Shown here piece by piece: positions 1 to 64,000 of a DNA stretch of 64,000 nt (the stretch's first letter is position 1; every line of letters starts with the position of its first letter). The position numbers and the translations under genes are program-made. The DNA comes from Pseudaquabacterium terrae. GTDB taxonomy: Bacteria; Pseudomonadota; Gammaproteobacteria; Burkholderiales; Burkholderiaceae_C. The stretch covers positions 124,001 through 188,000 of the forward strand of contig NZ_JABRWJ010000002.1 of NCBI RefSeq assembly GCF_013266755.1, read 5' to 3'. The notes beneath the pieces are model-generated. The model made no database searches and was not told the DNA's origin. It saw nothing but the letters and a program-made list of their open reading frames with translations.

Positions 1-640
1 CCTCGTCGTCGCTGACCCGCTCGACGCGGCGCGAATAGTCGCGCCGCTGCACCACGTTGCGGGCCACGTCGGCGATCGCCAGCAGCGGCCGCGTGACCAC
101 CTTCTCGAGCCGCGACGACACCCCCAGCGCCACCAGCATCGCGCCGGCGACGACGACCAGCGCGATGCCGGCGTAGTCGGCCAGGCGCTCGACCAGCGCG
201 TACTGCGCCCGCAGGTAGACCGTGCCGAGGATCTGGTTGTTCTCGATGATGCGCTTGAAGACCACCATGTCGCCGTCGGCGCGGCTGATGCCGTCGGCGC
301 CGGGCAGCGCCGGCAGCGCCACCTCGGCCGCGTCCTTTGCGCGGTAGCTGGCGAACACCTGGCCGCGCGCGCCGTACACCGCGGCGACGCGCACCTTCGG
401 CTGCAGGCGCAGCAGCTCGAGGTTCTCGGTCGCGGTGCGCGCGTCGTCGAAAGTCAGCGCCGGCGCGGCGGTGCGCGCCAGCAGCCCGGCCTGCGTGTCG
501 AGGTCGGCGGCCCAGCGGTCGTGGTACACGCGCAGCTCATAGGTGGTCATCGCGCCGAGCGCGAAAAGCAGCGCTGCCAGCGTCGTCAGCAGCATGGCGC
601 CGAGCAGGCGGCGCCGCAGGGAGCTGCGGGGGGCGGTCAT
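1..640 (-). CDS. Membrane sensor protein, N-terminal part (3' end outside window)
   Basis: The reading frame starts at the ATG complementary to 638-640 and is still open at base 1, giving about 213 residues. An N-terminal membrane helix (residues about 10-30) is followed by a periplasmic segment of about 120 residues resembling the CHASE8 sensory domain. A second helix rich in Val and Ala comes next, then a HAMP-like stretch containing RPLLAIADVARNV. Proteins with this front end usually finish in a GGDEF diguanylate cyclase or a histidine kinase, and that part is not visible. The start overlaps the stop of the upstream YfiR-like gene as ATGA, so the two are probably translationally coupled. 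The order receptor, YfiR, sensor suggests c-di-GMP signalling in response to a ligand at the outer membrane, which is inference. Confidence 0.75.
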   Translation of the reverse strand, partial: MTAPRSSLRRRLLGAMLLTTLAALLFALGAMTTYELRVYHDRWAADLDTQAGLLARTAAPALTFDDARTATENLELLRLQPKVRVAAVYGARGQVFASYRAKDAAEVALPALPGADGISRADGDMVVFKRIIENNQILGTVYLRAQYALVERLADYAGIALVVVAGAMLVALGVSSRLEKVVTRPLLAIADVARNVVQRRDYSRRVERVSDDE

Positions 641-1233
641 GATGTCTTGGTCCAGACCTTACGCGCGACGCCGAGCAGCCGCGCGCTGATCTTCAGGTTA
701 CCTTGTTCGGCCAGCGGCAGGGCGATGTCGAAGCGCACCTTGTCGTCGACCAGCACGAAATTGATGATGCTGCCGGCGGTCGAGGCGGGCTCGGTCTCGG
801 TGACGGTCAGCAGCGGCTGCCCGCGGGCGCTGGCCAGCAACTCGGCGAGCCGGCCGCCATGCGAGCGGGCAATGAACAGGATGTGGACGCCGGCCAACGC
901 TTCGGGGCGGGGCAATTTGCGTACCACCATCGACCGGCCCTGCACCGACATGCCGGCCGCGGCGCGCGTCAGCTCCTGGGCGACCTCGTCGCTGCCGAGC
1001 ACGCCGATCACGAAAGGCTGGTCGGCGCGATCGCCCGGCGGCCACTCGACGTAACTCGCGAACTTGCAGATGAAGGCCGCCTTGACCTGGTATTCCGAGG
1101 CCTGCAGACCGGCCTCTGCCTGCGCGGAGGTCGGTCCCGCAGCGGTGGCCAGCCATCCGACGGCGGCGAGCGCGAGCAGGCGGCGACGCAGCACCGGGCT
1201 GCGCAGGCGGGAAACGCCATGCAGGTCGTTCAT
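637..1233 (-). CDS. YfiR family periplasmic protein
   Basis: A 198-residue protein with a hydrophobic signal region near the N-terminus (RRRLLALAAVGWLATAAG). The mature part has the hallmarks of the YfiR/DUF4154 family: YQVKAAFICKFASYVEWP, then FVIGVLGSDEV, then a C-terminal INFVLVDDKVRFDIALP segment. In Pseudomonas, YfiR is a periplasmic repressor of the diguanylate cyclase YfiN. Here it lies between a TonB-dependent receptor, whose stop is 3 bases upstream, and a HAMP-containing sensor, whose start overlaps its stop. A role gating that sensor is likely but inferred from context. Confidence 0.88.
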   Translation of the reverse strand: MNDLHGVSRLRSPVLRRRLLALAAVGWLATAAGPTSAQAEAGLQASEYQVKAAFICKFASYVEWPPGDRADQPFVIGVLGSDEVAQELTRAAAGMSVQGRSMVVRKLPRPEALAGVHILFIARSHGGRLAELLASARGQPLLTVTETEPASTAGSIINFVLVDDKVRFDIALPLAEQGNLKISARLLGVARKVWTKTS

Positions 1234-1236
1234 CGG

Positions 1237-3207
1237 TCAGAAGCCCCACAGCAGCTTGAGCAGCCACGAGCGGCCAATTTCGGTGCGTGTCGCGACTCCC
1301 GCGAACTCGCCGTGGCCGCCGCCGGTCAGATTCTGGCCGGTGATCGACAGTTCCAGCTGCGGTGCCGGCCGCCAGGCCCAGCGCAGGTCGAGCGCGGTGT
1401 AGGCCGGCACCACGGGGACCGCGAGGCGCGAGACATGGCGCACGGCGACGTCGAGCTCGCTGCGCGGGCCGAGGTCCCAGGCCGAGCGCAGCTGCCACTG
1501 GCGCTGCGCCGTCGCGCCTTCGACATTGCGCACCGCGACGGGGTCGTTGCTGCCGGGCTTCAGTTCGAAGTCCTGCCACAGCCGGGTACCGCCCGCCTGC
1601 AGGCGCCAGCTCGGCATCACCTGCCAGGCTCCGGATACCTCGAGCCCCTGCACCGTGCCGCGCATGCCGCTGGCAAAGATCGCAAAGGCGGTCGATCCTT
1701 CGCGGAAGGTCTGCTGCGTGCGCAGGTGGTCGTAGTCGGCATGGAAGGCGCTCGCCGACAGCGAGGTGCTCGCGCTGGGCCGGCCGCGGTAGCCGACTTC
1801 GAACACCTTGGCGATTTCTTCCCGGACGAGAGCTCCCCCGCGCAGCCGGTCCGGGCCGCCCGGAACGACGCTCGGGATGAAGATGTCACGGTCGAGGCGC
1901 GACGGTGCACGCACCGCGCGCGACAGCGCGGCCCACACCAGGTGGTCGGGGGCCGGCTTCCAGCCCAGCCGCGCGCTCGGCAGCCAATGGCCGCCGGTGT
2001 AGTCGTTGCGTTCGTGCCGCGCGCCGAGCGTCAGCTTCAACCGCGGCGTCAGCGTGATCTCGTCCTGCGCGAAAAGACTCGTCCAATCCTGGTTCAGGTG
2101 TCCCGGCAGGAAGGAGATGTACTGGCTGTTGGTGATGCGGTCGCGCGCGTGGCGCAACTGCGCACCCCAGACGAGCGCATGCGTGCGGCTGGGCGCAAAC
2201 GAGTGCTGCAGCTGCAGGTCGGCGATGTCGATCGACTGAGAGAAGGTCGGCGTGACGATGCGGCGTGCGCTGTCGACGTAGGCCTGCACCCCGAGCATCG
2301 CGCCGTCGTCGTCGAGCGATCGATCCCAGCGCACCAGCAGGTGGCCGCCGGCCGTCGGCACGTCGCCGAGCGGGATCGGCACGCCGGTCGAGATGTTGCC
2401 CGGCGCCGCCTGCTGGCGGTCGCCGTCGTAGACGGCGGTCGACAGCATCAGCCGGTCGCTGCCGTGCTGCCAGTCGAGCCTCGCGCCGACTTGCGCGGCG
2501 TTCTGCTCGTCGTTGATGCGGGTGCCGCGTTCGGTTTCGGTATGCCGGCGCCGGTAGGCCTTGGCATAGACCCTGAAATGCGCGTCCTCACCGAGCTTGC
2601 CGCCATGGCGCAGCGCGAGCCCGCCTTCCTGGTTGCCGGCACTGGCCGCCAGCAGGCTGCCGTCGGTGCCCGCGGCCGAACGGGTGATCACGTTGATGAT
2701 GCCGTTGACCGCGTTGACGCCCCACAGCGTGCCGCCCGGCCCGCTGATCACCTCGATGCGCTCGATGTCCTCGAGCATCAGGTCCTGCACGTCCCAGAAG
2801 ACGCCGGCAAAGAATGGCGTGTAAACCGAGCGGCCGTCGATCAGCACCAGCAGCTTGTTGGCCGACTGGCTGTTGAAGCCGCGCGCGCTGACCACCCAGC
2901 CGCTGGCGCTGACGCGGCCGACGAACAGGTTCGGCGCCAGCCGCAGTGCCTCGGGCAGGTTCGCGGCACCCGAGCGGCGGATCTGCGACGCGGTGACGAC
3001 ATGCACCGCAGTCGGTGCGTCGGCCAGCCGCTCGGCCCGCTTGGACACCGACGTGATCTCGATGTTGCCCAGCTCCTCCAGGCTCATCGCCGCCAGGCCC
3101 AGCGGACTGTCCTGGGCCCGTACCGACAGCGCTGCCGTGGCGGCCAGCAGCGAGACCAACGGATACCGGCAGCACCGCGGCACGGGCTGCAGACGCGGGT
3201 GACTCAT
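1237..3207 (-). CDS. TonB-dependent receptor
   Basis: A 656-residue outer-membrane receptor. The start is the ATG complementary to 3205-3207, chosen because AGGGGAG lies just upstream and a signal peptide follows directly; an in-frame upstream extension to 3354 lacks both. The plug domain is clear: SVSKRAERLADAPTAVHVVT, then NKLLVLIDGRSVYTP, IERIEVISGPGGTLWG and VNGIINVITR. About 450 residues of beta-barrel follow, ending in the aromatic C-terminus typical of outer-membrane proteins (LLKLLWGF). The ligand cannot be read from sequence. It is the first gene of a three-gene minus-strand operon with the YfiR-like protein and the sensor, an arrangement seen in other betaproteobacteria. Confidence 0.92.
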   Translation of the reverse strand: MSHPRLQPVPRCCRYPLVSLLAATAALSVRAQDSPLGLAAMSLEELGNIEITSVSKRAERLADAPTAVHVVTASQIRRSGAANLPEALRLAPNLFVGRVSASGWVVSARGFNSQSANKLLVLIDGRSVYTPFFAGVFWDVQDLMLEDIERIEVISGPGGTLWGVNAVNGIINVITRSAAGTDGSLLAASAGNQEGGLALRHGGKLGEDAHFRVYAKAYRRRHTETERGTRINDEQNAAQVGARLDWQHGSDRLMLSTAVYDGDRQQAAPGNISTGVPIPLGDVPTAGGHLLVRWDRSLDDDGAMLGVQAYVDSARRIVTPTFSQSIDIADLQLQHSFAPSRTHALVWGAQLRHARDRITNSQYISFLPGHLNQDWTSLFAQDEITLTPRLKLTLGARHERNDYTGGHWLPSARLGWKPAPDHLVWAALSRAVRAPSRLDRDIFIPSVVPGGPDRLRGGALVREEIAKVFEVGYRGRPSASTSLSASAFHADYDHLRTQQTFREGSTAFAIFASGMRGTVQGLEVSGAWQVMPSWRLQAGGTRLWQDFELKPGSNDPVAVRNVEGATAQRQWQLRSAWDLGPRSELDVAVRHVSRLAVPVVPAYTALDLRWAWRPAPQLELSITGQNLTGGGHGEFAGVATRTEIGRSWLLKLLWGF

Positions 3208-3399
3208 GCGCTCCCCTAGAGGCCGCGTCCGTCCCGCACGTACTGCCGCAAATCGCGCGGGCGACCAGGCCGGAGCGGCTAGTCTAAGCAATTGGGCCGC
3301 GCCGAGGAATGTTTCTTCTTGCGTTGCAACGGCGCTGCAGCGCCCGGGCGGCACGGCGGCGGCTTGCCTAGCGATCGAAGCGAGCGTCCAGCGGCAGCG
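3208..3399. other. Intergenic region upstream of the TonB-dependent receptor
   Basis: A 192-base gap between the hppD stop and the receptor start, both on the minus strand. It must hold the receptor operon promoter and any hppD terminator. The only structure I see is a perfect 14-base palindrome (GGCGCTGCAGCGCC, 3331-3344), with no T-run on either side. No convincing -35/-10 pair or Fur-like box stands out. Confidence 0.4.
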
Positions 3400-4506
3400 T
3401 CAGGCCTGCGCGGGCAGCACGCCGCGGCGCATCTGGTCGAGCTCGATGCTTTCGAACAACGCCTTGAAGTTGCCCTCGCCGAAACCTTCGTTGCCCTTGC
3501 GCTGGATGAACTCGAAGAAGATCGGCCCGAGCTGGTTCTCGGTGAAGATCTGCAGCAGCAGGTCGCCGCGCTTGCCGTCGACCAGGATCTGGCGCCGTTG
3601 CAGCGCGTCGAGGTTCTCGCCGTGGCCGGGAATGCGCTTGTCGACCAGCTCGTAGTAGGTGTCCGGCGTCGCCAGCAGCTTGACGCCGCGCTCGCGCATG
3701 CCGTCGACGGTGGCGGGCAGGTCGCCCGAGTGCAGCGCGATGTGCTGGATGCCCTCGCCCCGGTACAGGTCCAGGTACTCCTGGATCTGGCCCTTGGTCT
3801 CGTTGCCTTCCTCGTTGATCGGGATGCGGATCTTGCCGCAGGGGCTGGTCATCGCCTTGCTCTTGACCCCGGTGACCTGGCCCTCGATGTCGAAGTAGCG
3901 GATCTCGCGGAAGTTGAACAGGCGCTCGTAGAACTCCGCCCACTCGTTCATGCGGCCCTTGTGCACGTTGTGGGTCAGGTGGTCGATCAGCTGCAGGCCG
4001 TGGCCCGGCGGGTCGAGTCGGGCGCCCGGCAGCGGCTCGAAGTCGACATCGAAGAAGCCGATGTTGCCGATGTCGCCCGGCAACGCGCCGTTCTTGCCGC
4101 GCCAGCGGTCGACGAAGTAGATGATCGAGTCGCCGATGCCCTTGATCGCCGGCACGTTCAGCTCGCCGGGACCGGCGGTGCCGGCATAACCCCAGGCGCC
4201 GAGCGAGATCGCGCGCTCGTAGGCGTACTTCGCGTCCTGCACGCGGAAGGCGATCGCGCAGATGCTCGGGCCGTGCAGGCGCGCGAAGCGCTGCGCGAAC
4301 GAGTCGGGTTCGGCGTTGACGATGAAGTTGATCTCGCCCTGGCGGTACAGCGTGACGTCCTTGTGGCGATGGCGGGCGATCGCCTGGAAGCCCATGCGCT
4401 CGAACAGCGCGCCCATCGCCGCCGGGTCCGGCGCCGCGTACTCGATGAACTCGAAGCCGTCGGTGCCCATCGGGTTGTGCGGTTCGATCTTTGAAGGCAG
4501 GTTCAT
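3400..4506 (-). CDS. hppD: 4-hydroxyphenylpyruvate dioxygenase
   Basis: A 368-residue VOC-fold enzyme that converts 4-hydroxyphenylpyruvate to homogentisate in tyrosine degradation. Two tandem VOC halves are visible. The expected Fe(II) ligands are present by motif: His176 in IDHLTHNVH, His255 in GIQHIALHSGD and Glu332 in FFEFIQRKG. The conserved C-terminal GEGNFKALFESIE helix that closes the active site is intact. The start at the ATG complementary to 4504-4506 (MNLPSKIEPHNPMGTDGFEF) matches the family N-terminus; an in-frame upstream extension does not. It is divergent from an Lrp/AsnC-type regulator, a common arrangement for amino-acid catabolic genes, so local control by that regulator is plausible. 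Confidence 0.96.
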   Translation of the reverse strand: MNLPSKIEPHNPMGTDGFEFIEYAAPDPAAMGALFERMGFQAIARHRHKDVTLYRQGEINFIVNAEPDSFAQRFARLHGPSICAIAFRVQDAKYAYERAISLGAWGYAGTAGPGELNVPAIKGIGDSIIYFVDRWRGKNGALPGDIGNIGFFDVDFEPLPGARLDPPGHGLQLIDHLTHNVHKGRMNEWAEFYERLFNFREIRYFDIEGQVTGVKSKAMTSPCGKIRIPINEEGNETKGQIQEYLDLYRGEGIQHIALHSGDLPATVDGMRERGVKLLATPDTYYELVDKRIPGHGENLDALQRRQILVDGKRGDLLLQIFTENQLGPIFFEFIQRKGNEGFGEGNFKALFESIELDQMRRGVLPAQA

Positions 4507-4636
4507 GCGGTCCTCAGGTTTGGTGCGCTTGCAGGCGCCGAGGACGTCATTCTTGAGCGCTTGTGCCGCAATGTGTTCGCATTGGATGTGCTGGTTGAGC
4601 GATTCCGCGCACGGAACGTGCATAGAATCCTGAGCG
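4507..4636. promoter_or_regulatory. Divergent hppD / lrp-like regulatory region
   Basis: A 130-base region between two divergent start codons, which must carry both promoters. It contains a palindrome at 4603-4616 (TTCCG, CGCA, CGGAA), about 20 bases before the regulator start. This is a candidate autoregulatory operator. Assignment of Lrp-type binding is inference. Confidence 0.4.
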
Positions 4637-5164
4637 ATGGACGATCTGCTGCTCGACCCGCTGGACATCGAACTGCTGGTGCAGCTGCAGCGCGACAGCC
4701 ACGCGACCAACCAGGTGATCGGCGAGCGGCTCGGCCTGTCGGCCTCGCAGATCAGCCGGCGCATCCAGCGGCTGGAGGCGCTGGGCGTGATCCGCGCCTA
4801 TGTCGCGTTGCTCGACCCCGCCATGCTGTCGTTGGCGGTGCGTTCGTTCACCCACGTTGCGCTGGCGCGCCACGGCGGCGAGGAAGGCACGGCGTTCGAG
4901 CGGGCGATCGCCGAGTTCCCCGAGGTGCTCGATTGCTACTCGATCGCCGGCGAGGCCGACTACCTGCTGCAGATCGTCGCCGCGTCGCTGAACGAGCTGT
5001 CCGATTCGGTGCTGCGCCGGCTGACGCGGCTGCCCGGCGTCGTCAATGTCCGTTCGAGCATCGTGCTGAACCGCATCAAGGCCAGCACCGAGCTGCCGCT
5101 CGATCACATCGGCCGGCCCGAGGGTCGGCAGCGCCGGGTGCGGCTGGTGCAGCGGCCGAGCTGA
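4637..5164 (+). CDS. Lrp/AsnC family transcriptional regulator
   Basis: A 175-residue regulator. The N-terminal winged helix-turn-helix reads LDIELLVQLQRDSHATNQVI then GLSASQISRRIQRLEALGVI, the Lrp/AsnC signature. The C-terminal half is the RAM/AsnC ligand-binding domain, with the typical EVLDCYSIAGEADYLLQIVA segment followed by RRLTRLPGVVNVRSSIVLNRIK. These proteins form dimers to octamers and respond to amino acids. It is divergent from hppD, so control of tyrosine or phenylalanine breakdown is the natural guess. The final 15 or so residues are Arg-rich and outside the conserved domain. Confidence 0.93.
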   Translation: MDDLLLDPLDIELLVQLQRDSHATNQVIGERLGLSASQISRRIQRLEALGVIRAYVALLDPAMLSLAVRSFTHVALARHGGEEGTAFERAIAEFPEVLDCYSIAGEADYLLQIVAASLNELSDSVLRRLTRLPGVVNVRSSIVLNRIKASTELPLDHIGRPEGRQRRVRLVQRPS

Positions 5165-5270
5165 TCGCTTCGGCAGCCGAATTTGTATCCATGTGATAGG
5201 GAACGGGCCGGCGCGCTCAAGCTGGGGACCTTTTGCGCCGACCTCCATGCATCGGTTACCAAGGTTGGAC

Positions 5271-6635
5271 ATGAAGCGTTCGCTGCGCACGGCTCTCAGG
5301 CGCTTGTTTCACCAGTCGGCGCGCGCGGCGTTCGGTCTGGTGCCGCGTGACCTGCGTCACGCGCTGGTCCGCGCAATGATCGACTGCGACCCCGCGCCCG
5401 GCCCGGCGCTGGACCTGAAGATCGCCGACACGCAGGAGGAGCTCGAAGCCTGTTTCGCGCTGCTGCACGACGCCTACGTGTCCTCCGGCTTCATGCAGCC
5501 CGATCCGTCGGGCTTGCGCGTCACCGCCTACCACGCGCTGCCGACGACGACCACGCTGTGCGCCAAGATCCACGGCAAGGTCGTGGGCACGCTGTCGCTG
5601 GTGCGCGAAGGGGTCTTCGGTTTCCCGATGCAGTCGGCCTTCGACCTGAGCGCGGTGCGGGCCAAGCAGGGCCGCATCGCCGAGGTCTCGGCGCTGGCGA
5701 TCCATCCGGACTACCGAGCCACCGGCGGGCAGATCCTGTTCCCGCTGATGAAGTTCATGTACGAGTACTGCACCTCGTACTTCGATACCCGCCACCTGGT
5801 GATCGCGGTCAATCCGAACAAGATCGAGCTCTACGAGTCGCTGCTGTTCTTCGAGCGCCTGCCGGGCCAGCCCGTCGCGCAGTACGGCTTCGCCAACGGT
5901 GCGCCGGCGATCGGCGCCACGCTGGACCTGGCCGTCGCGCGTGAGCGCTTCCGCGCGGTGTACGGCCAGCGTCCGGAGCGCAAGAACCTCTTCCGCTACT
6001 TCGTCGAGAACCGGCTCGCCAACATCCGGCTGCCGGCGCGGCGCTACAACACGACCAACGACCCGGTGATGACCGAGGAGCTGATCGAGCACTTCTTCAT
6101 GCGCCGCACGAACGTCTTCGCCACGCTGGGCGCGCGCCGGCAGCTGCTGCTGCGCAGCCTGTACGAGCTCGACGCGCGCGCCGGCGGGCAGTCCGGGACC
6201 GTGGCGGCGCCCGGCGCGACGCTCGCGCTGCGGCGCCATCCGCGGCATTCCATCAACTGTCCGGGCAGGCTCGAGCGGCTGGCCGCCGACGGCGGCGGCA
6301 GCTTCCGGATCAAGGTCGTCGAACTGTCGCTGTCGGGTTTCCAGGCCGAATGCGCGGCGCCGCTGGCGCCCGGCGTCAGCGGGCTGCTGACGGTCGAGCT
6401 GGGTGCCGAGCTGCGCTCGGTCGTGCGGGCCACCGCGGTGCGGCGCATCGCCGGTGCGCAGGCCACCTACCTGGGCTTTCGCATCGACACCCCGGATGCC
6501 GCCTGGGCCGCCTGCGTGAGCGCGCTGCAAAGCGGACGCACGCATGCCGAATTGCAGGCCGAGCCGCTGGACCTGGAGCTGCCGCAAGCGCCGGCACTGC
6601 CGCTGGTGCAACCGGCGGCCGCCTGCCTGATCTGA
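5271..6635 (+). CDS. FeeM-like N-acyltransferase fused to a C-terminal PilZ domain
   Basis: About 454 residues from the ATG at 5271, which has AAGG six bases upstream; in-frame alternatives lie at 5247 (ATG) and 5193 (GTG). Residues about 45-260 resemble the GNAT-fold N-acyl amino acid synthase/autoinducer-synthase group: ACFALLHDAYVSSGFMQPDP, then GTLSLVREG, RIAEVSALAIHPDYR and HLVIAVNPNKIELYESLLFF. Relatives of this group are known beside PEP-CTERM/exosortase loci. Residues about 318-440 look like PilZ, with RRHPR (Arg321, Arg325) and ELSLSG (351-356). The latter is close to the (D/N)xSxxG c-di-GMP motif but has Glu first. The predicted role is synthesis of N-acyl amino acids or related lipids from acyl-ACP, possibly tuned by c-di-GMP. 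The fusion is visible; the regulation is inference. Confidence 0.75.
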   Translation: MKRSLRTALRRLFHQSARAAFGLVPRDLRHALVRAMIDCDPAPGPALDLKIADTQEELEACFALLHDAYVSSGFMQPDPSGLRVTAYHALPTTTTLCAKIHGKVVGTLSLVREGVFGFPMQSAFDLSAVRAKQGRIAEVSALAIHPDYRATGGQILFPLMKFMYEYCTSYFDTRHLVIAVNPNKIELYESLLFFERLPGQPVAQYGFANGAPAIGATLDLAVARERFRAVYGQRPERKNLFRYFVENRLANIRLPARRYNTTNDPVMTEELIEHFFMRRTNVFATLGARRQLLLRSLYELDARAGGQSGTVAAPGATLALRRHPRHSINCPGRLERLAADGGGSFRIKVVELSLSGFQAECAAPLAPGVSGLLTVELGAELRSVVRATAVRRIAGAQATYLGFRIDTPDAAWAACVSALQSGRTHAELQAEPLDLELPQAPALPLVQPAAACLI

Positions 6636-6655
6636 AGACGGGCAGAATCGCCCGG

Positions 6656-7426
6656 GTGAGATTCCTGTCGCGCTGCGGCGCCTGGCTGCTGGCCACGATC
6701 CTCGCCGTGCTGGCCGCGGCACCGGCGGCGGCCGAGCTGGTCGCGGTGATCGCTGGCGCGAAACCGTCGATCCTCGCCGTCGGCACCTTCAATGCGCTGA
6801 ACAACCCCGGCTTCCGCTTCCGCGGCACCGGGTTCGTCGTCGACGATGGCCGGCATGCGATCACCAATGCGCACGTGCTGCCGATGAGCGGCGATGCCGA
6901 TGCGGGCGACCGCCTGATCGTCGTGCTGTCGGGCAGCGATGGCCGCCAGGGCCGCGGCGCCACCGTGGTGGCGACCGATCCGGTCTACGACCTGGCGCTG
7001 CTGAAGTTCGACGGCGCAGCGCTGCCGGCGCTGAAATTTGCGCCCGAGGGCGCCGTCGCCGACGGCCGCGCGGTCGCGCTGGTCGGCTATCCGATCGGGG
7101 TCGTCTTCGGCTTCGTGCCGGTCAGCCATCGCGGCATCATCGCCGCGACCGTGCCGGTGGCCCAGCCGCTGCCGAACGCGCGGCTGCTCGACCAGCGCAC
7201 GGTCTTTCGCATGCGCCAGGGCAGCTTCGACATCTACCAGCTCGATGCCACCGCCTATCCCGGCAACAGCGGCAGTCCGCTGCTCGACGCCGACAGCGGC
7301 CTGGTGCTCGGCGTCGTCAACAGCGTGCATGTCAAGGCGACGCGCGAATCAGCGCTGAGCCATCCCACCGGCATCAGTTATGCGATCCCGGCGCGCCATG
7401 CGGCGGCGCTGCTGTCCAAGCGCTGA
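6656..7426 (+). CDS. Secreted trypsin-like serine protease
   Basis: About 256 residues from a GTG start at 6656, chosen because a clean signal peptide follows at once (RFLSRCGAWLLATILAVLAAAPAAAE). The trypsin-like fold of the HtrA/S1C type is indicated by a complete triad: His73 in AITNAHVLP, Asp112 in DPVYDLALLKFDG and Ser205 in PGNSGSPLLD. There is no room for a PDZ domain, so it is shorter than DegP or DegS. It should act in the periplasm or outside the cell. It begins 20 bases after the acyltransferase-PilZ gene and probably shares its transcript. Its substrate is unknown. Confidence 0.87.
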   Translation: MRFLSRCGAWLLATILAVLAAAPAAAELVAVIAGAKPSILAVGTFNALNNPGFRFRGTGFVVDDGRHAITNAHVLPMSGDADAGDRLIVVLSGSDGRQGRGATVVATDPVYDLALLKFDGAALPALKFAPEGAVADGRAVALVGYPIGVVFGFVPVSHRGIIAATVPVAQPLPNARLLDQRTVFRMRQGSFDIYQLDATAYPGNSGSPLLDADSGLVLGVVNSVHVKATRESALSHPTGISYAIPARHAAALLSKR

Positions 7427-7783
7427 CGCCGCTTCAGGTACCATCGCGCCCGCCTCGGGGATACCCCGGTTGACACCCTGCGAAGTGAAGGCGGTAGTGA
7501 CGCAGCGCGGCTTTTGGCTGCAAATCAGCCAAAACAACGCCGAACTCCGTGATTTCGGTCGCGTGCACCCCTCAAGACCGGGGTTGCGAGGGCCGATTTG
7601 CGCTGCTTACAGTCCCCGGACTCGTGTGCGAACTCGGGCGGTTGTCATTCTGTTGGCATCGGACCAGGGCACAACACCAAACAAGCGAGCCAGCGGCGGG
7701 CATGTGCGCCGCAAGCGGCGCACCGATCGAAGTGCTTGCCGCCAGACCAGAGGTCAGGGTATGGCGAACTGGCGGGAGAAAAA
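7427..7783. promoter_or_regulatory. Long leader region upstream of the exopolysaccharide sugar transferase
   Basis: This 357-base non-coding stretch presumably carries the promoter of the sugar transferase/prsK/prsR genes. It holds a perfect 9-base inverted repeat with a 5-base loop at 7512-7534 and a small hairpin CGGGG-ATA-CCCCG at 7456-7468. A partial sigma-54-like match (GGCATG at 7699-7704, GC at 7711-7712) has correct spacing but a poor -12 element. No good sigma-70 pair is evident. Confidence 0.4.
7512..7534. repeat. Perfect 9-bp inverted repeat
   Basis: TTTTGGCTG and CAGCCAAAA flank a CAAAT loop. Because the arms end in T-runs and A-runs it could be a weak bidirectional terminator following the protease gene, or an operator about 250 bases before the sugar transferase start. 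Confidence 0.55.
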
Positions 7784-9167
7784 ATGATTCGGGTCTTCAA
7801 TCACTACTTTCATGTCTGGACGCTGCGGCGCATCCTGTTCGATGTCGGCCTCGCACTGTTCGCGCTGGCGGCCGTGATGATCGTCCAGGGCGGGCAGCTC
7901 GGCAGCGGGACGACGCTGGCGGGCACGCAGGTGCTGTCGCTGGCCGCCGGCATGTTCATCATCAACACCGCATCGGGCCTGTACCAGCGCTCGGCGAAGC
8001 GTTCCATCGGCGAGTCCTGCCTGCGCGCCGGGCTGGCGCTGGTGCTCGCGCTGGCGCTGACCTACCAGGTCTTCGTGCTGCTGCCGACCGACCTGGTCAA
8101 CACCGCCGCGGTGCGGGTCTCGGCGATGCTGGTGATCTCGATGGTCATCGTGCGCCGCGTCTTCGTCGGCCACTGGACCGGCCAGGCGCGCACCGGCAGC
8201 CGCGTGCTGATCTTCGGTGCCGGCCCGGCAGCGCAGATGGTCGGGGTGACGCTCAAGCATGCCGATCCGCTGGCCAAGATCGTCGGCTACTTTCCCGGCC
8301 CGAACGAAAAGCAGTCCACGGTGCCCGACGTCGAGCGCCTGTCCGGCCATCGCTCGCTGACCGAGACCGCGCGCGCGCTCGGCGTCGACGAGATCGTCGT
8401 CGCCTTGACCGAGCGCCGCTCCGGCAGCATGCCGATGCGCGAGCTGCTGGATTGCAAGCTCGCCGGCGTGCGCGTGTTCGACATCACCACCTACTTCGAG
8501 CGCATGCTCGGCCAGATCCGCATCGACTATGTCAATGCCGGCTGGCTGATCTTCGGCGACGGCTTCAACCAGGGCTTCTACCGCACGGCCATCAAGCGCG
8601 TCTTCGACATCGTCTGCTCGCTGGTGCTGATCCTGGTCTCCGCGCCGGCGATGCTGCTGACGGCGATCGTCATCAAGCTGCGAGAGCAGGGGGCCGGTGT
8701 TCTATCGGCAGGAGCGCGTCGGCGCCAACAGCCGCGTCTTCAAGGTCACCAAGTTCCGCAGCATGCGCACCGACGCCGAGAAGGACGGCAAGCCGGTCTG
8801 GGCGACGGCGCAGGACAGCCGGGTCACGCGGGTCGGCAACATCATCCGCAAGACGCGCATCGATGAGCTGCCGCAGCTGTTCAACGTGCTCAAGGGCGAG
8901 ATGAGCCTGGTCGGTCCGCGTCCGGAGCGGCCCTATTTCGTCGAGCAGCTGACGCAGGAGATTCCGTACTATGCTGTGCGGCACAGCATCAAGCCAGGCG
9001 TCACCGGTTGGGCACAGGTCAAGTATCAGTACGGCTCGACGGTCGAGGATTCGGCCGAGAAGCTGCAGTACGACCTGTACTACGTCAAGAACCACTCGCT
9101 GTTCCTCGACTTCGTGATCCTGTTCGAGACCGTCGGCGTGGTGCTGACGGGCAAGGGCGCGCGCTGA
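7784..9167 (+). CDS. XrtA-type initiating sugar-phosphate transferase (TIGR03013 type), frame disrupted near 8690
   Basis: Start ATG at 7784 follows GGGAG and begins MIRVFNHYF, typical of the family. The protein would be about 460 residues. It has an N-terminal multi-helix membrane region, a nucleotide-binding-like middle (SRVLIFGAGPAAQMVGV), and a bacterial sugar transferase domain that transfers a sugar phosphate to undecaprenyl phosphate. The frame is open from 7784 to about 8690, and the remainder (from FYRQERVG through KFRSMRTDAE, TRIDELPQLFNVLKGEMSLVGPRPE to the stop at 9167) is in a different frame. Removing one G from the five-G run at 8689-8693 restores KLREQGPVFYRQERVG, which fits the family pattern. 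So either the base is a sequence error or the gene is a genuine frameshift mutant. The break falls inside the catalytic domain, so the product would be inactive if real. Confidence 0.85.
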
Positions 9168-9248
9168 GCGCAGGTCTGCGGCGCACGCCGCGGTACCGTG
9201 GCCCCTGCGGGTTGAGCCGGCCGCGGCGCCCGGGGCACTGATCCGGCG

Positions 9249-11351
9249 ATGGACTTCGCGCCGTTCGGCTTCGGCCTGGCCGCCGTCTTGAATGCGGCCT
9301 TCGCCATCTACCTGCTGCGTTCGGGCCACCTGGGCAGCCTGCGCGACCGGCCGGCGGCGGCCTTTCTCGCCGCCGTCACGCTCACCTCGGTCTGGGGTGT
9401 GGCCGCGGCGACCGATCACTTCTCCGATTGGCGTGTCACCGCGGACGTGGCCGCCGGCCTCGACCTGCTGCGTTCCGCCGCGTGGCTGACCTTCCTGCTG
9501 GCGTTGTTGCGCCCCGCCACCGCAGTGGCCACCGGGTCGGGCGATCCGCGCTCCAGCGGTGCCTTGCTGCCGGTCGCCGCCGGACTGGTCGCACTGGCGG
9601 TTGTCTTCCGCGCAGGCGTGGCCCTCGGCTATCCGGATCTCTACAAGGCCGCGCTGGGAACCGCGTTGGCGCTCGGCGTGCTGGGACTGGTGTTGCTGGA
9701 GCAGCTGTTCCGCAACCAGGCCGAAGAATCGCGCTGGAACGCCAAGCCGGTGTGCCTGGGCCTCGGTTTCAGTTTCGCCTACGACGTCTACATCCACTCC
9801 GAAGCGCTGATGTTCGGCCGTTTCGACGCGGATGCCTTGAGCGTGCGCGGCGCGGTCTATGCGCTGACGACGCCGCTGCTGTTCGTCGCTTCGCGGCGCC
9901 AGGCTTCGTGGATCAGCCGGCTCAAGGTCTCGCGCAGCGCAGCGTTCTATTCGGCCACGCTGCTGCTGATCGGCGCCTACCTGCTGCTGATCGCCGCGGT
10001 CGGGTACTACGTGCGTTACTTCGGCGGCGAGTGGGGCCGCGCGCTGCAGCTGGCGTTGCTGTTCGCGGCGCTGCTGATGCTCGCGGTGCTGCTGCTGTCG
10101 GGGTCGCTGCGCGCGCGGTTGCGGGTCTTCCTCAGCAAGAACTTCTTCAGCTACCGCTACGACTATCGCCAGGAGTGGCTGCGCTTCACCGCGATGCTGT
10201 CGACGAAGACCTCGCCGCAGGAGGTCGGCGTGCTCGTGGTGCACGGCCTGGCCGACATGGTCGAGTGCCCGGCCGGCAGCCTCTGGTCACGCGGTCTCGG
10301 CGGCGACCGGTTCGTGCAGACCGCGCGCTGGAACATGCCTGCCGCCGGCGACAGCGAACCGGTCGATTCGCCGTTCTGCGGCTTCATGCGCGAGAAGGAG
10401 TGGATCGTCGACATCGACGAGTTCCGCGCCCAGCCGCGCCGCTACGGCGACCTGGCCGTGCCGCTGTGGCTGGCGACGAGCCCCAGCGCCTGGCTGGTCG
10501 TGCCGCTGCTGGTCGGCGAGCAGCTGATCGGCTTCGTCGTGCTGTCGCGCCCGCGCACCGCGGTCGAGCCGAACTGGGAGGTGCGCGATCTGCTGAAGAC
10601 CGCGGCGCGCCAGGCGGCGGGTTTCATCGCGCAGATGCAGGCCACCGAGGCCTTGCTCGAAGTGCGCAAGTTCGACGCCTTCAACCGCATGTCGGCCTTC
10701 GTCGTGCACGACCTGAAGAACATCATCACGCAGCTGTCGCTGATGCTGAAGAACGCCGAGCGCCTGCGCGACAACCCGGAATTCCAGCAGGACATGCTGC
10801 TGACGGTCGAAAGCTCGCTCGAGAAGATGCGCCAGATGATGCTGCAGCTGCGCGAAGGCGCCAAGCCGGTCGGCGGCGCCGCCGGGGTCGAGCTGGCGCC
10901 GATGCTGCAGCGCCTCGAGGCGATGGTGCGCGGCCGCGGCCGCCGCGTCGAGCTCGAGATCGTCGATCCGATCGCCACGCGCGGACACGAGGAGCGGCTC
11001 GAACGGGTGATCGGGCACCTCGTGCAGAATGCCCTTGATGCGACGCCGCCGTCCGGTAAGGTCTGGGTCCGGCTGCAGCAGGCGTCGGGCCGCGTGATGG
11101 TCGTCGTCGGCGACACCGGCAAGGGCATGACGCAGGAATTCGTGCAGACGCGCCTGTTCCGCCCGTTCAACACGACCAAGGACAGCGGCATGGGCATCGG
11201 CGCCTACGAGAGTTTTCAGTACATCAAGGAACTGGGAGGCAGCATCGACGTGCAAAGCGAAGTCGGCCGCGGCTCGGTCGTGACGATCCTGCTGCCGCTG
11301 TTCGATGCGCACAAGGCTGCCGACCTGCAGATGGCGAGCGACGACCGATGA
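9249..11351 (+). CDS. prsK: XrtA/PEP-CTERM system histidine kinase PrsK
   Basis: A 700-residue membrane kinase. The first 290 residues form about eight to ten transmembrane helices. A GAF-like domain follows (about 320-465). The kinase core then has the H-box FVVHDLKNIITQLS with His487, the N-box HLVQNALDATPPSG, and G-boxes GDTGKGM and GMGIGAYES. The HDLKN H-box and long membrane region are characteristic of PrsK, the sensor partner of PrsR in exosortase A systems. The stop overlaps the prsR start as ATGA. The signal sensed is unknown. Confidence 0.95.
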   Translation: MDFAPFGFGLAAVLNAAFAIYLLRSGHLGSLRDRPAAAFLAAVTLTSVWGVAAATDHFSDWRVTADVAAGLDLLRSAAWLTFLLALLRPATAVATGSGDPRSSGALLPVAAGLVALAVVFRAGVALGYPDLYKAALGTALALGVLGLVLLEQLFRNQAEESRWNAKPVCLGLGFSFAYDVYIHSEALMFGRFDADALSVRGAVYALTTPLLFVASRRQASWISRLKVSRSAAFYSATLLLIGAYLLLIAAVGYYVRYFGGEWGRALQLALLFAALLMLAVLLLSGSLRARLRVFLSKNFFSYRYDYRQEWLRFTAMLSTKTSPQEVGVLVVHGLADMVECPAGSLWSRGLGGDRFVQTARWNMPAAGDSEPVDSPFCGFMREKEWIVDIDEFRAQPRRYGDLAVPLWLATSPSAWLVVPLLVGEQLIGFVVLSRPRTAVEPNWEVRDLLKTAARQAAGFIAQMQATEALLEVRKFDAFNRMSAFVVHDLKNIITQLSLMLKNAERLRDNPEFQQDMLLTVESSLEKMRQMMLQLREGAKPVGGAAGVELAPMLQRLEAMVRGRGRRVELEIVDPIATRGHEERLERVIGHLVQNALDATPPSGKVWVRLQQASGRVMVVVGDTGKGMTQEFVQTRLFRPFNTTKDSGMGIGAYESFQYIKELGGSIDVQSEVGRGSVVTILLPLFDAHKAADLQMASDDR

Positions 11352-12718
11352 GCGCGTCCAGCCCCGCACCGCTGCTGATCGTCGAGGACGATCTGGCACT
11401 GCAGAAGCAGATCAAGTGGTCGCTCGACCGCTTCGACTCGGTCACCGCCGCCGACCGCGAAAGCGCGCTGGTGCAGTTCCGCCGGCACCAGCCGGCAGTC
11501 GTCACGATGGACCTCGGGCTGCCGCCCGACCCGGATTCGGTCTCGGAAGGCTTCGCGCTGCTGCAGCAGCTGCTGGAGATCGATCCGAACGTCAAGGTCA
11601 TCGTATTGACCGGCCAGAACGACCAGGCCAATGCGCTGCGTGCGATCGCGCTCGGCGCCTACGACTTCTTCGCCAAGCCCTTCGAGCCCGAGCTGCTCGG
11701 GCTGACGATCGACCGCGCGTTCCGGCTCTTCGAGCTGCAGAGCGAGAACCGCCGCCTGCAGGCACTGCACCAGCCCGATGCGCTGTCGGGGCTGGTCACC
11801 CGCGATCCGGAGATGTTGCGCGTGTGCCGCCTGATCGAGCGTGTCGCGTCGAGCGACGCGACGATCCTGCTGCTCGGCGAGAGCGGCACCGGCAAGGAGG
11901 TGCTGGCGCAGGGGCTGCACCAGTCGTCGAAGCGCCAGGGCCGCTTCGTCGCGATCAACTGCGCGGCGATTCCGGAGACGCTGCTGGAGAGCGAACTCTT
12001 CGGCTACGAGCGCGGTGCGTTCACCGGCGCGAACAAGACGACGCAGGGCAAGATCGAGACCGCCAACGGCGGCACGCTGATGCTCGACGAAATCGGCGAC
12101 CTGCCGCAGCCCTTGCAGGCCAAGCTGCTGCGCTTCCTGCAGGAGCGCAAGATCGAGCGCCTGGGCGGCCGGCAGGAGATCGCGGTCGACGTGCGCGTGG
12201 TCTGCGCGACGCACCAGGACCTGAAGGCGCTGATCGCGGAAAACCGGTTCCGCGAGGACCTCTACTACCGGCTTGCCGAGATCACCGTCGACATTCCGCC
12301 GCTGCGCGCTCGCCAGGGCGACGCGGTGCTGCTGGCGCATGCGTTCCTGCAGCGCTTCTCGCAGGAGCAGCGCCGCGGCAACCTCGCGTTCACCGACGAG
12401 GCGCTGCGCGCGATCGAGCGCCATCCGTGGTCCGGCAACGTGCGCCAGCTGCAGAACGCGATCAAGCGCGCGGTCATCATGGCCGACAGCGGCCGCGTGA
12501 CCTGCGAGGACATCGGGCTGCCGAAACCCGCGGCCGACGACACCGGTGCGGATGGCGCCGGCGAGCTGTCGCTGAACCACGTGCGCGCAGCCGCCGAGCG
12601 GCAGGCGGTGCTGGCGGCGCTGGCGCGCACCAACGACAACATCGTCAAGGCCGCCGAGCTGCTCGGCGTGAGCCGGCCGACGCTGTACGACCTGTTGAAG
12701 CGGCTGGCGATCAAGTGA
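11348..12718 (+). CDS. prsR: PEP-CTERM-box response regulator PrsR (sigma-54 activator)
   Basis: A 456-residue NtrC-type regulator. The receiver domain has the phosphoacceptor Asp55 in [13 protein letters not shown]; the insertion after the Asp is typical of the PrsR subgroup. The AAA+ domain shows Walker A GESGTGKE and the sigma-54 contact loop GAFTGA at residues 223-228. The C-terminal Fis-type helix-turn-helix is [20 protein letters not shown]. It is coupled to prsK. By family knowledge it activates RpoN-dependent promoters of PEP-CTERM genes; one such promoter is visible at 18788-18803. Confidence 0.96.
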
Positions 12719-12735
12719 TCGCCAAGTGATGGCGA
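12719..12735. terminator. Small hairpin between prsR and the convergent AMP ligase
   Basis: TCGCCA, AGTGA, TGGCGA forms a 6-bp stem immediately after the prsR stop, in the 39-base gap between convergent genes. There is no T-run, so terminator function is uncertain. Confidence 0.3.
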
Positions 12736-12757
12736 ACTGGCGGCGGATGCCCGCGCG

Positions 12758-14542
12758 TCAGAGCACCACCAGCTCGCGCGCGCCGGTGGCCGCCTGGCGG
12801 TCGATCGTTTCGTAGAGACGCTCGATCAGCGCCGCATGGCGCGTCTCGATCGCGGCACGCCGCAGTTTCAGGTTCGTCGTCAGCTCGCCGGCCTCGATCG
12901 TGAACGCCTGCTCGAGCAGCGCGATGCCGCCGGGCCGCTCATGCGTACCGATCGCCGCGGCCTTTTCGCGCAAGGCCGCCGTGAGCCGCGCGCGTTCTTC
13001 GGCGCCGAAGGGCTTGCCCGGCGCGATCGTGCACAGCGCGACCAGGCACTTGCGGCCCGAGCCGAGCACCAGCACGTGGTCGACGCCGGGCGTGCGCAGC
13101 TGCGCCTCGATGGCCAGCGGCGCGATGCGGCGGCCGGTCGAGGTCTTGATCAGCTCGCTCGAACGGCCGGTCAGGCGCAGGTAGCCCTCGGCGTCGAGGC
13201 TGCCGAGGTCGCCGGTCGTGTAGTAGCCGTCGGCATCGACCGGTGCCGGCGGTTCGCCGAGATAACCCTTGAAGACGCCGGGCCCGCGCACCTTGATCGC
13301 GCCGCCGTCGCCGACGACGATGTGATTGCCCGGCAGCGGCTTGCCGACGCTGCCGGCGCGCGCATCGCCGGGCCGGCTGATCGCCATCGGCACGACGTTC
13401 TCGCTCAGGCCGTAGGCTTCGAGCACCTCCCAGCCGATGGCGTCGAATTCCTCGAGCAATGCGCGCGCGAGCGGCGCCGAGCCGGTGACCATGCAGCGCA
13501 GCCGCTGGCCCATCAGCCGGCGCAGGCGCGACAGCACGATCCGGTCGGCGATGAAGTGCGCGACTTTCAGCCCGGCCGGCAGCGGTCGGCCTTCGCGGCG
13601 CAGTGCGGCGGCGCGGCGGCCGATCGCCAATGCGGTCTCGGCGATCCTGCGCTGCAGCGCGGGCCGCGAAGCGATGCCCTCGCGCAGGCCTTCGTGCAGC
13701 TTCTCGTAGAAACGCGGCACGCCGACGAAGATGTCGGGCGAGACCTGCGCGACCACCTCCATCACCCGGCGCGGGTCGTCGAGGATCCAGGTCGTCGCAC
13801 CCTGGCGCACCGCCGACAGGTCCACCATGCGCTGGAACAGGTTGGACAGCGGCAGCCAGCACAGCAGCCGGCTTTGCGGCCCGACGAAATCGAAGACGTC
13901 GCAGATCGCGTCGACCGCCAGGCACAGCTGCCGGTGGGTGTAGGCGATGCCCTTCGCAGCGCCGGTCGTGCCGGACGTGAAGATCACCGTGGCGAGCTCG
14001 TCCGATGCCGGCGGCGCCGGCAGCACGGAGTCTTCTCCGGCGAGCGCCATCAGCTGCGTCCAGCTGATCTGGCGCGCATTCGCCGCGCCGCGCGACGGCT
14101 CGCCGAACACCAGCAGCAGCCGTGCCGCCTGCAAGCGTCGCGGATCGACCTGCGACAGCAGCCGCGGCTGCGTCGTCGCGAACGCGACGATGTCGGCCTG
14201 CTCGCACAGCGCGGCGATGCGCTCGGGCACATCGTGCGCATCCAGGCCCACGATGATCGCGCCGAGCCGCAGCGTCGCGTGCTGCAGCAGCTCCCACTCG
14301 AGCGAGTTGGGCGCGATCAGCGCCAGCCGATCGCCGCGCCGCAGCCCGGCGGCGGCGAGTGCCGCGGCGAGTCGCGCGCAACGGGCGCCGAACTCGGCCC
14401 AGCTGATCGCCGCCCAAGTCTGCGGCGCCGTCTCGATCCGAAACGCCTCGGCCTGCGGCGTGGTGGCGATCCGCTGCGCGAGCAGCGCGGGAATCGTCGT
14501 CGCTGTTGTCTGCGGTGACGTCGCCGGCGCCGCGCCGTTCAT
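12758..14542 (-). CDS. AMP-forming acyl-CoA synthetase / ligase
   Basis: A 594-residue ANL-superfamily enzyme. The adenylation P-loop reads VIFTSGTTGAAKG. The later core motifs EAYGLSENV, YYTTGDLGSLDAEGYLRLTGR and ELIKTSTGRRI are present, the last resembling long-chain fatty acyl-CoA synthetases of the FadD15 kind. It activates a carboxylic acid as an acyl-AMP and probably transfers it to CoA or another thiol; the substrate cannot be read. Its start overlaps the stop of the upstream reductase-like gene by four bases. Within the four-gene minus-strand set it would supply the activated acyl group used by the SDR. It is not the usual exosortase A-associated ligase as far as I can judge. Confidence 0.9.
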   Translation of the reverse strand: MNGAAPATSPQTTATTIPALLAQRIATTPQAEAFRIETAPQTWAAISWAEFGARCARLAAALAAAGLRRGDRLALIAPNSLEWELLQHATLRLGAIIVGLDAHDVPERIAALCEQADIVAFATTQPRLLSQVDPRRLQAARLLLVFGEPSRGAANARQISWTQLMALAGEDSVLPAPPASDELATVIFTSGTTGAAKGIAYTHRQLCLAVDAICDVFDFVGPQSRLLCWLPLSNLFQRMVDLSAVRQGATTWILDDPRRVMEVVAQVSPDIFVGVPRFYEKLHEGLREGIASRPALQRRIAETALAIGRRAAALRREGRPLPAGLKVAHFIADRIVLSRLRRLMGQRLRCMVTGSAPLARALLEEFDAIGWEVLEAYGLSENVVPMAISRPGDARAGSVGKPLPGNHIVVGDGGAIKVRGPGVFKGYLGEPPAPVDADGYYTTGDLGSLDAEGYLRLTGRSSELIKTSTGRRIAPLAIEAQLRTPGVDHVLVLGSGRKCLVALCTIAPGKPFGAEERARLTAALREKAAAIGTHERPGGIALLEQAFTIEAGELTTNLKLRRAAIETRHAALIERLYETIDRQAATGARELVVL

Positions 14543-15672
14543 CGGGCGGCCGGCGTGCGCCGCCTTTGCAGGTAGTGGTCGAGCACCTGCGGCAGGTAGT
14601 CCTCGACCTTCGGCACCGGCAGGCCGGCATCGGCCAGCAGCCGCGCCGTTTCGGCGTTACCGAAGCCCTGGTCCTCCGCCAGGTAGGCCAGCACGGGCGG
14701 CAGACCGCGCAGCGCACGCCGCGTGCTCTCGCCGGCGAGCAGACCGATCACCGGCACGGCGCTTTCGAGCAGGCGGCGGCTGACACCCCAAAGCCGCGGC
14801 ACCGGCCGGCCGGCCGCGCGCCAGGTCTGCCGCACCACCTGCTGCAAGCGCGTCAACGGGATCGACCGTTCGGCCCCCGAGCACAGGTGCAGGATGCGGC
14901 CGGCCATCTCGGGCCGATCGCTCGACCAGGCGATCGCCTGCGCGACCCAGTCGACCGGAATCGTGTCGAGCCGCACCGTGCCCAGCGTGGGCATCACGCC
15001 GAAGGTGCGCACGCCGGAGAGGAACTCGCACAGGTGGTAGAAGACCTGGAAGTGGATGACGCGGCCGCTGCCGGTCTCGCCGACGACCATGCTCGGCCGG
15101 TGCACGGTGATCGGCAGGCCGTCGCCCTCGTCCCAGACGACCTTCTCGGCTTCGGACTTCGCGGCTTCGTAGGTGTTGTGGAAACTGTCGACCTCGGGCA
15201 GCCGGCGCTCGGGCATCACGCCCGGCGTGCGGCCCCAGACGCCGACCGTGCTGACCAGGTCGACCTTGCGCAACGGGCCGGCGTCGCGGGCGCGGCGCGC
15301 CAGCTCGAGCATGCTGCGCGTCGGCGTGACGGCGGTCGCGCGCGCCTCCTCGAGCGACATGTTCAGCTTGACGCTGGCGGCGCAGTGCACGATGTGCGTG
15401 GTGTCCTGCACCAGGCGCTCGTACTGCACATCGTCCAGACCGAAGCGCGGCTGGGCGATATCGCCGCGCAGCGCCTGCACGCGGCCGGTGTCGGTCCCAT
15501 CCGGCGTGGCGCCCCAGTAGCGCCCCATCTCGGCCATCCGTGCGGCGAGGTCGGCATCGTCGCGGGCCCGCACCAGCAGCGTGATCCGCGTCTGCGGCTG
15601 CCGCAGCAGCTCGGGCACCAGCGCGCTGCCGATGGTGCCGGTGGCTCCGGTGAGGAAGACCGATTTCGCCAT
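14539..15672 (-). CDS. SDR family oxidoreductase, thioester-reductase/fatty-acyl reductase-like
   Basis: About 377 residues from the ATG complementary to 15670-15672 (MAKSVFLTGATGTIGSALV), which opens with the NAD(P)-binding motif TGATGTIG at residues 8-15. The catalytic pair fits YEAAK (YxxxK). HIVHCAASVKLNMS and ITVHRPSMVVGE are typical of extended SDRs of the NAD_binding_4/male-sterility group. These reduce acyl thioesters or act as sugar or lipid epimerases and dehydrogenases. It is coupled to the ligase downstream and begins 11 bases after the flavoprotein gene. An activate-then-reduce pair of ligase and reductase is plausible but inferred. Confidence 0.82.
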   Translation of the reverse strand: MAKSVFLTGATGTIGSALVPELLRQPQTRITLLVRARDDADLAARMAEMGRYWGATPDGTDTGRVQALRGDIAQPRFGLDDVQYERLVQDTTHIVHCAASVKLNMSLEEARATAVTPTRSMLELARRARDAGPLRKVDLVSTVGVWGRTPGVMPERRLPEVDSFHNTYEAAKSEAEKVVWDEGDGLPITVHRPSMVVGETGSGRVIHFQVFYHLCEFLSGVRTFGVMPTLGTVRLDTIPVDWVAQAIAWSSDRPEMAGRILHLCSGAERSIPLTRLQQVVRQTWRAAGRPVPRLWGVSRRLLESAVPVIGLLAGESTRRALRGLPPVLAYLAEDQGFGNAETARLLADAGLPVPKVEDYLPQVLDHYLQRRRTPAAR

Positions 15673-15683
15673 GCCCGGCCGCG

Positions 15684-17318
15684 TCAGCGCATCGGCGTGC
15701 CGTAGCGGCCCGGCGCGATCACGTTGCCCGGATCGAGCGCGCGCTTGATCGTCGCCAGCAGCTCGCGCGCCGCCGGATTCGCATCCATCGCGTGCGGCAT
15801 GCTCATCGAGGTCGCCCGGTAGGGCGGGTAGCCGTGCTCGATGTAGGTCTCGCGCGCCTGCTGGTACCAGCTGCGCGCGCGCTCGGCGTCGGCCGCGTCG
15901 TGCCGGTCGTAGAACACGCCGACCAGCACGATCACCGAACGCGGGCTCTCGATGATGACCTCGACGAAGAAGTCGAACTCGTATTTCTCGAACACCGGCC
16001 GCGTCAGCGCCAGCGCCTTCATCACGTGCTCGGACGTGAACGGCACCACCGGGCCGATCCAGACGAAGCCGCAGCCGTCGCGCGCGGGGTCGATGTCCTG
16101 GCTCGGCTTGTTCGCATGCGACTTGAAGTACGCCTGGCGCACGAAATCGTCGGTCGGGATGCCGCGGAACAGATTGATCGCCGGGACCATCACCTCGGTG
16201 AACTCCGGCGACTTGCCCAGCAGCCGGTTGGCCAGCGGCGCGACGGTGCGCACCAGGCGCCCGTACCAGTCGTCGCGGATCGCCGCGCCGATGAACTGCA
16301 CCATGCCGTAGCGGCCGAGCACCTTGCGAATCATGCGCTTCTGGTAGCGCACCTCCTCGCGGCTGCCATAGAGCCCGCAGCCGAAGGTCCAGCGCGCGAC
16401 GCCGTGCTGCGCGCGCCATTGCGCTGCGGCCGCCTCGCTCAGGTGGCGCCGGCCGGCCAGCAGGTCGTGCGGATACTGCGACAGGATGCACATCATCGCG
16501 AAGTCGTTCGCCAGGTGCGGATGCGAGCGGATCGCGCGCGCCATCACCAGCTCGCGCAGGTCGTCGATGAAGGGTCCCAGCCGATCGGGGTCGGCCTTGT
16601 ACTCGAAGGCCGCGAAGTCGAACACCTCGGGCGCCGGCATCAGCCAGATGCCGGCCTTGACGACGATGCCCAGGTTCGACTGGCCGAACAGGCCGTCGAG
16701 CGCCGGTCCGACCGCGCCCTTGTAGGTATGGCGCACTGTGTTGTTGCCGGCTGGGCCGCCGCCGGTCTCGACGAGGCTGCCGTCCGGCAGCACGACGTCC
16801 ATGCCGCACAAACTGTTGAAGTGGTCGGCCATCGGCGTCAGGCCGCGACCCTTGTCGAGCGCGTTGCCGAGCACGCTGGCGTATTTCGTCGTGCCGGCGC
16901 AGTCGGCCCACAGGCGCGAGCCGCTCGTCTTCAGGTGGTCGTCGAGCTGCTTGTAGGTGACGCCAGGCTCGATCACCGCGTAGCCCAGCGTCTCGTCGAC
17001 GTGGCAGATGCGGTTCATGCGCTCCAGCAGCATCGTGATGCCGGCCTCGTAACACGCGCTGCGCTCGCCGTAGCCCCAGTTCTTGCCGGTGCTCAGCGGC
17101 CAGACCGGCACGCCGGCCGCGGCCGCGACCCGCACGATCGACTGCACCTGCGCCGCCGTCGTCGGGTAGACGACGACCGAAGGCAGGGCGCGGAACGGGA
17201 TGCAGGTGCGCGTCACCGCCTCGACCTGTGCCGGCTCGCTGAGCAAGCCGTCGGCGCCGACGATGTCGCGCAGTTGCGCCAGCAGCGGAGCCTCGACCGG
17301 CTGCGGCAGCGCGCTCAT
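15684..17318 (-). CDS. FAD-binding oxidoreductase of the vanillyl-alcohol oxidase / 4-cresol dehydrogenase type
   Basis: About 544 residues from the ATG complementary to 17316-17318. An in-frame ATG 12 bases upstream falls inside a dispersed repeat and is less likely. The FAD-binding part contains VVVYPTTAAQVQSIVRVA, PVWPLSTGKNWGYGE and NTVRHTYKGAVGPALDGLFGQ-type residues, diagnostic of the PCMH/VAO fold. The C-terminal half resembles the 4-cresol dehydrogenase substrate cap. Such enzymes oxidise phenols or alcohols, often with covalently bound FAD; I cannot identify the flavinylation residue. It has no obvious signal peptide. It sits between the sugar amidotransferase gene and the SDR in one minus-strand set. 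The substrate is unknown. Confidence 0.88.
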   Translation of the reverse strand: MSALPQPVEAPLLAQLRDIVGADGLLSEPAQVEAVTRTCIPFRALPSVVVYPTTAAQVQSIVRVAAAAGVPVWPLSTGKNWGYGERSACYEAGITMLLERMNRICHVDETLGYAVIEPGVTYKQLDDHLKTSGSRLWADCAGTTKYASVLGNALDKGRGLTPMADHFNSLCGMDVVLPDGSLVETGGGPAGNNTVRHTYKGAVGPALDGLFGQSNLGIVVKAGIWLMPAPEVFDFAAFEYKADPDRLGPFIDDLRELVMARAIRSHPHLANDFAMMCILSQYPHDLLAGRRHLSEAAAAQWRAQHGVARWTFGCGLYGSREEVRYQKRMIRKVLGRYGMVQFIGAAIRDDWYGRLVRTVAPLANRLLGKSPEFTEVMVPAINLFRGIPTDDFVRQAYFKSHANKPSQDIDPARDGCGFVWIGPVVPFTSEHVMKALALTRPVFEKYEFDFFVEVIIESPRSVIVLVGVFYDRHDAADAERARSWYQQARETYIEHGYPPYRATSMSMPHAMDANPAARELLATIKRALDPGNVIAPGRYGTPMR

Positions 17319-17322
17319 TGGT

Positions 17323-17392
17323 GCCCCCATGCTCGCTTCGCTCGCTGCCCCCCGAGGGGGCGCGAGCGCCTTCGGAACGGCCGGGCGGCGCT
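17323..17392 (+). repeat. Dispersed intergenic hairpin repeat, copy A
   Basis: The sequence begins GCCCCCATGCTCGCTTCGCT and contains a GCCCCC/GGGGGC hairpin. The first 45 or so bases closely match a second copy at 28874. It occupies the gap between the amidotransferase and flavoprotein genes. I recognise this kind of element as a recurrent intergenic repeat in Burkholderiales genomes. Confidence 0.6.
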
Positions 17393-17441
17393 CATCGCTT
17401 CGACTCCGTGCTGCGCGGCGCGCGGCAAACGCGGGTGCGGG

Positions 17442-18587
17442 TCATGCCGCGACCGGCTGGCGGTTCGACGCGCTCGCCGCCACGGCGGCGCCCGGCGCGG
17501 CCGTGGCCCAGTCGGCATAGACGTGGTCCGGCCAGTCGCGCCGGCTCGGTCGCGTGATGCGCAGGTCCTCGTCGCGCAACCCGAGCCATTCCATGTGCCG
17601 CGCGACGTGGCGCCCGAGGTAGACCTTGTTCAGCGTGATGAAGTCGACCACCTTGCCCATCAGCTTCCAGTAGTGCCGGTTGGCCTTGCCTTCGCGGATC
17701 AGGGTCGAGAACTCCGGTGCGTAGGGGTTGTAGCCGAAGGTGCGCAGGTCCGAATACATCAGCAACCAGTTGATCGGGTAGTTCGAGAACACCGGGCTGG
17801 CGTTCTTCGACGACTCGATCAGCCCGAGCTCGACCACCTTCTTCATGATCTCGTCCTGGTCGTAGGGCCAGGCATGGTACGGGGCCAGGTAGCGCGGGAA
17901 GCGCGTGCCCGGTGCATGGCGCCGCGGGTTCCAGAACCGCGCCAGGTCGTGCGCGTCGAATTCGCCCGACGCGACCAGCTCCGGTGGCGTCCAGTCGACC
18001 TCCGAGATCGCCAGCCGCGGGAACTCGTACTCCATGCGCTCGGCGACCGGCTGACCCGGGGAATACCCGGCCAGCACCAGCGGAATGCGCTTCTCGAGCG
18101 CGACCTGCAAGGCATTGCCCTCGAACAGCGGCGCGTAGACGTATGAGATCGTGTGCACCGCGCCGCGCGCTTCCTGGTTCATCATCAACCAGCGGAAGAG
18201 GCGGCGGTAGAACTCCAGCGGCGGCCGATAGGTGACGTGCTCGACATCGAGCTTGTCGATCGCGCGCCGGATGTTGGCCCAGGCCACCTCGCCGATATCG
18301 ATGTCGGTGGTGTGCGCGAGCACGCGCAGCCCGTATTCGGTCTTCAGCTTGTGGATCAGCCAGACGCTGTCCTTGCCGCCGGACAGCGGCACCAGGCAGT
18401 CGAATTCGCCCTGTCCCCGGCAGTCGCGCAGCGCCTGCTCGAGGTCCGCCTCGCGCGCCTTGCGCAAGGCCTCCGAAGCGCTGGCGTCGGCCGGCCGGTA
18501 CTCCCGGCACGGCTTGCAGATTCCGCGGGCATCCAGGTCGGCGCCCGGCACGGCCTCCGGCAGCAGACAGTTCTTGCAGGACCTCAT
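17442..18587 (-). CDS. N-acetyl sugar amidotransferase (WbpG/PseA-like PP-loop enzyme)
   Basis: A 381-residue enzyme. An N-terminal zinc-ribbon has two CxxC pairs (Cys4/Cys7, Cys24/Cys27). The PP-loop ATP pyrophosphatase motif PLSGGKDSVW follows at residues 67-76. The rest, including NWLLMYSDLRTFGYNPYAPEF and WKLMGKVVDFITLNK, matches the WbuX/WbpG amidotransferase family. These convert an N-acetyl group on a nucleotide sugar to an acetamidino group, using ammonia normally supplied by HisH/HisF-like partners. No such partner is visible in this window, so it may use another ammonia source or act on another substrate. It heads the four-gene minus-strand set and is divergent from the PEP-CTERM gene. 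Confidence 0.88.
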   Translation of the reverse strand: MRSCKNCLLPEAVPGADLDARGICKPCREYRPADASASEALRKAREADLEQALRDCRGQGEFDCLVPLSGGKDSVWLIHKLKTEYGLRVLAHTTDIDIGEVAWANIRRAIDKLDVEHVTYRPPLEFYRRLFRWLMMNQEARGAVHTISYVYAPLFEGNALQVALEKRIPLVLAGYSPGQPVAERMEYEFPRLAISEVDWTPPELVASGEFDAHDLARFWNPRRHAPGTRFPRYLAPYHAWPYDQDEIMKKVVELGLIESSKNASPVFSNYPINWLLMYSDLRTFGYNPYAPEFSTLIREGKANRHYWKLMGKVVDFITLNKVYLGRHVARHMEWLGLRDEDLRITRPSRRDWPDHVYADWATAAPGAAVAASASNRQPVAA

Positions 18588-18867
18588 GGGGCAACCTCGT
18601 TCGTCGAGCCGACGTGAACTGTAGCGGCTCGACCGCGCGCCGGCGGAGCTTCGCGGCCCGCGGTGCCGACGAGGCGCCGGCGGGCCTGTCGAGGGAATTT
18701 ACAGTCACTCACCGGCTACCGCGCGCCGGCACCACCGATCGCCGAAAAACCGAGTGAAGACAGCCACTTGGATGGGTCGCTCGAACTTGGCATGGGTCCT
18801 GCTACATGCTCTCCAAGCAGGGGGATCCCTTCTGCCTTGTGTACCGCAAGTTGGCAAAGGAACATTT
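18588..18867. promoter_or_regulatory. Divergent control region between sugar amidotransferase and PEP-CTERM gene
   Basis: A 280-base region with the sigma-54 promoter for the PEP-CTERM gene at 18788-18803. The 180 bases upstream would be where PrsR binds, but I see no clear palindromic enhancer. The imperfectly related GTGAACTGTA (18614-18623) and TACAGTCAC (18700-18708) are the only candidates. Confidence 0.5.
18788..18803 (+). promoter_or_regulatory. Sigma-54 (RpoN) promoter of the PEP-CTERM gene
   Basis: TGGCATGGGTCCTGCT carries GG at -24 and GC at -12 with the required ten-base spacing. It matches the consensus TGGCAC(G)N4TTGC(A/T) at all but two of the defined positions. Transcription would start near 18815, leaving a leader of about 50 bases with AAAGGAA before the ATG at 18868. 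PrsR, a sigma-54 activator, is encoded about 6 kb upstream. Confidence 0.8.
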
Positions 18868-19758
18868 ATGAAGCTCAAGAAATTTGCAGCAGGCGTCGGG
18901 TTGGCAGCAACTGTCCTCCTCGGTGCGAGCATGCCGGCCAGCGCCGGCGTGACCTTCTTCTTCCCGGAGACCACCTTCGAGGACGACAACAACGACTGGC
19001 ACTTCGACACCAACGGCAACGGCAAGATCGACATCGGCGAGCGCCTGGTCTCGGTGTTCGAACTGACGAAGACGGCCAATCCGTTCGGCGCCGGCTCGGC
19101 CAACATCGCCCCGGAAGAACTGACCGGCATCATCGACGCCGTCGTCGTCGCGAAGATCCCGGGCTTCGTGCCGGGCACCTTCCTGTTCCTGTTCGCCCCG
19201 AACGCGACCAGCCCCTACGTCGATGGCGCCTCGGGCGAAATCGCACGCACGTGGCTCGACGCGACGCCTGACCTGGACATCCCGGGCCAGAACTGCGTCA
19301 GCCTGGCTGACTGCGTTGCCAAGGGTTCGGACGGCTCGGTGTACATGTCCGGCGGCTTCACCGGCGACAACGACGAAATCTTCGCGTTTGTCGGCACGGA
19401 CGATCCGGCTGTCGTGGCAGCCGCTGGTGCCGGCATCGACATGACGGCGGCGACCTTCGCCTTCAGCATGATCGTCAACAACACCGGCATGGACTTCGGT
19501 CAGGTCGCGTGCTCGCCGAACAGCCTGGTCCCGGTGGCCGGTGACTGCAACCCGTTCAACGGTGGCACCGGTGACGGCCTGGCGGACATCGCCGGCGGTG
19601 GCTCGATCAAGGGCGGCGCGGGTCTGGGGAACGGCGCTTTCGGCCGCTCGGACTTCGACTTCAACGTCGCGCCGATCCCCGAGCCGGGTTCGCTGGCCCT
19701 GGTCGGCCTGGCGCTGGCTGGTCTCGGTGCCCTCGGCCGTCGCGCCAAGAAGGCCTGA
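18868..19758 (+). CDS. PEP-CTERM sorting domain protein with an EF-hand-like loop
   Basis: A 296-residue secreted protein. The ATG at 18868 is preceded by AAAGGAA and followed by a signal peptide ending near ASA (residue 26). The C-terminus is a textbook PEP-CTERM signal: IPEPGSLALVG, a short hydrophobic helix, then GRRAKKA. It is thus an expected substrate of the XrtA exosortase encoded at 37373-38932. Residues 47-58 (DTNGNGKIDIGE) fit a canonical calcium-binding EF-hand loop. The mature region is acidic, low in basic residues and contains two closely spaced Cys pairs. Expression is predicted to depend on RpoN and PrsR. Its role is unknown; related proteins contribute to floc or matrix formation. 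Confidence 0.93.
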   Translation: MKLKKFAAGVGLAATVLLGASMPASAGVTFFFPETTFEDDNNDWHFDTNGNGKIDIGERLVSVFELTKTANPFGAGSANIAPEELTGIIDAVVVAKIPGFVPGTFLFLFAPNATSPYVDGASGEIARTWLDATPDLDIPGQNCVSLADCVAKGSDGSVYMSGGFTGDNDEIFAFVGTDDPAVVAAAGAGIDMTAATFAFSMIVNNTGMDFGQVACSPNSLVPVAGDCNPFNGGTGDGLADIAGGGSIKGGAGLGNGAFGRSDFDFNVAPIPEPGSLALVGLALAGLGALGRRAKKA

Positions 19759-19823
19759 GCTGACGCTCGACCCAGCGGTGCGGCTGCCAACCTGAGCAGT
19801 CGCACGTCGCAGTAGGTCCCTGG

Positions 19824-19861
19824 TGGGCCACCCGGATTTCCGGGTGGCCCACTTCTCTTTT
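19824..19861 (+). terminator. Rho-independent terminator after the PEP-CTERM gene
   Basis: A perfect 12-13 bp stem (TGGGCCACCCGGA with its complement) closes on a very short loop and is followed by CTTCTCTTTT. This is the strongest intrinsic terminator in the window and isolates the PEP-CTERM gene as a monocistronic unit. Confidence 0.9.
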
Positions 19862-20069
19862 GCGGACCGGTTGTTGCGCGCCTGATCGACAGCCGTCGCG
19901 GCGTTGCGCGATGCAGGGGTCGTCAAACTCCCATGGCGCGAAGGTATGCTTTGCGGCGAAACTCGGCCGCCGCCACAGTAGGCGGTCTTCAATTCAACCG
20001 CACTGCATGTCCTTGATCGATCCCGTGTGGGCTGCGCCGGCCCAGGTCGAGCCCTCGATGGGTCCGCGC
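19862..20069. promoter_or_regulatory. Promoter region of the LolA-like/RND operon
   Basis: A 208-base gap. CGGACCGGTTGTTGCG at 19863-19878 has GG and GC at sigma-54 spacing with an exact TTGC at -12 but a weak -24 element. A sigma-70 alternative is TATGCT near 19950 without a good -35. I cannot decide between them. Confidence 0.3.
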
Positions 20070-20864
20070 ATGACTCGGCGGACTCTGCTGGCCGCGAGCC
20101 TGCTGACGCCGCTGTCGCTGCCCGTGCATGCCGACGATGCGCTGACGCTCATGCAACGTGTGCACGACCGGCCGAGCGGTCGCGACGCGACGGTGACGAG
20201 CCGGATGGAACTGATCGAGCGGGGCCGGCCCGCGCGCGTGCGCGCGCTGGTCAGCTATCGCGTCGAACGCGGGCGCGGCGAGGCCCACAACCTCGTGCGC
20301 TTTCTCGAGCCGAAGGACATCGCCGGTACCGGGCTGTTGAGCATCGACAAGGCCGACGGCAGCAACGAGCAGTGGCTGTACCTGCCGGAGCTCGACCGGG
20401 TTCGCCGCATTGCCAGTGATCGCAAGGGAGGGCGCTTCGTGGGATCTGATCTCTACTACGAGGACTTGCGCACGCGCAAGCCGGCGGCTGATCGGCATCG
20501 CCTGGTCGGTCAGGACAACGTCAACGGTGTGCAGTGCGAGATTGTCGAAAGCGTGCCGGTCGATGCCGCCGAAACGGTCTACCGCAAGCGCATGACCTGG
20601 GTCGAAGCGTCGCTGGCGATGGTGCACCGCGTCGACTATTTCGAGAAGGACGACCGCGCACCCAGCAAGCGCTGGGTGCTGGCGTCGCGCAAGCAGATCC
20701 AGGGCTACTGGACGGTGATGGAGAGCCGGCTGACCGATCTCGGCAGCGGCCACGAGACGCGACTGAGCGTCGAGCGGGCGCTCTACGATCGCAAGTTGCC
20801 GGCCAGGCTCTTCACGCAGCAGGCGCTGGCGGACGAAAACGTCGAGGCGGACTTCCGGCCATGA
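20070..20864 (+). CDS. LolA-like outer membrane lipoprotein-sorting protein
   Basis: About 264 residues from the ATG at 20070, which gives the signal peptide MTRRTLLAASLLTPLSLPVHA; ATGs at 20058 and 20007 are in frame upstream. The mature part matches the LolA-fold family often annotated as outer membrane lipoprotein-sorting protein: VRFLEPKDIAGTGLLSIDK, EQWLYLPELDRVRRI, GSDLYYEDL and a long antiparallel-sheet C-terminus. Such proteins frequently accompany RND exporters and bind hydrophobic cargo in the periplasm. Its stop overlaps the start of the outer-membrane protein gene as ATGA, and the RND exporter follows, so the three likely form one envelope lipid-transport system. The cargo is unknown. 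Confidence 0.85.
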   Translation: MTRRTLLAASLLTPLSLPVHADDALTLMQRVHDRPSGRDATVTSRMELIERGRPARVRALVSYRVERGRGEAHNLVRFLEPKDIAGTGLLSIDKADGSNEQWLYLPELDRVRRIASDRKGGRFVGSDLYYEDLRTRKPAADRHRLVGQDNVNGVQCEIVESVPVDAAETVYRKRMTWVEASLAMVHRVDYFEKDDRAPSKRWVLASRKQIQGYWTVMESRLTDLGSGHETRLSVERALYDRKLPARLFTQQALADENVEADFRP

Positions 20865-22249
20865 GCGGCGCTGCCGAGATTCGATTGAAGCCCACCCACC
20901 GGCGCACGCTGGCGCTGCCCTGGTTGCTGACGGCGCTGTACCTCGGTCCGCTGCACATCGCGGCCGCCCAGGCGCCCGCCCCCGCGGCCCAGGCGGCCGA
21001 CGAGGAGGCCGATGCGACGGCCCCGCCGCGCCGGCCGACGCGCCCGGCGCGGCCGACCTTCCGCTTCGGCGTCGATGGCGTGCTGGCCGAGGCGGCTGCG
21101 CTGCCGGATGCGCCCGATGCCAGCAGCCTGCTGACCTTGCGCGCGACGCCGTATGCGCAATGGCAGCCGGCGCGCGGCTGGGAGCTGCGCGCGGGCGTTC
21201 GCCTCGGCGCAGTCGCGCAGCGGGGCGGCCCGTCGGCCTACGACGACACGCAGGCCGAGCTGGCCGACACCTATGTGCGTTACAGCCGCGGCGACACCCG
21301 CCTGACGGTGGGCGCACAAACCGTGCTGTGGGGGCGGGTCGATGCGGTGCCGCTGATCGACCGCGTGAGCCGCGTCGACCTGAGCCGCATCGTGCTGGAT
21401 GACCTCGCCGAGCGCCGCTTGCCCCAGCCGGTCGTGCGCTGGGAGCAGACGATCGACGACTGGAAGCTCGATGGCGTGCTGCTGCCGTACTTTCGCGCCG
21501 CGGTGCTGCCCGACGAGCGCAGCGTCTGGAGTCCGATCGATCGCCGCTCCGGCCGCGTGTTGGGGCTGCCCGAAACGCCTGCCATCGCCGCCTTCGCCCG
21601 CCATGCGCCGGTGCGCGAACGCGTCGACGGCAGCGGCGGCGCCGCCGTGCGCATCACGCGCACCGGCGAGCCGCTGGACTTCGGCCTGACGCTGGCGCGC
21701 ACGCGGCAGCCCCTGCCGTACTACCGGCTCAATCCGGCCGGCCCGGCGCTCGACATCGTGCATCCGCACAACCGGTTCCTGGGCGCAGATCTCGAAGTCG
21801 TCGCCGGTGGCGTGACCTATCGCTCCGAGCTCGGCATGACCACCGACGTGCCGCTGACCCGGCCCGATGGCGTGATGGTGGATGCGCGTGCGTTCGACTG
21901 GATCGGCGCGGTGGAATTCTTCCCGGGCGGCAAGGACACGCGCGTCAACGTGCAGCTGCTGGTGCGCAAGCTGCGCGCCGACGCGCCGGTGCTCGAGATA
22001 ACGCGTTATGTCGGCATCAACGGCGAGGTGCAGACAACGCTCGGGCAGGGGCGCTGGAAGCTCGGCATGAAGTTCTTCAGCGGCCTCAACGTGCACGACC
22101 TGTACCTGGCGCCGCGGCTGTCCTTCGTCGGCTGGGAGCCGCACGAGCTGTACGTGCAGGCCCATCACTTCCGCGGCGAGTCGCGCACGCTGGGCGGCTT
22201 CTATCGCGAGCGCGGCATGCTCGCGATCGGCCTGAAGACGCGTTTTTAG
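20861..22249 (+). CDS. Predicted outer-membrane beta-barrel protein of an RND transport operon
   Basis: A 462-residue protein with a signal peptide (residues about 15-37), a Pro/Ala/Asp-rich linker, then alternating amphipathic beta-strands ending in a Phe C-terminus (GLKTRF), typical of outer-membrane barrels. Segments such as LADTYVRYSRGDTRLTVGAQ and WGRVDAVPLIDRVSRVDLS resemble DUF1302-like proteins found beside MMPL/RND exporters. It overlaps the LolA-like gene by four bases and is followed 17 bases later by the RND gene. It probably forms the outer-membrane element of the same export pathway. No specific substrate can be named. Confidence 0.75.
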   Translation: MSGAAEIRLKPTHRRTLALPWLLTALYLGPLHIAAAQAPAPAAQAADEEADATAPPRRPTRPARPTFRFGVDGVLAEAAALPDAPDASSLLTLRATPYAQWQPARGWELRAGVRLGAVAQRGGPSAYDDTQAELADTYVRYSRGDTRLTVGAQTVLWGRVDAVPLIDRVSRVDLSRIVLDDLAERRLPQPVVRWEQTIDDWKLDGVLLPYFRAAVLPDERSVWSPIDRRSGRVLGLPETPAIAAFARHAPVRERVDGSGGAAVRITRTGEPLDFGLTLARTRQPLPYYRLNPAGPALDIVHPHNRFLGADLEVVAGGVTYRSELGMTTDVPLTRPDGVMVDARAFDWIGAVEFFPGGKDTRVNVQLLVRKLRADAPVLEITRYVGINGEVQTTLGQGRWKLGMKFFSGLNVHDLYLAPRLSFVGWEPHELYVQAHHFRGESRTLGGFYRERGMLAIGLKTRF

Positions 22250-22266
22250 ACGGAGCGCCGGCCGCC

Positions 22267-25107
22267 ATGTGGTTGAGCGCCTGGGCCCCGTTGTACGGGC
22301 GCCGCTACGGCATGACGACGGCGATGGTCGCGTGGCCGCTCGCGCTGGTGATCGTGATCCTGCTGCATGCGGTCGGCGGCTTCCTGGCGCTGCGGCTGAC
22401 CTTCAACAATTCGCCGCAGGTCTATTACCCGGCCGACGCGCCGGCGATCGTGCTGCGCGATGCCTTGCGCAAGGACTTCCCGAGCGACGAAGTGCTCACC
22501 GTGCTGTTCCACGGCGACGACCTGTACACCGAGGATTTCCTCAGGCGGCTGCAGGCACTGTCGAACGAGCTGCGCGATCACCCGCTCGTCGATCGCGTGA
22601 CCAGCATCCTGACGGTCGAGAAGATCGCCGGTTCGCGCGACGGTTTCAGCGTCGGGCCGCTGATCGAGCCGAAGGCGCAGAAGAAGGCCGGGCCGGAGGA
22701 TGCCAAGCGCCGCGTGCTGGCCGATCGTTTCGTGCCTGGCACGCTGGCCTCGCGGGACGGCCGCTACCTCGCGATCGGCGTGCGGCCGAAGCCGCTGGCC
22801 GACAGCGGGCAGCGGCTGCAGGTGAAGATCGCCACCGTGCTGGCGATCAACCGCGCCGGCCTGCGTGGGCACTACGCCGGCGACGCCGGTCCGGTGACGA
22901 TGGATGTCGCGCAGCTCGAGTCGATCCTGCGGGACACGGCGACCTTCGTGCCGCTGACCGTGGGCATCGGCCTGGCGCTGCTGTGGTGGGTGGTCGGGCG
23001 CATCCGGCCGGTCGTGATCGGCGCGGTGGCGATGTCGACCGTGGTTCTGCCGGTGGTCGGTGCGATCGCGGCGTTCAACCAGCCGTACACGATGGCCACC
23101 GCGATCATCCCGACGCTGCTGTCGGCGTACACGCTGGCGACGCTGATGCATCTGTACGCCGGCATCCAGCGCGCGCAGGAGGCCGGGCTGCGCCGCGCCG
23201 AGCGGCTCGACCGCGCGATGCAGGAGACGCTGAAACCCGGCATCTTCAATGTGCTGACGACCGGATCCGGCCTGTTGAGCCTGGTGCTGGTGCCGGTGCC
23301 GCCGGTGCAGGTCTTCGGCGTCGCCGGCGCCGCTGGCACGGCGCTCGTCTTCATCGTCGTCTATGGGCTGATGCCGCCGCTGCTGCTGCGCTGGGACAAG
23401 CACCGCTGGCCGACGCGCCGCACGTCGGGCATGGGACTGCTCGGCCGCTTCGCCACGCGCATCACGATCTTCAGCATGCGCAACGCGAAGACGATCATCA
23501 TCGCGGCGCTGGTCGTGCTGGTCGCCGGCATCCCGGCCGTCCGGGCGGTGAAGGTCGAGTCCGACCTGCTGACCTTCTTCCCGCCCAGCCATCCGGCGGT
23601 GCGCCACACGCAGCTGGCGGAGAGCAAGCTGATGGGCGTGACCTCGCTGGAGTTCTCGCTGCGCGGCCAGGAGCGCGACAGCCTGCAGAACGTCGAGCGC
23701 CTGCGCGGCATCCGCGCGTTCCAGCGCTGGCTCGAAGAGCAGCCGGAGGTCGATCGCACCATCTCGATGGTCGACCTGATCGAGGAGATGCACTGGGCGA
23801 TGAACGCCGAGCAGGCCGCGTTCCGCACGCTGCCGCCGACCGACCGCCTGCTGCGCCAGTACCTGCTGGTCTACGACGGCACCGACCTGTACGAGCTGGT
23901 GAATCGCGATTTCCAGCATGCGCGCATCCTCGCCAACCTGCACATCCACGGCGCACACGAGATCGGCGAGGTGCTCGCGCGCATCCGCAAGCGCCTGGAG
24001 CAGCAGCCGATCGAAGGGCTCGCGGTCGACATCGGCGGCCAGGGACGCCTGTTCGCCGACCAGATCAACCTGCTCGTCAGCGGCCAGACCGGCAGCTTCA
24101 TCGGCGCCTTCGTGCAGATCTTCCTGTTCATGGCGCTGCTGTGGCGCTCGTTCAAGGCCGCCGCGGTGTGCATGGTGCCGAACATCGCACCGCTGTATTT
24201 CGTCTTCGTGCTGATGGGCGCGATCGGCATCTACCTGAACATGGCCACCGTGATGATCGCCAGCATCGTGCTCGGCATCACGGTCGACGACACGATCCAC
24301 CTGTACCACGGCTACAAGGAGCGGCTGCAGCAAGGCATCTCGCCGGTGCTGGCGATCGCGCGCAGCTTCGAGTCCTCGGGCCGCGCGGTGCTGGCGATCT
24401 CGGTGCTGCTGATCACGCAGTTCACGCTGCTGTTCGGCTCGGACTTCATCCCGACCTCGGACTTCGGGATCATGACGGCGCTCGGCCTGTTCTCCGGACA
24501 GTGCTTCGAGCTGCTGCTGTTGCCGCCGCTGCTGCTGCTGACCGATGCGCGCCGGCGCGCCGCCCCGGCGGCGCCGCACGCGCCCTCCGAGGTGCTGGAT
24601 GCCGGCGATACGCTGCTCGCGCCGCGCTCGACGCAGATGCCGGTCGGCGGCGATACGCTGATGCCGGTCGACGGCGATGCGCCGATGCCGCTCGGCGGCG
24701 ACACGCTGATGCCGCCCGCGCTGCCCGCGCTGGTCGCGGCACCGGCACCGCCGGCCACCGCCCCGCCGGCGCCCGAGCGCGTGCTGGTGTGCACCGGCGA
24801 CATCTGCACGATCGCCGACGGGGAGCTGCTGTGGGAACGCTTCACGCGATTGCAGGCCGCCAGAGCGGCGGAGGCACCGGAAGAAGACTGGCGTCTGACG
24901 CGCACCAGCTGCCTCGGGCTGTGCCGGCTAGCGCCGGTGGTGCAGCTCTACCCGGCCGGCACGTACCACGGCAAGCTCACGCCGCACGCGGTGAGCCAGC
25001 TGGTCGAGCAGCGGCTTTTGCAACGCGCCCACCCAGCCGCCATCGGCGAGGAGTCGACCGCCGCGAGGCCCGCCACCGGCGACCCACCGGGCCGCGCATC
25101 GACGTGA
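22267..25107 (+). CDS. RND/MMPL family exporter fused to a C-terminal thioredoxin-like [2Fe-2S] domain
   Basis: A 946-residue protein. The first 770 or so residues form an MMPL-type RND exporter with two halves, each a large periplasmic loop plus a helix bundle; the halves begin near residues 20 and 405. An Ala/Pro-rich linker holds three copies of an eight-residue repeat (MPVGGDTL type, encoded 24637-24708). The last 110 residues look like a thioredoxin-like ferredoxin: LVCTGDIC (Cys842, Cys847), then SCLGLC (Cys882, Cys886), AP and LTPHAVSQLV, matching the four-Cys pattern of NuoE-like [2Fe-2S] domains. The exporter part predicts lipid or hydrophobic-molecule transport with the LolA-like and barrel proteins. 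The ferredoxin-like tail on such an exporter is unusual. Confidence 0.9.
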   Translation: MWLSAWAPLYGRRYGMTTAMVAWPLALVIVILLHAVGGFLALRLTFNNSPQVYYPADAPAIVLRDALRKDFPSDEVLTVLFHGDDLYTEDFLRRLQALSNELRDHPLVDRVTSILTVEKIAGSRDGFSVGPLIEPKAQKKAGPEDAKRRVLADRFVPGTLASRDGRYLAIGVRPKPLADSGQRLQVKIATVLAINRAGLRGHYAGDAGPVTMDVAQLESILRDTATFVPLTVGIGLALLWWVVGRIRPVVIGAVAMSTVVLPVVGAIAAFNQPYTMATAIIPTLLSAYTLATLMHLYAGIQRAQEAGLRRAERLDRAMQETLKPGIFNVLTTGSGLLSLVLVPVPPVQVFGVAGAAGTALVFIVVYGLMPPLLLRWDKHRWPTRRTSGMGLLGRFATRITIFSMRNAKTIIIAALVVLVAGIPAVRAVKVESDLLTFFPPSHPAVRHTQLAESKLMGVTSLEFSLRGQERDSLQNVERLRGIRAFQRWLEEQPEVDRTISMVDLIEEMHWAMNAEQAAFRTLPPTDRLLRQYLLVYDGTDLYELVNRDFQHARILANLHIHGAHEIGEVLARIRKRLEQQPIEGLAVDIGGQGRLFADQINLLVSGQTGSFIGAFVQIFLFMALLWRSFKAAAVCMVPNIAPLYFVFVLMGAIGIYLNMATVMIASIVLGITVDDTIHLYHGYKERLQQGISPVLAIARSFESSGRAVLAISVLLITQFTLLFGSDFIPTSDFGIMTALGLFSGQCFELLLLPPLLLLTDARRRAAPAAPHAPSEVLDAGDTLLAPRSTQMPVGGDTLMPVDGDAPMPLGGDTLMPPALPALVAAPAPPATAPPAPERVLVCTGDICTIADGELLWERFTRLQAARAAEAPEEDWRLTRTSCLGLCRLAPVVQLYPAGTYHGKLTPHAVSQLVEQRLLQRAHPAAIGEESTAARPATGDPPGRAST
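24637..24708 (+). repeat. Three tandem 24-bp repeats in the RND linker
   Basis: Each unit encodes an eight-residue motif of the form MP(V/L)(G/D)GD(T/A)(L/P), and a partial fourth unit follows. It lies exactly between the exporter and the [2Fe-2S] domain, so copy number could vary linker length. Confidence 0.8.
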
Positions 25108-25267
25108 GGCGGGCAATTGTTCACGCCGCACCTCCCGATCGGGCACGGGGGGCGCGGAATGGCGTCCCGGTTCGGGGGATATTGAAAGGCTGGACAGAAT
25201 GCCGGTGGTGACAAGATGCAACGCCGCCATCGCGGGCTGCGACCGCAACATGAATGAAGGACAAGCC

Positions 25268-28039
25268 TTGAAACACGCCCCACGAGCCCGCACGGCCGCC
25301 CTGTTGATCGCCGTGGCGCTGGTGGCCGCTTGCGGCAAGCCCGGGCCGGAGGCGCAGATCGCCTCGGCGCGCGCGGATCTGCAGCGCCGCGATCCACAAG
25401 CGGCCATCGTGCGCTTGAAGACCGTGCTGCAAGACCAGCCCGAATCGGGTCCGGCGCGGCTGCTGCTGGGCCGTGCGTTGTTCGAGCAGGGCGATCCGGC
25501 ATCGGCCGCCGCCGAGTTGCAGAAGGCCCTGGATCTGAAGCACCCGCCATCCGAGGTGCTGCCGACGCTGGCGCGCGCGATGCTGCAGCAGGGGCTGGCG
25601 CGCAAGCTGATCGAACAGCATGGTGCGACCACGCTGCCCGATACCGAGGCGAACGCCGAGTTGCGCACCACCATCGCAGCGGCGCACTACTCCCTGGGCG
25701 CCCGCGCGGCCGGTGACCGCGAGCTCGACGCCGCCTTGGCAGCCTCGCCGCAATCCGCGCCGGCGCGCAATCTGCGCACCCGCGTGATGGCGATAGGCGG
25801 CCAGATTCCGGCCGCGATCGCGCTGAATGACGAGGTGCTGAAGGCCCTTCCGCAGGATCCGGAGGCTTGGCAGCTGCGCGGCATGCTGTTGCTGGCGTCG
25901 AAGAAGGACAGCGCCGGCGCGCTGGCGGCCTATCGCAAGTCGTTGTCGTTCCATCCGCGGCAGCCAGGTGTGCATGAAGGGGTCGTCGCGCTGCTGATGC
26001 GCGACAAGCAGCTCGATGCGGCCGAGGCGCAGGTGGCGGAAATGCGCAAGGTGCTGCCCACGCACCCGCTGACCTATCTGCTGGCCGGTCAGGTCGCGCT
26101 GGCGAAGAAAGACTATCCGAAGGCCAAGGATCTCGCGCAGCGCCTGATGAAGAACCTGCGCGAAGACCCCGCGGTGCTGCTTTTTGCATCCGAGGTCGAG
26201 TTTCGCGCAGGCTCGTTGCGACAGGCCGAGACGCACCTCGGCAAGCTGCTCGGCAAGGCCCCGGACAACGCGGGGGCGCGCCAGTTGTTCGCGCAGGTGC
26301 AGCTGCGGCTGGGGCAGGCGCCGCTGGCCCTCGAGACGCTGCGGCCGTTGCTGGAGCAACCGGCGGTGCCCGCGCAAACGCTCGTCGCGGCCGCGACGGC
26401 CCACCTGCAGCTGGGCGACAACGCCGCGGCCGAGGCGTTCTACGTGCGCGCGTCCAAGGCCGATCCGGATGACGTGCGCAGCCGGATCGCACTGGCACTG
26501 AGCCAGATCGGCCGTGGCCAGACCTCCGGTTTTGCCGAGCTGGATCGTTTGTCGGAAGCAGACACCGGCGGCATCGACGCCGATCTGGCGGCGGTCGCCG
26601 CCCATGCCCGCCGCAAGGAATTCGATGCCGCCCTGAAGGCGGTCGACCGGATCGAGAAAAAGCAACCGGGCAAGGCTCTGAGCGCGCACCTGCAGGGGCG
26701 CATGCTGCGGATGACGGGCGACCGCGCCGGCGCACGCCGCAGCTTCGAACGTGCGCTGCAGATCGACTCCCAGTACGTCATCGCCGCGGCCGACCTGGCC
26801 GAGCTCGACGTCGCAGAGCAGCAGCCGCAGAAGGCGCGGGCGCGGCTGGAGGCGATATTGACCGCCAATCCGCGCAACGAGGCGGCGCGGCTTGCACTGA
26901 TCGATCTCTACGCACGCAGCGACAGCGACACCGAGGCGATGCTGAAGCTGATCAACGAGGCGCTGGCCGCCAATCCAATGTTGAGCCGGCCGCGCCTGCT
27001 GCTGGTGCACCACTACCTGCGCACGAACAAGGTCGCGCTGGCAATGGCGGCGGCGCAGGACGGCATCGCGGCCAAGCCCGGATCGCCGGAGTTGCTCGAT
27101 GCGCTCGCGCAGGCGCAAAGCCGCATGGGCGATACCCAGCAGGCGATCGTGACCTACAACAAGCTCGCTGCGCTGCAGCCGAAATCGGCCTTCCCGCACC
27201 TGCGTCTGGCGGCCATCCATGCGCGCAACAAGAACCAGGCGGGGGCGCTGCAGAGTCTGAACAAGGCCCTGGCCATCGCGCCCGAGCTGCTGCTGGCGCA
27301 GCGCGCGCTGGTGTCGCAGCACCTCGGCGAGAACAAGCATGCCGATGCGCTGGCCGTCGCGCGGCTGGTCCGGCAGCAGCGGCCGAAGGAGCCGGCCGGT
27401 TACGTGCTCGAAGGGGACATCGAAGCCGACCGCCGCGCCTGGTCGGCGGCCATCGTTGCCTACCGGGCCGGTCTGAAGAATGCGCCGTCGACCGAGCTGG
27501 CGGTGCGCCTGCACGGCATGCTGATCCGGAACGGCAAGCCCGACGAGGCCCAGTCGTTTGCCAGTGCGTGGCGCGCGGAGCATCCGAAGGATGCGCTGTT
27601 CGTGCTCGGGCTCGGCGAGCAGGCCCTCGCGGGCCGCAAGCTGCCGGAAGCCGAAAAGTACTTCCGCGAGGCGCTGCAGCGCTTGCCGGACAGCCCGATG
27701 GCGCTGAACAACCTGGCCTTCGTGCTGGCGATGCGCGGTGAGCCGGAGTCGATCGCGCTGGCCGAGCGGGCGATCAAGCTCAAGCCCAACGAGGCCACGC
27801 TGTACGACACGCTCTCGCTGGCGCAGGCGAGCAACAAGCAGCTGGAGCGCGCGATCGAGACCCAGAAGAAGGCCATCGACCTGACATCCGATCAGGACCT
27901 CATGCGGCTGCGGCTGGCCAAGTTGTATCTCCAGGCCGATCGGAAGGCCCTGGCCAAGGAACAGCTGCAGCAGCTCGAGGCCAGAAGCGCGATTCCGCAG
28001 GTCAAGACCGAAGCGAAAGAGTTGCTCAAGACCCTGTGA
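25268..28039 (+). CDS. prsT: XrtA/PEP-CTERM system TPR-repeat lipoprotein PrsT
   Basis: About 923 residues. A TTG start at 25268 is preferred because AAGGA lies seven bases upstream and it gives a short lipoprotein signal with the lipobox VAAC (Cys22); the in-frame ATG at 25250 has no ribosome site. The rest is a long array of tetratricopeptide repeats, with units such as ARLLLGRALFEQGDPASAAAE and YFREALQRLPDSPMALNNLA. Length and architecture match PrsT, always found with exosortase A loci and thought to act in the periplasm with export or sorting. It begins the forward gene run that continues with the export lipoprotein after a 200-base gap. Confidence 0.93.
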   Translation: MKHAPRARTAALLIAVALVAACGKPGPEAQIASARADLQRRDPQAAIVRLKTVLQDQPESGPARLLLGRALFEQGDPASAAAELQKALDLKHPPSEVLPTLARAMLQQGLARKLIEQHGATTLPDTEANAELRTTIAAAHYSLGARAAGDRELDAALAASPQSAPARNLRTRVMAIGGQIPAAIALNDEVLKALPQDPEAWQLRGMLLLASKKDSAGALAAYRKSLSFHPRQPGVHEGVVALLMRDKQLDAAEAQVAEMRKVLPTHPLTYLLAGQVALAKKDYPKAKDLAQRLMKNLREDPAVLLFASEVEFRAGSLRQAETHLGKLLGKAPDNAGARQLFAQVQLRLGQAPLALETLRPLLEQPAVPAQTLVAAATAHLQLGDNAAAEAFYVRASKADPDDVRSRIALALSQIGRGQTSGFAELDRLSEADTGGIDADLAAVAAHARRKEFDAALKAVDRIEKKQPGKALSAHLQGRMLRMTGDRAGARRSFERALQIDSQYVIAAADLAELDVAEQQPQKARARLEAILTANPRNEAARLALIDLYARSDSDTEAMLKLINEALAANPMLSRPRLLLVHHYLRTNKVALAMAAAQDGIAAKPGSPELLDALAQAQSRMGDTQQAIVTYNKLAALQPKSAFPHLRLAAIHARNKNQAGALQSLNKALAIAPELLLAQRALVSQHLGENKHADALAVARLVRQQRPKEPAGYVLEGDIEADRRAWSAAIVAYRAGLKNAPSTELAVRLHGMLIRNGKPDEAQSFASAWRAEHPKDALFVLGLGEQALAGRKLPEAEKYFREALQRLPDSPMALNNLAFVLAMRGEPESIALAERAIKLKPNEATLYDTLSLAQASNKQLERAIETQKKAIDLTSDQDLMRLRLAKLYLQADRKALAKEQLQQLEARSAIPQVKTEAKELLKTL

Positions 28040-28239
28040 TGCTCGCGCGGCCGCGGGCTGCGTGAAGTTTTGCATCGCAGCACGCGGCGCCGTCGGCGCC
28101 AGCCGCGATTCCGTAAAACTGCCTGTGTCATGATGCGCAACCGTGCATTTGGCGTGCATCCGGTGTGCATGGCGCGTGCGCGCCAGCGCCATTGCCGCCG
28201 GCTGTCGCGCACAAAGTTCGCTGCATGAGAGGAAGCAAG
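28040..28239. promoter_or_regulatory. Upstream region of the polysaccharide export operon
   Basis: A 200-base gap after prsT. A structured segment (28066-28120) has outer arms AGTTTT/AAAACT around a GGCGCC-GTC-GGCGCC hairpin at 28086-28100. Three GTGCAT direct repeats follow at exact 11-base intervals. No good sigma-54 or sigma-70 match was found. Confidence 0.45.
28143..28175 (+). promoter_or_regulatory. Three 11-bp direct repeats (GTGCATnnGG type), candidate regulator site
   Basis: GTGCAT occurs at 28143, 28154 and 28165, each one helical turn apart and the first two followed by nnGG. This head-to-tail spacing is typical of response-regulator binding sites. It lies about 65-100 bases before the start of the export lipoprotein gene. 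Confidence 0.5.
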
Positions 28240-28872
28240 TTGAACGCCATTTCCAAATTGATCGAGTCCAGCATGGCCTGGCGGCTCGGCGCAGCATTGC
28301 TGGTCGTGCTGCTCGGCGCCTGCGCGTCACGCCAGCATCCGCCGGCGCCGGCGCAGGCCGATACGCAGAACTACAACTACATCATCGGCCCCGGTGACTC
28401 GCTGCAGATCACCGTCTGGCGCAATCCCGACCTGTCGATGACGGTGCCGGTGCGTCCCGACGGCAAGATCGCGACGCCGCTGATCGACGAACTCGTCGCG
28501 CAGGGCAAGACCTCGACCGAGATGGCGCGCGACATCGAGAAGCAGCTGTCGAAGTACGTGCGTGATCCGGTCGTCACGGTGATCGTCACCGCCTTCGTCG
28601 GCCCCTACAGCGAGCAGATCCGCGTTGTCGGCGAAGCGGCCAAGCCGCAGTTCCTGCCCTACAAGCAGAAGATGACGCTGCTCGACGTGATGATCGCCGT
28701 CGGCGGCCTGACCGATTTCGCCGATGGCAACGGCGCGACGATCCTGCGCGGCTCCGAAGGCAACAAGCAGTATTCGGTGCGCCTGAAGGACCTGATCAAG
28801 CGCGGCGACGTGTCGGCGAACGTCGAGATGAAGCCGGGCGACATCCTCATCATCCCGCAGGGCCTTTTCTGA
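28240..28872 (+). CDS. XrtA-type polysaccharide export lipoprotein (Wza-like)
   Basis: About 210 residues from a TTG at 28240 with AGAGGA ideally placed six bases upstream; an ATG at 28225 is in frame but has no ribosome site. A lipobox LGAC follows (Cys28 from the TTG). The Poly_export domain is clear: YIIGPGDSLQITVWRNPDLS, VRPDGKIATPLIDELVAQGKT, then an SLBB-like part IRVVGEAAKPQFLPYKQKMT and a final MKPGDILIIPQGLF. It corresponds to the PEP-CTERM/exosortase export protein family (TIGR03027 type), shorter than E. coli Wza. It should form the outer-membrane or periplasmic exit channel for the polysaccharide. Confidence 0.94.
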   Translation: MNAISKLIESSMAWRLGAALLVVLLGACASRQHPPAPAQADTQNYNYIIGPGDSLQITVWRNPDLSMTVPVRPDGKIATPLIDELVAQGKTSTEMARDIEKQLSKYVRDPVVTVIVTAFVGPYSEQIRVVGEAAKPQFLPYKQKMTLLDVMIAVGGLTDFADGNGATILRGSEGNKQYSVRLKDLIKRGDVSANVEMKPGDILIIPQGLF

Positions 28873-28873
28873 T

Positions 28874-28945
28874 GCCCCCACGCTCCCTCCGGTCGCTGCC
28901 CCCCAAGGGGTCCCTTGCAGCGGACCGGCAGAGCCGGATCCGCGC
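28874..28945 (+). repeat. Dispersed intergenic hairpin repeat, copy B
   Basis: Begins GCCCCCACGCTCCCTCCGGT and continues TCGCTGCCCCCCAAGGGG, closely matching copy A at 17323 over about 45 bases. It fills most of the gap between the export lipoprotein and chain-length genes, reading with transcription, and could form an attenuating hairpin. Confidence 0.6.
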
Positions 28946-28977
28946 AAGAGCTTGGCTGTAACCCCGACAGAAGTGCC

Positions 28978-30555
28978 ATGGAAGACCTGATCAACCAGCT
29001 CACGACCATCGTCCGCCGGATGTGGAAATTCCGCTGGCCGGCACTGCTTGCGGCGTGGTTCGTCGCCATCGCCGGCGCCGTCGTCGTCTTCTACGTGCCC
29101 GACAAGTACGAGGCCACGGCGCGCATCTTCGTCGACACGCAATCGATCCTGAAGCCGCTGATGTCGGGCCTGACGGTGCAGCCCAACGTCGAGCAGCAGG
29201 TCGGCATGCTCAGCCGCACGCTGATCAGCCGGCCGAACGTCGAGAAGCTGATCCGCATGGCGGACCTCGACCTGAAGAACGAGTCGAAGGCGCAGCAGGA
29301 GGCGCTGATCGAGAGCCTGACGAAGTCGCTCGAGATCCGCGGCACGAACCGCGACAACCTCTATTCGCTCAGCTACCGCGATGCCGACAAGGAAAAGGCC
29401 AAGCGGGTGATCCAGTCGCTGGTGTCGATCTTCGTCGAGTCGAGCCTCGGTGCCAGCCGCAAGGACACCGACTCGGCCAAGGTCTTCCTCAACGAGCAGA
29501 TCAAGACCTATGAGGCCAAGCTCGAGGAGGCCGAGACGCGGTTGAAGGAGTTCCGGCTGCGCAATCTCGACCTGCAGACCGCCGACGGCCGCGACTCGGC
29601 GTCGCGCCTGGGCGAGATCAGCAAGCAGCTCGAACAAGCGCGGCTCGAGTTGCGCGAGGCCGAGAATGCCCGCGAAGCGGCGAAGCAGCAGCTGGCCGCC
29701 GAAAAGCAGTCGAACACCAGCGTCACGCAGAGCCTGTTGCAGGAGTCGTCGGTCAGCGTGTCGACGCCCGAGCTCGATGGCCGCATCGCCGAACACAAGC
29801 GCAACCTCGACGCGCTGCTGCAGCGCTACACCGAGCAGCATCCCGACATCATCAGCACGCGCCGCCTGCTGAAGGACCTGGAAGAGCAGAAGAAAAAGGA
29901 AATCGCCGAGCAGCGCAAGCTGGCGCTGAGCCAGCCCGCGGCGGCCGCGCCGCAGTCCGGCCTTGCGTTCCAGGAGCTGAACCGGTTGCTGGCGACCTCC
30001 GAAGTGCAGGTCGCGTCGCTGCGCGCACGCGTGGCCGAGTATTCGTCGCGTTATGCGCAGGCTCGGGCGGCGCTGAAGACCTCGCCGCAGATCGAGGCCG
30101 AGGCGGCCCAGCTGAACCGCGACTACGCGATCATCAAGAAGAACTACGAAGACCTGGTCGCGCGCCGGCAGGCGGCGGTGATGTCCGGCGACCTCGATGT
30201 CGCGTCCGGCGTCGCCGACTTCCGGCTGATCGATCCGCCGCGCGTCTCGTCGCGCCCGGTGTCGCCGAACCGCTTCCTGCTCTATCCGCTGGCGCTGGCC
30301 GCGGCGCTCGGCGTCGGACTGTTCGTCGCCTTCGCGGCGAGCCAATTGCGCCCGGTCTACGACGCGGCCTACGAGCTGCGCGCGAAAACCGGGTTGCCGG
30401 TGCTCGGTGTCGTCTCGCTGGTGCTCAGCGATGGGGACACCCGCAGGGCACGGGTCGACTTGCTGCGCTTCCTGGCCGGATCGGGCAGCTTGGTCGGTGT
30501 GTACGTGATCGGGCTGATCGCGCTGACGGTCATCGTCAGCAGGCAGGTGGGTTGA
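28978..30555 (+). CDS. XrtA-type polysaccharide chain-length determinant (Wzz-like)
   Basis: A 525-residue polysaccharide co-polymerase. It has an N-terminal membrane helix (residues about 22-42), a Wzz domain with YEATARIFVDTQSILKPLMSG, a long coiled-coil region (about 165-310, with EEAETRLKEFRLRNLDLQTA-type heptads), a GNVR-like segment before the second helix, and a membrane helix near 435-455 preceded by the proline-rich RPVSPNRFLLYPLALA. A further hydrophobic segment ends the protein. This matches the PEP-CTERM chain-length family (TIGR03007 type). It works with the tyrosine kinase encoded three bases downstream to control polymer length. Confidence 0.94.
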   Translation: MEDLINQLTTIVRRMWKFRWPALLAAWFVAIAGAVVVFYVPDKYEATARIFVDTQSILKPLMSGLTVQPNVEQQVGMLSRTLISRPNVEKLIRMADLDLKNESKAQQEALIESLTKSLEIRGTNRDNLYSLSYRDADKEKAKRVIQSLVSIFVESSLGASRKDTDSAKVFLNEQIKTYEAKLEEAETRLKEFRLRNLDLQTADGRDSASRLGEISKQLEQARLELREAENAREAAKQQLAAEKQSNTSVTQSLLQESSVSVSTPELDGRIAEHKRNLDALLQRYTEQHPDIISTRRLLKDLEEQKKKEIAEQRKLALSQPAAAAPQSGLAFQELNRLLATSEVQVASLRARVAEYSSRYAQARAALKTSPQIEAEAAQLNRDYAIIKKNYEDLVARRQAAVMSGDLDVASGVADFRLIDPPRVSSRPVSPNRFLLYPLALAAALGVGLFVAFAASQLRPVYDAAYELRAKTGLPVLGVVSLVLSDGDTRRARVDLLRFLAGSGSLVGVYVIGLIALTVIVSRQVG

Positions 30556-30558
30556 ACG

Positions 30559-31539
30559 ATGAGCAGCTTGATCGAACAGGCCGCGCGCCGACTGGCGCAG
30601 ATTCGCGAATCGGGGATCGAGATTCCCGGCGAGACCGCGCCCGCCGACACGACGGTGCCGACCACCACGCCCGGCGACATCGCGCCGCCGCGTTATGCCG
30701 CGACGCCGGCGGCGCCGCCGCTGGCCGCGCCGCTGGTCCCCGTGCCGCCGGCGATGGTGCCGCGGCTGGCCGACGAACCCACGGTCACCTCGCGTCGCGT
30801 CGAGCTCGATCTCGATCTGCTCGCCGCGAGCGGCATCGTGACGCCGAACGCGCCGCGCTCGAACGTCGCCGACCAGTACCGGGTCATCAAGCGTCCGCTG
30901 ATCCTCAATGCGATCGGCAAGGGCGCGGTGCCGCTGAACCACGGCAACCTGATCATGGTGACCAGCGCCTTGTCCGGCGAGGGCAAGAGCTTCACGTCGA
31001 TCAACCTGGCGATGAGCATTGCCGCCGAGCTCGACCACACGGTGATGCTCGTCGACGCCGACGTCGCGCGGCCCTCGGTGCTGCGCATGCTCGGCTTGCC
31101 GCCGGGCCCCGGCCTGCTCGACCTGCTCGAGGGCCACGCCGACATGTCGAACGTGCTGCTGCGCACCAACATCGACAAGCTGACGCTGTTGCCCAGCGGC
31201 TCGCCGCACCCGCGGGCGACCGAGCTGCTGGCCAGCGATTCGATGCGCCAGCTGCTCGACGACATCGCGACGCGCTACCACGACCGCATCGTGATCTTCG
31301 ATTCGCCGCCGCTGCTGCTGACCACCGAGTCGCGCGTGCTGGCCTCGCACATGGGCCAGATCGTCGTCGTCGTGCACGCCGGCCGGACGCTGCAGGCGGA
31401 CGTTCAGCATGCGCTGTCGACGATCGAGTCGTGCCCGGTGCGTCTGATGCTGCTCAACAAGGCGCAAAGCAACGCCCACGGAGCCTACGGCTACTCGTAT
31501 GGCTACGGTTACGGCGAACAAGAACAGATGCCGGGTTGA
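30559..31539 (+). CDS. XrtA-associated tyrosine autokinase
   Basis: A 326-residue BY-kinase of the cytoplasmic CpsD/EpsG type. The first 110 residues are Pro/Ala-rich. The kinase core has Walker A SALSGEGKSFTS, Walker A' VMLVDADVARPSVL and a Walker B-like IVIFDSPPLLLT. The C-terminus is a tyrosine cluster (GAYGYSYGYGYGEQ), the usual autophosphorylation tail. It follows the chain-length gene by three bases and corresponds to the TIGR03018-type kinase of exosortase A loci. It likely regulates polymerisation and export through cycles of phosphorylation. Confidence 0.95.
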   Translation: MSSLIEQAARRLAQIRESGIEIPGETAPADTTVPTTTPGDIAPPRYAATPAAPPLAAPLVPVPPAMVPRLADEPTVTSRRVELDLDLLAASGIVTPNAPRSNVADQYRVIKRPLILNAIGKGAVPLNHGNLIMVTSALSGEGKSFTSINLAMSIAAELDHTVMLVDADVARPSVLRMLGLPPGPGLLDLLEGHADMSNVLLRTNIDKLTLLPSGSPHPRATELLASDSMRQLLDDIATRYHDRIVIFDSPPLLLTTESRVLASHMGQIVVVVHAGRTLQADVQHALSTIESCPVRLMLLNKAQSNAHGAYGYSYGYGYGEQEQMPG

Positions 31540-31558
31540 GCCGGCGCCTTCAACCACA

Positions 31559-33121
31559 ATGATGCGTCCAGGGTCTGGAGAACGCGATCGTGCCTGCCTG
31601 CCGAGTCGGCCCCTGTGGCCGCTGGCCTTGCTGCTGGCCGCCGCAGGCGGCCAGGCACAGGAAGCGGCGCAACTGCAGCAGTCGCAGCGCGGACGCCCGC
31701 TGACGGTCCAGCCCAGCGCATCGATCACCGAGACGCTGACCGACAACGCGCTGCTGCGCGACAGCGACAAGCGCACCGAGGCGATCACGCAGCTGACCGC
31801 CGGCGTCGCCGCGACGCTGCGCGCCGACCGTGTCAGCGGCGTACTCGACTACCAGCTGACCGGCACCGTGCACGCGCGCGAGACCAAGGCCGACAAGGTC
31901 GGACAGTCGCTGCGAAGCACGCTGAGCGCCGTGCTGATCGATGAGCTGTTCTATCTCGACGGCAGCGCGTCCATCGGGCGCCAGGCGATCTCCGCTTTCG
32001 GCACCCAGGATGTCGGCCGGCCGCTGGACAACGAGAACAGCACCGAGGTGCGCAGCCTGTCGTTGACGCCGTCGCTGCGCGGCCGCATCGGCGACAACGC
32101 GGTCTTCGACGCGCGCGTCAATTTCACCAAGCAATCCAGCGAAGGCAGCAACCGCGGCGACCTGACGACGCGGACCGATACGCTGTCGGTCGGCGCGCGC
32201 CCGGGCGTGCGCCTGGGCTGGAACGCCAGCGTCACCCGCGGCAGCTACAAGTACAAGGACGGGTCGAACACCCATGACAGCCGCGCACTCGTCGGCCTGA
32301 CCTACCAGCCCGATCCGAGCTGGCGCTTCTCGGCCAACGCCGGGCGCGAAGAGAACGACATCACGACGCTCGGCACGAGGAACAACACCACCTGGGGCGT
32401 GGGCCTGCAGTGGGTGCCGAGTCCGCGCACGCAGCTGGCGGCGACGCGCGATCATCGCTTCTTCGGCGAAGCGCACAGCATCAGCTTCACGCATCGCGAG
32501 CCGCGCACGACGTGGCGATTCACCAGCTCGCGCGATCTTCAGAGCGCGCAGCCGAACCAGGTCAGCACGCTGCTGCACGACGTGTACCAGCTGCTGTTCG
32601 ACATGCTTGCCAGCAGGGTGCCCGATCCGGTGGCGCGCCGGGATGCGGTGTTGCGAGTGATGGAGCAAGAGGGCATTCCCGCTTCCGCGGTGGTCACCTC
32701 GGCGTTCCTGAACTCGGCGGTCACCCTGGTCAGCCGGCAGGAGCTTGCCTTCGGCTACCAGGGCATCCGCAGCAGCGCGCTGTTGACGATGTACCGCAGC
32801 GACACCCGCCGTGTCGACGGCAGGTCCAGCGCGATCGACGACCTGTCGACCGACCCGGCGGTGCGCCAGCACGGCGCCTTGCTGACGCTCAGCCACCGGC
32901 TGACGCCGGCCAGCGGCATCAGCCTGACGCTGACCTGGCAGCGCAACCGCGGTGCTTCGCAGGCGCGCAACAACGAGTTGTCCTCGGCGTCGCTGAACTG
33001 GACCACCCGCCTGGGCCCGCACAGCAACCTCGCGCTCGGCGCGCGCCATGTCGAGTTCGACACCGCGCTGAACCCCTACAACGAGAATGCCGTGTTCGCC
33101 ACGCTCGGCGTTCGGTTCTAA
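31559..33121 (+). CDS. XrtA system-associated outer-membrane beta-barrel protein (TIGR03016 type)
   Basis: A protein of about 520 residues starting at ATG 31559 or the adjacent ATG 31562. After a signal peptide (LWPLALLLAAAGGQAQ) comes LTVQPSASITETLTDNALL, a hallmark of the PEP-CTERM-associated outer-membrane family. The remainder is regular amphipathic beta-strand, ending VFATLGVRF with terminal Phe. It sits between the kinase and the AAA ATPase, its usual neighbours. A role as a polysaccharide porin is plausible. Confidence 0.9.
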   Translation: MMRPGSGERDRACLPSRPLWPLALLLAAAGGQAQEAAQLQQSQRGRPLTVQPSASITETLTDNALLRDSDKRTEAITQLTAGVAATLRADRVSGVLDYQLTGTVHARETKADKVGQSLRSTLSAVLIDELFYLDGSASIGRQAISAFGTQDVGRPLDNENSTEVRSLSLTPSLRGRIGDNAVFDARVNFTKQSSEGSNRGDLTTRTDTLSVGARPGVRLGWNASVTRGSYKYKDGSNTHDSRALVGLTYQPDPSWRFSANAGREENDITTLGTRNNTTWGVGLQWVPSPRTQLAATRDHRFFGEAHSISFTHREPRTTWRFTSSRDLQSAQPNQVSTLLHDVYQLLFDMLASRVPDPVARRDAVLRVMEQEGIPASAVVTSAFLNSAVTLVSRQELAFGYQGIRSSALLTMYRSDTRRVDGRSSAIDDLSTDPAVRQHGALLTLSHRLTPASGISLTLTWQRNRGASQARNNELSSASLNWTTRLGPHSNLALGARHVEFDTALNPYNENAVFATLGVRF

Positions 33122-33137
33122 CGCAGGACGCCCCGCC

Positions 33138-34241
33138 ATGTACGAAGCGTTCTACGGGCTCGCCAACAAGCCCTTCCAGCTCAACCCGGATCCGAGCTTC
33201 TATTTCGGCAGCAAGCAGCATCGGCGCGCCAAGGCTTACCTCGACTACGGCGTCTCGCGCAACGAAGGCTTCATCGTCATCACCGGCGAGATCGGCGCCG
33301 GCAAGACCACGCTGCTGCGCGCGCTGATCGACGGCCTGCACGGCAGCAACGTCATCGTCGGTCACCTCGTGACCACGCAGCTCGGCGCCGAGGACACGCT
33401 GCGCATGGTCGGCGCGGCGTTCGGCTTCCGCGTCAAGGACGTGCCGAAGTCGGAGCTGTTGATCACGCTCGAAGCCTTCCTGATCAGCCAGACCAGCAAG
33501 GGCAAGCGCTGCCTGCTGATCGTCGACGAGGCGCAGAACCTGACGCCGCGCGCGGTCGAGGAGCTGCGCATGCTGTCGAACTTCCAGTTCGGCAACCAGG
33601 CGCTGATGCAGAGCTTCCTGGTCGGCCAGCCCGAGTTTCGCGAGATCCTGCAGCGGCCCGAGATGGAGCAGTTCCGCCAGCGCGTGGCGGCCACCTGCCA
33701 CATCGGCCCGCTCGATGCCGAGGAGACGCAGCACTACATCGAGCACCGGCTCAAGTGCGCCGGCTCGACCGGCCAGCCGAGCTTCGAGCCCGACGCCTTC
33801 ACCGCGATCCACCTGGCCAGCAACGGCATCCCGCGCCGCATCAACTCGGTCTGCGACCGGCTGCTGCTGCTGGGCTTCCTGGCCGGCAAGGCGCACCTGG
33901 CGAAAGCCGACGTCGACGAGGTGATGCGCGACATCGCGCAGGAGTCCGCACTGCCGGCGGCGCCCGCGGTGCCGGCGGTGCGCGCTCCCGGCCAGCCCGG
34001 CGCCTCCAGCGAAGTGATGGAGCTCGACGTCGACTTGTCGCAGCTCAAGCTCGACCCCGAAGCCGCCAGCGCGATGACGCGCCAGCTCGCCAGCCTGACC
34101 GCCGAGCAGCGCGGCGACCAGCTGCAGCGCCTGGAGCGCGGCATGCTGCGCCTCGAACGCACGAACCTGCAGATCCTGTCGATGCTGCAGCAACTGGTCG
34201 CTGCACTGGCCAAGCCCGGCAGCGACCCCAAGAAATCATGA
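33138..34241 (+). CDS. XrtA system-associated AAA ATPase (ExeA-like)
   Basis: A 367-residue ATPase beginning MYEAFYGLANKPFQLNPDPSF-like, the conserved start of this family (TIGR03015 type). Walker A is ITGEIGAGKTTLLRAL and Walker B CLLIVDEAQNL; RRINSVCDRLLLLGFLAGK marks the C-terminal AAA lid. The final 80 residues form an Ala/Glu-rich helical tail. ExeA-like ATPases energise assembly of envelope complexes. Its stop overlaps the wecB start as ATGA. Confidence 0.94.
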   Translation: MYEAFYGLANKPFQLNPDPSFYFGSKQHRRAKAYLDYGVSRNEGFIVITGEIGAGKTTLLRALIDGLHGSNVIVGHLVTTQLGAEDTLRMVGAAFGFRVKDVPKSELLITLEAFLISQTSKGKRCLLIVDEAQNLTPRAVEELRMLSNFQFGNQALMQSFLVGQPEFREILQRPEMEQFRQRVAATCHIGPLDAEETQHYIEHRLKCAGSTGQPSFEPDAFTAIHLASNGIPRRINSVCDRLLLLGFLAGKAHLAKADVDEVMRDIAQESALPAAPAVPAVRAPGQPGASSEVMELDVDLSQLKLDPEAASAMTRQLASLTAEQRGDQLQRLERGMLRLERTNLQILSMLQQLVAALAKPGSDPKKS

Positions 34242-35401
34242 CCTCCCCAGCCTCTCCCGCCCCCGCTTCGATCGGCCCGGTGATCTGCGTCGTCGGCGCG
34301 CGCCCCAACTTCATGAAGATGGCGCCGATCCTGCGCGCGCTGGCCGCGCACGAGCCGCCAATTCCCGCGCTGCTGGTGCACACCGGGCAGCACTACGACC
34401 ACGGCATGAGCCACCAGCTGTTCATCGACCTGCGGCTGCCGCAGCCGGACATCAACCTGGAGGTCGGCTCGGGCAGCCATGCGGTGCAGACCGCCGAGGT
34501 GATGCGCCGCTTCGAGCCGGTGATCGACGAGCACAAGCCGAGCTGTGTGCTGGTCGTCGGCGATGTCAATTCGACGCTCGCCTGCACGCTGGTGGCCGTC
34601 AAGCGCAATGTGCCGGTGGCGCATGTCGAAGCCGGCCTGCGCAGCTACGACCGCAAGATGCCCGAAGAGATCAACCGCGTGCTGACCGACCAGGTCGCCG
34701 ACCGGCTCTACACCACCGAGCGCAGCGCCGCCGACAACCTGCTGCGCGAAGGTGTCGCGCCTGAGCGCGTCTGCTTCGCCGGCAACGTGATGATCGACTC
34801 GCTGCTCGACAGCCGCGAGCGTGCGCGCAGCGCGGCCGACACGCTGCGACAGCACGGGCTCGATGCCGCGCTGCTGCAGCATCCGAAGGGTTACGGCGTC
34901 GTGACGATGCACCGGCCGTCGAACGTCGACGATGCGGTCACGCTGCGCGGCCTGCTCGAGACGCTGGCGATGGTCGCGCGCGACCTGCCGCTGGTCTTCG
35001 CGATGCACCCGCGCACCCGTTCGAACATCGAGCGCTTCGGCCTCGGCGGCCTGCTCGATCCGGCCCGGGTCGCGGTGCTGCCGCCGCAGGGCTACCTCGA
35101 GATGGTCGGGCTGATGGGCGGCGCGGCGCTGGTGCTGACCGACTCCGGCGGCCTGCAGGAAGAGACCACCGCCCTGGGCGTGCCGTGCCTCACGATGCGC
35201 GAGAACACCGAGCGCCCGATCACCGTCGAGCAAGGCACCAACACGATGGTCGGCCGCGAGCGTGCAGCAATTCTCGCTGGCGTCGCCGACATTCTCGAAG
35301 GCCGTGGCAAACGCGGCCGAGTGCCGGAATACTGGGATGGTCATGCGGCCGAGCGCATCGCGGCCGACCTGTGGCCCTGGCTGCAAGCCGGCGGTCACTA
35401 G
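34238..35401 (+). CDS. wecB: UDP-N-acetylglucosamine 2-epimerase (non-hydrolysing)
   Basis: A 387-residue enzyme interconverting UDP-GlcNAc and UDP-ManNAc. The fold markers are GARPNFMKMAPILRAL, HTGQHYDHGMS, VVGDVNSTLACTLVA, HVEAGLRSYDRKMPEEINR and DSGGLQEE, all in family order. It provides UDP-ManNAc, which the UDP-sugar dehydrogenase at 38999 could oxidise to a uronic acid, though that dehydrogenase looks more like the GlcNAc/GalNAc-type. Coupled by ATGA to the ATPase gene. Confidence 0.95.
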   Translation: MTSPASPAPASIGPVICVVGARPNFMKMAPILRALAAHEPPIPALLVHTGQHYDHGMSHQLFIDLRLPQPDINLEVGSGSHAVQTAEVMRRFEPVIDEHKPSCVLVVGDVNSTLACTLVAVKRNVPVAHVEAGLRSYDRKMPEEINRVLTDQVADRLYTTERSAADNLLREGVAPERVCFAGNVMIDSLLDSRERARSAADTLRQHGLDAALLQHPKGYGVVTMHRPSNVDDAVTLRGLLETLAMVARDLPLVFAMHPRTRSNIERFGLGGLLDPARVAVLPPQGYLEMVGLMGGAALVLTDSGGLQEETTALGVPCLTMRENTERPITVEQGTNTMVGRERAAILAGVADILEGRGKRGRVPEYWDGHAAERIAADLWPWLQAGGH

Positions 35402-35445
35402 CCCGTCGCGTCGAGGCCGGACACTGCGGCCGAGCTATCCCTGAT

Positions 35446-36327
35446 ATGACCACCATCACCAACGCCCTGACGATCGACGTCGAGGACTACTTCCAGGTCT
35501 CGGCGTTCGCGCCCTACATCGCCCGTGGCGAGTGGGACACGCGCGAGTGCCGCGTCGAGCGCAACGTGATGCGCATCCTCGAGCTGCTCGATGCGCAGCA
35601 GGCCAAGGCCACCTTCTTCACGCTCGGCTGGATTGCCGAGCGCTACCCGCAGCTGGTGCGCGAGATCGTTGCGCGCGGCCATGAGCTGGCCAGCCACGGC
35701 TACGGCCACGAGCGCGCCAGCGACCTCGACGAAGCCGCCTTCCTCGACGACGTCAAGCGCGCGAAGGCCCTGCTCGAGGACCTGGGTGGCGTCGAAGTCA
35801 AGGGCTACCGCGCGCCGAGCTTTTCGATCGGCGCCGGCAACCTGTGGGCCTTCGATTGCCTGGCGCGCGCCGGCTACCGCTACAGCTCCAGCATCTACCC
35901 GATCGCGCACGACCATTACGGCATGCCCGATTCGCCGCGTTTCGCCTACCGCGTCAACGAGCGCCTGCTCGAGATTCCGGTGACGACGCTGCGCGTGCTG
36001 CGGCGCAACTTCCCGTCCTCCGGCGGCGGCTACTTCCGGCTGCTGCCGTACGCGCTGTCGCGCTGGATGCTGCAGCAGGTCAACGCGGTCGACCAGGAGC
36101 CGGCGATCTTCTATTTCCACCCGTGGGAGATCGATGCCGGTCAACCACGCATCGAGGGCATCGACCTGAAGACGCGCTTCCGGCACTACGTCAACATCCC
36201 GCGCATGGACAGTCGGCTGCAGGCGCTGCTGGCCGACTTCCGCTGGGGCCGGATGGACGACATCTTCCTCGGCCGCACGACGGTCCCGGCGGCGCTGCCG
36301 CAGGGCGCGGCGCCGGTCATCATCTAG
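35446..36327 (+). CDS. XrtA-type polysaccharide deacetylase
   Basis: A 293-residue NodB-homology enzyme. LTIDVEDYFQV (Asp11, Asp14) provides the catalytic/metal aspartates, SHGYGHE gives the HxxxH metal pair (His84, His88), and RAPSFSIG and FYFHPWEID are the remaining conserved motifs. The start MTTITNALTIDVEDYF is typical of the DUF3473-containing exosortase A deacetylases (TIGR03006 type), and the C-terminal HPWEIDAGQPRI region fits DUF3473. It removes N- or O-acetyl groups from the polysaccharide, probably in the periplasm, although no signal peptide is visible. Confidence 0.94.
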   Translation: MTTITNALTIDVEDYFQVSAFAPYIARGEWDTRECRVERNVMRILELLDAQQAKATFFTLGWIAERYPQLVREIVARGHELASHGYGHERASDLDEAAFLDDVKRAKALLEDLGGVEVKGYRAPSFSIGAGNLWAFDCLARAGYRYSSSIYPIAHDHYGMPDSPRFAYRVNERLLEIPVTTLRVLRRNFPSSGGGYFRLLPYALSRWMLQQVNAVDQEPAIFYFHPWEIDAGQPRIEGIDLKTRFRHYVNIPRMDSRLQALLADFRWGRMDDIFLGRTTVPAALPQGAAPVII

Positions 36328-36338
36328 GCGCGCCGGCC

Positions 36339-37376
36339 ATGCCGACGATCCATCGCCTTGCGGTGCGCGACAGCGCGGCCGCCGCCCGCTGGGACGCTTT
36401 CGTCCACGATTGCCCCGGCGCCACCTTCTTCCACCGCGCCGGCTGGCAGCGTGTGCTCGGCGACGTCTTTCGCCACGACACGCATTTCCTGTTCGCCGAA
36501 GACGGCGGCCGGATCACCGGCGTGCTGCCGCTGGCGCACGTCAGGAGCTGGCTCTTCGGCAGCGCATTGACCTCGCTGCCGTTCGCCGTCTACGGCGGCG
36601 CCGCTGCGCGCGACGAAGCCACTGCGCTGGCGCTCGAAAGCCATGCCCAGGAGCTGGCGCGGCGCCTGCGCGTGCCGCACCTGGAGATGCGCAACGTCCA
36701 GCGGCGCCACCAGGACTGGCCGCTGCAGGACCTGTACGTCACCTTCCGCAAGGAGCTGCTGCCCGACGAGGAAGCCAACATGCTGGCGATCCCGCGCAAG
36801 CAGCGCGCGATGGTGCGCAAGGGCATCAAGAACGGGCTGACGAGCGCGGTCGATCCCGGCGTCGAGCGCTTCTTCGCGCTGTATGCCGACAACGTGCACC
36901 GCCACGGTACGCCGGCGATGCCCAAGCGCTACTTCCAGGCATTGCGCGACGAGTTCAAGGACGACTGCGAGGTCCTGACCGTCAGCGCGCCCGACGGCAA
37001 GCCGGTCTCCAGCGTGCTGAGCTTCTACTTCCGCGACGAGGTGCTGCCGTACTACGCCGGCGACGACACCGCCGCGCGCGACCTGGCCGGCAACGACTTC
37101 AAGTACTGGGAACTGATGCGCCGCGCTTGCGGCAAGGGCCTGAAGGTTTTCGACTACGGCCGCAGCAAACAGGGCACCGGCTCCTACTCGTTCAAGAAGA
37201 ACTGGGGCTTCGAGCCGCAGCCGCTGCACTACGAGTACTGCCTGTACCAGCGTGACAGCGTGCCGCAGAACAATCCGAACAACGCCAAGTTCAAGCTGCT
37301 GATCGAGACCTGGCGGCGGCTGCCGCTGGGCTTCGCGAACTGGCTCGGCCCGTTCATCGTGCGCAGCCTGGGATGA
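36339..37376 (+). CDS. FemAB family XrtA/PEP-CTERM system-associated protein
   Basis: A 345-residue GNAT/FemAB-fold protein. ATFFHRAGWQRVLGDVF and YVTFRKEL precede the central KQRAMVRKGIKNGL helix. DYGRSKQGTGSYSFKKNWGFEP is the C-terminal signature of this exosortase A family (TIGR03019 type). FemAB-like enzymes form amide bonds with aminoacyl donors, so it may add an amino acid to a sugar or a protein; the substrate is unproven. Its stop overlaps the xrtA start as ATGA. Confidence 0.92.
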   Translation: MPTIHRLAVRDSAAAARWDAFVHDCPGATFFHRAGWQRVLGDVFRHDTHFLFAEDGGRITGVLPLAHVRSWLFGSALTSLPFAVYGGAAARDEATALALESHAQELARRLRVPHLEMRNVQRRHQDWPLQDLYVTFRKELLPDEEANMLAIPRKQRAMVRKGIKNGLTSAVDPGVERFFALYADNVHRHGTPAMPKRYFQALRDEFKDDCEVLTVSAPDGKPVSSVLSFYFRDEVLPYYAGDDTAARDLAGNDFKYWELMRRACGKGLKVFDYGRSKQGTGSYSFKKNWGFEPQPLHYEYCLYQRDSVPQNNPNNAKFKLLIETWRRLPLGFANWLGPFIVRSLG

Positions 37377-38932
37377 CGGCATTGGCCATCGCCTCTCCCG
37401 CCGGCCCGTGGCGCACGGCCCTGCCGGCGCTCGGCCTGCTGTGGATCGCGCTCGGCTTCATCTACGCCGGCGCGCTGACGGCAATGGTCGGCATCTGGTC
37501 GCGCTCGGACACCTTCGCGCACGCCTTCGTCGTGCCGCCGATCGCGCTGTGGCTGGCGTGGCGCAAGCGCGCCGAGCTGGCGCTGCACCTGCCGCGGCCG
37601 TCGCTGTGGTGGCTGCTGCCGTTTGCCGCGATGGCGCTGCTCTGGTTGCTCGGCGAGCTGGTGGCGGTCAATGCCGCGACGCAGTTCGCTGCCACGGCGA
37701 TGCTCGTGCTGGTGGTGCCGCTGGTGCTGGGCACGCGCGTCGCGGCGGTGATCCTCTTTCCGCTCGCCTATCTCTTCTTCGCGGTGCCGATCGGCGAGTT
37801 CCTGCTGCCGGTGCTGATGCAATGGACGGCAGATTTCACCGTCGCCGCGCTGCGCCTGTCGGGCGTGCCGGTGTACCGCGAGGGCCTGCAGTTCATCATC
37901 CCGTCGGGCAGCTGGTCGGTGGTGGAAGCCTGCAGCGGCGTGCGCTACCTGATGGCCTCGTTCATGGTCGGCAGCCTGTTCGCCTACCTGAACTACCGCT
38001 CGGCGAAGCGGCGCTGGATCTTCGCGCTGGTCTCGCTGCTGGTGCCGATCGTCGCCAACTGGCTGCGCGCCTACATGATCGTGATGCTCGGCCACCTGTC
38101 CGGCAACCAGATCGCCGTCGGCGCCGACCACCTGATCTACGGCTGGGTCTTCTTCGGCGTCGTGATCACGATCCTGTTCGTGATCGGCGCGCGCTGGGCC
38201 GAAGCCCCGGCCGAAGCCCTGCCGCCGCCGGCGGCCACCCCGCTGGAGCGTGCCGGCGCCGCCTGGCAGAGCTGGGCCGCGGTCGCCGCCGCGGTGCTGC
38301 TGGCGCTGCTGCCGCATGCGGCGATCAAGCGCATCGAGGCGCGCGACGCGTCGGGGCCGGTGCAGCTGGTGCTGACCGAGCCGGCCGCGGCAGGGTGGCA
38401 GAGCGCGGCAGTGGCCGACGACAAGGGCTGGCGGCCGGCCTTCCGGGCGCCGTCGGCCGAGCAGCGCGCGCGCTGGCACAACGATGCCGGCGTCGCCGTC
38501 GACCTGTACCTGGCCTACTACCGCGGCCAGGACGACCAGCGCAAGCTCGTCAGCTCGAGCAATGTGCTCGTCGCCTCGAGCGATCGGGACTGGAATGCCG
38601 TCCACACGCAGCTGAAGCCGGTGGCGCTTGGCGCGCGCACGGTCGAGGTGCGGCAGACGGCGTTGATGTCGCCGATGAGCACGCGCGAGCATGCGCGGAT
38701 GCTGGTCTGGCAGCTGTACTGGATCAATGGCGAGCTGACGGCCCGCGACGTACGCGCCAAGCTGCTGAGCGCGTGGCAGCGGCTGCGCGGGCAGGGCGAC
38801 GAATCGGCGGCCATCGTGATCTACGCGGCCGACCGGCCGGGCCAGCCGGCCGAGGCGGCGCTGCGCGGCTTTCTCGGCGCCAACCTGGACACGATCGAGC
38901 GCGCCCTGCAGGCGGCGCGCGACCGGCGCTGA
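37373..38932 (+). CDS. xrtA: Exosortase A fused to an EpsI-type C-terminal domain
   Basis: A 519-residue inner-membrane protein. Residues about 15-285 are the eight-helix exosortase core. The transpeptidase triad is complete: Cys187 in VVEACSGVRYL, Arg232 in VANWLRAYMIV and His253 in GADHLIYGWVFF. A further helix (about 300-320) leads into a periplasmic EpsI-like domain of about 190 residues, with VDLYLAYYRGQ and WQLYWINGELT typical of that family. It cleaves and transfers PEP-CTERM proteins such as the one at 18868-19758. Fusion of XrtA with EpsI is known in betaproteobacteria. Coupled to the FemAB gene. Confidence 0.96.
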   Translation: MTALAIASPAGPWRTALPALGLLWIALGFIYAGALTAMVGIWSRSDTFAHAFVVPPIALWLAWRKRAELALHLPRPSLWWLLPFAAMALLWLLGELVAVNAATQFAATAMLVLVVPLVLGTRVAAVILFPLAYLFFAVPIGEFLLPVLMQWTADFTVAALRLSGVPVYREGLQFIIPSGSWSVVEACSGVRYLMASFMVGSLFAYLNYRSAKRRWIFALVSLLVPIVANWLRAYMIVMLGHLSGNQIAVGADHLIYGWVFFGVVITILFVIGARWAEAPAEALPPPAATPLERAGAAWQSWAAVAAAVLLALLPHAAIKRIEARDASGPVQLVLTEPAAAGWQSAAVADDKGWRPAFRAPSAEQRARWHNDAGVAVDLYLAYYRGQDDQRKLVSSSNVLVASSDRDWNAVHTQLKPVALGARTVEVRQTALMSPMSTREHARMLVWQLYWINGELTARDVRAKLLSAWQRLRGQGDESAAIVIYAADRPGQPAEAALRGFLGANLDTIERALQAARDRR

Positions 38933-38998
38933 CCCGCATCAGCCGACAATTGCGGATTTCACGCACATCGCAGTCACCAATTTCAAGAGGGATCGGAA

Positions 38999-40279
<1,281 letters not shown>

Positions 40280-40286
40280 ACCCGGC

Positions 40287-40309
40287 GCCGGCCGCTCCCA
40301 GCGGCCGGC
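40287..40309 (+). terminator. Strong hairpin after the UDP-sugar dehydrogenase gene
   Basis: A 10-bp perfect stem (GCCGGCCGCT and its complement) with a CCC loop lies in the 54-base gap before the MBOAT gene. There is no T-run, so it may act as an mRNA 3' end stabiliser or attenuator rather than a full terminator. Confidence 0.45.
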
Positions 40310-40333
40310 ATAGCGCAACCGGCAGTCCGGCTC

Positions 40334-41815
40334 ATGCTCTTCACGACGGCGGCCTTCCTGCTGCTGTTCCTGCCCGTCACGCTGGCGGGCTTCTTCGTGC
40401 TCGGCCGCCGCTCGCACGCGGCGGCGGCTGGCTGGCTGTTCCTGGCGTCGCTGTTCTTCTACGGCTACTGGATGCCGGTGTTCACGCTGCTGCTGCTGGC
40501 GTCGATCGGCATCAACTTCGTCACCGGCCGCCACATCGCGCAGCGCGTGCGCGGCGGGGCGCAGGCCGATGCCAAGCGCTGGCTGGTGCTGGGCCTGGTT
40601 TTCAACCTCGGCTTGCTGGGCTACTTCAAGTACGCCAACTTCTTCGTCGACAACCTGCACGCGCTGTTCGGGGCGCAGCTGTCGTGGACCCGGGTGATCC
40701 TGCCGATCGGCATCTCGTTCTACAGCTTCACGCAGATCGCGTTCCTGGTCGACGCCTACGAAGGCAAGGTCGACGAGGCGAACCCGGTGCACTACGGCCT
40801 GTTCGTCACCTACTTCCCGCACCTGATCGCGGGGCCGGTGCTGCACCACGCGCAGATGATGCCGCAGTTCGCCGACCCGGCGATCTACCGGCCGCGCGCC
40901 GATCGGCTGATCGGCGGCCTGGCGATCTTCGCGATCGGCCTGCTGAAGAAGGTCGTGCTGGCCGACGGCGTCGCGCCGTACGCCGACGCGGTGTTCCGCC
41001 CCGCCGATGGCGGCGCGCTGCCCGGCATGGGCGAGGCCTGGCTCGGCGCGCTGGCGTACACGCTGCAGATCTACTTCGATTTCTCGGGCTACTCCGACAT
41101 GGCGATCGGGCTGTCGTGGCTGTTCAACATCCGGCTGCCGTTCAACTTCGATTCGCCGTACCAGGCGCGCAGCATCTCGGACTTCTGGCGCCGCTGGCAC
41201 ATCTCGCTGTCGACCTTCCTGCGCGACTACCTCTACATCCCGCTCGGCGGCAACCGGCACGGCCCGGCGCGGCGCTACCTGAACCTGGCGACCACGATGC
41301 TGCTCGGCGGGCTCTGGCACGGCGCCGGCTGGACTTTCGTGATCTGGGGCGGACTGCATGGGCTGTACCTGGCGCTGAACCACGGCTTCCGCGCGCTGCT
41401 CGGCGCGGCGCATGCAAGCCTCGAGCGGCAATGGCTGTACCGCAGTGCGAGCTGGCTGCTGACGCTGCTGGTGGTCGTGCTGGCCTGGGTCTTCTTCCGT
41501 GCCGAGACGCTCGGCGGCGCGCTGCGCATGCTGCAGGCGATGGCCGGTTTCGGCGCGACATCGGCCACGCCGGTCCAGCTCTGGCAGGCCGGCTTGCATG
41601 CCTCGGCCGGCGCCTGGTGGTGCCTGGCGCTCGGCGCCGTCGCGCTGTGGGCGCCGAACAGCAACCGCATCGGCGAGCGCCTGCTGGCTGAGCTCGAGAA
41701 GCCGGCGGCGTGGCGCCCGATGCTGGCCGGCGCCGCGCTCGCCGCGACGACGCTGCTGCTGCTCGTCAACGTCGCGCGCGACTCCGTCAGCGCCTTCATC
41801 TACTTCAACTTCTGA
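40334..41815 (+). CDS. MBOAT family O-acyltransferase (AlgI-like)
   Basis: A 493-residue polytopic membrane protein with 10 or more helices. LPIGISFYSFTQIAFLVDAYEGK, HLIAGPVLHH, YFDFSGYSDMAIGLSWLFNIRLPFNF-type residues and GGLWHGAGWTFVIWGGLHG (His329) are AlgI hallmarks. AlgI-type proteins pass acetyl groups across the inner membrane for polysaccharide O-acetylation. The next gene, overlapping by one base, encodes an SGNH-like protein, the usual AlgJ/AlgX-type partner. Together they probably O-acetylate this exopolysaccharide. Confidence 0.95.
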   Translation: MLFTTAAFLLLFLPVTLAGFFVLGRRSHAAAAGWLFLASLFFYGYWMPVFTLLLLASIGINFVTGRHIAQRVRGGAQADAKRWLVLGLVFNLGLLGYFKYANFFVDNLHALFGAQLSWTRVILPIGISFYSFTQIAFLVDAYEGKVDEANPVHYGLFVTYFPHLIAGPVLHHAQMMPQFADPAIYRPRADRLIGGLAIFAIGLLKKVVLADGVAPYADAVFRPADGGALPGMGEAWLGALAYTLQIYFDFSGYSDMAIGLSWLFNIRLPFNFDSPYQARSISDFWRRWHISLSTFLRDYLYIPLGGNRHGPARRYLNLATTMLLGGLWHGAGWTFVIWGGLHGLYLALNHGFRALLGAAHASLERQWLYRSASWLLTLLVVVLAWVFFRAETLGGALRMLQAMAGFGATSATPVQLWQAGLHASAGAWWCLALGAVALWAPNSNRIGERLLAELEKPAAWRPMLAGAALAATTLLLLVNVARDSVSAFIYFNF

Positions 41816-42888
41816 TGCTGCGCCGCCTCGCTCTCGCCGCTGCCGGTGCGCTGCTGCTGCTGGGTGCCGCCGAGGTGCTGCTGCGCCTGCTGCCGGTCTC
41901 GACCGCGACCGAGTTCGGCTACCACGTCGATCCGCTGATCCTGACCTACCCGCCGGGGCACCGCTGGCAGGTGGCGACCGGCTGGGACCTGCGCAATCCG
42001 CAGCGGCTGCAGGCCAACAACTTCGGCTTCGCGAGCACGGTCGACTACCAACCGGGCAGCAATGCGGTCGCGCTGATCGGCGACAGCTTCGTCGAGGCCT
42101 CGATGCTCGACGAGTCCGACCGCTCGGCGGCGCAGTTCGCGCGCGCCGCGGCCGATGGTCGGCCGGTGTACTCGCTGGCGATACCCGGATCGTCGCTGCT
42201 CGATTACGCCGAGCGCATCCGTTTCGCGAGCGAGCGCCTGGGCGTGCGCGATTTCGTCGTGTTGATGGAAGCGGGCGATGTCGGCCAGGCGCTGTGCGGC
42301 TCCGGCAACGTGCACGGGCCCTGCCTGGATGCGCGCACGCTGCAGCCGCAGCAGCAGCTGCGTGCCGCGCCGACGGCGCTCAAGCGCGTGCTGCGGCACT
42401 CCGCGCTGCTGCAGTACCTGCTGTCGCAGATCAAGCTCGATGGTCGACGCCTGTGGCGCCAGGCGCTCGCATCGGCGGCGCCGCCGAGCCCGGAGGACGT
42501 GCCCGAGCCCGGCGTGGCCGGCGCCGCGGCGCTGCCGGCCGCCGCGCCGACGCCCGTGCGCGAGGAGATGGTGCGCGCCGTCACCAAGGCGTTCTTCGAG
42601 CGCGTGCGCCCCTACGCCACCGGCCGGCTGGTGCTGATGGTCGACGGCCGCCGCGGCCGCGCCGCACTGGCCGCGCCGCGCGAGGCCGGCACCGACATCC
42701 TGCGCGAGCGCGACCGTTTTCTCGAGCTGGCGCGCGCCGAAGGCGCGCAGGTGATCGATGCCGAGGACGTCTACCGCGCCCACTGGGCAGCCTCGGAGCT
42801 GTCGATCGAGGTCGGGCCCTACGACCGCCACCTGAACGCGCTCGGCCTGCAGCTGATGATGGGCGCGGGCGCCCGGGCGCTGCGATGA
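41815..42888 (+). CDS. SGNH hydrolase-like protein, probable O-acetyltransferase partner of the MBOAT protein
   Basis: A 357-residue protein with an N-terminal signal anchor (RLALAAAGALLLLGAAEVLL). ALIGDSFVEASML is SGNH block I (nucleophile Ser91) and YDRHLNALG near the C-terminus supplies the Asp337/His339 pair. The order and spacing resemble SGNH proteins that pair with AlgI-like transporters. Little else is conserved, and the middle third is Ala/Pro-rich. Its start shares one base with the MBOAT stop and its stop overlaps the glycosyltransferase start as ATGA. Confidence 0.75.
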   Translation: MLRRLALAAAGALLLLGAAEVLLRLLPVSTATEFGYHVDPLILTYPPGHRWQVATGWDLRNPQRLQANNFGFASTVDYQPGSNAVALIGDSFVEASMLDESDRSAAQFARAAADGRPVYSLAIPGSSLLDYAERIRFASERLGVRDFVVLMEAGDVGQALCGSGNVHGPCLDARTLQPQQQLRAAPTALKRVLRHSALLQYLLSQIKLDGRRLWRQALASAAPPSPEDVPEPGVAGAAALPAAAPTPVREEMVRAVTKAFFERVRPYATGRLVLMVDGRRGRAALAAPREAGTDILRERDRFLELARAEGAQVIDAEDVYRAHWAASELSIEVGPYDRHLNALGLQLMMGAGARALR

Positions 42889-44060
42889 GCCGAGTGGACG
42901 AACGCCCGCTGGTGGCGCACGTCGTCTACCGCTTCGACACCGGCGGGCTGGAGAACGGCCTCGTCAACCTGATCAACCACATGCCGGCCGACGCCTACCG
43001 GCATGCCGTCATCGCGCTGACCGAGGTCACCGACTTCCGCCAGCGCGTCAAGCGCGACGACGTGCAGTTCATCGCGCTGAACAAGCCGCCCGGGCATGCG
43101 CTGAAGCTCTACCCGCGCCTGACGCGCCTGTTCCGCGAGCTGCAGCCGGCGATCGTGCACACCCGCAACCTGGCGGCGCTGGAGTGCGTGCTGCCGGCCT
43201 GGTTGGCCGGCGTGCCGGTGCGCCTGCACGGCGAGCACGGCCGCGACGTCGAGGACCTCGACGGGTCGAGCCGCAAGTACCAGTGGTTGCGGCGCGCCTA
43301 CAAGCCGTGGGTCACGCACTACGTCGCGCTGTCCAACGATCTCGCGGGTTACCTGGCGGCGAAGGTGCACGTCGGGCCGCGGGCTATGAGCCAGGTCTAC
43401 AACGGCGTCGACACGCAGCGCTTCCGGCCGGCCGACGGCGCGAGGCCGGCGATCGACGGCTGCCCTTTCGATCCGCAGCGGCACTGGCTGGTCGGCACCG
43501 TCGGCCGCATGCAGCAGGTCAAGGCCCAGCCGGCGTTGGCGCGCGCCTTCGTCGACGTGTTGCAGCGCCAGCCCGCGTTGCGCGAGCGGCTGCGCCTGGT
43601 GATGATCGGCGGCGGCCCGCTGCGCGACGAGGTGCAGGCGATCGTCACGGCTGCCGGCGTGCAGGACCTGTGCTGGCTGCCCGGCGAGCGCAGCGACGTG
43701 GCCGAGATCATGCGAACCCTGAGCTGCTTCGTGCTGCCCTCGCTCGCCGAGGGCATCTCCAACACCATCCTCGAGGCGATGGCCAGCGCTCTGCCGGTGA
43801 TCGCCACCGCTGTCGGCGGCAATGCCGAGCTGGTGGCCACCGGCGCGAGCGGGTTGATCGTGCCGCCCGCCGATGCGAAGGCGCTTGCCGACGCGCTCGA
43901 GTCGCTGGCCGGGGACCCGGACCGCGCCGCCGACATGGGGCGCGCCGGCCGGGCGCGCGCCATCGGACAATTCAGCCTGCAGGCGATGGTGGCGCGCTAC
44001 CAGGGCCTGTACGACCAGCAGCTGCGCGCCGCGCATGCGCACCCGCACCCCACGACATGA
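42885..44060 (+). CDS. XrtA system-associated glycosyltransferase (TIGR03088 type)
   Basis: A 391-residue GT-B, family 4 enzyme. The start VVYRFDTGGLENGLVNLINH is characteristic of the exosortase-associated TIGR03088 group. HTRNLAALECVLPAWLAGVP and LHGEHGRDVEDLDG belong to the acceptor domain, while VGTVGRMQQVKAQPALARAF and VLPSLAEGISNTILEAMAS form the nucleotide-sugar-binding domain with the E-x7-E motif. It adds one sugar during repeat-unit assembly; donor and linkage are unknown. Coupled to both neighbours. Confidence 0.93.
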   Translation: MSRVDERPLVAHVVYRFDTGGLENGLVNLINHMPADAYRHAVIALTEVTDFRQRVKRDDVQFIALNKPPGHALKLYPRLTRLFRELQPAIVHTRNLAALECVLPAWLAGVPVRLHGEHGRDVEDLDGSSRKYQWLRRAYKPWVTHYVALSNDLAGYLAAKVHVGPRAMSQVYNGVDTQRFRPADGARPAIDGCPFDPQRHWLVGTVGRMQQVKAQPALARAFVDVLQRQPALRERLRLVMIGGGPLRDEVQAIVTAAGVQDLCWLPGERSDVAEIMRTLSCFVLPSLAEGISNTILEAMASALPVIATAVGGNAELVATGASGLIVPPADAKALADALESLAGDPDRAADMGRAGRARAIGQFSLQAMVARYQGLYDQQLRAAHAHPHPTT

Positions 44061-45046
44061 CCGTGCCCGACACCCACACGCCGCCGATGCAAGTGCACCT
44101 GACCTTCGACATCGAGGTCTGGTGCAACGGCTGGGACGACCTCGACGGCCGCTTTGCCGCGAGCTTCGAGCGTTATTACTACGGCAGCTCGAAGCACGGC
44201 CACTACGCGCTGCCGAAGACGCTGGAGATCATGAACCGGCACGGCATCACCGGCGTCTTCTTCGTCGAGCCGCTGTTCTCGGCGCGCTTCGGTGCGCGCC
44301 ACCTCGACACGGTGACCAAGCTGATCGCCGATGCCGGCCAGGACATCCAGCTGCACCTGCATGCCGAGTGGACCGACGAGCTCGATCCGGCGCCGATCGC
44401 CGACGCGGCGCACAAGCGCCAGCACCTGACGCTGTACACGCAGGACGAGCAGGCGGCGCTGATCGGCTTCGGCCGCAAGCTGCTCGAGGCCTCGACCGGC
44501 CGGCCGGTGACGGCATTCCGCGCTGGCAGCTTCGCCGCCAACCGCGACACCTATGCCGCGCTGCGGCGCCAGGGCATCGTGGTCGACAGCAGCTTGAACG
44601 CGATGGCCGACTTCACCGGCGGCAGCATCGATGCGGTGCAGGCGCCGGGTGAACAGCGCACGATCGACGGCGTCACCGTCTACCCGATCACCGTGTTCCG
44701 CGACGGCTTCGGCCGCGCGCGGCCGGCGCAGGTCGGCGCCAGCAGCTTCGACGAGCTGAGCCAGGCGATGCTCGCGGCGCGCGCCGCCGGCTGCCGGCAC
44801 TTCGTGATCGTGTCGCACAACTTCGAGATGCTCAAGCCGGGGTCGAGCGAGCCGGACTGGATCGTCGTGCGCCGCTTCGAGCGGCTGTGCGCCTGGCTGC
44901 AGCAGCACCGCGAGCTGTTCCAAGTCGGCCCGCTGCCGCTGCCGCAGCAGGTGCGGCCGGTGGTGCCGATCGAGCAGCGGGTCACCGTCTCCGGCTGGAG
45001 CACCGCGGTGCGCCACGTCGAGCAACTGCGGCGCCGCCTGGGCTGA
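44057..45046 (+). CDS. Polysaccharide deacetylase-like protein
   Basis: A 329-residue protein with a NodB-like beginning: VHLTFDIEVWCNGWDDLD (catalytic and metal aspartates), then a polar QDIQLHLHAEW, which resembles the second metal site without a canonical HxxxH, and AFRAGSFAANRDT. It is distinct from the TIGR03006-type deacetylase at 35446. ITVFRDGFGRARPAQVG and HFVIVSHNFEML also belong to the barrel. Activity on the exopolysaccharide or its lipid-linked intermediate is likely, but the metal site needs inspection. It overlaps the glycosyltransferase by ATGA. Confidence 0.82.
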   Translation: MTVPDTHTPPMQVHLTFDIEVWCNGWDDLDGRFAASFERYYYGSSKHGHYALPKTLEIMNRHGITGVFFVEPLFSARFGARHLDTVTKLIADAGQDIQLHLHAEWTDELDPAPIADAAHKRQHLTLYTQDEQAALIGFGRKLLEASTGRPVTAFRAGSFAANRDTYAALRRQGIVVDSSLNAMADFTGGSIDAVQAPGEQRTIDGVTVYPITVFRDGFGRARPAQVGASSFDELSQAMLAARAAGCRHFVIVSHNFEMLKPGSSEPDWIVVRRFERLCAWLQQHRELFQVGPLPLPQQVRPVVPIEQRVTVSGWSTAVRHVEQLRRRLG

Positions 45047-45052
45047 GCCGCG

Positions 45053-46162
45053 ATGGGTCGCGCATTCTCGACCTACCTGGACCTGGTGCGCTTCGTCGCC
45101 GCGTGCCTGGTCTACCTGTGGCACTCGAACATGCGGCTGCTGGTCGAGGACAAGCTGCCGGCCAGCGGCTACGGCCACAGCGCGGTGACGGTGTTCTTCG
45201 TGCTGTCCGGGCTGGTGATCGCCTACGCCACCGATACCAAGGAAAAGACCTGGATCGACTACAGCGCGAGCCGGCTGTCGCGCGTGTATTCGGTGGTCAT
45301 CCCGGCGATCATCCTGACGCCGCTGCTCGATGCCGCCGGGCGGGTGCTCTACCCCGAGCTGTACGCCTATCCGTGGGACCGCTTCGCGCTGCGCATCGCC
45401 GGCTGTACGCTGATGCTCAACGAGGCCTGGTTCATCTCGATCACCTATTTCTCGAACGTGCCGTACTGGTCGATCGCGTTCGAGTTCTGGTACTACGTGC
45501 TGTTCGGGCTGTCGATGTTCCTGCCGCGGCCGCTGCGCCTGCCGGCGGTCATCGGCTGCGCTGTGCTGATCGGCCCGAAGCTGCTGCTGCTGCTGCCGGT
45601 GTGGTGGTCCGGCGTCGTGCTGTACCGCTGGCGCTGGCTGCAGCAGCGTTCGCTCGGTTTCGCGTGGGCGCTGGTGGTCGTGTCGTCGACCGGCATCGTG
45701 CTGATGCACTGGCTCGACCTGTACCACGTGTGGCCCAAGCAGCTCGAGCACCTGATCGGCACGGCGCTGCACACGAACCTGACCTTCGCGCGCTTCTTCC
45801 CGGCCGACTACCTGCTCGGCGCGCTGGTGTTCTGCAACTTCGCCGGCATGCGCATCGTCGCGCCGACGATCGAGCCGCTGCTCACGCCGCTGGAGAAGCC
45901 GGTCAAGGTGCTGGCCGGCTACACCTTCACGCTGTACCTGCTGCACCAGCCGCTGCTGCTGTTCTGGACCGCGGTCGTGCGCGGCGATCCGAAGGGCCAC
46001 GGCTTCTGGGTCATCGTCACGCTGCTGACGGCGCTGTCGGTGTGGGCCATCGGCCACTTCACCGAGCAGAAGCGGCTGCCGCTGCGGCGCGCGCTGCAGC
46101 GGCTGTTCCAGCGGCTGTCGCTGGCGCTGCGGCGCCCGGCCGCCGCGCCTGACGGCGCCTAA
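45053..46162 (+). CDS. Acyltransferase family 3 (OafA-like) membrane protein
   Basis: A 369-residue membrane protein with about ten helices. The opening STYLDLVRFVAACLVYLWHS has the Arg13-x10-His24 arrangement of acyltransferase-3 enzymes. HSAVTVFFVLSGLVIAYA is the second conserved helix and TFTLYLLHQPLLLF is near the end. It transfers acyl groups, usually acetyl, to sugars at the membrane. It lies six bases after the deacetylase-like gene. The stop overlaps that of the convergent MaoC-SDR gene by four bases. Confidence 0.92.
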   Translation: MGRAFSTYLDLVRFVAACLVYLWHSNMRLLVEDKLPASGYGHSAVTVFFVLSGLVIAYATDTKEKTWIDYSASRLSRVYSVVIPAIILTPLLDAAGRVLYPELYAYPWDRFALRIAGCTLMLNEAWFISITYFSNVPYWSIAFEFWYYVLFGLSMFLPRPLRLPAVIGCAVLIGPKLLLLLPVWWSGVVLYRWRWLQQRSLGFAWALVVVSSTGIVLMHWLDLYHVWPKQLEHLIGTALHTNLTFARFFPADYLLGALVFCNFAGMRIVAPTIEPLLTPLEKPVKVLAGYTFTLYLLHQPLLLFWTAVVRGDPKGHGFWVIVTLLTALSVWAIGHFTEQKRLPLRRALQRLFQRLSLALRRPAAAPDGA

Positions 46163-47595
46163 TTCATCAGGCGCTGCACCAGCGGCAGCAGCACCTCGAC
46201 CGCCGACTCCTGGCGCACCGGCACCACCGAGGTGGTCTGGTCGGTCGGCAGCCGCGGCAGCCGTTCGCAGACCGGCCGCACGCGGCGCAGGACCTTCGCC
46301 AGGTCGGCCACCAGCACCTCGGTGGCGGCCTTGGCCATCGTGTACTCGGTCATGCCTTTCGGGCGCTCGCTGATGAAGACCGTCGACGGCACGAAGACCT
46401 GCACCGTGCGCTCGCCGGCGCGCTGCTCCAGCAGCATGCACAGCGCCTCGAAGCGCCGGGCGTAGAAGGTCATGAACTCGTCGAACAGCGCGGCGTCGAA
46501 GACGCCCGCCTTCTTGCGGTAGATGCGCGGCGTCGCGAAATAGAAGACCACGTCCGGCAGCGGCAGGTCGGCCACCCGCGCGGTCCAGTCGTCGGCCAGC
46601 AGATCGAGCGCGCAGGTGCTGGCGCCGCCGCGGCCGGAGGCGTTGATCTCGCCCGCGACGCGCTGCGCATCGGCCGCGCCGGCGGCATGCGTCAACACCA
46701 CCTCGCCGCCGCCGGTGGCCACCAGCTTCGCGGCCAGCTCGCCGAGCCCGCGCGAACCGCCGAGCACCCAGGCCCGTTTGCCGGCGAAGACATCGGCGGC
46801 GAGCCGAGGTGCGAGCTCGGCCATCGCCGGCTGCACCTGCGCCGGCGGCCGCTGGAAGGCCTTCAGCTGGCCGCGGATGCAGCCGTCGAAGGCGACCACG
46901 AAGAGCCGGAAGCGCGGGTCGTACTTCAGCACCTGGAAGCGCAGCGCGGTGGCCTCGGCGTCACCCGGCTCGAGCACCAGCGACGAGAACACCGAGTGCA
47001 GCCCCGGGCAGACCATGCCGACGTAACTCGACAGCAGCCCGATCGCCGCGATCCGCCGCTCGCCGTAGAGCGCGCAGCTGCGCGGGAACGCGGCGGCGAA
47101 ATCGGCCGCCGGCAGCGGCAGTTGCTGCACCTGGCCGACCCAGGACTCGGGCGCGCGCTCGATCGGCTGCGCCGGCACCTCGAGCACGCCCGGCGCCGCA
47201 GCGCCCGGCGCGGGCAGGGCGCTCGCCGGGCCGCGGAGGATGATGCGCGTGCACTCCAGCCCGTGCACCGACGCGCGCAGCGCCAGGCCCTCGCCATCGT
47301 GCTCGGGCCGGGTGAAATCGACGGCATCGTCGACGCACACCGGGTTGAGGAAGTCGCAGTCGATGCGCGGCGCTGCGCCGGCCGAACCGGCCGCATCGGC
47401 CGGCAGCCGTTCGAGCGCCGCCAGCAACGTGTGGATGCCGTGCACCACCGGCCGGCCGGTGATCAGCCGGCGCGCGGCGACCGGATCCATGTGCATCGGG
47501 TTGACGTCGCCGCTCAATGCAGCGAAGCGGCGCTGGTCGTCGGCACCGAAGCAGTGGCTGCCGAGCGACGGCGATCCGGAAAGAGGCAGGTTCAT
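46159..47595 (-). CDS. MaoC-like dehydratase fused to a short-chain dehydrogenase
   Basis: A 478-residue fusion, starting at the ATG complementary to 47593-47595. The N-terminal part is a hotdog domain with FAALSGDVNPMHMD (Asp30, His35), the hydratase 2 motif of (R)-enoyl hydratases. The middle may be a second degenerate hotdog. The C-terminal half is an SDR with VLGGSRGLGELAAKL and the active-site YTMAK. Together they could hydrate and reduce or oxidise a short acyl-ACP or acyl-CoA. It lies opposite to its neighbours and is divergent from the FkbH/ACP/AAC(3) genes, which suggests a shared acyl-modification role, an inference. Confidence 0.82.
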   Translation of the reverse strand: MNLPLSGSPSLGSHCFGADDQRRFAALSGDVNPMHMDPVAARRLITGRPVVHGIHTLLAALERLPADAAGSAGAAPRIDCDFLNPVCVDDAVDFTRPEHDGEGLALRASVHGLECTRIILRGPASALPAPGAAAPGVLEVPAQPIERAPESWVGQVQQLPLPAADFAAAFPRSCALYGERRIAAIGLLSSYVGMVCPGLHSVFSSLVLEPGDAEATALRFQVLKYDPRFRLFVVAFDGCIRGQLKAFQRPPAQVQPAMAELAPRLAADVFAGKRAWVLGGSRGLGELAAKLVATGGGEVVLTHAAGAADAQRVAGEINASGRGGASTCALDLLADDWTARVADLPLPDVVFYFATPRIYRKKAGVFDAALFDEFMTFYARRFEALCMLLEQRAGERTVQVFVPSTVFISERPKGMTEYTMAKAATEVLVADLAKVLRRVRPVCERLPRLPTDQTTSVVPVRQESAVEVLLPLVQRLMN

Positions 47596-47772
47596 GGGGC
47601 GAAGGGGCGGCGCGCCCGGCAACAGGAGCGCCGATTGTGGCCGCCCATGCGAGAGCGTCGTCCGTGAAAAATGGACGGCCGCCGGCCCGCCGGACGCCCG
47701 GCCGCGGGGGCAATCCTGACATGGTCGAGATGGATAATCGCCGGCTTCCTCACGTTCGAGCGCCGAACCCCC
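47596..47772. promoter_or_regulatory. Divergent promoter region, MaoC-SDR / FkbH-like
   Basis: A 177-base region between divergent starts. CTGACA and TAATCG near 47717-47741 loosely resemble -35 and -10 elements but the spacing is short (about 13). No stronger site was found. Confidence 0.3.
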
Positions 47773-49668
47773 ATGGCCAGTGCAATGGCAGACATCGATC
47801 GCCTGCTGACTCTCGAATCACGCGCCGCGGTGCGCACCCAGCTGGCCTCGCTGCGCGCGCCGCTGACGCTGCCGCAGGCGCAAAACCTGCGCGAGCGCAT
47901 CGTCGCGCTCGAGCCGGCGCCGAAGCAGCTGCGGCTGGCCATCGTGCACACCTACACCAGCGACCTGCTGCAGCCCTGGCTCGACCTGAACGCCGCGATG
48001 GCCGGCTTCACGCCCGAGACCTACCACGCGCCCTACGGCCTCGCGCTGCAGGAGGCGAGCCCCGGCTCCGCGCTGGTCGCACACCGGCCCGACCTGACGC
48101 TGCTGATGCTGCGCCGCGAAGACCTGCATCCCGACCTCGCACGACCGATCGTCGGCCTGTCGCCCGAGCGCCGCGATGCATTGCGCGCGGCCTGCCTGGC
48201 GCAAGTGCGCGAGTGGCTGTCGGCGTTCCGCGCGCAGCCGGTGGGCCAGCTGCTGCTGACGCTGCTGCCGCCGGTGGCGCCGCCCAGCCTCGGGCTCTAC
48301 GACACGCTCGCCGAATCGTCCGAAGCCGCCTGGTGGTCGACGCTGAAGGTCGAGATCGCCGCGTGGATGCGCGCCGAATGCCCGGCCTCGCTGCTGCTCG
48401 ACCTCGACGAGACCATGCTGCAGGTCGGCCGTGCGAACTTCTTCGACCGGCGCTACTGGTACTCGTCGCGCTACCCGTTCACGGCGGCCGCGGCGATGGA
48501 GTTCACGCAGCGCGTGATCGCCGTCGGCGAGCTCAAGGCGGCACGCCAGGCCAAGGTGCTGGTGCTCGATGCCGACAACACGCTGTGGGGCGGCATCGTC
48601 GGCGAGGACGGCTTCGACGGCATCGCCCTCGGCCCCGACTACCCCGGCAACGCCTATGTCGAGTTCCAGCGCCGCATCCTCGATTTCCAGCAGCGCGGCT
48701 TCATTCTCGCGATGTGCAGCAAGAACAACCCGGCCGATGTCGAGCAGGTGCTGCGCGACCATCCGCACCAGCTGCTGCGGGCCGAGCACTTCGCTGCGCG
48801 CCGCGTCAACTGGGAGCCGAAGGCCGACAACCTGGTGTCGCTGGCGAAGGAGCTGAACCTCGGCCTCGAGTCGTTCATCTTCGTCGACGACAGTGACCAC
48901 GAATGCGCCGCGGTGCGCCACCGGCTGCCCGAGGTCGAGGTGGTGCAGGTGCCCGCGCGTGCCGTCGACGTGCCCGGCTGCCTCGACCGCATCGCGCGGC
49001 TCGAGGTCCTGTCGCTGACGGCAGAGGACCAGGCCAAGACGCAGATGTACGCGCAGGAGCAGCGCCGCCGCGAGCTGGCCGAGGAGCTTGGCGCCGGCGG
49101 CGGCGGTGATTACCTGGCGCGGCTGCAGATGAAGATGCAGGTCGGCTTGGATGAGCGCGGCCACCTCGTGCGGCTGGCGCAGCTGACGCGCAAGACCAAT
49201 CAGTTCAACCTGACGACGCGCCGCTACGACGACGAGCAGATGCGTGCCGCGCTCGAATCCGACCAGTGGCTGGTGTTTCACTTCTCGCTCGCCGATGTCT
49301 TCGGCGACAGCGGCATCGTCGGCCTGGCGATGTGGCGCATGGCCGAAGCGGGCGCGGCCGAACTCGACACCTTCCTGATGTCCTGCCGCGTCATCGGCCG
49401 CCAGGCCGAAGCCGCCTTCCTGCATGCGCAGATGCGGCTGCTGGCCGAGCGCGGCGTGCAGCAGCTCGTCGCCGACTACCTGCCGACGGCGAAGAATGAC
49501 CTGGTGAAGCACTTCCTGCCCGAGCAAGGCTTCGAGCTTGGGGCCGACGGCCGCTATCGCCGCGACCTGCACGCCCAGCCGGCGAGCGACGCCGCGGCCT
49601 TCCCGATCGAAGTCAACTTCGCCACTTCCCTTTCCATCGAACCGCGCCTGACCGGAGTTCCCGCATGA
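47773..49668 (+). CDS. FkbH-like HAD-IIIC family protein
   Basis: A 631-residue protein. The HAD active site is VLDADNTLWGGIVGEDG (Asp266, Asp268), diagnostic of the FkbH/HAD-IIIC group. An N-terminal SGNH-like half (about residues 40-240) precedes it, and CSKNNPADVEQVL and VFVDDS-type segments complete the HAD fold. A C-terminal GNAT-like domain (about 450-615) includes RLAQLTRKTNQFNLTTRRY. FkbH homologues load a glyceryl unit from 1,3-bisphosphoglycerate onto an acyl carrier protein. An ACP gene overlaps its stop by ATGA, so glyceryl-ACP formation is the leading idea, unproven here. Confidence 0.9.
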   Translation: MASAMADIDRLLTLESRAAVRTQLASLRAPLTLPQAQNLRERIVALEPAPKQLRLAIVHTYTSDLLQPWLDLNAAMAGFTPETYHAPYGLALQEASPGSALVAHRPDLTLLMLRREDLHPDLARPIVGLSPERRDALRAACLAQVREWLSAFRAQPVGQLLLTLLPPVAPPSLGLYDTLAESSEAAWWSTLKVEIAAWMRAECPASLLLDLDETMLQVGRANFFDRRYWYSSRYPFTAAAAMEFTQRVIAVGELKAARQAKVLVLDADNTLWGGIVGEDGFDGIALGPDYPGNAYVEFQRRILDFQQRGFILAMCSKNNPADVEQVLRDHPHQLLRAEHFAARRVNWEPKADNLVSLAKELNLGLESFIFVDDSDHECAAVRHRLPEVEVVQVPARAVDVPGCLDRIARLEVLSLTAEDQAKTQMYAQEQRRRELAEELGAGGGGDYLARLQMKMQVGLDERGHLVRLAQLTRKTNQFNLTTRRYDDEQMRAALESDQWLVFHFSLADVFGDSGIVGLAMWRMAEAGAAELDTFLMSCRVIGRQAEAAFLHAQMRLLAERGVQQLVADYLPTAKNDLVKHFLPEQGFELGADGRYRRDLHAQPASDAAAFPIEVNFATSLSIEPRLTGVPA

Positions 49669-49904
49669 GCAGCCTCTTCGGCCGACTGCAATCCACCATC
49701 GCCACCACGCTGAAGGTTCCGCCCGCCAAGATCACCGAGAGCACCAGCAACGAGGACCTGCCCGCATGGGACTCGCTCGGCCAGGTCAACCTGATGATGG
49801 CGCTTGAGCAGACCTTCGACCTGTACATCGAGGTCGAGGATTTCGAGGGCCTGCGCTCGGTGCCGGCGATCCTGTCGTACCTGCAGCGCAGCGGCGTGCA
49901 GTGA
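49665..49904 (+). CDS. Acyl carrier protein
   Basis: A 79-residue ACP. The phosphopantetheine attachment serine is Ser37 in LPAWDSLGQVNLMMALEQTF; the length, the acidic helix II and the IEVEDFEGLRSVPAILSYL tail are typical. It is translationally coupled to the FkbH-like gene and followed 10 bases later by an AAC(3)-type acyltransferase. It is probably a dedicated carrier for a short acyl group used in sugar decoration, not the fatty-acid ACP. Confidence 0.93.
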   Translation: MSSLFGRLQSTIATTLKVPPAKITESTSNEDLPAWDSLGQVNLMMALEQTFDLYIEVEDFEGLRSVPAILSYLQRSGVQ

Positions 49905-49914
49905 GCCTTCATCG

Positions 49915-50829
49915 GTGAGTCCGCTCGAGTTCGCCTCCGGCCTGGCTAAGCGCTACCTGACCGACGAGCGCGTCGACAGCCTGCGCAATGCCTACCTCGC
50001 GACGCGCCAGCGCGCCGCGCCGCTGCTGCGCCTGGTGCACGGCACCTTCGACTGCGCCGCGCTGCGCCAGCACCTGGAGCAGCGCATCGGCCGCGACTTC
50101 GAGATCCTGATGGTTCACAGCTCGGTGAACCACATGAAGCCGATGTTCACCGACACGCCGCTGGACCTGGTGCGCATGCTGATCGACTACTGCGGGCCCG
50201 AGCGCACGCTGGCGATGCCGGCGTTCTACTTCGGCGAGCCCGAAGACGGCGGTGCCTACGCGACCTTCCAGCGCAACCCGCGCTTCGACCTGCGGCGCAC
50301 GCCCTCGCAGATGGGGCTGGCGACCGAGCTGTTCCGGCGGATGCCCGGGGTGCGGCACAGCCGGCATCCGGTCTACCGCATCAGTGCGCTCGGGCCGCTG
50401 GCCGAGGAGCTGACGCGCGGCCACGAGAACGCATCGAGCCCGGCCGGCCGCGGCAGCCCGTTCGAGACCATGGCCCGGCGCGACACCTGCATCATCGGCA
50501 TCGGCAAGCCGATCCAGGTGCTGACGCAGGCGCACCACGTCGAGGAGCTGATGGGCGACGAGTTCCCGGTGCCCTCGCGCGCCGGCGTGCCGCTGCCGAT
50601 GACGCTGGTCGACCGCGACGGCGAATTTCCGTTCGAGCTGCGCGCGCGCGGCGTCGACGGCCGCTTCGACATCTGGAAGCTGCGCAAGATCGTGACGCCC
50701 GAGGCGCTGCCCGAATGGCAGTTCCACCATGTGCCATTGTTCGCGACCCGCGCGGGCGAGCTGACTCGGCAACTGGTCGAGGCGGCGCGGCGCGGCCTCA
50801 CACTGTACGATCCGCTCCCCGCGCGCTGA
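49915..50829 (+). CDS. AAC(3) family N-acyltransferase
   Basis: About 304 residues from a GTG at 49915; no strong ribosome site is visible. ILMVHSSVNHM, TPSQMGLATELFRRMPGVRHS, HPVYRISALGP and HHVEELM are signatures of the aminoglycoside 3-N-acetyltransferase family. In polysaccharide loci such enzymes N-acylate amino sugars rather than drugs. Its position directly after FkbH and ACP suggests it transfers the ACP-bound acyl group to an amino sugar. Calling it antibiotic resistance would be misleading. Confidence 0.85.
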   Translation: MSPLEFASGLAKRYLTDERVDSLRNAYLATRQRAAPLLRLVHGTFDCAALRQHLEQRIGRDFEILMVHSSVNHMKPMFTDTPLDLVRMLIDYCGPERTLAMPAFYFGEPEDGGAYATFQRNPRFDLRRTPSQMGLATELFRRMPGVRHSRHPVYRISALGPLAEELTRGHENASSPAGRGSPFETMARRDTCIIGIGKPIQVLTQAHHVEELMGDEFPVPSRAGVPLPMTLVDRDGEFPFELRARGVDGRFDIWKLRKIVTPEALPEWQFHHVPLFATRAGELTRQLVEAARRGLTLYDPLPAR

Positions 50830-50865
50830 CGCGGGGCGCATCACCTAAGCCGACGAGAACTAGCC

Positions 50866-52803
50866 ATGTGCGGAATCACCGGCCTATTCGACACACGCGC
50901 CCAGCGCACCCCCGACCGCGCCGTGCTGCAGCGAATGAACGACTCGCAGCACCACCGCGGCCCCGACGAGGGCAGCCTGCACATCGAGCCCGGCCTCGGG
51001 CTCGGCCACCGGCGGCTGTCGATCATCGACATCGCCACCGGCCAGCAGCCGCTGTTCAACGCCGACAAGTCGATCGCCATCGTCTTCAACGGCGAGATCT
51101 ACAACTACCAGTCGCTGATGGCCGAGCTGCAGGCGCTGGGCTACGTCTTCCACACCAAGAGCGACACCGAGTGCATCGTGCACGCCTGGGAAGCCTGGGG
51201 CGAGCGCTGCGTCGACAAGCTGCGCGGCATGTTCGCCTTCGGCCTGTGGGACAAGAACCAGCAGTGCTTCTTCCTCGCCCGTGACCGCATGGGCGTCAAG
51301 CCGATGTACTACGCGGCGCTCGACGACGGCTGGATGGCCTTCGGCTCGGAGCTGAAGTCGGTGCTCGCGCACGGCGGGCTCGACCGCACGCTCGATCCGC
51401 TGGCGGTCGAGGAGTATTTCGCGCTCGGCTACGTTGCCGAGCCGCGCACCGTCTTCAAGCAGGCGCTGAAGCTGCCGCCGGCGCACATGCTGCTGTGGCG
51501 CCGCGGCGAGCCGATGCCGGCATCGAAGCCGTACTGGGACGTGCGCTTCACGCTGAACAACACGATCAGCGCCGAAGACGCCTGCGAGGAACTGCGCCAC
51601 CGCCTCGACGAGTCGGTGAAGCTGCGCATGATCGCCGAGGTGCCGCTCGGCGCCTTCCTCTCCGGCGGCGTCGACTCGAGCGCCGTCGTCGCGTCGATGG
51701 CCGGCGTCTCGGACGAGCCGGTCAACACCTGCTCGATCGCCTTCGACGACCCGGCCTTCAACGAATCGGCCTTCGCGCAGATCGTCGCCGACCGCTACAA
51801 GACGCGGCACCACGTCGAGACCGTGCAGAGCGACGACTTCGACCTGATCGACACGCTGGCGCGCTTGTACGACGAGCCGTATGCCGACAGCTCGGCGATT
51901 CCCACCTACCGCGTCTGCCAGCTGGCGCGCAAGCGCGTGACGGTGGCGCTGTCGGGCGACGGCGGCGACGAGACCTTCGGCGGCTACCGCCGCTACCGCA
52001 TGCACCTGATGGAAGAGCGCATGCGCGGGGCGCTGCCCGAAGGGGTGCGGCGGCCGCTGTTCGGCCTGCTCGGCCGCGTCTACCCGAAGGCCGACTGGGC
52101 GCCGCGCGTGTTCCGTGCCAAGACCACGTTCGAGGGCATGGCGCGCAGCTCGGTCGAGGCCTACTTCCATTCCGTGTCGATCCTGCGCGGGCCGATGCGC
52201 GACGAGCTGTTCAGCCCGCGCTTCAAGGCCGATCTCGCCGGCTACGACGCGCTCGAAGTCTTCAATGCGCACGCCGCGCGCGCCGACACCGACGATCCGC
52301 TGGCGCTGATCCAGTACCTCGACTACAAGACCTACCTGGTCGGCGACATCAACACCAAGGTCGACCGCGCCAGCATGGCGCATTCGCTCGAGGTGCGCGA
52401 GCCGCTGATGGACCACCCGCTGATCGAGTGGCTCGCCACGCTGCCGACCTCGCTGAAGATCCGCGGCCAGGAAGGCAAGTACCTGCTGAAGAAGGCGATG
52501 GAGCCGAAGCTGTCGGACGACATCCTGTACCGGCCGAAGATGGGCTTCGCGGTGCCGCTGGCACGCTGGTTCCGCGGGCCGCTGAAGCAGCGCGTGCGTG
52601 ATGCGGTGCTGGGGCCGCGGCTGGCCGAGACCGGCTGGTTCAACCGCGACTACCTCAAGCGCCTGGTCGACGACCACCAGAGCGGCGTGCGCGACTACAG
52701 CGCGCCGCTGTGGACGCTGCTGATGTTCGAGGCCTTCCTGCGCAACGTCGTCGATGCCGGCGTCGAACGGCCGGTCGAGCCGCTGGTGGAGGCCGCTGCC
52801 TGA
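50866..52803 (+). CDS. XrtA system-associated amidotransferase 1 (asparagine synthase-like)
   Basis: A 645-residue class II glutamine amidotransferase. The N-terminal nucleophile is Cys2 (MCGITGLFDT), and NGEIYNYQSLMAEL binds glutamine. The synthetase half has the PP-loop SGGVDSSAV (from Ser266) and SGDGGDETFGGYRRY. The start MCGITGLFDTRAQRTPDRAV is like the exosortase A amidotransferase 1 family (TIGR03108 type). It probably amidates a carboxyl group, such as a uronic acid of the polymer. It is followed with one-base overlap by a glycosyltransferase. Confidence 0.94.
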   Translation: MCGITGLFDTRAQRTPDRAVLQRMNDSQHHRGPDEGSLHIEPGLGLGHRRLSIIDIATGQQPLFNADKSIAIVFNGEIYNYQSLMAELQALGYVFHTKSDTECIVHAWEAWGERCVDKLRGMFAFGLWDKNQQCFFLARDRMGVKPMYYAALDDGWMAFGSELKSVLAHGGLDRTLDPLAVEEYFALGYVAEPRTVFKQALKLPPAHMLLWRRGEPMPASKPYWDVRFTLNNTISAEDACEELRHRLDESVKLRMIAEVPLGAFLSGGVDSSAVVASMAGVSDEPVNTCSIAFDDPAFNESAFAQIVADRYKTRHHVETVQSDDFDLIDTLARLYDEPYADSSAIPTYRVCQLARKRVTVALSGDGGDETFGGYRRYRMHLMEERMRGALPEGVRRPLFGLLGRVYPKADWAPRVFRAKTTFEGMARSSVEAYFHSVSILRGPMRDELFSPRFKADLAGYDALEVFNAHAARADTDDPLALIQYLDYKTYLVGDINTKVDRASMAHSLEVREPLMDHPLIEWLATLPTSLKIRGQEGKYLLKKAMEPKLSDDILYRPKMGFAVPLARWFRGPLKQRVRDAVLGPRLAETGWFNRDYLKRLVDDHQSGVRDYSAPLWTLLMFEAFLRNVVDAGVERPVEPLVEAAA

Positions 52804-54020
52804 TGAGTGTCCGGATCCTCCATGTGCTGGATCACTCGGCGCCGCTGCACAGCGGCTACGCCTTTCGCACGTTATCGATCCTGCAGCAGCAGCGCCAGCT
52901 CGGCTGGCAGACGGAGCACCTGACCTCGCCGAAGCAGGGCCCGGGCGAGGCACTGAAGGAGCAGGTCGACGGCTGGACCTTCCACCGCACGCCGAACCGC
53001 GACGGCATCGGGCTGGTCGGGCAGATGAAGCTCACTGCGCGCCGGCTCGACCAACTGATCACCGAGCTGAAGCCGGACCTGATCCACGCCCACTCGCCGG
53101 TGCTCAATGCCCTGCCGAGCCTGTGGGTCGCGCGCCGCCATCACCTGCCGGTGGTCTACGAGATGCGCGCCTCGTGGGAGGACGCCGCGGTCGACCACGG
53201 CACGACGACCGAAGGCAGCCTGCGCTACCGCGTCTCGCGCGGGCTGGAGTCGCTGGCGCTGCACTGGGCCGACCAGGTGACGACGATCTGCGAAGGCCTG
53301 CGCGGCGACATCCGCGCGCGCGGCGTTGCCGACGGCAAGATCACCGTGATCCCGAACGCGGTCGACGTCGGCACCTTCAAGTTCGGCGCCCCGGCCGACG
53401 AGTCGCTGCGCGCGAAGCTCGGCCTCGACGGTGCGCTCGTGCTCGGCTTCGCCGGCTCGTTCTACGGCTACGAGGGCCTGCACCTGCTGATCGACGCGGT
53501 GCAGCGCCTGCTGCCGGCGCATCCCAACCTGCGCGTGCTGATGGTCGGCGGCGGTCCGCAGGATGCGGCGCTGAAGGCCCAGGCCGCGGCCGCGGGGCTC
53601 GCCGACAAGGTGATCTTCACCGGTCGCGTGCCGCATGCCGAGGTGCAGCGCTACTACGAGCTGATCGACGTGCTGGCCTATCCGCGGCTGCCGATCCGGC
53701 TGACCGAGCTGGTCACGCCGCTGAAGCCGCTGGAGGCGATGGCGCAGGGGCGCATGTTCGTCGCCTCCGACGTCGGCGGCCACCGCGAGCTGATCCGCGA
53801 CGGCGAGACCGGCTTCCTGTTCAAGGCCGGCGACGCCGGCGCGCTGGCCGGTTCGATCGCCGCCGTGCTCGCGCGCCGCGATGACTGGCCGCGCATCCGG
53901 GCGCAGGCGCGCCGCTTCGTCGAGGTCGAGCGCACCTGGGCGAGCAGCGTCGCGCGCTACCGCGACGTCTACGGCCGCGCGCTGTCCCGCAAGGGCCGCA
54001 GCCTGCCGGCGTTGACCTGA
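52803..54020 (+). CDS. XrtA system-associated glycosyltransferase (TIGR04063 type)
   Basis: A 405-residue GT4 enzyme. VRILHVLDHSAPLHSGYAFRT is the typical opening of this group. HAHSPVLNALPSLWVAR, VVYEMRASWEDAAVDHGTT and VLGFAGSFYGYEGLHLLIDAV follow; the last is characteristic of the TIGR04063 family. LTELVTPLKPLEAMAQGR carries the donor-binding E-x7-E-like motif. It transfers a sugar onto the growing repeat unit. Its ATG overlaps the previous stop by one base (TGATG). Confidence 0.93.
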   Translation: MSVRILHVLDHSAPLHSGYAFRTLSILQQQRQLGWQTEHLTSPKQGPGEALKEQVDGWTFHRTPNRDGIGLVGQMKLTARRLDQLITELKPDLIHAHSPVLNALPSLWVARRHHLPVVYEMRASWEDAAVDHGTTTEGSLRYRVSRGLESLALHWADQVTTICEGLRGDIRARGVADGKITVIPNAVDVGTFKFGAPADESLRAKLGLDGALVLGFAGSFYGYEGLHLLIDAVQRLLPAHPNLRVLMVGGGPQDAALKAQAAAAGLADKVIFTGRVPHAEVQRYYELIDVLAYPRLPIRLTELVTPLKPLEAMAQGRMFVASDVGGHRELIRDGETGFLFKAGDAGALAGSIAAVLARRDDWPRIRAQARRFVEVERTWASSVARYRDVYGRALSRKGRSLPALT

Positions 54021-54037
54021 AAAGAGTAACTCCAGAC

Positions 54038-55987
54038 ATGTGCGGCATCCACGGCATCTACCAGCTCGACGGCCAGCGCGTCGAACCCGCCCACCTGACG
54101 GCGATGGGCGACGTCACCGCGCACCGCGGCCCGGACGACGAGGGCCAGCACATCGACGGCAACTGCGGCATCGCGATGCGGCGCCTCTCGATCATCGACC
54201 TGGCCGGCGGCCACCAGCCGATCGGCAATGCCGACGGCTCGCTGGTGCTGGTGTGCAACGGCGAGATCTACAACTTCCGCGAGCTGCGCGCCGAGCTGCA
54301 AGCCAAGGGCTATCGCTTCAAGACCGGCTCCGACAGCGAGGTGCTGCTGCACCTGTACGACGCCGAGGGTGACGATTGCGTCAAGCGCCTGAACGGCATG
54401 TTCGACTTCGCGCTGTGGGACGGCCGGCGCCGGCGCCTGCTGATCGGCCGCGACCGCCTCGGCGTCAAGCCGCTGTACGTGATGCAGGACGGCAAGCGGC
54501 TGGCCTTCGCCACCGAAGCCAAGGCGCTGCTGAAGCTGCCGGGCGCGCGGGTCGCGCTGAACCGCGAGGCGGTGCCCGGTTACCTGCACCTGGGTTACGT
54601 CGCCGCGCCGCAGACGATCTTCGAAGGCATCCGCAAGCTGCCGCCGGCGACGCTGCTGTCGATCGAGAACGGCCAGGTGCGCGAGTGGCGCTACTGGCGC
54701 CTGCCCTCGCGCATCGAGCGCGGCTGGTCCAGGGACGAATGGCTGCAGCGCACGCGCGCGCAGATCGAGCGTTCGGTCGAGATGCAGATGGTCTCGGACG
54801 TGCCGATCGGCGCGTTCCTGTCCGGCGGCGTCGATTCGAGCGCCGTCGTCGGCTGCATGGCCAAGCACTCGGACCACCCGATCCGCACCTACGCGATCGG
54901 CTTCGAAGGCGGCGAGGCCGAGGCGCTGTACAACGAGCTGCCGTATGCGCGCCAGGTGGCGAAACTGTTCGGCACCGAGCACCACGAGATCGTCGTCAAG
55001 CCCGATGTCGTCGGCCTGCTGCCGCGGCTGGTCTGGCACATGGACGAACCGGTGTCGGACACCGCTTTCATCACCACCTACCTGGTGTCCGAGTTCGCGC
55101 GCCAGGACGTCAAGGTGATCCTGTCGGGTGTCGGCGGGGACGAGCTCTTCGGCGGTTATCGACGCTACCTCGGCGGCCACTACGCGCGCAAATTCGGCCG
55201 CCTGCCGGCGCCGCTGCGCAAGCTCGCCGGCATGGCCGCGGCGCGGCTGCCGGCCGATCGGCACTCGGGCCTGTTGAACACGCTGCGGCTGGCCAAGGGC
55301 TTCGTCGCCAGCGCCGAAATGGACCCGGACGCACGCTATCGCAGTTATCTGCAGGTGCTGTCGCACGACACGGTGGCGCAGCTGCTGCACGCGCCGCGCA
55401 GCGCGCTGGCCGACGACGCGCTGGCCCACGCCTTCGCCGCCGCCGGCCACGACGACGAGCTGAACCGGATGTTCGCGGTCGATGCCGAGACGCAGCTGCC
55501 CGACGACCTGCTGATGCTGACCGACAAGATGAGCATGGCGGTGTCGCTCGAATGCCGCGTGCCGCTGCTCGACCACGAGCTGGTCGAGCTGGCCGCGGCG
55601 ATGCCGGCCGACGTGAAGATCGCCGGCGGGCAGCTCAAGCACCTGATGAAGGCCTCCCTCGGCGACCTGCTGCCGCAGGACATCCTGCACCGCAAGAAGC
55701 GCGGCTTCGGCACGCCGATGGGCGCGTGGCTGAAGAAGGAGCTGGCGCCGGTGCTGCGCGGGCTGCTGTCGCCCGCGGTGCTGCACCGGCGTGGCCTGTT
55801 CGATGCCGACGTCGTCACGCAGCTGGTGGCCGACCACGAGGCCAATCGCATCGACGGCACCGACGCCTTGATCGCGCTGCTGAACCTCGAGGTCTGGAGC
55901 CGGCTCTACCTCGACGGCCGCGACCATGCCGACGTCGCCGACGAGCTGCACCACCTGGCCAACGGCGCGACGGCCGTTCCCGCATGA
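54038..55987 (+). CDS. Second asparagine synthase-type amidotransferase
   Basis: A 649-residue paralogue of the amidotransferase at 50866. Cys2 in MCGIHGIYQLDG is the glutaminase nucleophile, NGEIYNFRELRAEL binds glutamine, SGGVDSSAV starts at residue 262, and SGVGGDELFGGYRRY completes the synthetase site. The Gly-Val-Gly variant replaces the more common Gly-Asp-Gly. Two such enzymes with distinct sequences imply two different carboxyl or ester substrates. It alternates with glycosyltransferases on both sides, and its stop overlaps the next start as ATGA. Confidence 0.93.
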   Translation: MCGIHGIYQLDGQRVEPAHLTAMGDVTAHRGPDDEGQHIDGNCGIAMRRLSIIDLAGGHQPIGNADGSLVLVCNGEIYNFRELRAELQAKGYRFKTGSDSEVLLHLYDAEGDDCVKRLNGMFDFALWDGRRRRLLIGRDRLGVKPLYVMQDGKRLAFATEAKALLKLPGARVALNREAVPGYLHLGYVAAPQTIFEGIRKLPPATLLSIENGQVREWRYWRLPSRIERGWSRDEWLQRTRAQIERSVEMQMVSDVPIGAFLSGGVDSSAVVGCMAKHSDHPIRTYAIGFEGGEAEALYNELPYARQVAKLFGTEHHEIVVKPDVVGLLPRLVWHMDEPVSDTAFITTYLVSEFARQDVKVILSGVGGDELFGGYRRYLGGHYARKFGRLPAPLRKLAGMAAARLPADRHSGLLNTLRLAKGFVASAEMDPDARYRSYLQVLSHDTVAQLLHAPRSALADDALAHAFAAAGHDDELNRMFAVDAETQLPDDLLMLTDKMSMAVSLECRVPLLDHELVELAAAMPADVKIAGGQLKHLMKASLGDLLPQDILHRKKRGFGTPMGAWLKKELAPVLRGLLSPAVLHRRGLFDADVVTQLVADHEANRIDGTDALIALLNLEVWSRLYLDGRDHADVADELHHLANGATAVPA

Positions 55988-57207
55988 ACATTCTTTACCT
56001 CTGCCACCGCTTCCCGTTTCCGCCCAAGCGCGGCGGCAAGATCCGGCCCTTCAACATGATCCGGCACCTGACGGCCTCGGGCCACCAGGTGACGGTGTGC
56101 TCGCTGACCCGCTCCGAAGCCGAAGCGGAAGAGGGCAAGGGCATCGCGCCGCACTGCAAGGCCTTCGAGCAGGGCGCGGTCAGCGAGCCGATCCAGTTCG
56201 CCCGCATGATCGTGCGGCTGCCGGTGCCGACGCCGTCGTCGATGGGCTACTTCTATTCGACCAAGCTCGCGGCGCGCGTGAAGCAGTTGCTCGCCGAGCA
56301 GCGCTGGGACCTGATCTTCGTGCACTGCTCGTCGGTGGCGCAGTACGTCGAGCATGTCACCGACATCCCGAAGATCCTCGACTTCGGCGACATGGATTCG
56401 CAGAAGTGGCTCGAGTACGCGAACTACAAGCCCTGGCCGCTGTCCTGGGGCTACACCTATGAAGGCCTGAAGATGCTGCGCGCCGAGAAGCGCCTGGCGC
56501 GGCGCTTCGACCTGTGCACTGCGACGACGCGTGCCGAGCGCGAGACGCTCGACGGCTACGCCACCGGCGCCAAGACCGACTGGTTCCCGAACGGCGTCGA
56601 TGCGGGGTTCTTCTGCCCGGCCGACGAGCCCTACGAGCCCGAGACCATCAGCTTCATCGGCCGCATGGACTACTACCCGAACCAGGAGTGCATGCAGCGC
56701 TTCTGCGACGAGGTCTGGCCGCTGTTGAAGGCCGAGCGCCCGCAGCTGAAGCTGCTGATCGTCGGCGCCGATCCGTCGCCCGAGATGCGGCAGCTCGGCG
56801 AGCGCCCCGGCGTCACCGTCACCGGCTCGGTGCCCGACGTGCGGCCCTTCGTGCGCAGGTCGGCCGTGATGGTCGCGCCGCTGGCGATTGCCCGTGGCAC
56901 GCAGAACAAGATCCTCGAGGCGATGGCGATGGGCGTGCCGGTGGTGACGAGCACGATCGCCGCCGGTGGCGTCGACGCGCTGCCCGGCGAGCACCTGCTG
57001 GTGGCCGACACGCCGCAGCAGATCGCCGCCGCGGTGCTGCGGCTGGTCGGTGATGCGGCCGAGCGTGCCCGCTTCGCCGCGGCCGGCCGCGCCCGCGTGT
57101 TGAGCCATCACGATTGGAATCAATCGATGCAGCGGCTCGATGCGATCATTGCGCGCTGCCTGCAGGCCGCGCCGGCCGCTTCGGCGCGTTTGAACCTGGC
57201 CCCGTGA
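55984..57207 (+). CDS. XrtA system-associated glycosyltransferase (TIGR03087 type)
   Basis: A 407-residue GT4 enzyme. The start MNILYLCHRFPFPPKRGGKI is diagnostic of the exosortase-associated TIGR03087 family. KILDFGDMDSQKWLEYA and TWFPNGVD-like DWFPNGVDAGFF, ISFIGRMDYYPNQE and APLAIARGTQNKILEAMAMG follow in family order. It completes the set of three exosortase-type glycosyltransferases in this window. The stop overlaps a GTG start of the next gene (GTGA). Confidence 0.94.
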   Translation: MNILYLCHRFPFPPKRGGKIRPFNMIRHLTASGHQVTVCSLTRSEAEAEEGKGIAPHCKAFEQGAVSEPIQFARMIVRLPVPTPSSMGYFYSTKLAARVKQLLAEQRWDLIFVHCSSVAQYVEHVTDIPKILDFGDMDSQKWLEYANYKPWPLSWGYTYEGLKMLRAEKRLARRFDLCTATTRAERETLDGYATGAKTDWFPNGVDAGFFCPADEPYEPETISFIGRMDYYPNQECMQRFCDEVWPLLKAERPQLKLLIVGADPSPEMRQLGERPGVTVTGSVPDVRPFVRRSAVMVAPLAIARGTQNKILEAMAMGVPVVTSTIAAGGVDALPGEHLLVADTPQQIAAAVLRLVGDAAERARFAAAGRARVLSHHDWNQSMQRLDAIIARCLQAAPAASARLNLAP

Positions 57208-57983
57208 ACACCGTGTCCCTGACGTTGCTGCCCTCGATGTCCTCCCTGCTGTCGCCGCTGCTGGCCGCCGTGCTGTTGACGAGCACCGCTGCGATGGCCG
57301 CACCCGCCGGCGCCGGACCGGCCGCGAAAGCGGGCCAGGAGGCGGCCTGCGGCGGTTTCCCGCGCGCCGACAACGGGCCGCATGACTACCGGACCGTGCG
57401 CGACAAGCGCCTGAGCATCGTCGAGCAGTACCACTTCACGCCCAGCGTCGAGATGCTGATCAAGGGCAGCAGCAGCCAGGACCTCGCCGGCGACATCAGT
57501 TTCATGCTGCGGGCCTTCCCGAACCACCACCGTGCGCTGATGTCGATCGTGCGGCTGGGCGAGCGCACGCGCAGCGAACAACCGCGCGGCTCGGCCTTCA
57601 CCGTCGACTGCTGGCTGGAGCGCGCGACACGCTTCGCGCCCGACGATGCAGTCGCCCGCATGATCTACGCCGGTTACCTGAACAAGCGCGGCCGGGCCCA
57701 GGATGCGCTGGTCCAGATGGACCGCGTGGCCGCGGTCGCCGGCGACAGCGCGTTCACGCACTACAACGCCGGGCTGATCCTCATCGAGATGAAGCAGTAC
57801 GAGCGTGCGCTGGCCCATGCGCACAAGGCCTACGCGCTCGGCTTTTCGCGCCTGGACCTGCGCGAAAAGCTGCAGAGCGCCGGCCAGTGGAAGGATCCGC
57901 CCGACGCGGCGGCCACCGCGCCGGCCCCCGCCGCATCGGCGGCGGCGGCCGCATCGGCCGCGTCGCCCGCGTCAGCACCCTGA
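57204..57983 (+). CDS. Periplasmic TPR-like protein of unknown function
   Basis: About 259 residues from the coupled GTG at 57204; an ATG at 57237 (MSSLLSPLLAAVLLTSTAAMA) gives a cleaner signal peptide. The middle holds two or three tetratricopeptide-like helical hairpins (ARMIYAGYLNKRGRAQDALVQ and AFTHYNAGLILIEMKQYERALAHAHKAYALGF). Before them, GPHDYRTVRDKRLSIVEQYHFTPSVEML is conserved-looking but not one I can name. The last 35 residues are Ala/Pro low complexity. Location in the locus suggests a periplasmic helper in assembly; the function is not known. Confidence 0.8.
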   Translation: MNTVSLTLLPSMSSLLSPLLAAVLLTSTAAMAAPAGAGPAAKAGQEAACGGFPRADNGPHDYRTVRDKRLSIVEQYHFTPSVEMLIKGSSSQDLAGDISFMLRAFPNHHRALMSIVRLGERTRSEQPRGSAFTVDCWLERATRFAPDDAVARMIYAGYLNKRGRAQDALVQMDRVAAVAGDSAFTHYNAGLILIEMKQYERALAHAHKAYALGFSRLDLREKLQSAGQWKDPPDAAATAPAPAASAAAAASAASPASAP

Positions 57984-59450
57984 ATGCCCGACGACACGAT
58001 CAACGACAACCGGTCTGTCGGTTCGGGCATGGAGCGGCGGCGATGGCTGGTGACCGCCTGGGGCTGCGCCATGGTGCTGGCCTCGACGACGAGCTGTGGC
58101 GGCGGTGGTGGCGCGGATGCGGCACCAGCGCCCGGCCCGACACCGCCCCCGCCGCAACCCACACCGCCGCCGCCGCCCGCCCCCCCGCCGCCCGCGCCGC
58201 CGCCACCTCCCCCCCCGCCGGCACCGCCGCCCCCACCACCGCCGCCGCCGCCACCCCCGTGGGTGCCGGCGCCCGGCCGCTGGGCGGTCATCGACGCGGT
58301 CAACGGCTGGAACGACATCGACCCGTGCCCGAGCAACACCTGCGGCTACCGCATCGGCAGCGGCCCGGAGTGGAACAAGGTGATCGACGACTTCTCGGGC
58401 GGGGTCTACAACCCCCACTGGGGCCCGCTGGGCGCGCTGATCCTGCACGGTGGCGGTCACTCGGCGACCAACGACAACTCCGTCGCGCTGCTCGACTTCA
58501 ACGACCTGCGCTTCAAGCGCATCGCCGATCCGAGCCTCGAGGCCACCGGCCTGCGTCCCGCCGATGGGCCGATCTTTCCGGGCTACGACCGCGAGCACGG
58601 TGAATACGTCGCCGACCGCAAGCCCGGCTCGGCGCACACCTACGATGCGCTCGAGGTGATCCCGCCCGAGGTCGCCGGCGCGCCGTACGGCGGCCTGGTG
58701 CGGCCGTTCTCGTCGGCGGTCCATGCGTCGCTGTCGGCGCTGACGAACTGGGCTCACCTGCTCGCGATGCACGAGCGCGAGGTCGCGACGGCCGCCGGCC
58801 GCGCCCGCAACAGCTGGTCGCGCTGGAGCGTCAATGCGGGCCAGACCTTCGGCGGCGCCGGCGGCAGCTGCGCCTACGACACGCGGCGCAAGCGCATCTG
58901 GTGGAGCGGCGTGCCGTCGTCGCGGCCGGGCCGCATCAACTACCTCGACTGCGTGACGCGTGAACAGGTCACCGTGCGCTACGGCGGAACGGACGCGATG
59001 TTCGACGTCAGCATGCCGATCATGCGCTACCTGCCCGGCCCGGACCTGCTGCTGTGGATCGGCCCGCGGCCGGGCCGCGCCGCGGTCGAGGCGTATTTCA
59101 TGCGCGCCGGGGACCCGGCCAGCGGCTGGCGACCGGTCACGCTGGGCCTGGCGATCCCGGTCGCGCTCAGCGCGACGCCGTGGGACTTCGTGCCGGCGCT
59201 GAACCGGATCGTGCTGTTCACGCGCGCTGACACCAGCGCCGTCTACGAGATCGACGTGCCATCCGATCCCGCCAGCACCTGGCCCACACAGCGCCGGACC
59301 TTCGATCCGGTGCCGGCGCTGAGCGCGCCCGACAGCATCGTCGGCAAGCGCTTTTCGTACTCGCCGGCGCTGCGGTGCATCGTCTACAAGCCGCGCTCGG
59401 CGACGCCCTCGCTGTCGCAGTTCCTGGTCTACCGGCCGCTCGGCACCTGA
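57984..59450 (+). CDS. Kelch-like lipoprotein with a polyproline spacer
   Basis: A 488-residue secreted protein starting immediately after the TPR gene stop; the ATG at 58029 (MERRRW) would give a more normal lipoprotein signal. The lipobox ends STTSC, followed by five Gly. A spacer of about 40 residues (about 53-92) is nearly all proline with a few Ala, Gln and Thr. The rest resembles a galactose-oxidase/kelch-type beta-propeller: GALILHGGGHSATNDN, PGSAHTYDALEV and SCAYDTRRKRIWW. It shares these segments with the gene at 59500-62871, so the two are paralogues. The function is unknown; carbohydrate binding at the cell surface is plausible. Confidence 0.82.
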   Translation: MPDDTINDNRSVGSGMERRRWLVTAWGCAMVLASTTSCGGGGGADAAPAPGPTPPPPQPTPPPPPAPPPPAPPPPPPPPAPPPPPPPPPPPPWVPAPGRWAVIDAVNGWNDIDPCPSNTCGYRIGSGPEWNKVIDDFSGGVYNPHWGPLGALILHGGGHSATNDNSVALLDFNDLRFKRIADPSLEATGLRPADGPIFPGYDREHGEYVADRKPGSAHTYDALEVIPPEVAGAPYGGLVRPFSSAVHASLSALTNWAHLLAMHEREVATAAGRARNSWSRWSVNAGQTFGGAGGSCAYDTRRKRIWWSGVPSSRPGRINYLDCVTREQVTVRYGGTDAMFDVSMPIMRYLPGPDLLLWIGPRPGRAAVEAYFMRAGDPASGWRPVTLGLAIPVALSATPWDFVPALNRIVLFTRADTSAVYEIDVPSDPASTWPTQRRTFDPVPALSAPDSIVGKRFSYSPALRCIVYKPRSATPSLSQFLVYRPLGT

Positions 59451-59464
59451 GGTGTCAGAAGAAT

Positions 59465-59491
59465 CGGCCGGCGCGCGATCGGCGCCGGCCG
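59465..59491. terminator. Bidirectional hairpin between convergent kelch-like genes
   Basis: CGGCCGGCGC and its exact complement form a 10-bp stem with a 7-base loop in the 49-base gap between convergent genes. The minus-strand side continues ATTCTTCTG, mildly T-rich, so it better suits the minus-strand gene. Confidence 0.6.
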
Positions 59492-59499
59492 TCTGCAGC

Positions 59500-62400
59500 T
59501 CACTGGTAGGTGATGACGAGCTTCGGCCGCAGCTCCGGCGCGGTCGTCGCCTCGCTCGAGTGGAACTGCTTCAGCGAGCCGGTATAGCCGCTGATCGGCA
59601 GGATGCGCCAGCCGAAGTTGCCCGGCGCCGGCGCAGCGCTCATCTGCTGCAGGCTGGTCGTGACGTCGAACGTGATCGTGCCCGCGCTCCAGCCGATCGT
59701 CGCGCTCGCATCCGACGTGCCGGCATAGTCGCTGCCGACGCCGCCGGCGCCGGCGACTGCCCACGGCACGCTCGGCAGGCGCTGGTTCCAGGTTGCCGCC
59801 GGTTCGGTCCAGTCGACCAGCATGCGGCGCAGCTCGTAGGTCATGTCGTAGGCCGAATACTTGTGCAGCGACACCACCGCCGAGCTGATCTGCGCGCCGT
59901 TCGGCACCGGCCCGCCCTCGGACTGGAAGACCGCGAAGCGCAGCAGCATCGGGTAGTAGGCGCCCTGATCCTGCATCCACGTCTGGGCGCCCTTGGCCAC
60001 CGTCTTGTGATAACTCGACAGGTACGTGTCCCAGACGCCGGCATTCGGCGCGACACCGCGTTGCAGCGTGACCGTGATGCTGCTGCCGGCCGGGTTCACG
60101 GTGACCGTGCGCGCGGCCGAGGTCGTCGTCAGGCCCAGGTTGTCGGTGGCCACGGCCGTCAGCGTCACCTGGCCCAGCGCGCCCGGCGTCCAGGCGACGC
60201 TGTACGGCGTGCTCGTCGCCACGCCGATGCTGGCGCCGTTGGCGAAGAACCCGACCTGCGCGACCGAGCCGTCGTCGCTGGCGTTGGCCTGCACCGTGAC
60301 CTCGCTGCCGAGGGAGACCGTGGCGCCGTTGGCCGGCTGCGTCAGGCCGACCGCCGGCGGCTGGTTCTGCGGTGGCCCGTTGACGGTGACGGTCACCGGC
60401 GCCGAGGTTCGCGTCGCGCCGGCGTTGTCGGTCGCCACGGCCGTCAGCGTGCGGCTGCCCACGGCGGCACCGGACCAGACGATGGCCCACGGCGCTTCGG
60501 TGCGTTCGCCGATCTCCACGCCGTCGGCGAAGAATTCGACCTTCGCGACCGTGCCGTCGCTGTCGGCGGCATCGGCGGTGATGTTGATGTCCTGCGGCTG
60601 CGTGAACTGCGCGCCGGCCTGCGGCGCGGTGATCGAGACGGTCGGCGCCGTGTTGCCCGGCGTGCCGCCCGGGTTGACCCAGCCGTAGGGCTTGTAGATC
60701 CAGATGTTGCCCTTGACCGCGTCGGACAGGCCCATGAAGACATCCAGGTTCGGGATGTACTTCCACTTGCCGAGGATGCCGGTGCCCAGGCTGTCGGTCG
60801 GAATCGGTCCGACCGGCGCGGCAGCCTTGACGATCGTCCAGCCGGAGGCCGACGGTGTCGGCGGCGGCGTGATCGTCCAGACGCGGCCGTCGCCGCACCA
60901 CAGCTTGAAGTCGTTGCGCACCGGGTCGAATTCGAGCGCGCACTTGATCCAGTTGATCGCGCCGCTGGACAGCAGCGTCATGAATTCGCCGCTCGGATCG
61001 TTCGGGATCACCAGCGTGTCGCGGTTGGCGGGGCTGGCCGTCGCCATGTTCCAGAAGATCAGCGGCTTGGTCGTGCTGTGCGTCGACAGGAAGATCCTGC
61101 GCACCGGGTCGTAGCCGCAGGTGCTCTGGCTGCCGGAGCCGCCGTAGTAATACAGGCCGACCTTGGTCCAGGTATCGGCGGCCGGGTTGTTCACGTCGTT
61201 GATGACGTAGCGGTAGAGCTTGCTCGCCGAGCGCAGGTAGACGACGTCGCGGCCGTTCTCGACCGCGTAGCCGGTGCAGCCGTTGGACAGCACCTCGGTC
61301 GGCGGCGTCGAATTGGCGTTGGCGTTGAGCCAGGCCTCGCGGTTCGACCACATGTTGCCGCCGACGATCTGCGGATACGGGGCGACCCGCTTCACGTGCG
61401 AGCCGGTCGTGCCGCCGACCTTGTCCGGATGGGCGCGCGACGGATCGAACAGGTAGGGGCCGGTGTTGCGCGCGGCGCCGTTGGCGCCCACCGTCAGGAA
61501 GTGGCCGCCGTTCTTGTCGGCGGCGCCGCCGGGCACCAGCAGGCGGTCGAGCAGCGGCAGGAAGATCGTGTTGTCGTAGGTGTGCGCCGACGCCGGCGCG
61601 TTGGCGACACCGTCGATCGCATTCGGGTGGCCGAGCGCGTTCTCGACCATCTCGCTCGGCAGCGACGCGCGTTCCCACATCCGCGTGCTGGCGCGCCACA
61701 TGTACACGTCGTTGCCGCGGTAGTTGGCATGGCCGCCGCCGTAGAGGATCAGCGCGGCGCGGTTCGAGTCCCAGCCGAAGCTGCTCCACGCCAGGATGAT
61801 CTTCGACGGGTCCGGGTTGCTCTGCACGTACAGCGGCCGCAGCGCGGCCGGTGTCCAGACCGACGAGTAGTCGTTCAGGTTCAGCTTCGCCCACGCGCCT
61901 TCGGGCATCGCGGCGATCACGCCGAGCACGCCGGAGAGGTCGCCGGTGGACAGCGGGTTCGATACCACCGCTGCGAGCGCGCGCTTCTTGTCGCCGGCGG
62001 CGCTCGGCTCCATGCCCGGCGCCTGGGTCGCGCTGCCCGACGAGACATCGACCAGCAGCGTGAACGGCCGCTTCGCGGTCTGGTTGCGCGCGTCCTGCAC
62101 GCGGATCGAGAAGCTGTAGTCGCCGGCCTGCGTCGGCTTGCCGCTGATCACGCCGCTGTTCGGATCGAGCGCCAGTCCCGGTGGCAGCTGCCCGTCGGCC
62201 AGGCTGTAGCTCAGCGGTGCCCGCCCGCCGCTGGCTTCGACGACGGTGGTGTAGGGCTCGTTCTTCAGCGCGATCGCCAGCTTGTCGGTGGCGACGCCGA
62301 GCGTCGGGCTGGCCGCGCCGGCATAGACCAGGCGCACCGCGTCGACGTACAGCGGCCCGCCGTCGGGGCTGGTCAGCTCGATGGCCGGCGTGCCGGCGTT

Positions 62401-62871
62401 GAACGGGAAGGTGCCGATCGACTGCCACTGGCCGCCACCATGGCGCTGGTCCTTCGAGACCAGGCCGCGGCCCCCCGAGTAGCTGACCGCGATCTCGATC
62501 TTGCCGGCATCGTCGAGGCCCTGCGGCCACCAGACGAAGACCTCGTAGTGGCCCGCGCGCGCGAGCTTCGGCTCGAAACGCGCGCTGCCCCCGCCGGTGC
62601 TGCGCAGCACGAAGGCGCCTTTGGCCAGGTAACCGCTGCGGCGGTCGACACCGGCGTTGCCATGCAAGGTGGCGCTGGCGGCCTCGAGCGTGATGTCGGG
62701 TGATGTGTCGCTGGCCGCCTGGGCCACGCGGCGCGTCTCTCCCGCCGGTTCCGATCCCCCGCCGCCGCCGCAAGCCGCCAGCAGCAGCGTCGAGGCCCAC
62801 ACCGCGTGCCCGAACCAGGCCTTGGGACCCTGCCAGCGTCGAGAGAAGCTTGGGACGCGTGCGTGGGACAT
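59500..62871 (-). CDS. Large multidomain surface lipoprotein (kelch-like, Ig-like, DNRLRE-like domains)
   Basis: A 1123-residue secreted protein on the strand opposite to its neighbours, with GAGG before its ATG and a lipobox LAAC (Cys34) followed by five Gly. In order: a carbohydrate-binding-like beta-sandwich (about 55-190, GHYEVFVWWPQGLDD), a putative-Ig domain (about 195-285, PPGLALDPNSGVISGKPTQAG), a kelch-like propeller (about 310-720) with ILYGGGHANYRGND and SAHTYDNTIFLPLLDRLLVPG, and two Ig-like repeats (about 740-930, VEFFADGVEIGE and VGFFANGASIGV). A C-terminal DNRLRE-like sandwich follows (about 940-1123, AYYPMLLRFAVF to PKLVITYQ). This looks like a polysaccharide-binding or -modifying surface protein; no catalytic residues are assigned. 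Confidence 0.85.
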   Translation of the reverse strand: MSHARVPSFSRRWQGPKAWFGHAVWASTLLLAACGGGGGSEPAGETRRVAQAASDTSPDITLEAASATLHGNAGVDRRSGYLAKGAFVLRSTGGGSARFEPKLARAGHYEVFVWWPQGLDDAGKIEIAVSYSGGRGLVSKDQRHGGGQWQSIGTFPFNAGTPAIELTSPDGGPLYVDAVRLVYAGAASPTLGVATDKLAIALKNEPYTTVVEASGGRAPLSYSLADGQLPPGLALDPNSGVISGKPTQAGDYSFSIRVQDARNQTAKRPFTLLVDVSSGSATQAPGMEPSAAGDKKRALAAVVSNPLSTGDLSGVLGVIAAMPEGAWAKLNLNDYSSVWTPAALRPLYVQSNPDPSKIILAWSSFGWDSNRAALILYGGGHANYRGNDVYMWRASTRMWERASLPSEMVENALGHPNAIDGVANAPASAHTYDNTIFLPLLDRLLVPGGAADKNGGHFLTVGANGAARNTGPYLFDPSRAHPDKVGGTTGSHVKRVAPYPQIVGGNMWSNREAWLNANANSTPPTEVLSNGCTGYAVENGRDVVYLRSASKLYRYVINDVNNPAADTWTKVGLYYYGGSGSQSTCGYDPVRRIFLSTHSTTKPLIFWNMATASPANRDTLVIPNDPSGEFMTLLSSGAINWIKCALEFDPVRNDFKLWCGDGRVWTITPPPTPSASGWTIVKAAAPVGPIPTDSLGTGILGKWKYIPNLDVFMGLSDAVKGNIWIYKPYGWVNPGGTPGNTAPTVSITAPQAGAQFTQPQDINITADAADSDGTVAKVEFFADGVEIGERTEAPWAIVWSGAAVGSRTLTAVATDNAGATRTSAPVTVTVNGPPQNQPPAVGLTQPANGATVSLGSEVTVQANASDDGSVAQVGFFANGASIGVATSTPYSVAWTPGALGQVTLTAVATDNLGLTTTSAARTVTVNPAGSSITVTLQRGVAPNAGVWDTYLSSYHKTVAKGAQTWMQDQGAYYPMLLRFAVFQSEGGPVPNGAQISSAVVSLHKYSAYDMTYELRRMLVDWTEPAATWNQRLPSVPWAVAGAGGVGSDYAGTSDASATIGWSAGTITFDVTTSLQQMSAAPAPGNFGWRILPISGYTGSLKQFHSSEATTAPELRPKLVITYQ

Positions 62872-63017
62872 CGAAGGCCTCTACTGAATGACGGAAACGC
62901 GAACCCGTTGCACGTTCCATGCCATCGAAGGGCGGGGCAGTGGGGACAACGACTTAGGGCGCGACCATGAGGCCTGTCCGTCCCCACTGTCAACACGGCC
63001 GACAGGCCGCCGAAGCT
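62872..63017. promoter_or_regulatory. Promoter region of the large lipoprotein with interlaced inverted repeats
   Basis: A 146-base gap upstream of the minus-strand lipoprotein gene. Perfect 10-bp arms CAGTGGGGAC (62938-62947) and GTCCCCACTG (62980-62989) interlace with 8-bp arms GGCCTGTC (62971-62978) and GACAGGCC (63001-63008). The second pair may belong to termination of the amidotransferase; the first may be an operator. Confidence 0.45.
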
Positions 63018-64000
63018 TCAGGCCGTGGCGTCGAAGCGGTGCTCAGGCACATGGCGCTGCAGCCAGTGCTCGAGGATCGTCAGGATCCAGACCATCTCGC
63101 CGTAGTAACCCGGATGCGCCGGCAGCAGCTCGTCGATCAGCCGCCGGATGAACGCCGGCTGCACGATGCCACGCGTCGCCAGGCTGTTCAGCGCATCGGT
63201 CGCCAGCCGCTGCAGCGGCGCATGGCGCGTGACCCAGACGCCGAACGGCAACCCGAAGCCCTGCTTGCGCTTGGTGATGATCTGCTCGGGCAGGAAGCCG
63301 CGCAGCGCCTCCTTGAAGAACCAGCGCAGCTTCAGCCCCTTGAGCTTGTACTCGGCCGGCAGCCGCAGCGAGAAGTCGAGCAGCGCCTGGTCGAGCAGCG
63401 GGTAGCCGACGCCGATGCCGGCCAGCTGCGTGCTGCCGCGCACCTTCGGCAGGTCGCCTTCGGCCAGCGTGTAACGCCAGTCGAAGGCCAGCATGCGGTT
63501 GATCTCGCGCCCGGTGCGCGCCTGGGCCCAGACTTCGCGCTGCTGTTGGGTCGGCCCCTCGGTGTCGACGCGGGCGAGGAAGCCCGGCGTCAGCACCTCG
63601 TCCATGCCGAGCCGGCGCAGCAGGTTGTACATCTGCAGCCGGTCGGGCATCGGCACGCGCGCCTGCTCGACGTAGCTCGCGCCCTTGCGCACCAGCGGCA
63701 GTTTGCCCGCGACCTCGGTGCCCAGCAGCGGCTCCATCAGCCCGCGCCGCAGCGCGCGCGGCACCGCGTCGTACCAGCCGAAGATGCGCTGCTTCGCATA
63801 GCGGCTGTTGCCGCCGAAGAGCTCGTCGCCGCCGTCACCGGCGAGCAGCTTCGTGACGCCGTCGGCCCGGGCCACCTTGGCGCAGTAGTAGGCCGGCAGC
63901 GCCGACGAGTTGCCGAAGGGCTGGTCGTGGTGCGCGGCGATCGCCGCGATGCTGTCGACCAGGTCCGCCGGCGTCACGTAGTACTCGTGGTGGCGGCTGC
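63018..64000 (-). CDS. Third asparagine synthase-type amidotransferase, C-terminal part (5' end outside window)
   Basis: The frame is open at the right edge of the window and ends at 63018, giving about 327 residues of the synthetase domain. HHEYYVTPADLVD, FGNSSALPAYYCAK and LLAGDGGDELFGGNSRY match the C-terminal half of AsnB-like amidotransferases, and KLKGLKLRWFFKEALRGFLP and KRKQGFGLPFG the end. The PP-loop and glutaminase half would lie upstream, beyond 64000. With the two others it makes three such enzymes in 14 kb. Confidence 0.92.
   Translation of the reverse strand, partial: SRHHEYYVTPADLVDSIAAIAAHHDQPFGNSSALPAYYCAKVARADGVTKLLAGDGGDELFGGNSRYAKQRIFGWYDAVPRALRRGLMEPLLGTEVAGKLPLVRKGASYVEQARVPMPDRLQMYNLLRRLGMDEVLTPGFLARVDTEGPTQQQREVWAQARTGREINRMLAFDWRYTLAEGDLPKVRGSTQLAGIGVGYPLLDQALLDFSLRLPAEYKLKGLKLRWFFKEALRGFLPEQIITKRKQGFGLPFGVWVTRHAPLQRLATDALNSLATRGIVQPAFIRRLIDELLPAHPGYYGEMVWILTILEHWLQRHVPEHRFDATA

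Follow-up and report, generated by a model that had tools for sequence, protein, structure and literature searches.

What does an RND/MMPL exporter do with a thioredoxin-like [2Fe-2S] domain at its C terminus, and what might such a protein export? The question arises from one open reading frame (ORF) in a 64,000-nucleotide stretch of the Pseudaquabacterium terrae genome (hereafter the window). An initial annotation of this DNA had read the ORF as a fusion of the two domains and had placed it, together with LolA-like and barrel proteins, in a candidate redox-linked lipid export system. The features of the window are as follows.

5193-6635, + strand: FeeM-type N-acyl amino acid synthase (PF21926, E 2.6e-42), ~13 kb upstream of the trio
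9249-12718, + strand: PrsK histidine kinase and PrsR response regulator (TIGR02916 and TIGR02915, above cut-off), upstream of the trio
15684-17330, - strand: FAD_binding_4 protein, near an acyl-CoA ligase-like gene; 81% identical in L038
20070-20864, + strand: LolA-like periplasmic carrier (PF17131, E 2.6e-52)
20861-22249, + strand: DUF1302 outer-membrane barrel (PF06980, E 1.7e-12), with a 4-base overlap with the LolA-like stop codon
22267-25107, + strand: MMPL/RND–[2Fe-2S] fusion ORF, 946 aa in one continuous frame
22267-24564, + strand: MMPL/RND exporter core (PF03176), ~residues 1-766, HAE3-like with a lipid-type fold
24565-24774, + strand: Ala/Pro linker with imperfect GGDTLMP repeats, ~residues 767-836, disordered and fast-evolving
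24775-25026, + strand: thioredoxin-like [2Fe-2S] domain, ~residues 837-920, with Cys 842, 847, 882 and 886
25199-28039, + strand: PrsT TPR lipoprotein of the XrtA/PEP-CTERM system (TIGR02917, 647.5 bits; cut-off 312.2)
28165-38932, + strand: XrtA exopolysaccharide (EPS) locus of seven genes, NCBIfam above cut-off
40334-41815, EPS region: DltB-like acyltransferase, under its model's cut-off
47671-49668, EPS region: FkbH-domain protein

The fusion is borne out by Pfam, with both domains above cut-off in a single frame. The core scored 76 bits against MMPL PF03176 (E 3.4e-21; cut-off 20.5), and the C-terminal domain (hereafter the tail) scored 36.3 bits against 2Fe-2S_thioredx PF01257 over residues 833-915 (E 6.3e-9; cut-off 24.8). 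Searched alone, the tail matched PF01257 with E 1.7e-10. GC3 ranged from 0.86 to 0.98 over the 11 blocks of the ORF, linker and tail included, and thus provides no evidence that a frameshift has merged two genes. The annotation had allowed for a local error that fused two separate genes or for poorly conserved Cys residues; no split genes were found in the loci examined, and the Cys are conserved. A sequencing or assembly artefact is ruled out, to a negligible residual chance, by the uniform GC3 and by the same fusion in independently sequenced genomes, including those of the named isolates Rubrivivax albus and Azohydromonas sediminis.

The exporter core was predicted with confidence by AlphaFold2 (AF2), and the predicted model has an RND fold (Foldseek E 4.8e-28 to an MmpL, TMt 0.78), in agreement with the earlier description as a lipid-type exporter. 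The best Foldseek matches over the core were MmpL4/5, followed by MmpL3, HpnN and NPC1-type proteins. The likeness to the lipid-type transporters MmpL3/4/5 and HpnN is nevertheless limited to 12-17% identity, over the core only, and the NCBIfam subfamily cut-offs were missed: 125.9 bits against 351.9 for HAE3 (TIGR00921), 51.7 against 751.85 and 12.1 against 1100 for the HpnN models, and a score below cut-off for MMPL (actII). We therefore name the exporter HAE3-like, not HAE3. Residues D674, D675, H678 and H295 were invariant in all 20 rows of the core alignment, tailed or untailed.

Between core and tail lies the repeat-containing linker that the annotation had described. Its GGDTLMP-like repeats are imperfect in the window ORF and are kept in none of five aligned relatives, in which linker length also varies. 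AF2 gave pLDDT <50 over residues 766-851. In the full-length model the tail itself was predicted at low confidence, so that no contact between tail and core is supported.

The tail carries Cys 842, 847, 882 and 886 at the positions claimed, in a C-x4-C ... C-x3-C spacing that was reproduced by 34 of 100,000 shuffles of the tail. A sequence search of the PDB placed the tail beside [2Fe-2S] ferredoxin 1f37 and the [2Fe-2S] domains of hydrogenase and complex I 24 kDa subunits, and the predicted fold is that of solved [2Fe-2S] ferredoxins. Cys spacing and fold thus agree with the label 'NuoE-like'; the N-terminal part of NuoE, in contrast, is absent, the PF01257 match beginning at profile position 61-62 of 145. 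Likewise, the model for NuoE (complex I 24 kDa subunit) was matched over profile positions 67-146 of 148 only, with 29.6 bits against a cut-off of 142.4. The known relatives compared are the thioredoxin-like [2Fe-2S] ferredoxins (Aquifex 1m2a/1f37, Azotobacter FeSI 5abr) and the C-terminal part of NuoE, from which the present domain differs in being tethered to a membrane exporter. The tail domain most likely binds a [2Fe-2S] cluster, although it may instead bind Zn or be an apo domain.

We next consider how widely the tail occurs. Among 33 non-duplicate homologues scoring >=500 bits over the core, seven have it (the window, L038, L040, L042, L043, L044 and L045), and the other 26 stop within 20 residues of the core end. 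Six loci (L009, L046, L047, L048, L050 and L062) had been dropped as duplicates with identical ORF lengths and scores; the L038 ORF is the same as the L009 ORF of genome G018. All tailed homologues belong to one Burkholderiales group. Besides the window they come from the window genus (L038), R. albus, a Rubrivivax MAG, two Methylibium MAGs and A. sediminis. The four Cys are invariant in all seven, and 11 columns in total are. Identity to the window tail is 58% for L038 and 21-32% for the others, the lowest being that of L040, which is poorly conserved outside the Cys. For the window and L038, dN/dS was 0.28 in the core, 0.95 in the linker and 0.36 in the [2Fe-2S] domain; for L042 and L044 the values were 0.08, 0.38 (20 codons) and 0.16. 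Note that these values come from a simple counting method, of which we use only the ranking of regions. By this ranking of sequence change the linker evolves nearly freely and the [2Fe-2S] domain is under selection.

Sampled genomes show how often the core itself occurs. In the family sample it was found in 7 of 399 genomes (E 1e-100), in the order sample in 13 of 399, in the class sample in 16 of 369 and in the phylum sample in 2 of 200 (E 1e-60; the window and G157). The samples overlap, and each includes the window's genome. In the window genus, 5 of 21 genomes have this RND protein, two with the tail and three without. A tree of 30 rows, from which the fragments L042, L059 and L060 and homologues <500 bits (L061, L073-L077, L013-L015 and weaker ones) were left out, placed the six tailed rows inside a nine-row clade (99/97) with Thiobacillus as sister. 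The clade also includes the untailed window-genus rows L010-L012, which grouped with the tailed L044 (93/94, below the tool's mark for strong support). A single clade of tailed rows without loss was disfavoured (p-AU 0.019), in a test that is weak because the group was named after the tree had been seen. Together with the position of L010-L012, this suggests one gain and one loss of the tail, or two gains. Being absent from L010-L012, the tail is dispensable in them.

Relatives of the tail are common as separate proteins. A profile of the seven tails matched in at least 297 of 349 genomes of the order at E 1e-8, and many of the matched loci that were read encode stand-alone ferredoxins of ~105-125 aa. 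Over 24 tailed and stand-alone rows, only the four Cys and one Pro are invariant. Since the stand-alone rows were found with a Cys-containing profile, a fair test of Cys conservation is limited to the seven tailed rows, which the whole exporter retrieved. Two profiles (E up to 0.1) found no stand-alone [2Fe-2S] ORF in 508,686 bases of sequence from 30 larger trio loci or in the rest of the window, indicating that in these regions the tail has not taken the place of an adjacent gene.

In the window the RND gene is the third of an operon in the order LolA-like, DUF1302 barrel, RND, followed by PrsT. Pfam confirms the two upstream proteins noted earlier, and the three-gene neighbourhood is conserved: in a survey of 31 loci with larger flanks the trio was complete in 29, the two that miss a part (L127 and L134) lying at contig ends. 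The genes run LolA-like, barrel, RND on one strand in 28 of the 29 complete loci (the exception is L131, with its RND gene on the opposite strand), and in several (e.g. L128-L130, L132 and L133) a gap of 0.5-1.2 kb separates the LolA-like and barrel genes. The trio is thus far more widespread than the tail, and with three of the five window-genus carriers untailed, the idea of the whole trio as a redox-linked system is not supported in the form proposed. The tail is an add-on that a single group acquired and is not what drives the system.

Two distant relatives are instructive about the parts. In L014 (646-4035) an RND protein and a LolA-like protein share one 1129-aa frame, and the frame end of L017 is similar. 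The L014 fusion ties LolA to the pump and supports a hand-over from pump to carrier. In L074 (1477-4221) the RND protein carries a C-terminal cyclic-nucleotide-binding domain (cNMP_binding, PF00027), a further tail of the sensor type. Tails similar in length to that of L074 were seen in L073, L075 and L077.

A comparable cassette is AmeABCD of Castellaniella defragrans, which, as described in PMC6394551, combines an HAE3 RND protein with DUF1302, LolA/DUF1329 and COG4447 proteins, and the deletion of which lowers monoterpene tolerance. The likeness lies in the HAE3 RND protein, the DUF1302 outer-membrane protein and the LolA-superfamily periplasmic protein in one cassette; in the window, too, a DUF1302 barrel gene and a LolA-like gene stand beside the RND gene. 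By the same account AmeD has 787 aa, about the size of the window core, which would leave no room for a [2Fe-2S] tail. The setting also differs, AmeABCD lying in a monoterpene island and the window trio in an XrtA/EPS locus. No gene for COG4447 (AmeC) is present in the window trio, which is flanked by a PEP-CTERM protein and PrsT.

The XrtA/PEP-CTERM exopolysaccharide locus is recognizable in the window, where XrtA, PrsK, PrsR, PrsT and EPS genes occur together. The seven genes encode an export protein, a chain-length determinant, a tyrosine kinase, a TIGR03016 protein, an ATPase, a deacetylase and exosortase A. XrtA/EPS markers were found in 20 of the 31 trio loci, or 21 with L043, which has a TIGR03013 XrtA-system glycosyltransferase; none were seen in 10, several of them short contigs. 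Six of the 20 assignments (L089, L123, L124, L125, L127 and L136) are weak because PrsT, a TPR protein matched at 24-34% identity, was the sole marker. In L082 (G003), six EPS genes neighbouring the trio share 73-95% identity with their window counterparts, whereas the trio, which is untailed, is 57-62% identical and the PrsT match 38%. As the EPS genes are so much closer to the window's than the trio is, the trio seems to have been swapped as a single block.

A FeeM-type synthase occurs in only 7 of the 31 loci (the window, L087, L089, L123, L124, L125 and L127), of which the first three supplied the queries, and in the window the gene lies ~13 kb from the trio; this counts against the reading favoured below. 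PMC4897644, citing Craig et al. 2011, links a subset of the N-acyl amino acid synthases to PEP-CTERM/exosortase systems. The window synthase, in a PEP-CTERM/exosortase locus, resembles these; the association with the LolA/DUF1302/RND trio is added by the present analysis, and Craig et al. 2011 may have noted it already. A ThiF-like (E1-like) gene lies near the trio in 19 of the 31 loci (L082-L084, L086, L088, L089, L123-L125, L127-L134, L136 and L137), or 18 of 30 excluding the query source L086. Its presence, in some loci with FeeM or a methyltransferase, suggests a possible pathway to some product. No ThiF match was found within the window, and two weaker ones (40% over 112 residues; 27%) lie elsewhere in its genome. 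The FAD_binding_4 protein was considered as a redox partner and rejected: among the 31 loci only the window and L038 have it.

Taken together, we tentatively favour a reading in which the HAE3-like pump exports an amphiphile in the XrtA/PEP-CTERM locus and a cytoplasmic [2Fe-2S] tail modulates the pump, by gating or docking, and does not power it. The RND protein would serve as the inner-membrane pump in an envelope system of three parts that exports lipid and is encoded within the exopolysaccharide locus, using the proton gradient to take the amphiphile out of the inner membrane. The LolA-like carrier would then ferry it across the periplasm, and the DUF1302 barrel would take it over at the outer membrane, for deposition there or at the surface. 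The locus and the N-acyl amino acid synthase, neither of which the annotation mentions, indicate a likely substrate, the best candidate being an N-acyl amino acid lipid made by the FeeM-type synthases of some loci. In one Burkholderiales group the pump acquired its C-terminal, probably cytoplasmic domain on a flexible tether, and this domain would modulate the pump either through gating by redox or iron-sulphur status or through docking of a cytoplasmic partner. The cyclic-nucleotide tail of L074 provides the analogy: it would be a cytoplasmic ligand-binding tail elsewhere in the family, and by comparison modulation of the pump is the most likely role of the [2Fe-2S] tail.

The pump may thus be tied to cellular redox or iron state. 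The most specific version, a redox- or iron-sulphur-gated lipid exporter that would be the first RND pump set by a [2Fe-2S] cluster on its own tail and an export route for exosortase-linked N-acyl amino acids, we regard as rather doubtful. If it is true, surface lipid deposition with the XrtA polysaccharide would track cellular redox or iron status.

The main rival to modulation is that the tail is a docking module, keeping the pump beside a cytoplasmic lipid-making or acyl-carrier partner, with a purely structural cluster. A flexible tether suits recruitment, the tail surface varies while the Cys do not, and among the top structural matches is MmpL5 in complex with AcpM, a cytoplasmic partner that meets such a pump. 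Yet no partner gene was seen to accompany the tail: FeeM or ThiF is present in three of six tailed loci surveyed, and the FAD_binding_4 gene in just two of them, the window and L038. On balance we consider such docking possible, if on the unlikely side.

Alternatively, electron transfer via the cluster could chemically alter the substrate or help to drive export. Although the tail has the fold of real electron carriers, and the FAD_binding_4 gene is shared at high identity with L038, the four remaining tailed loci in the survey yielded no match to this gene. Moreover, untailed close relatives (L082) that keep the trio are found in the same type of locus, making redox-driven export unlikely, and untailed pumps keep the same invariant residues D674, D675, H678 and H295, which counts against a driving role. 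It is therefore unlikely that the [2Fe-2S] domain powers transport, and we give electron transfer as a whole little credence.

The tail might also be an evolutionary passenger, a fused small ferredoxin with no transport role, as small stand-alone relatives are common in the order and the tail was lost from, or never reached, L010-L012; but four invariant Cys and dN/dS well <1 after deep divergence make this an improbable account.

Each of the domains is known already; the combination is new. Among the papers listed by searches of the open-licence full-text literature, and judged by title and abstract start, there was neither an iron-sulphur-regulated RND pump or RND/MmpL–[2Fe-2S] fusion nor a description of the LolA/DUF1302/RND trio in XrtA loci. 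If the tail gates the pump, as the modulation reading allows, the fusion would offer a compact handle on the coupling of envelope export to cell physiology. The recurrence of the trio in XrtA/PEP-CTERM loci, some with FeeM or ThiF, yields a testable proposal for the exit of exosortase-linked lipids.

Several further searches concerned the window and its surroundings. A consensus scan for sigma-54 sites gave 10 matches in the window, compared with 13.2 expected, and the 800 bases preceding the LolA-like start held none. A PADLOC search gave no match. The DltB-like and FkbH-domain genes of the EPS region suggest possible acylation of the polysaccharide. Among 32 tail-profile loci with short flanks, no MMPL-like ORF indicative of another RND/[2Fe-2S] fusion was found. 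Elsewhere in the order, in L092 and L095, [2Fe-2S]-profile matches lie inside longer ORFs, which may resemble CbiX-type chelatases.
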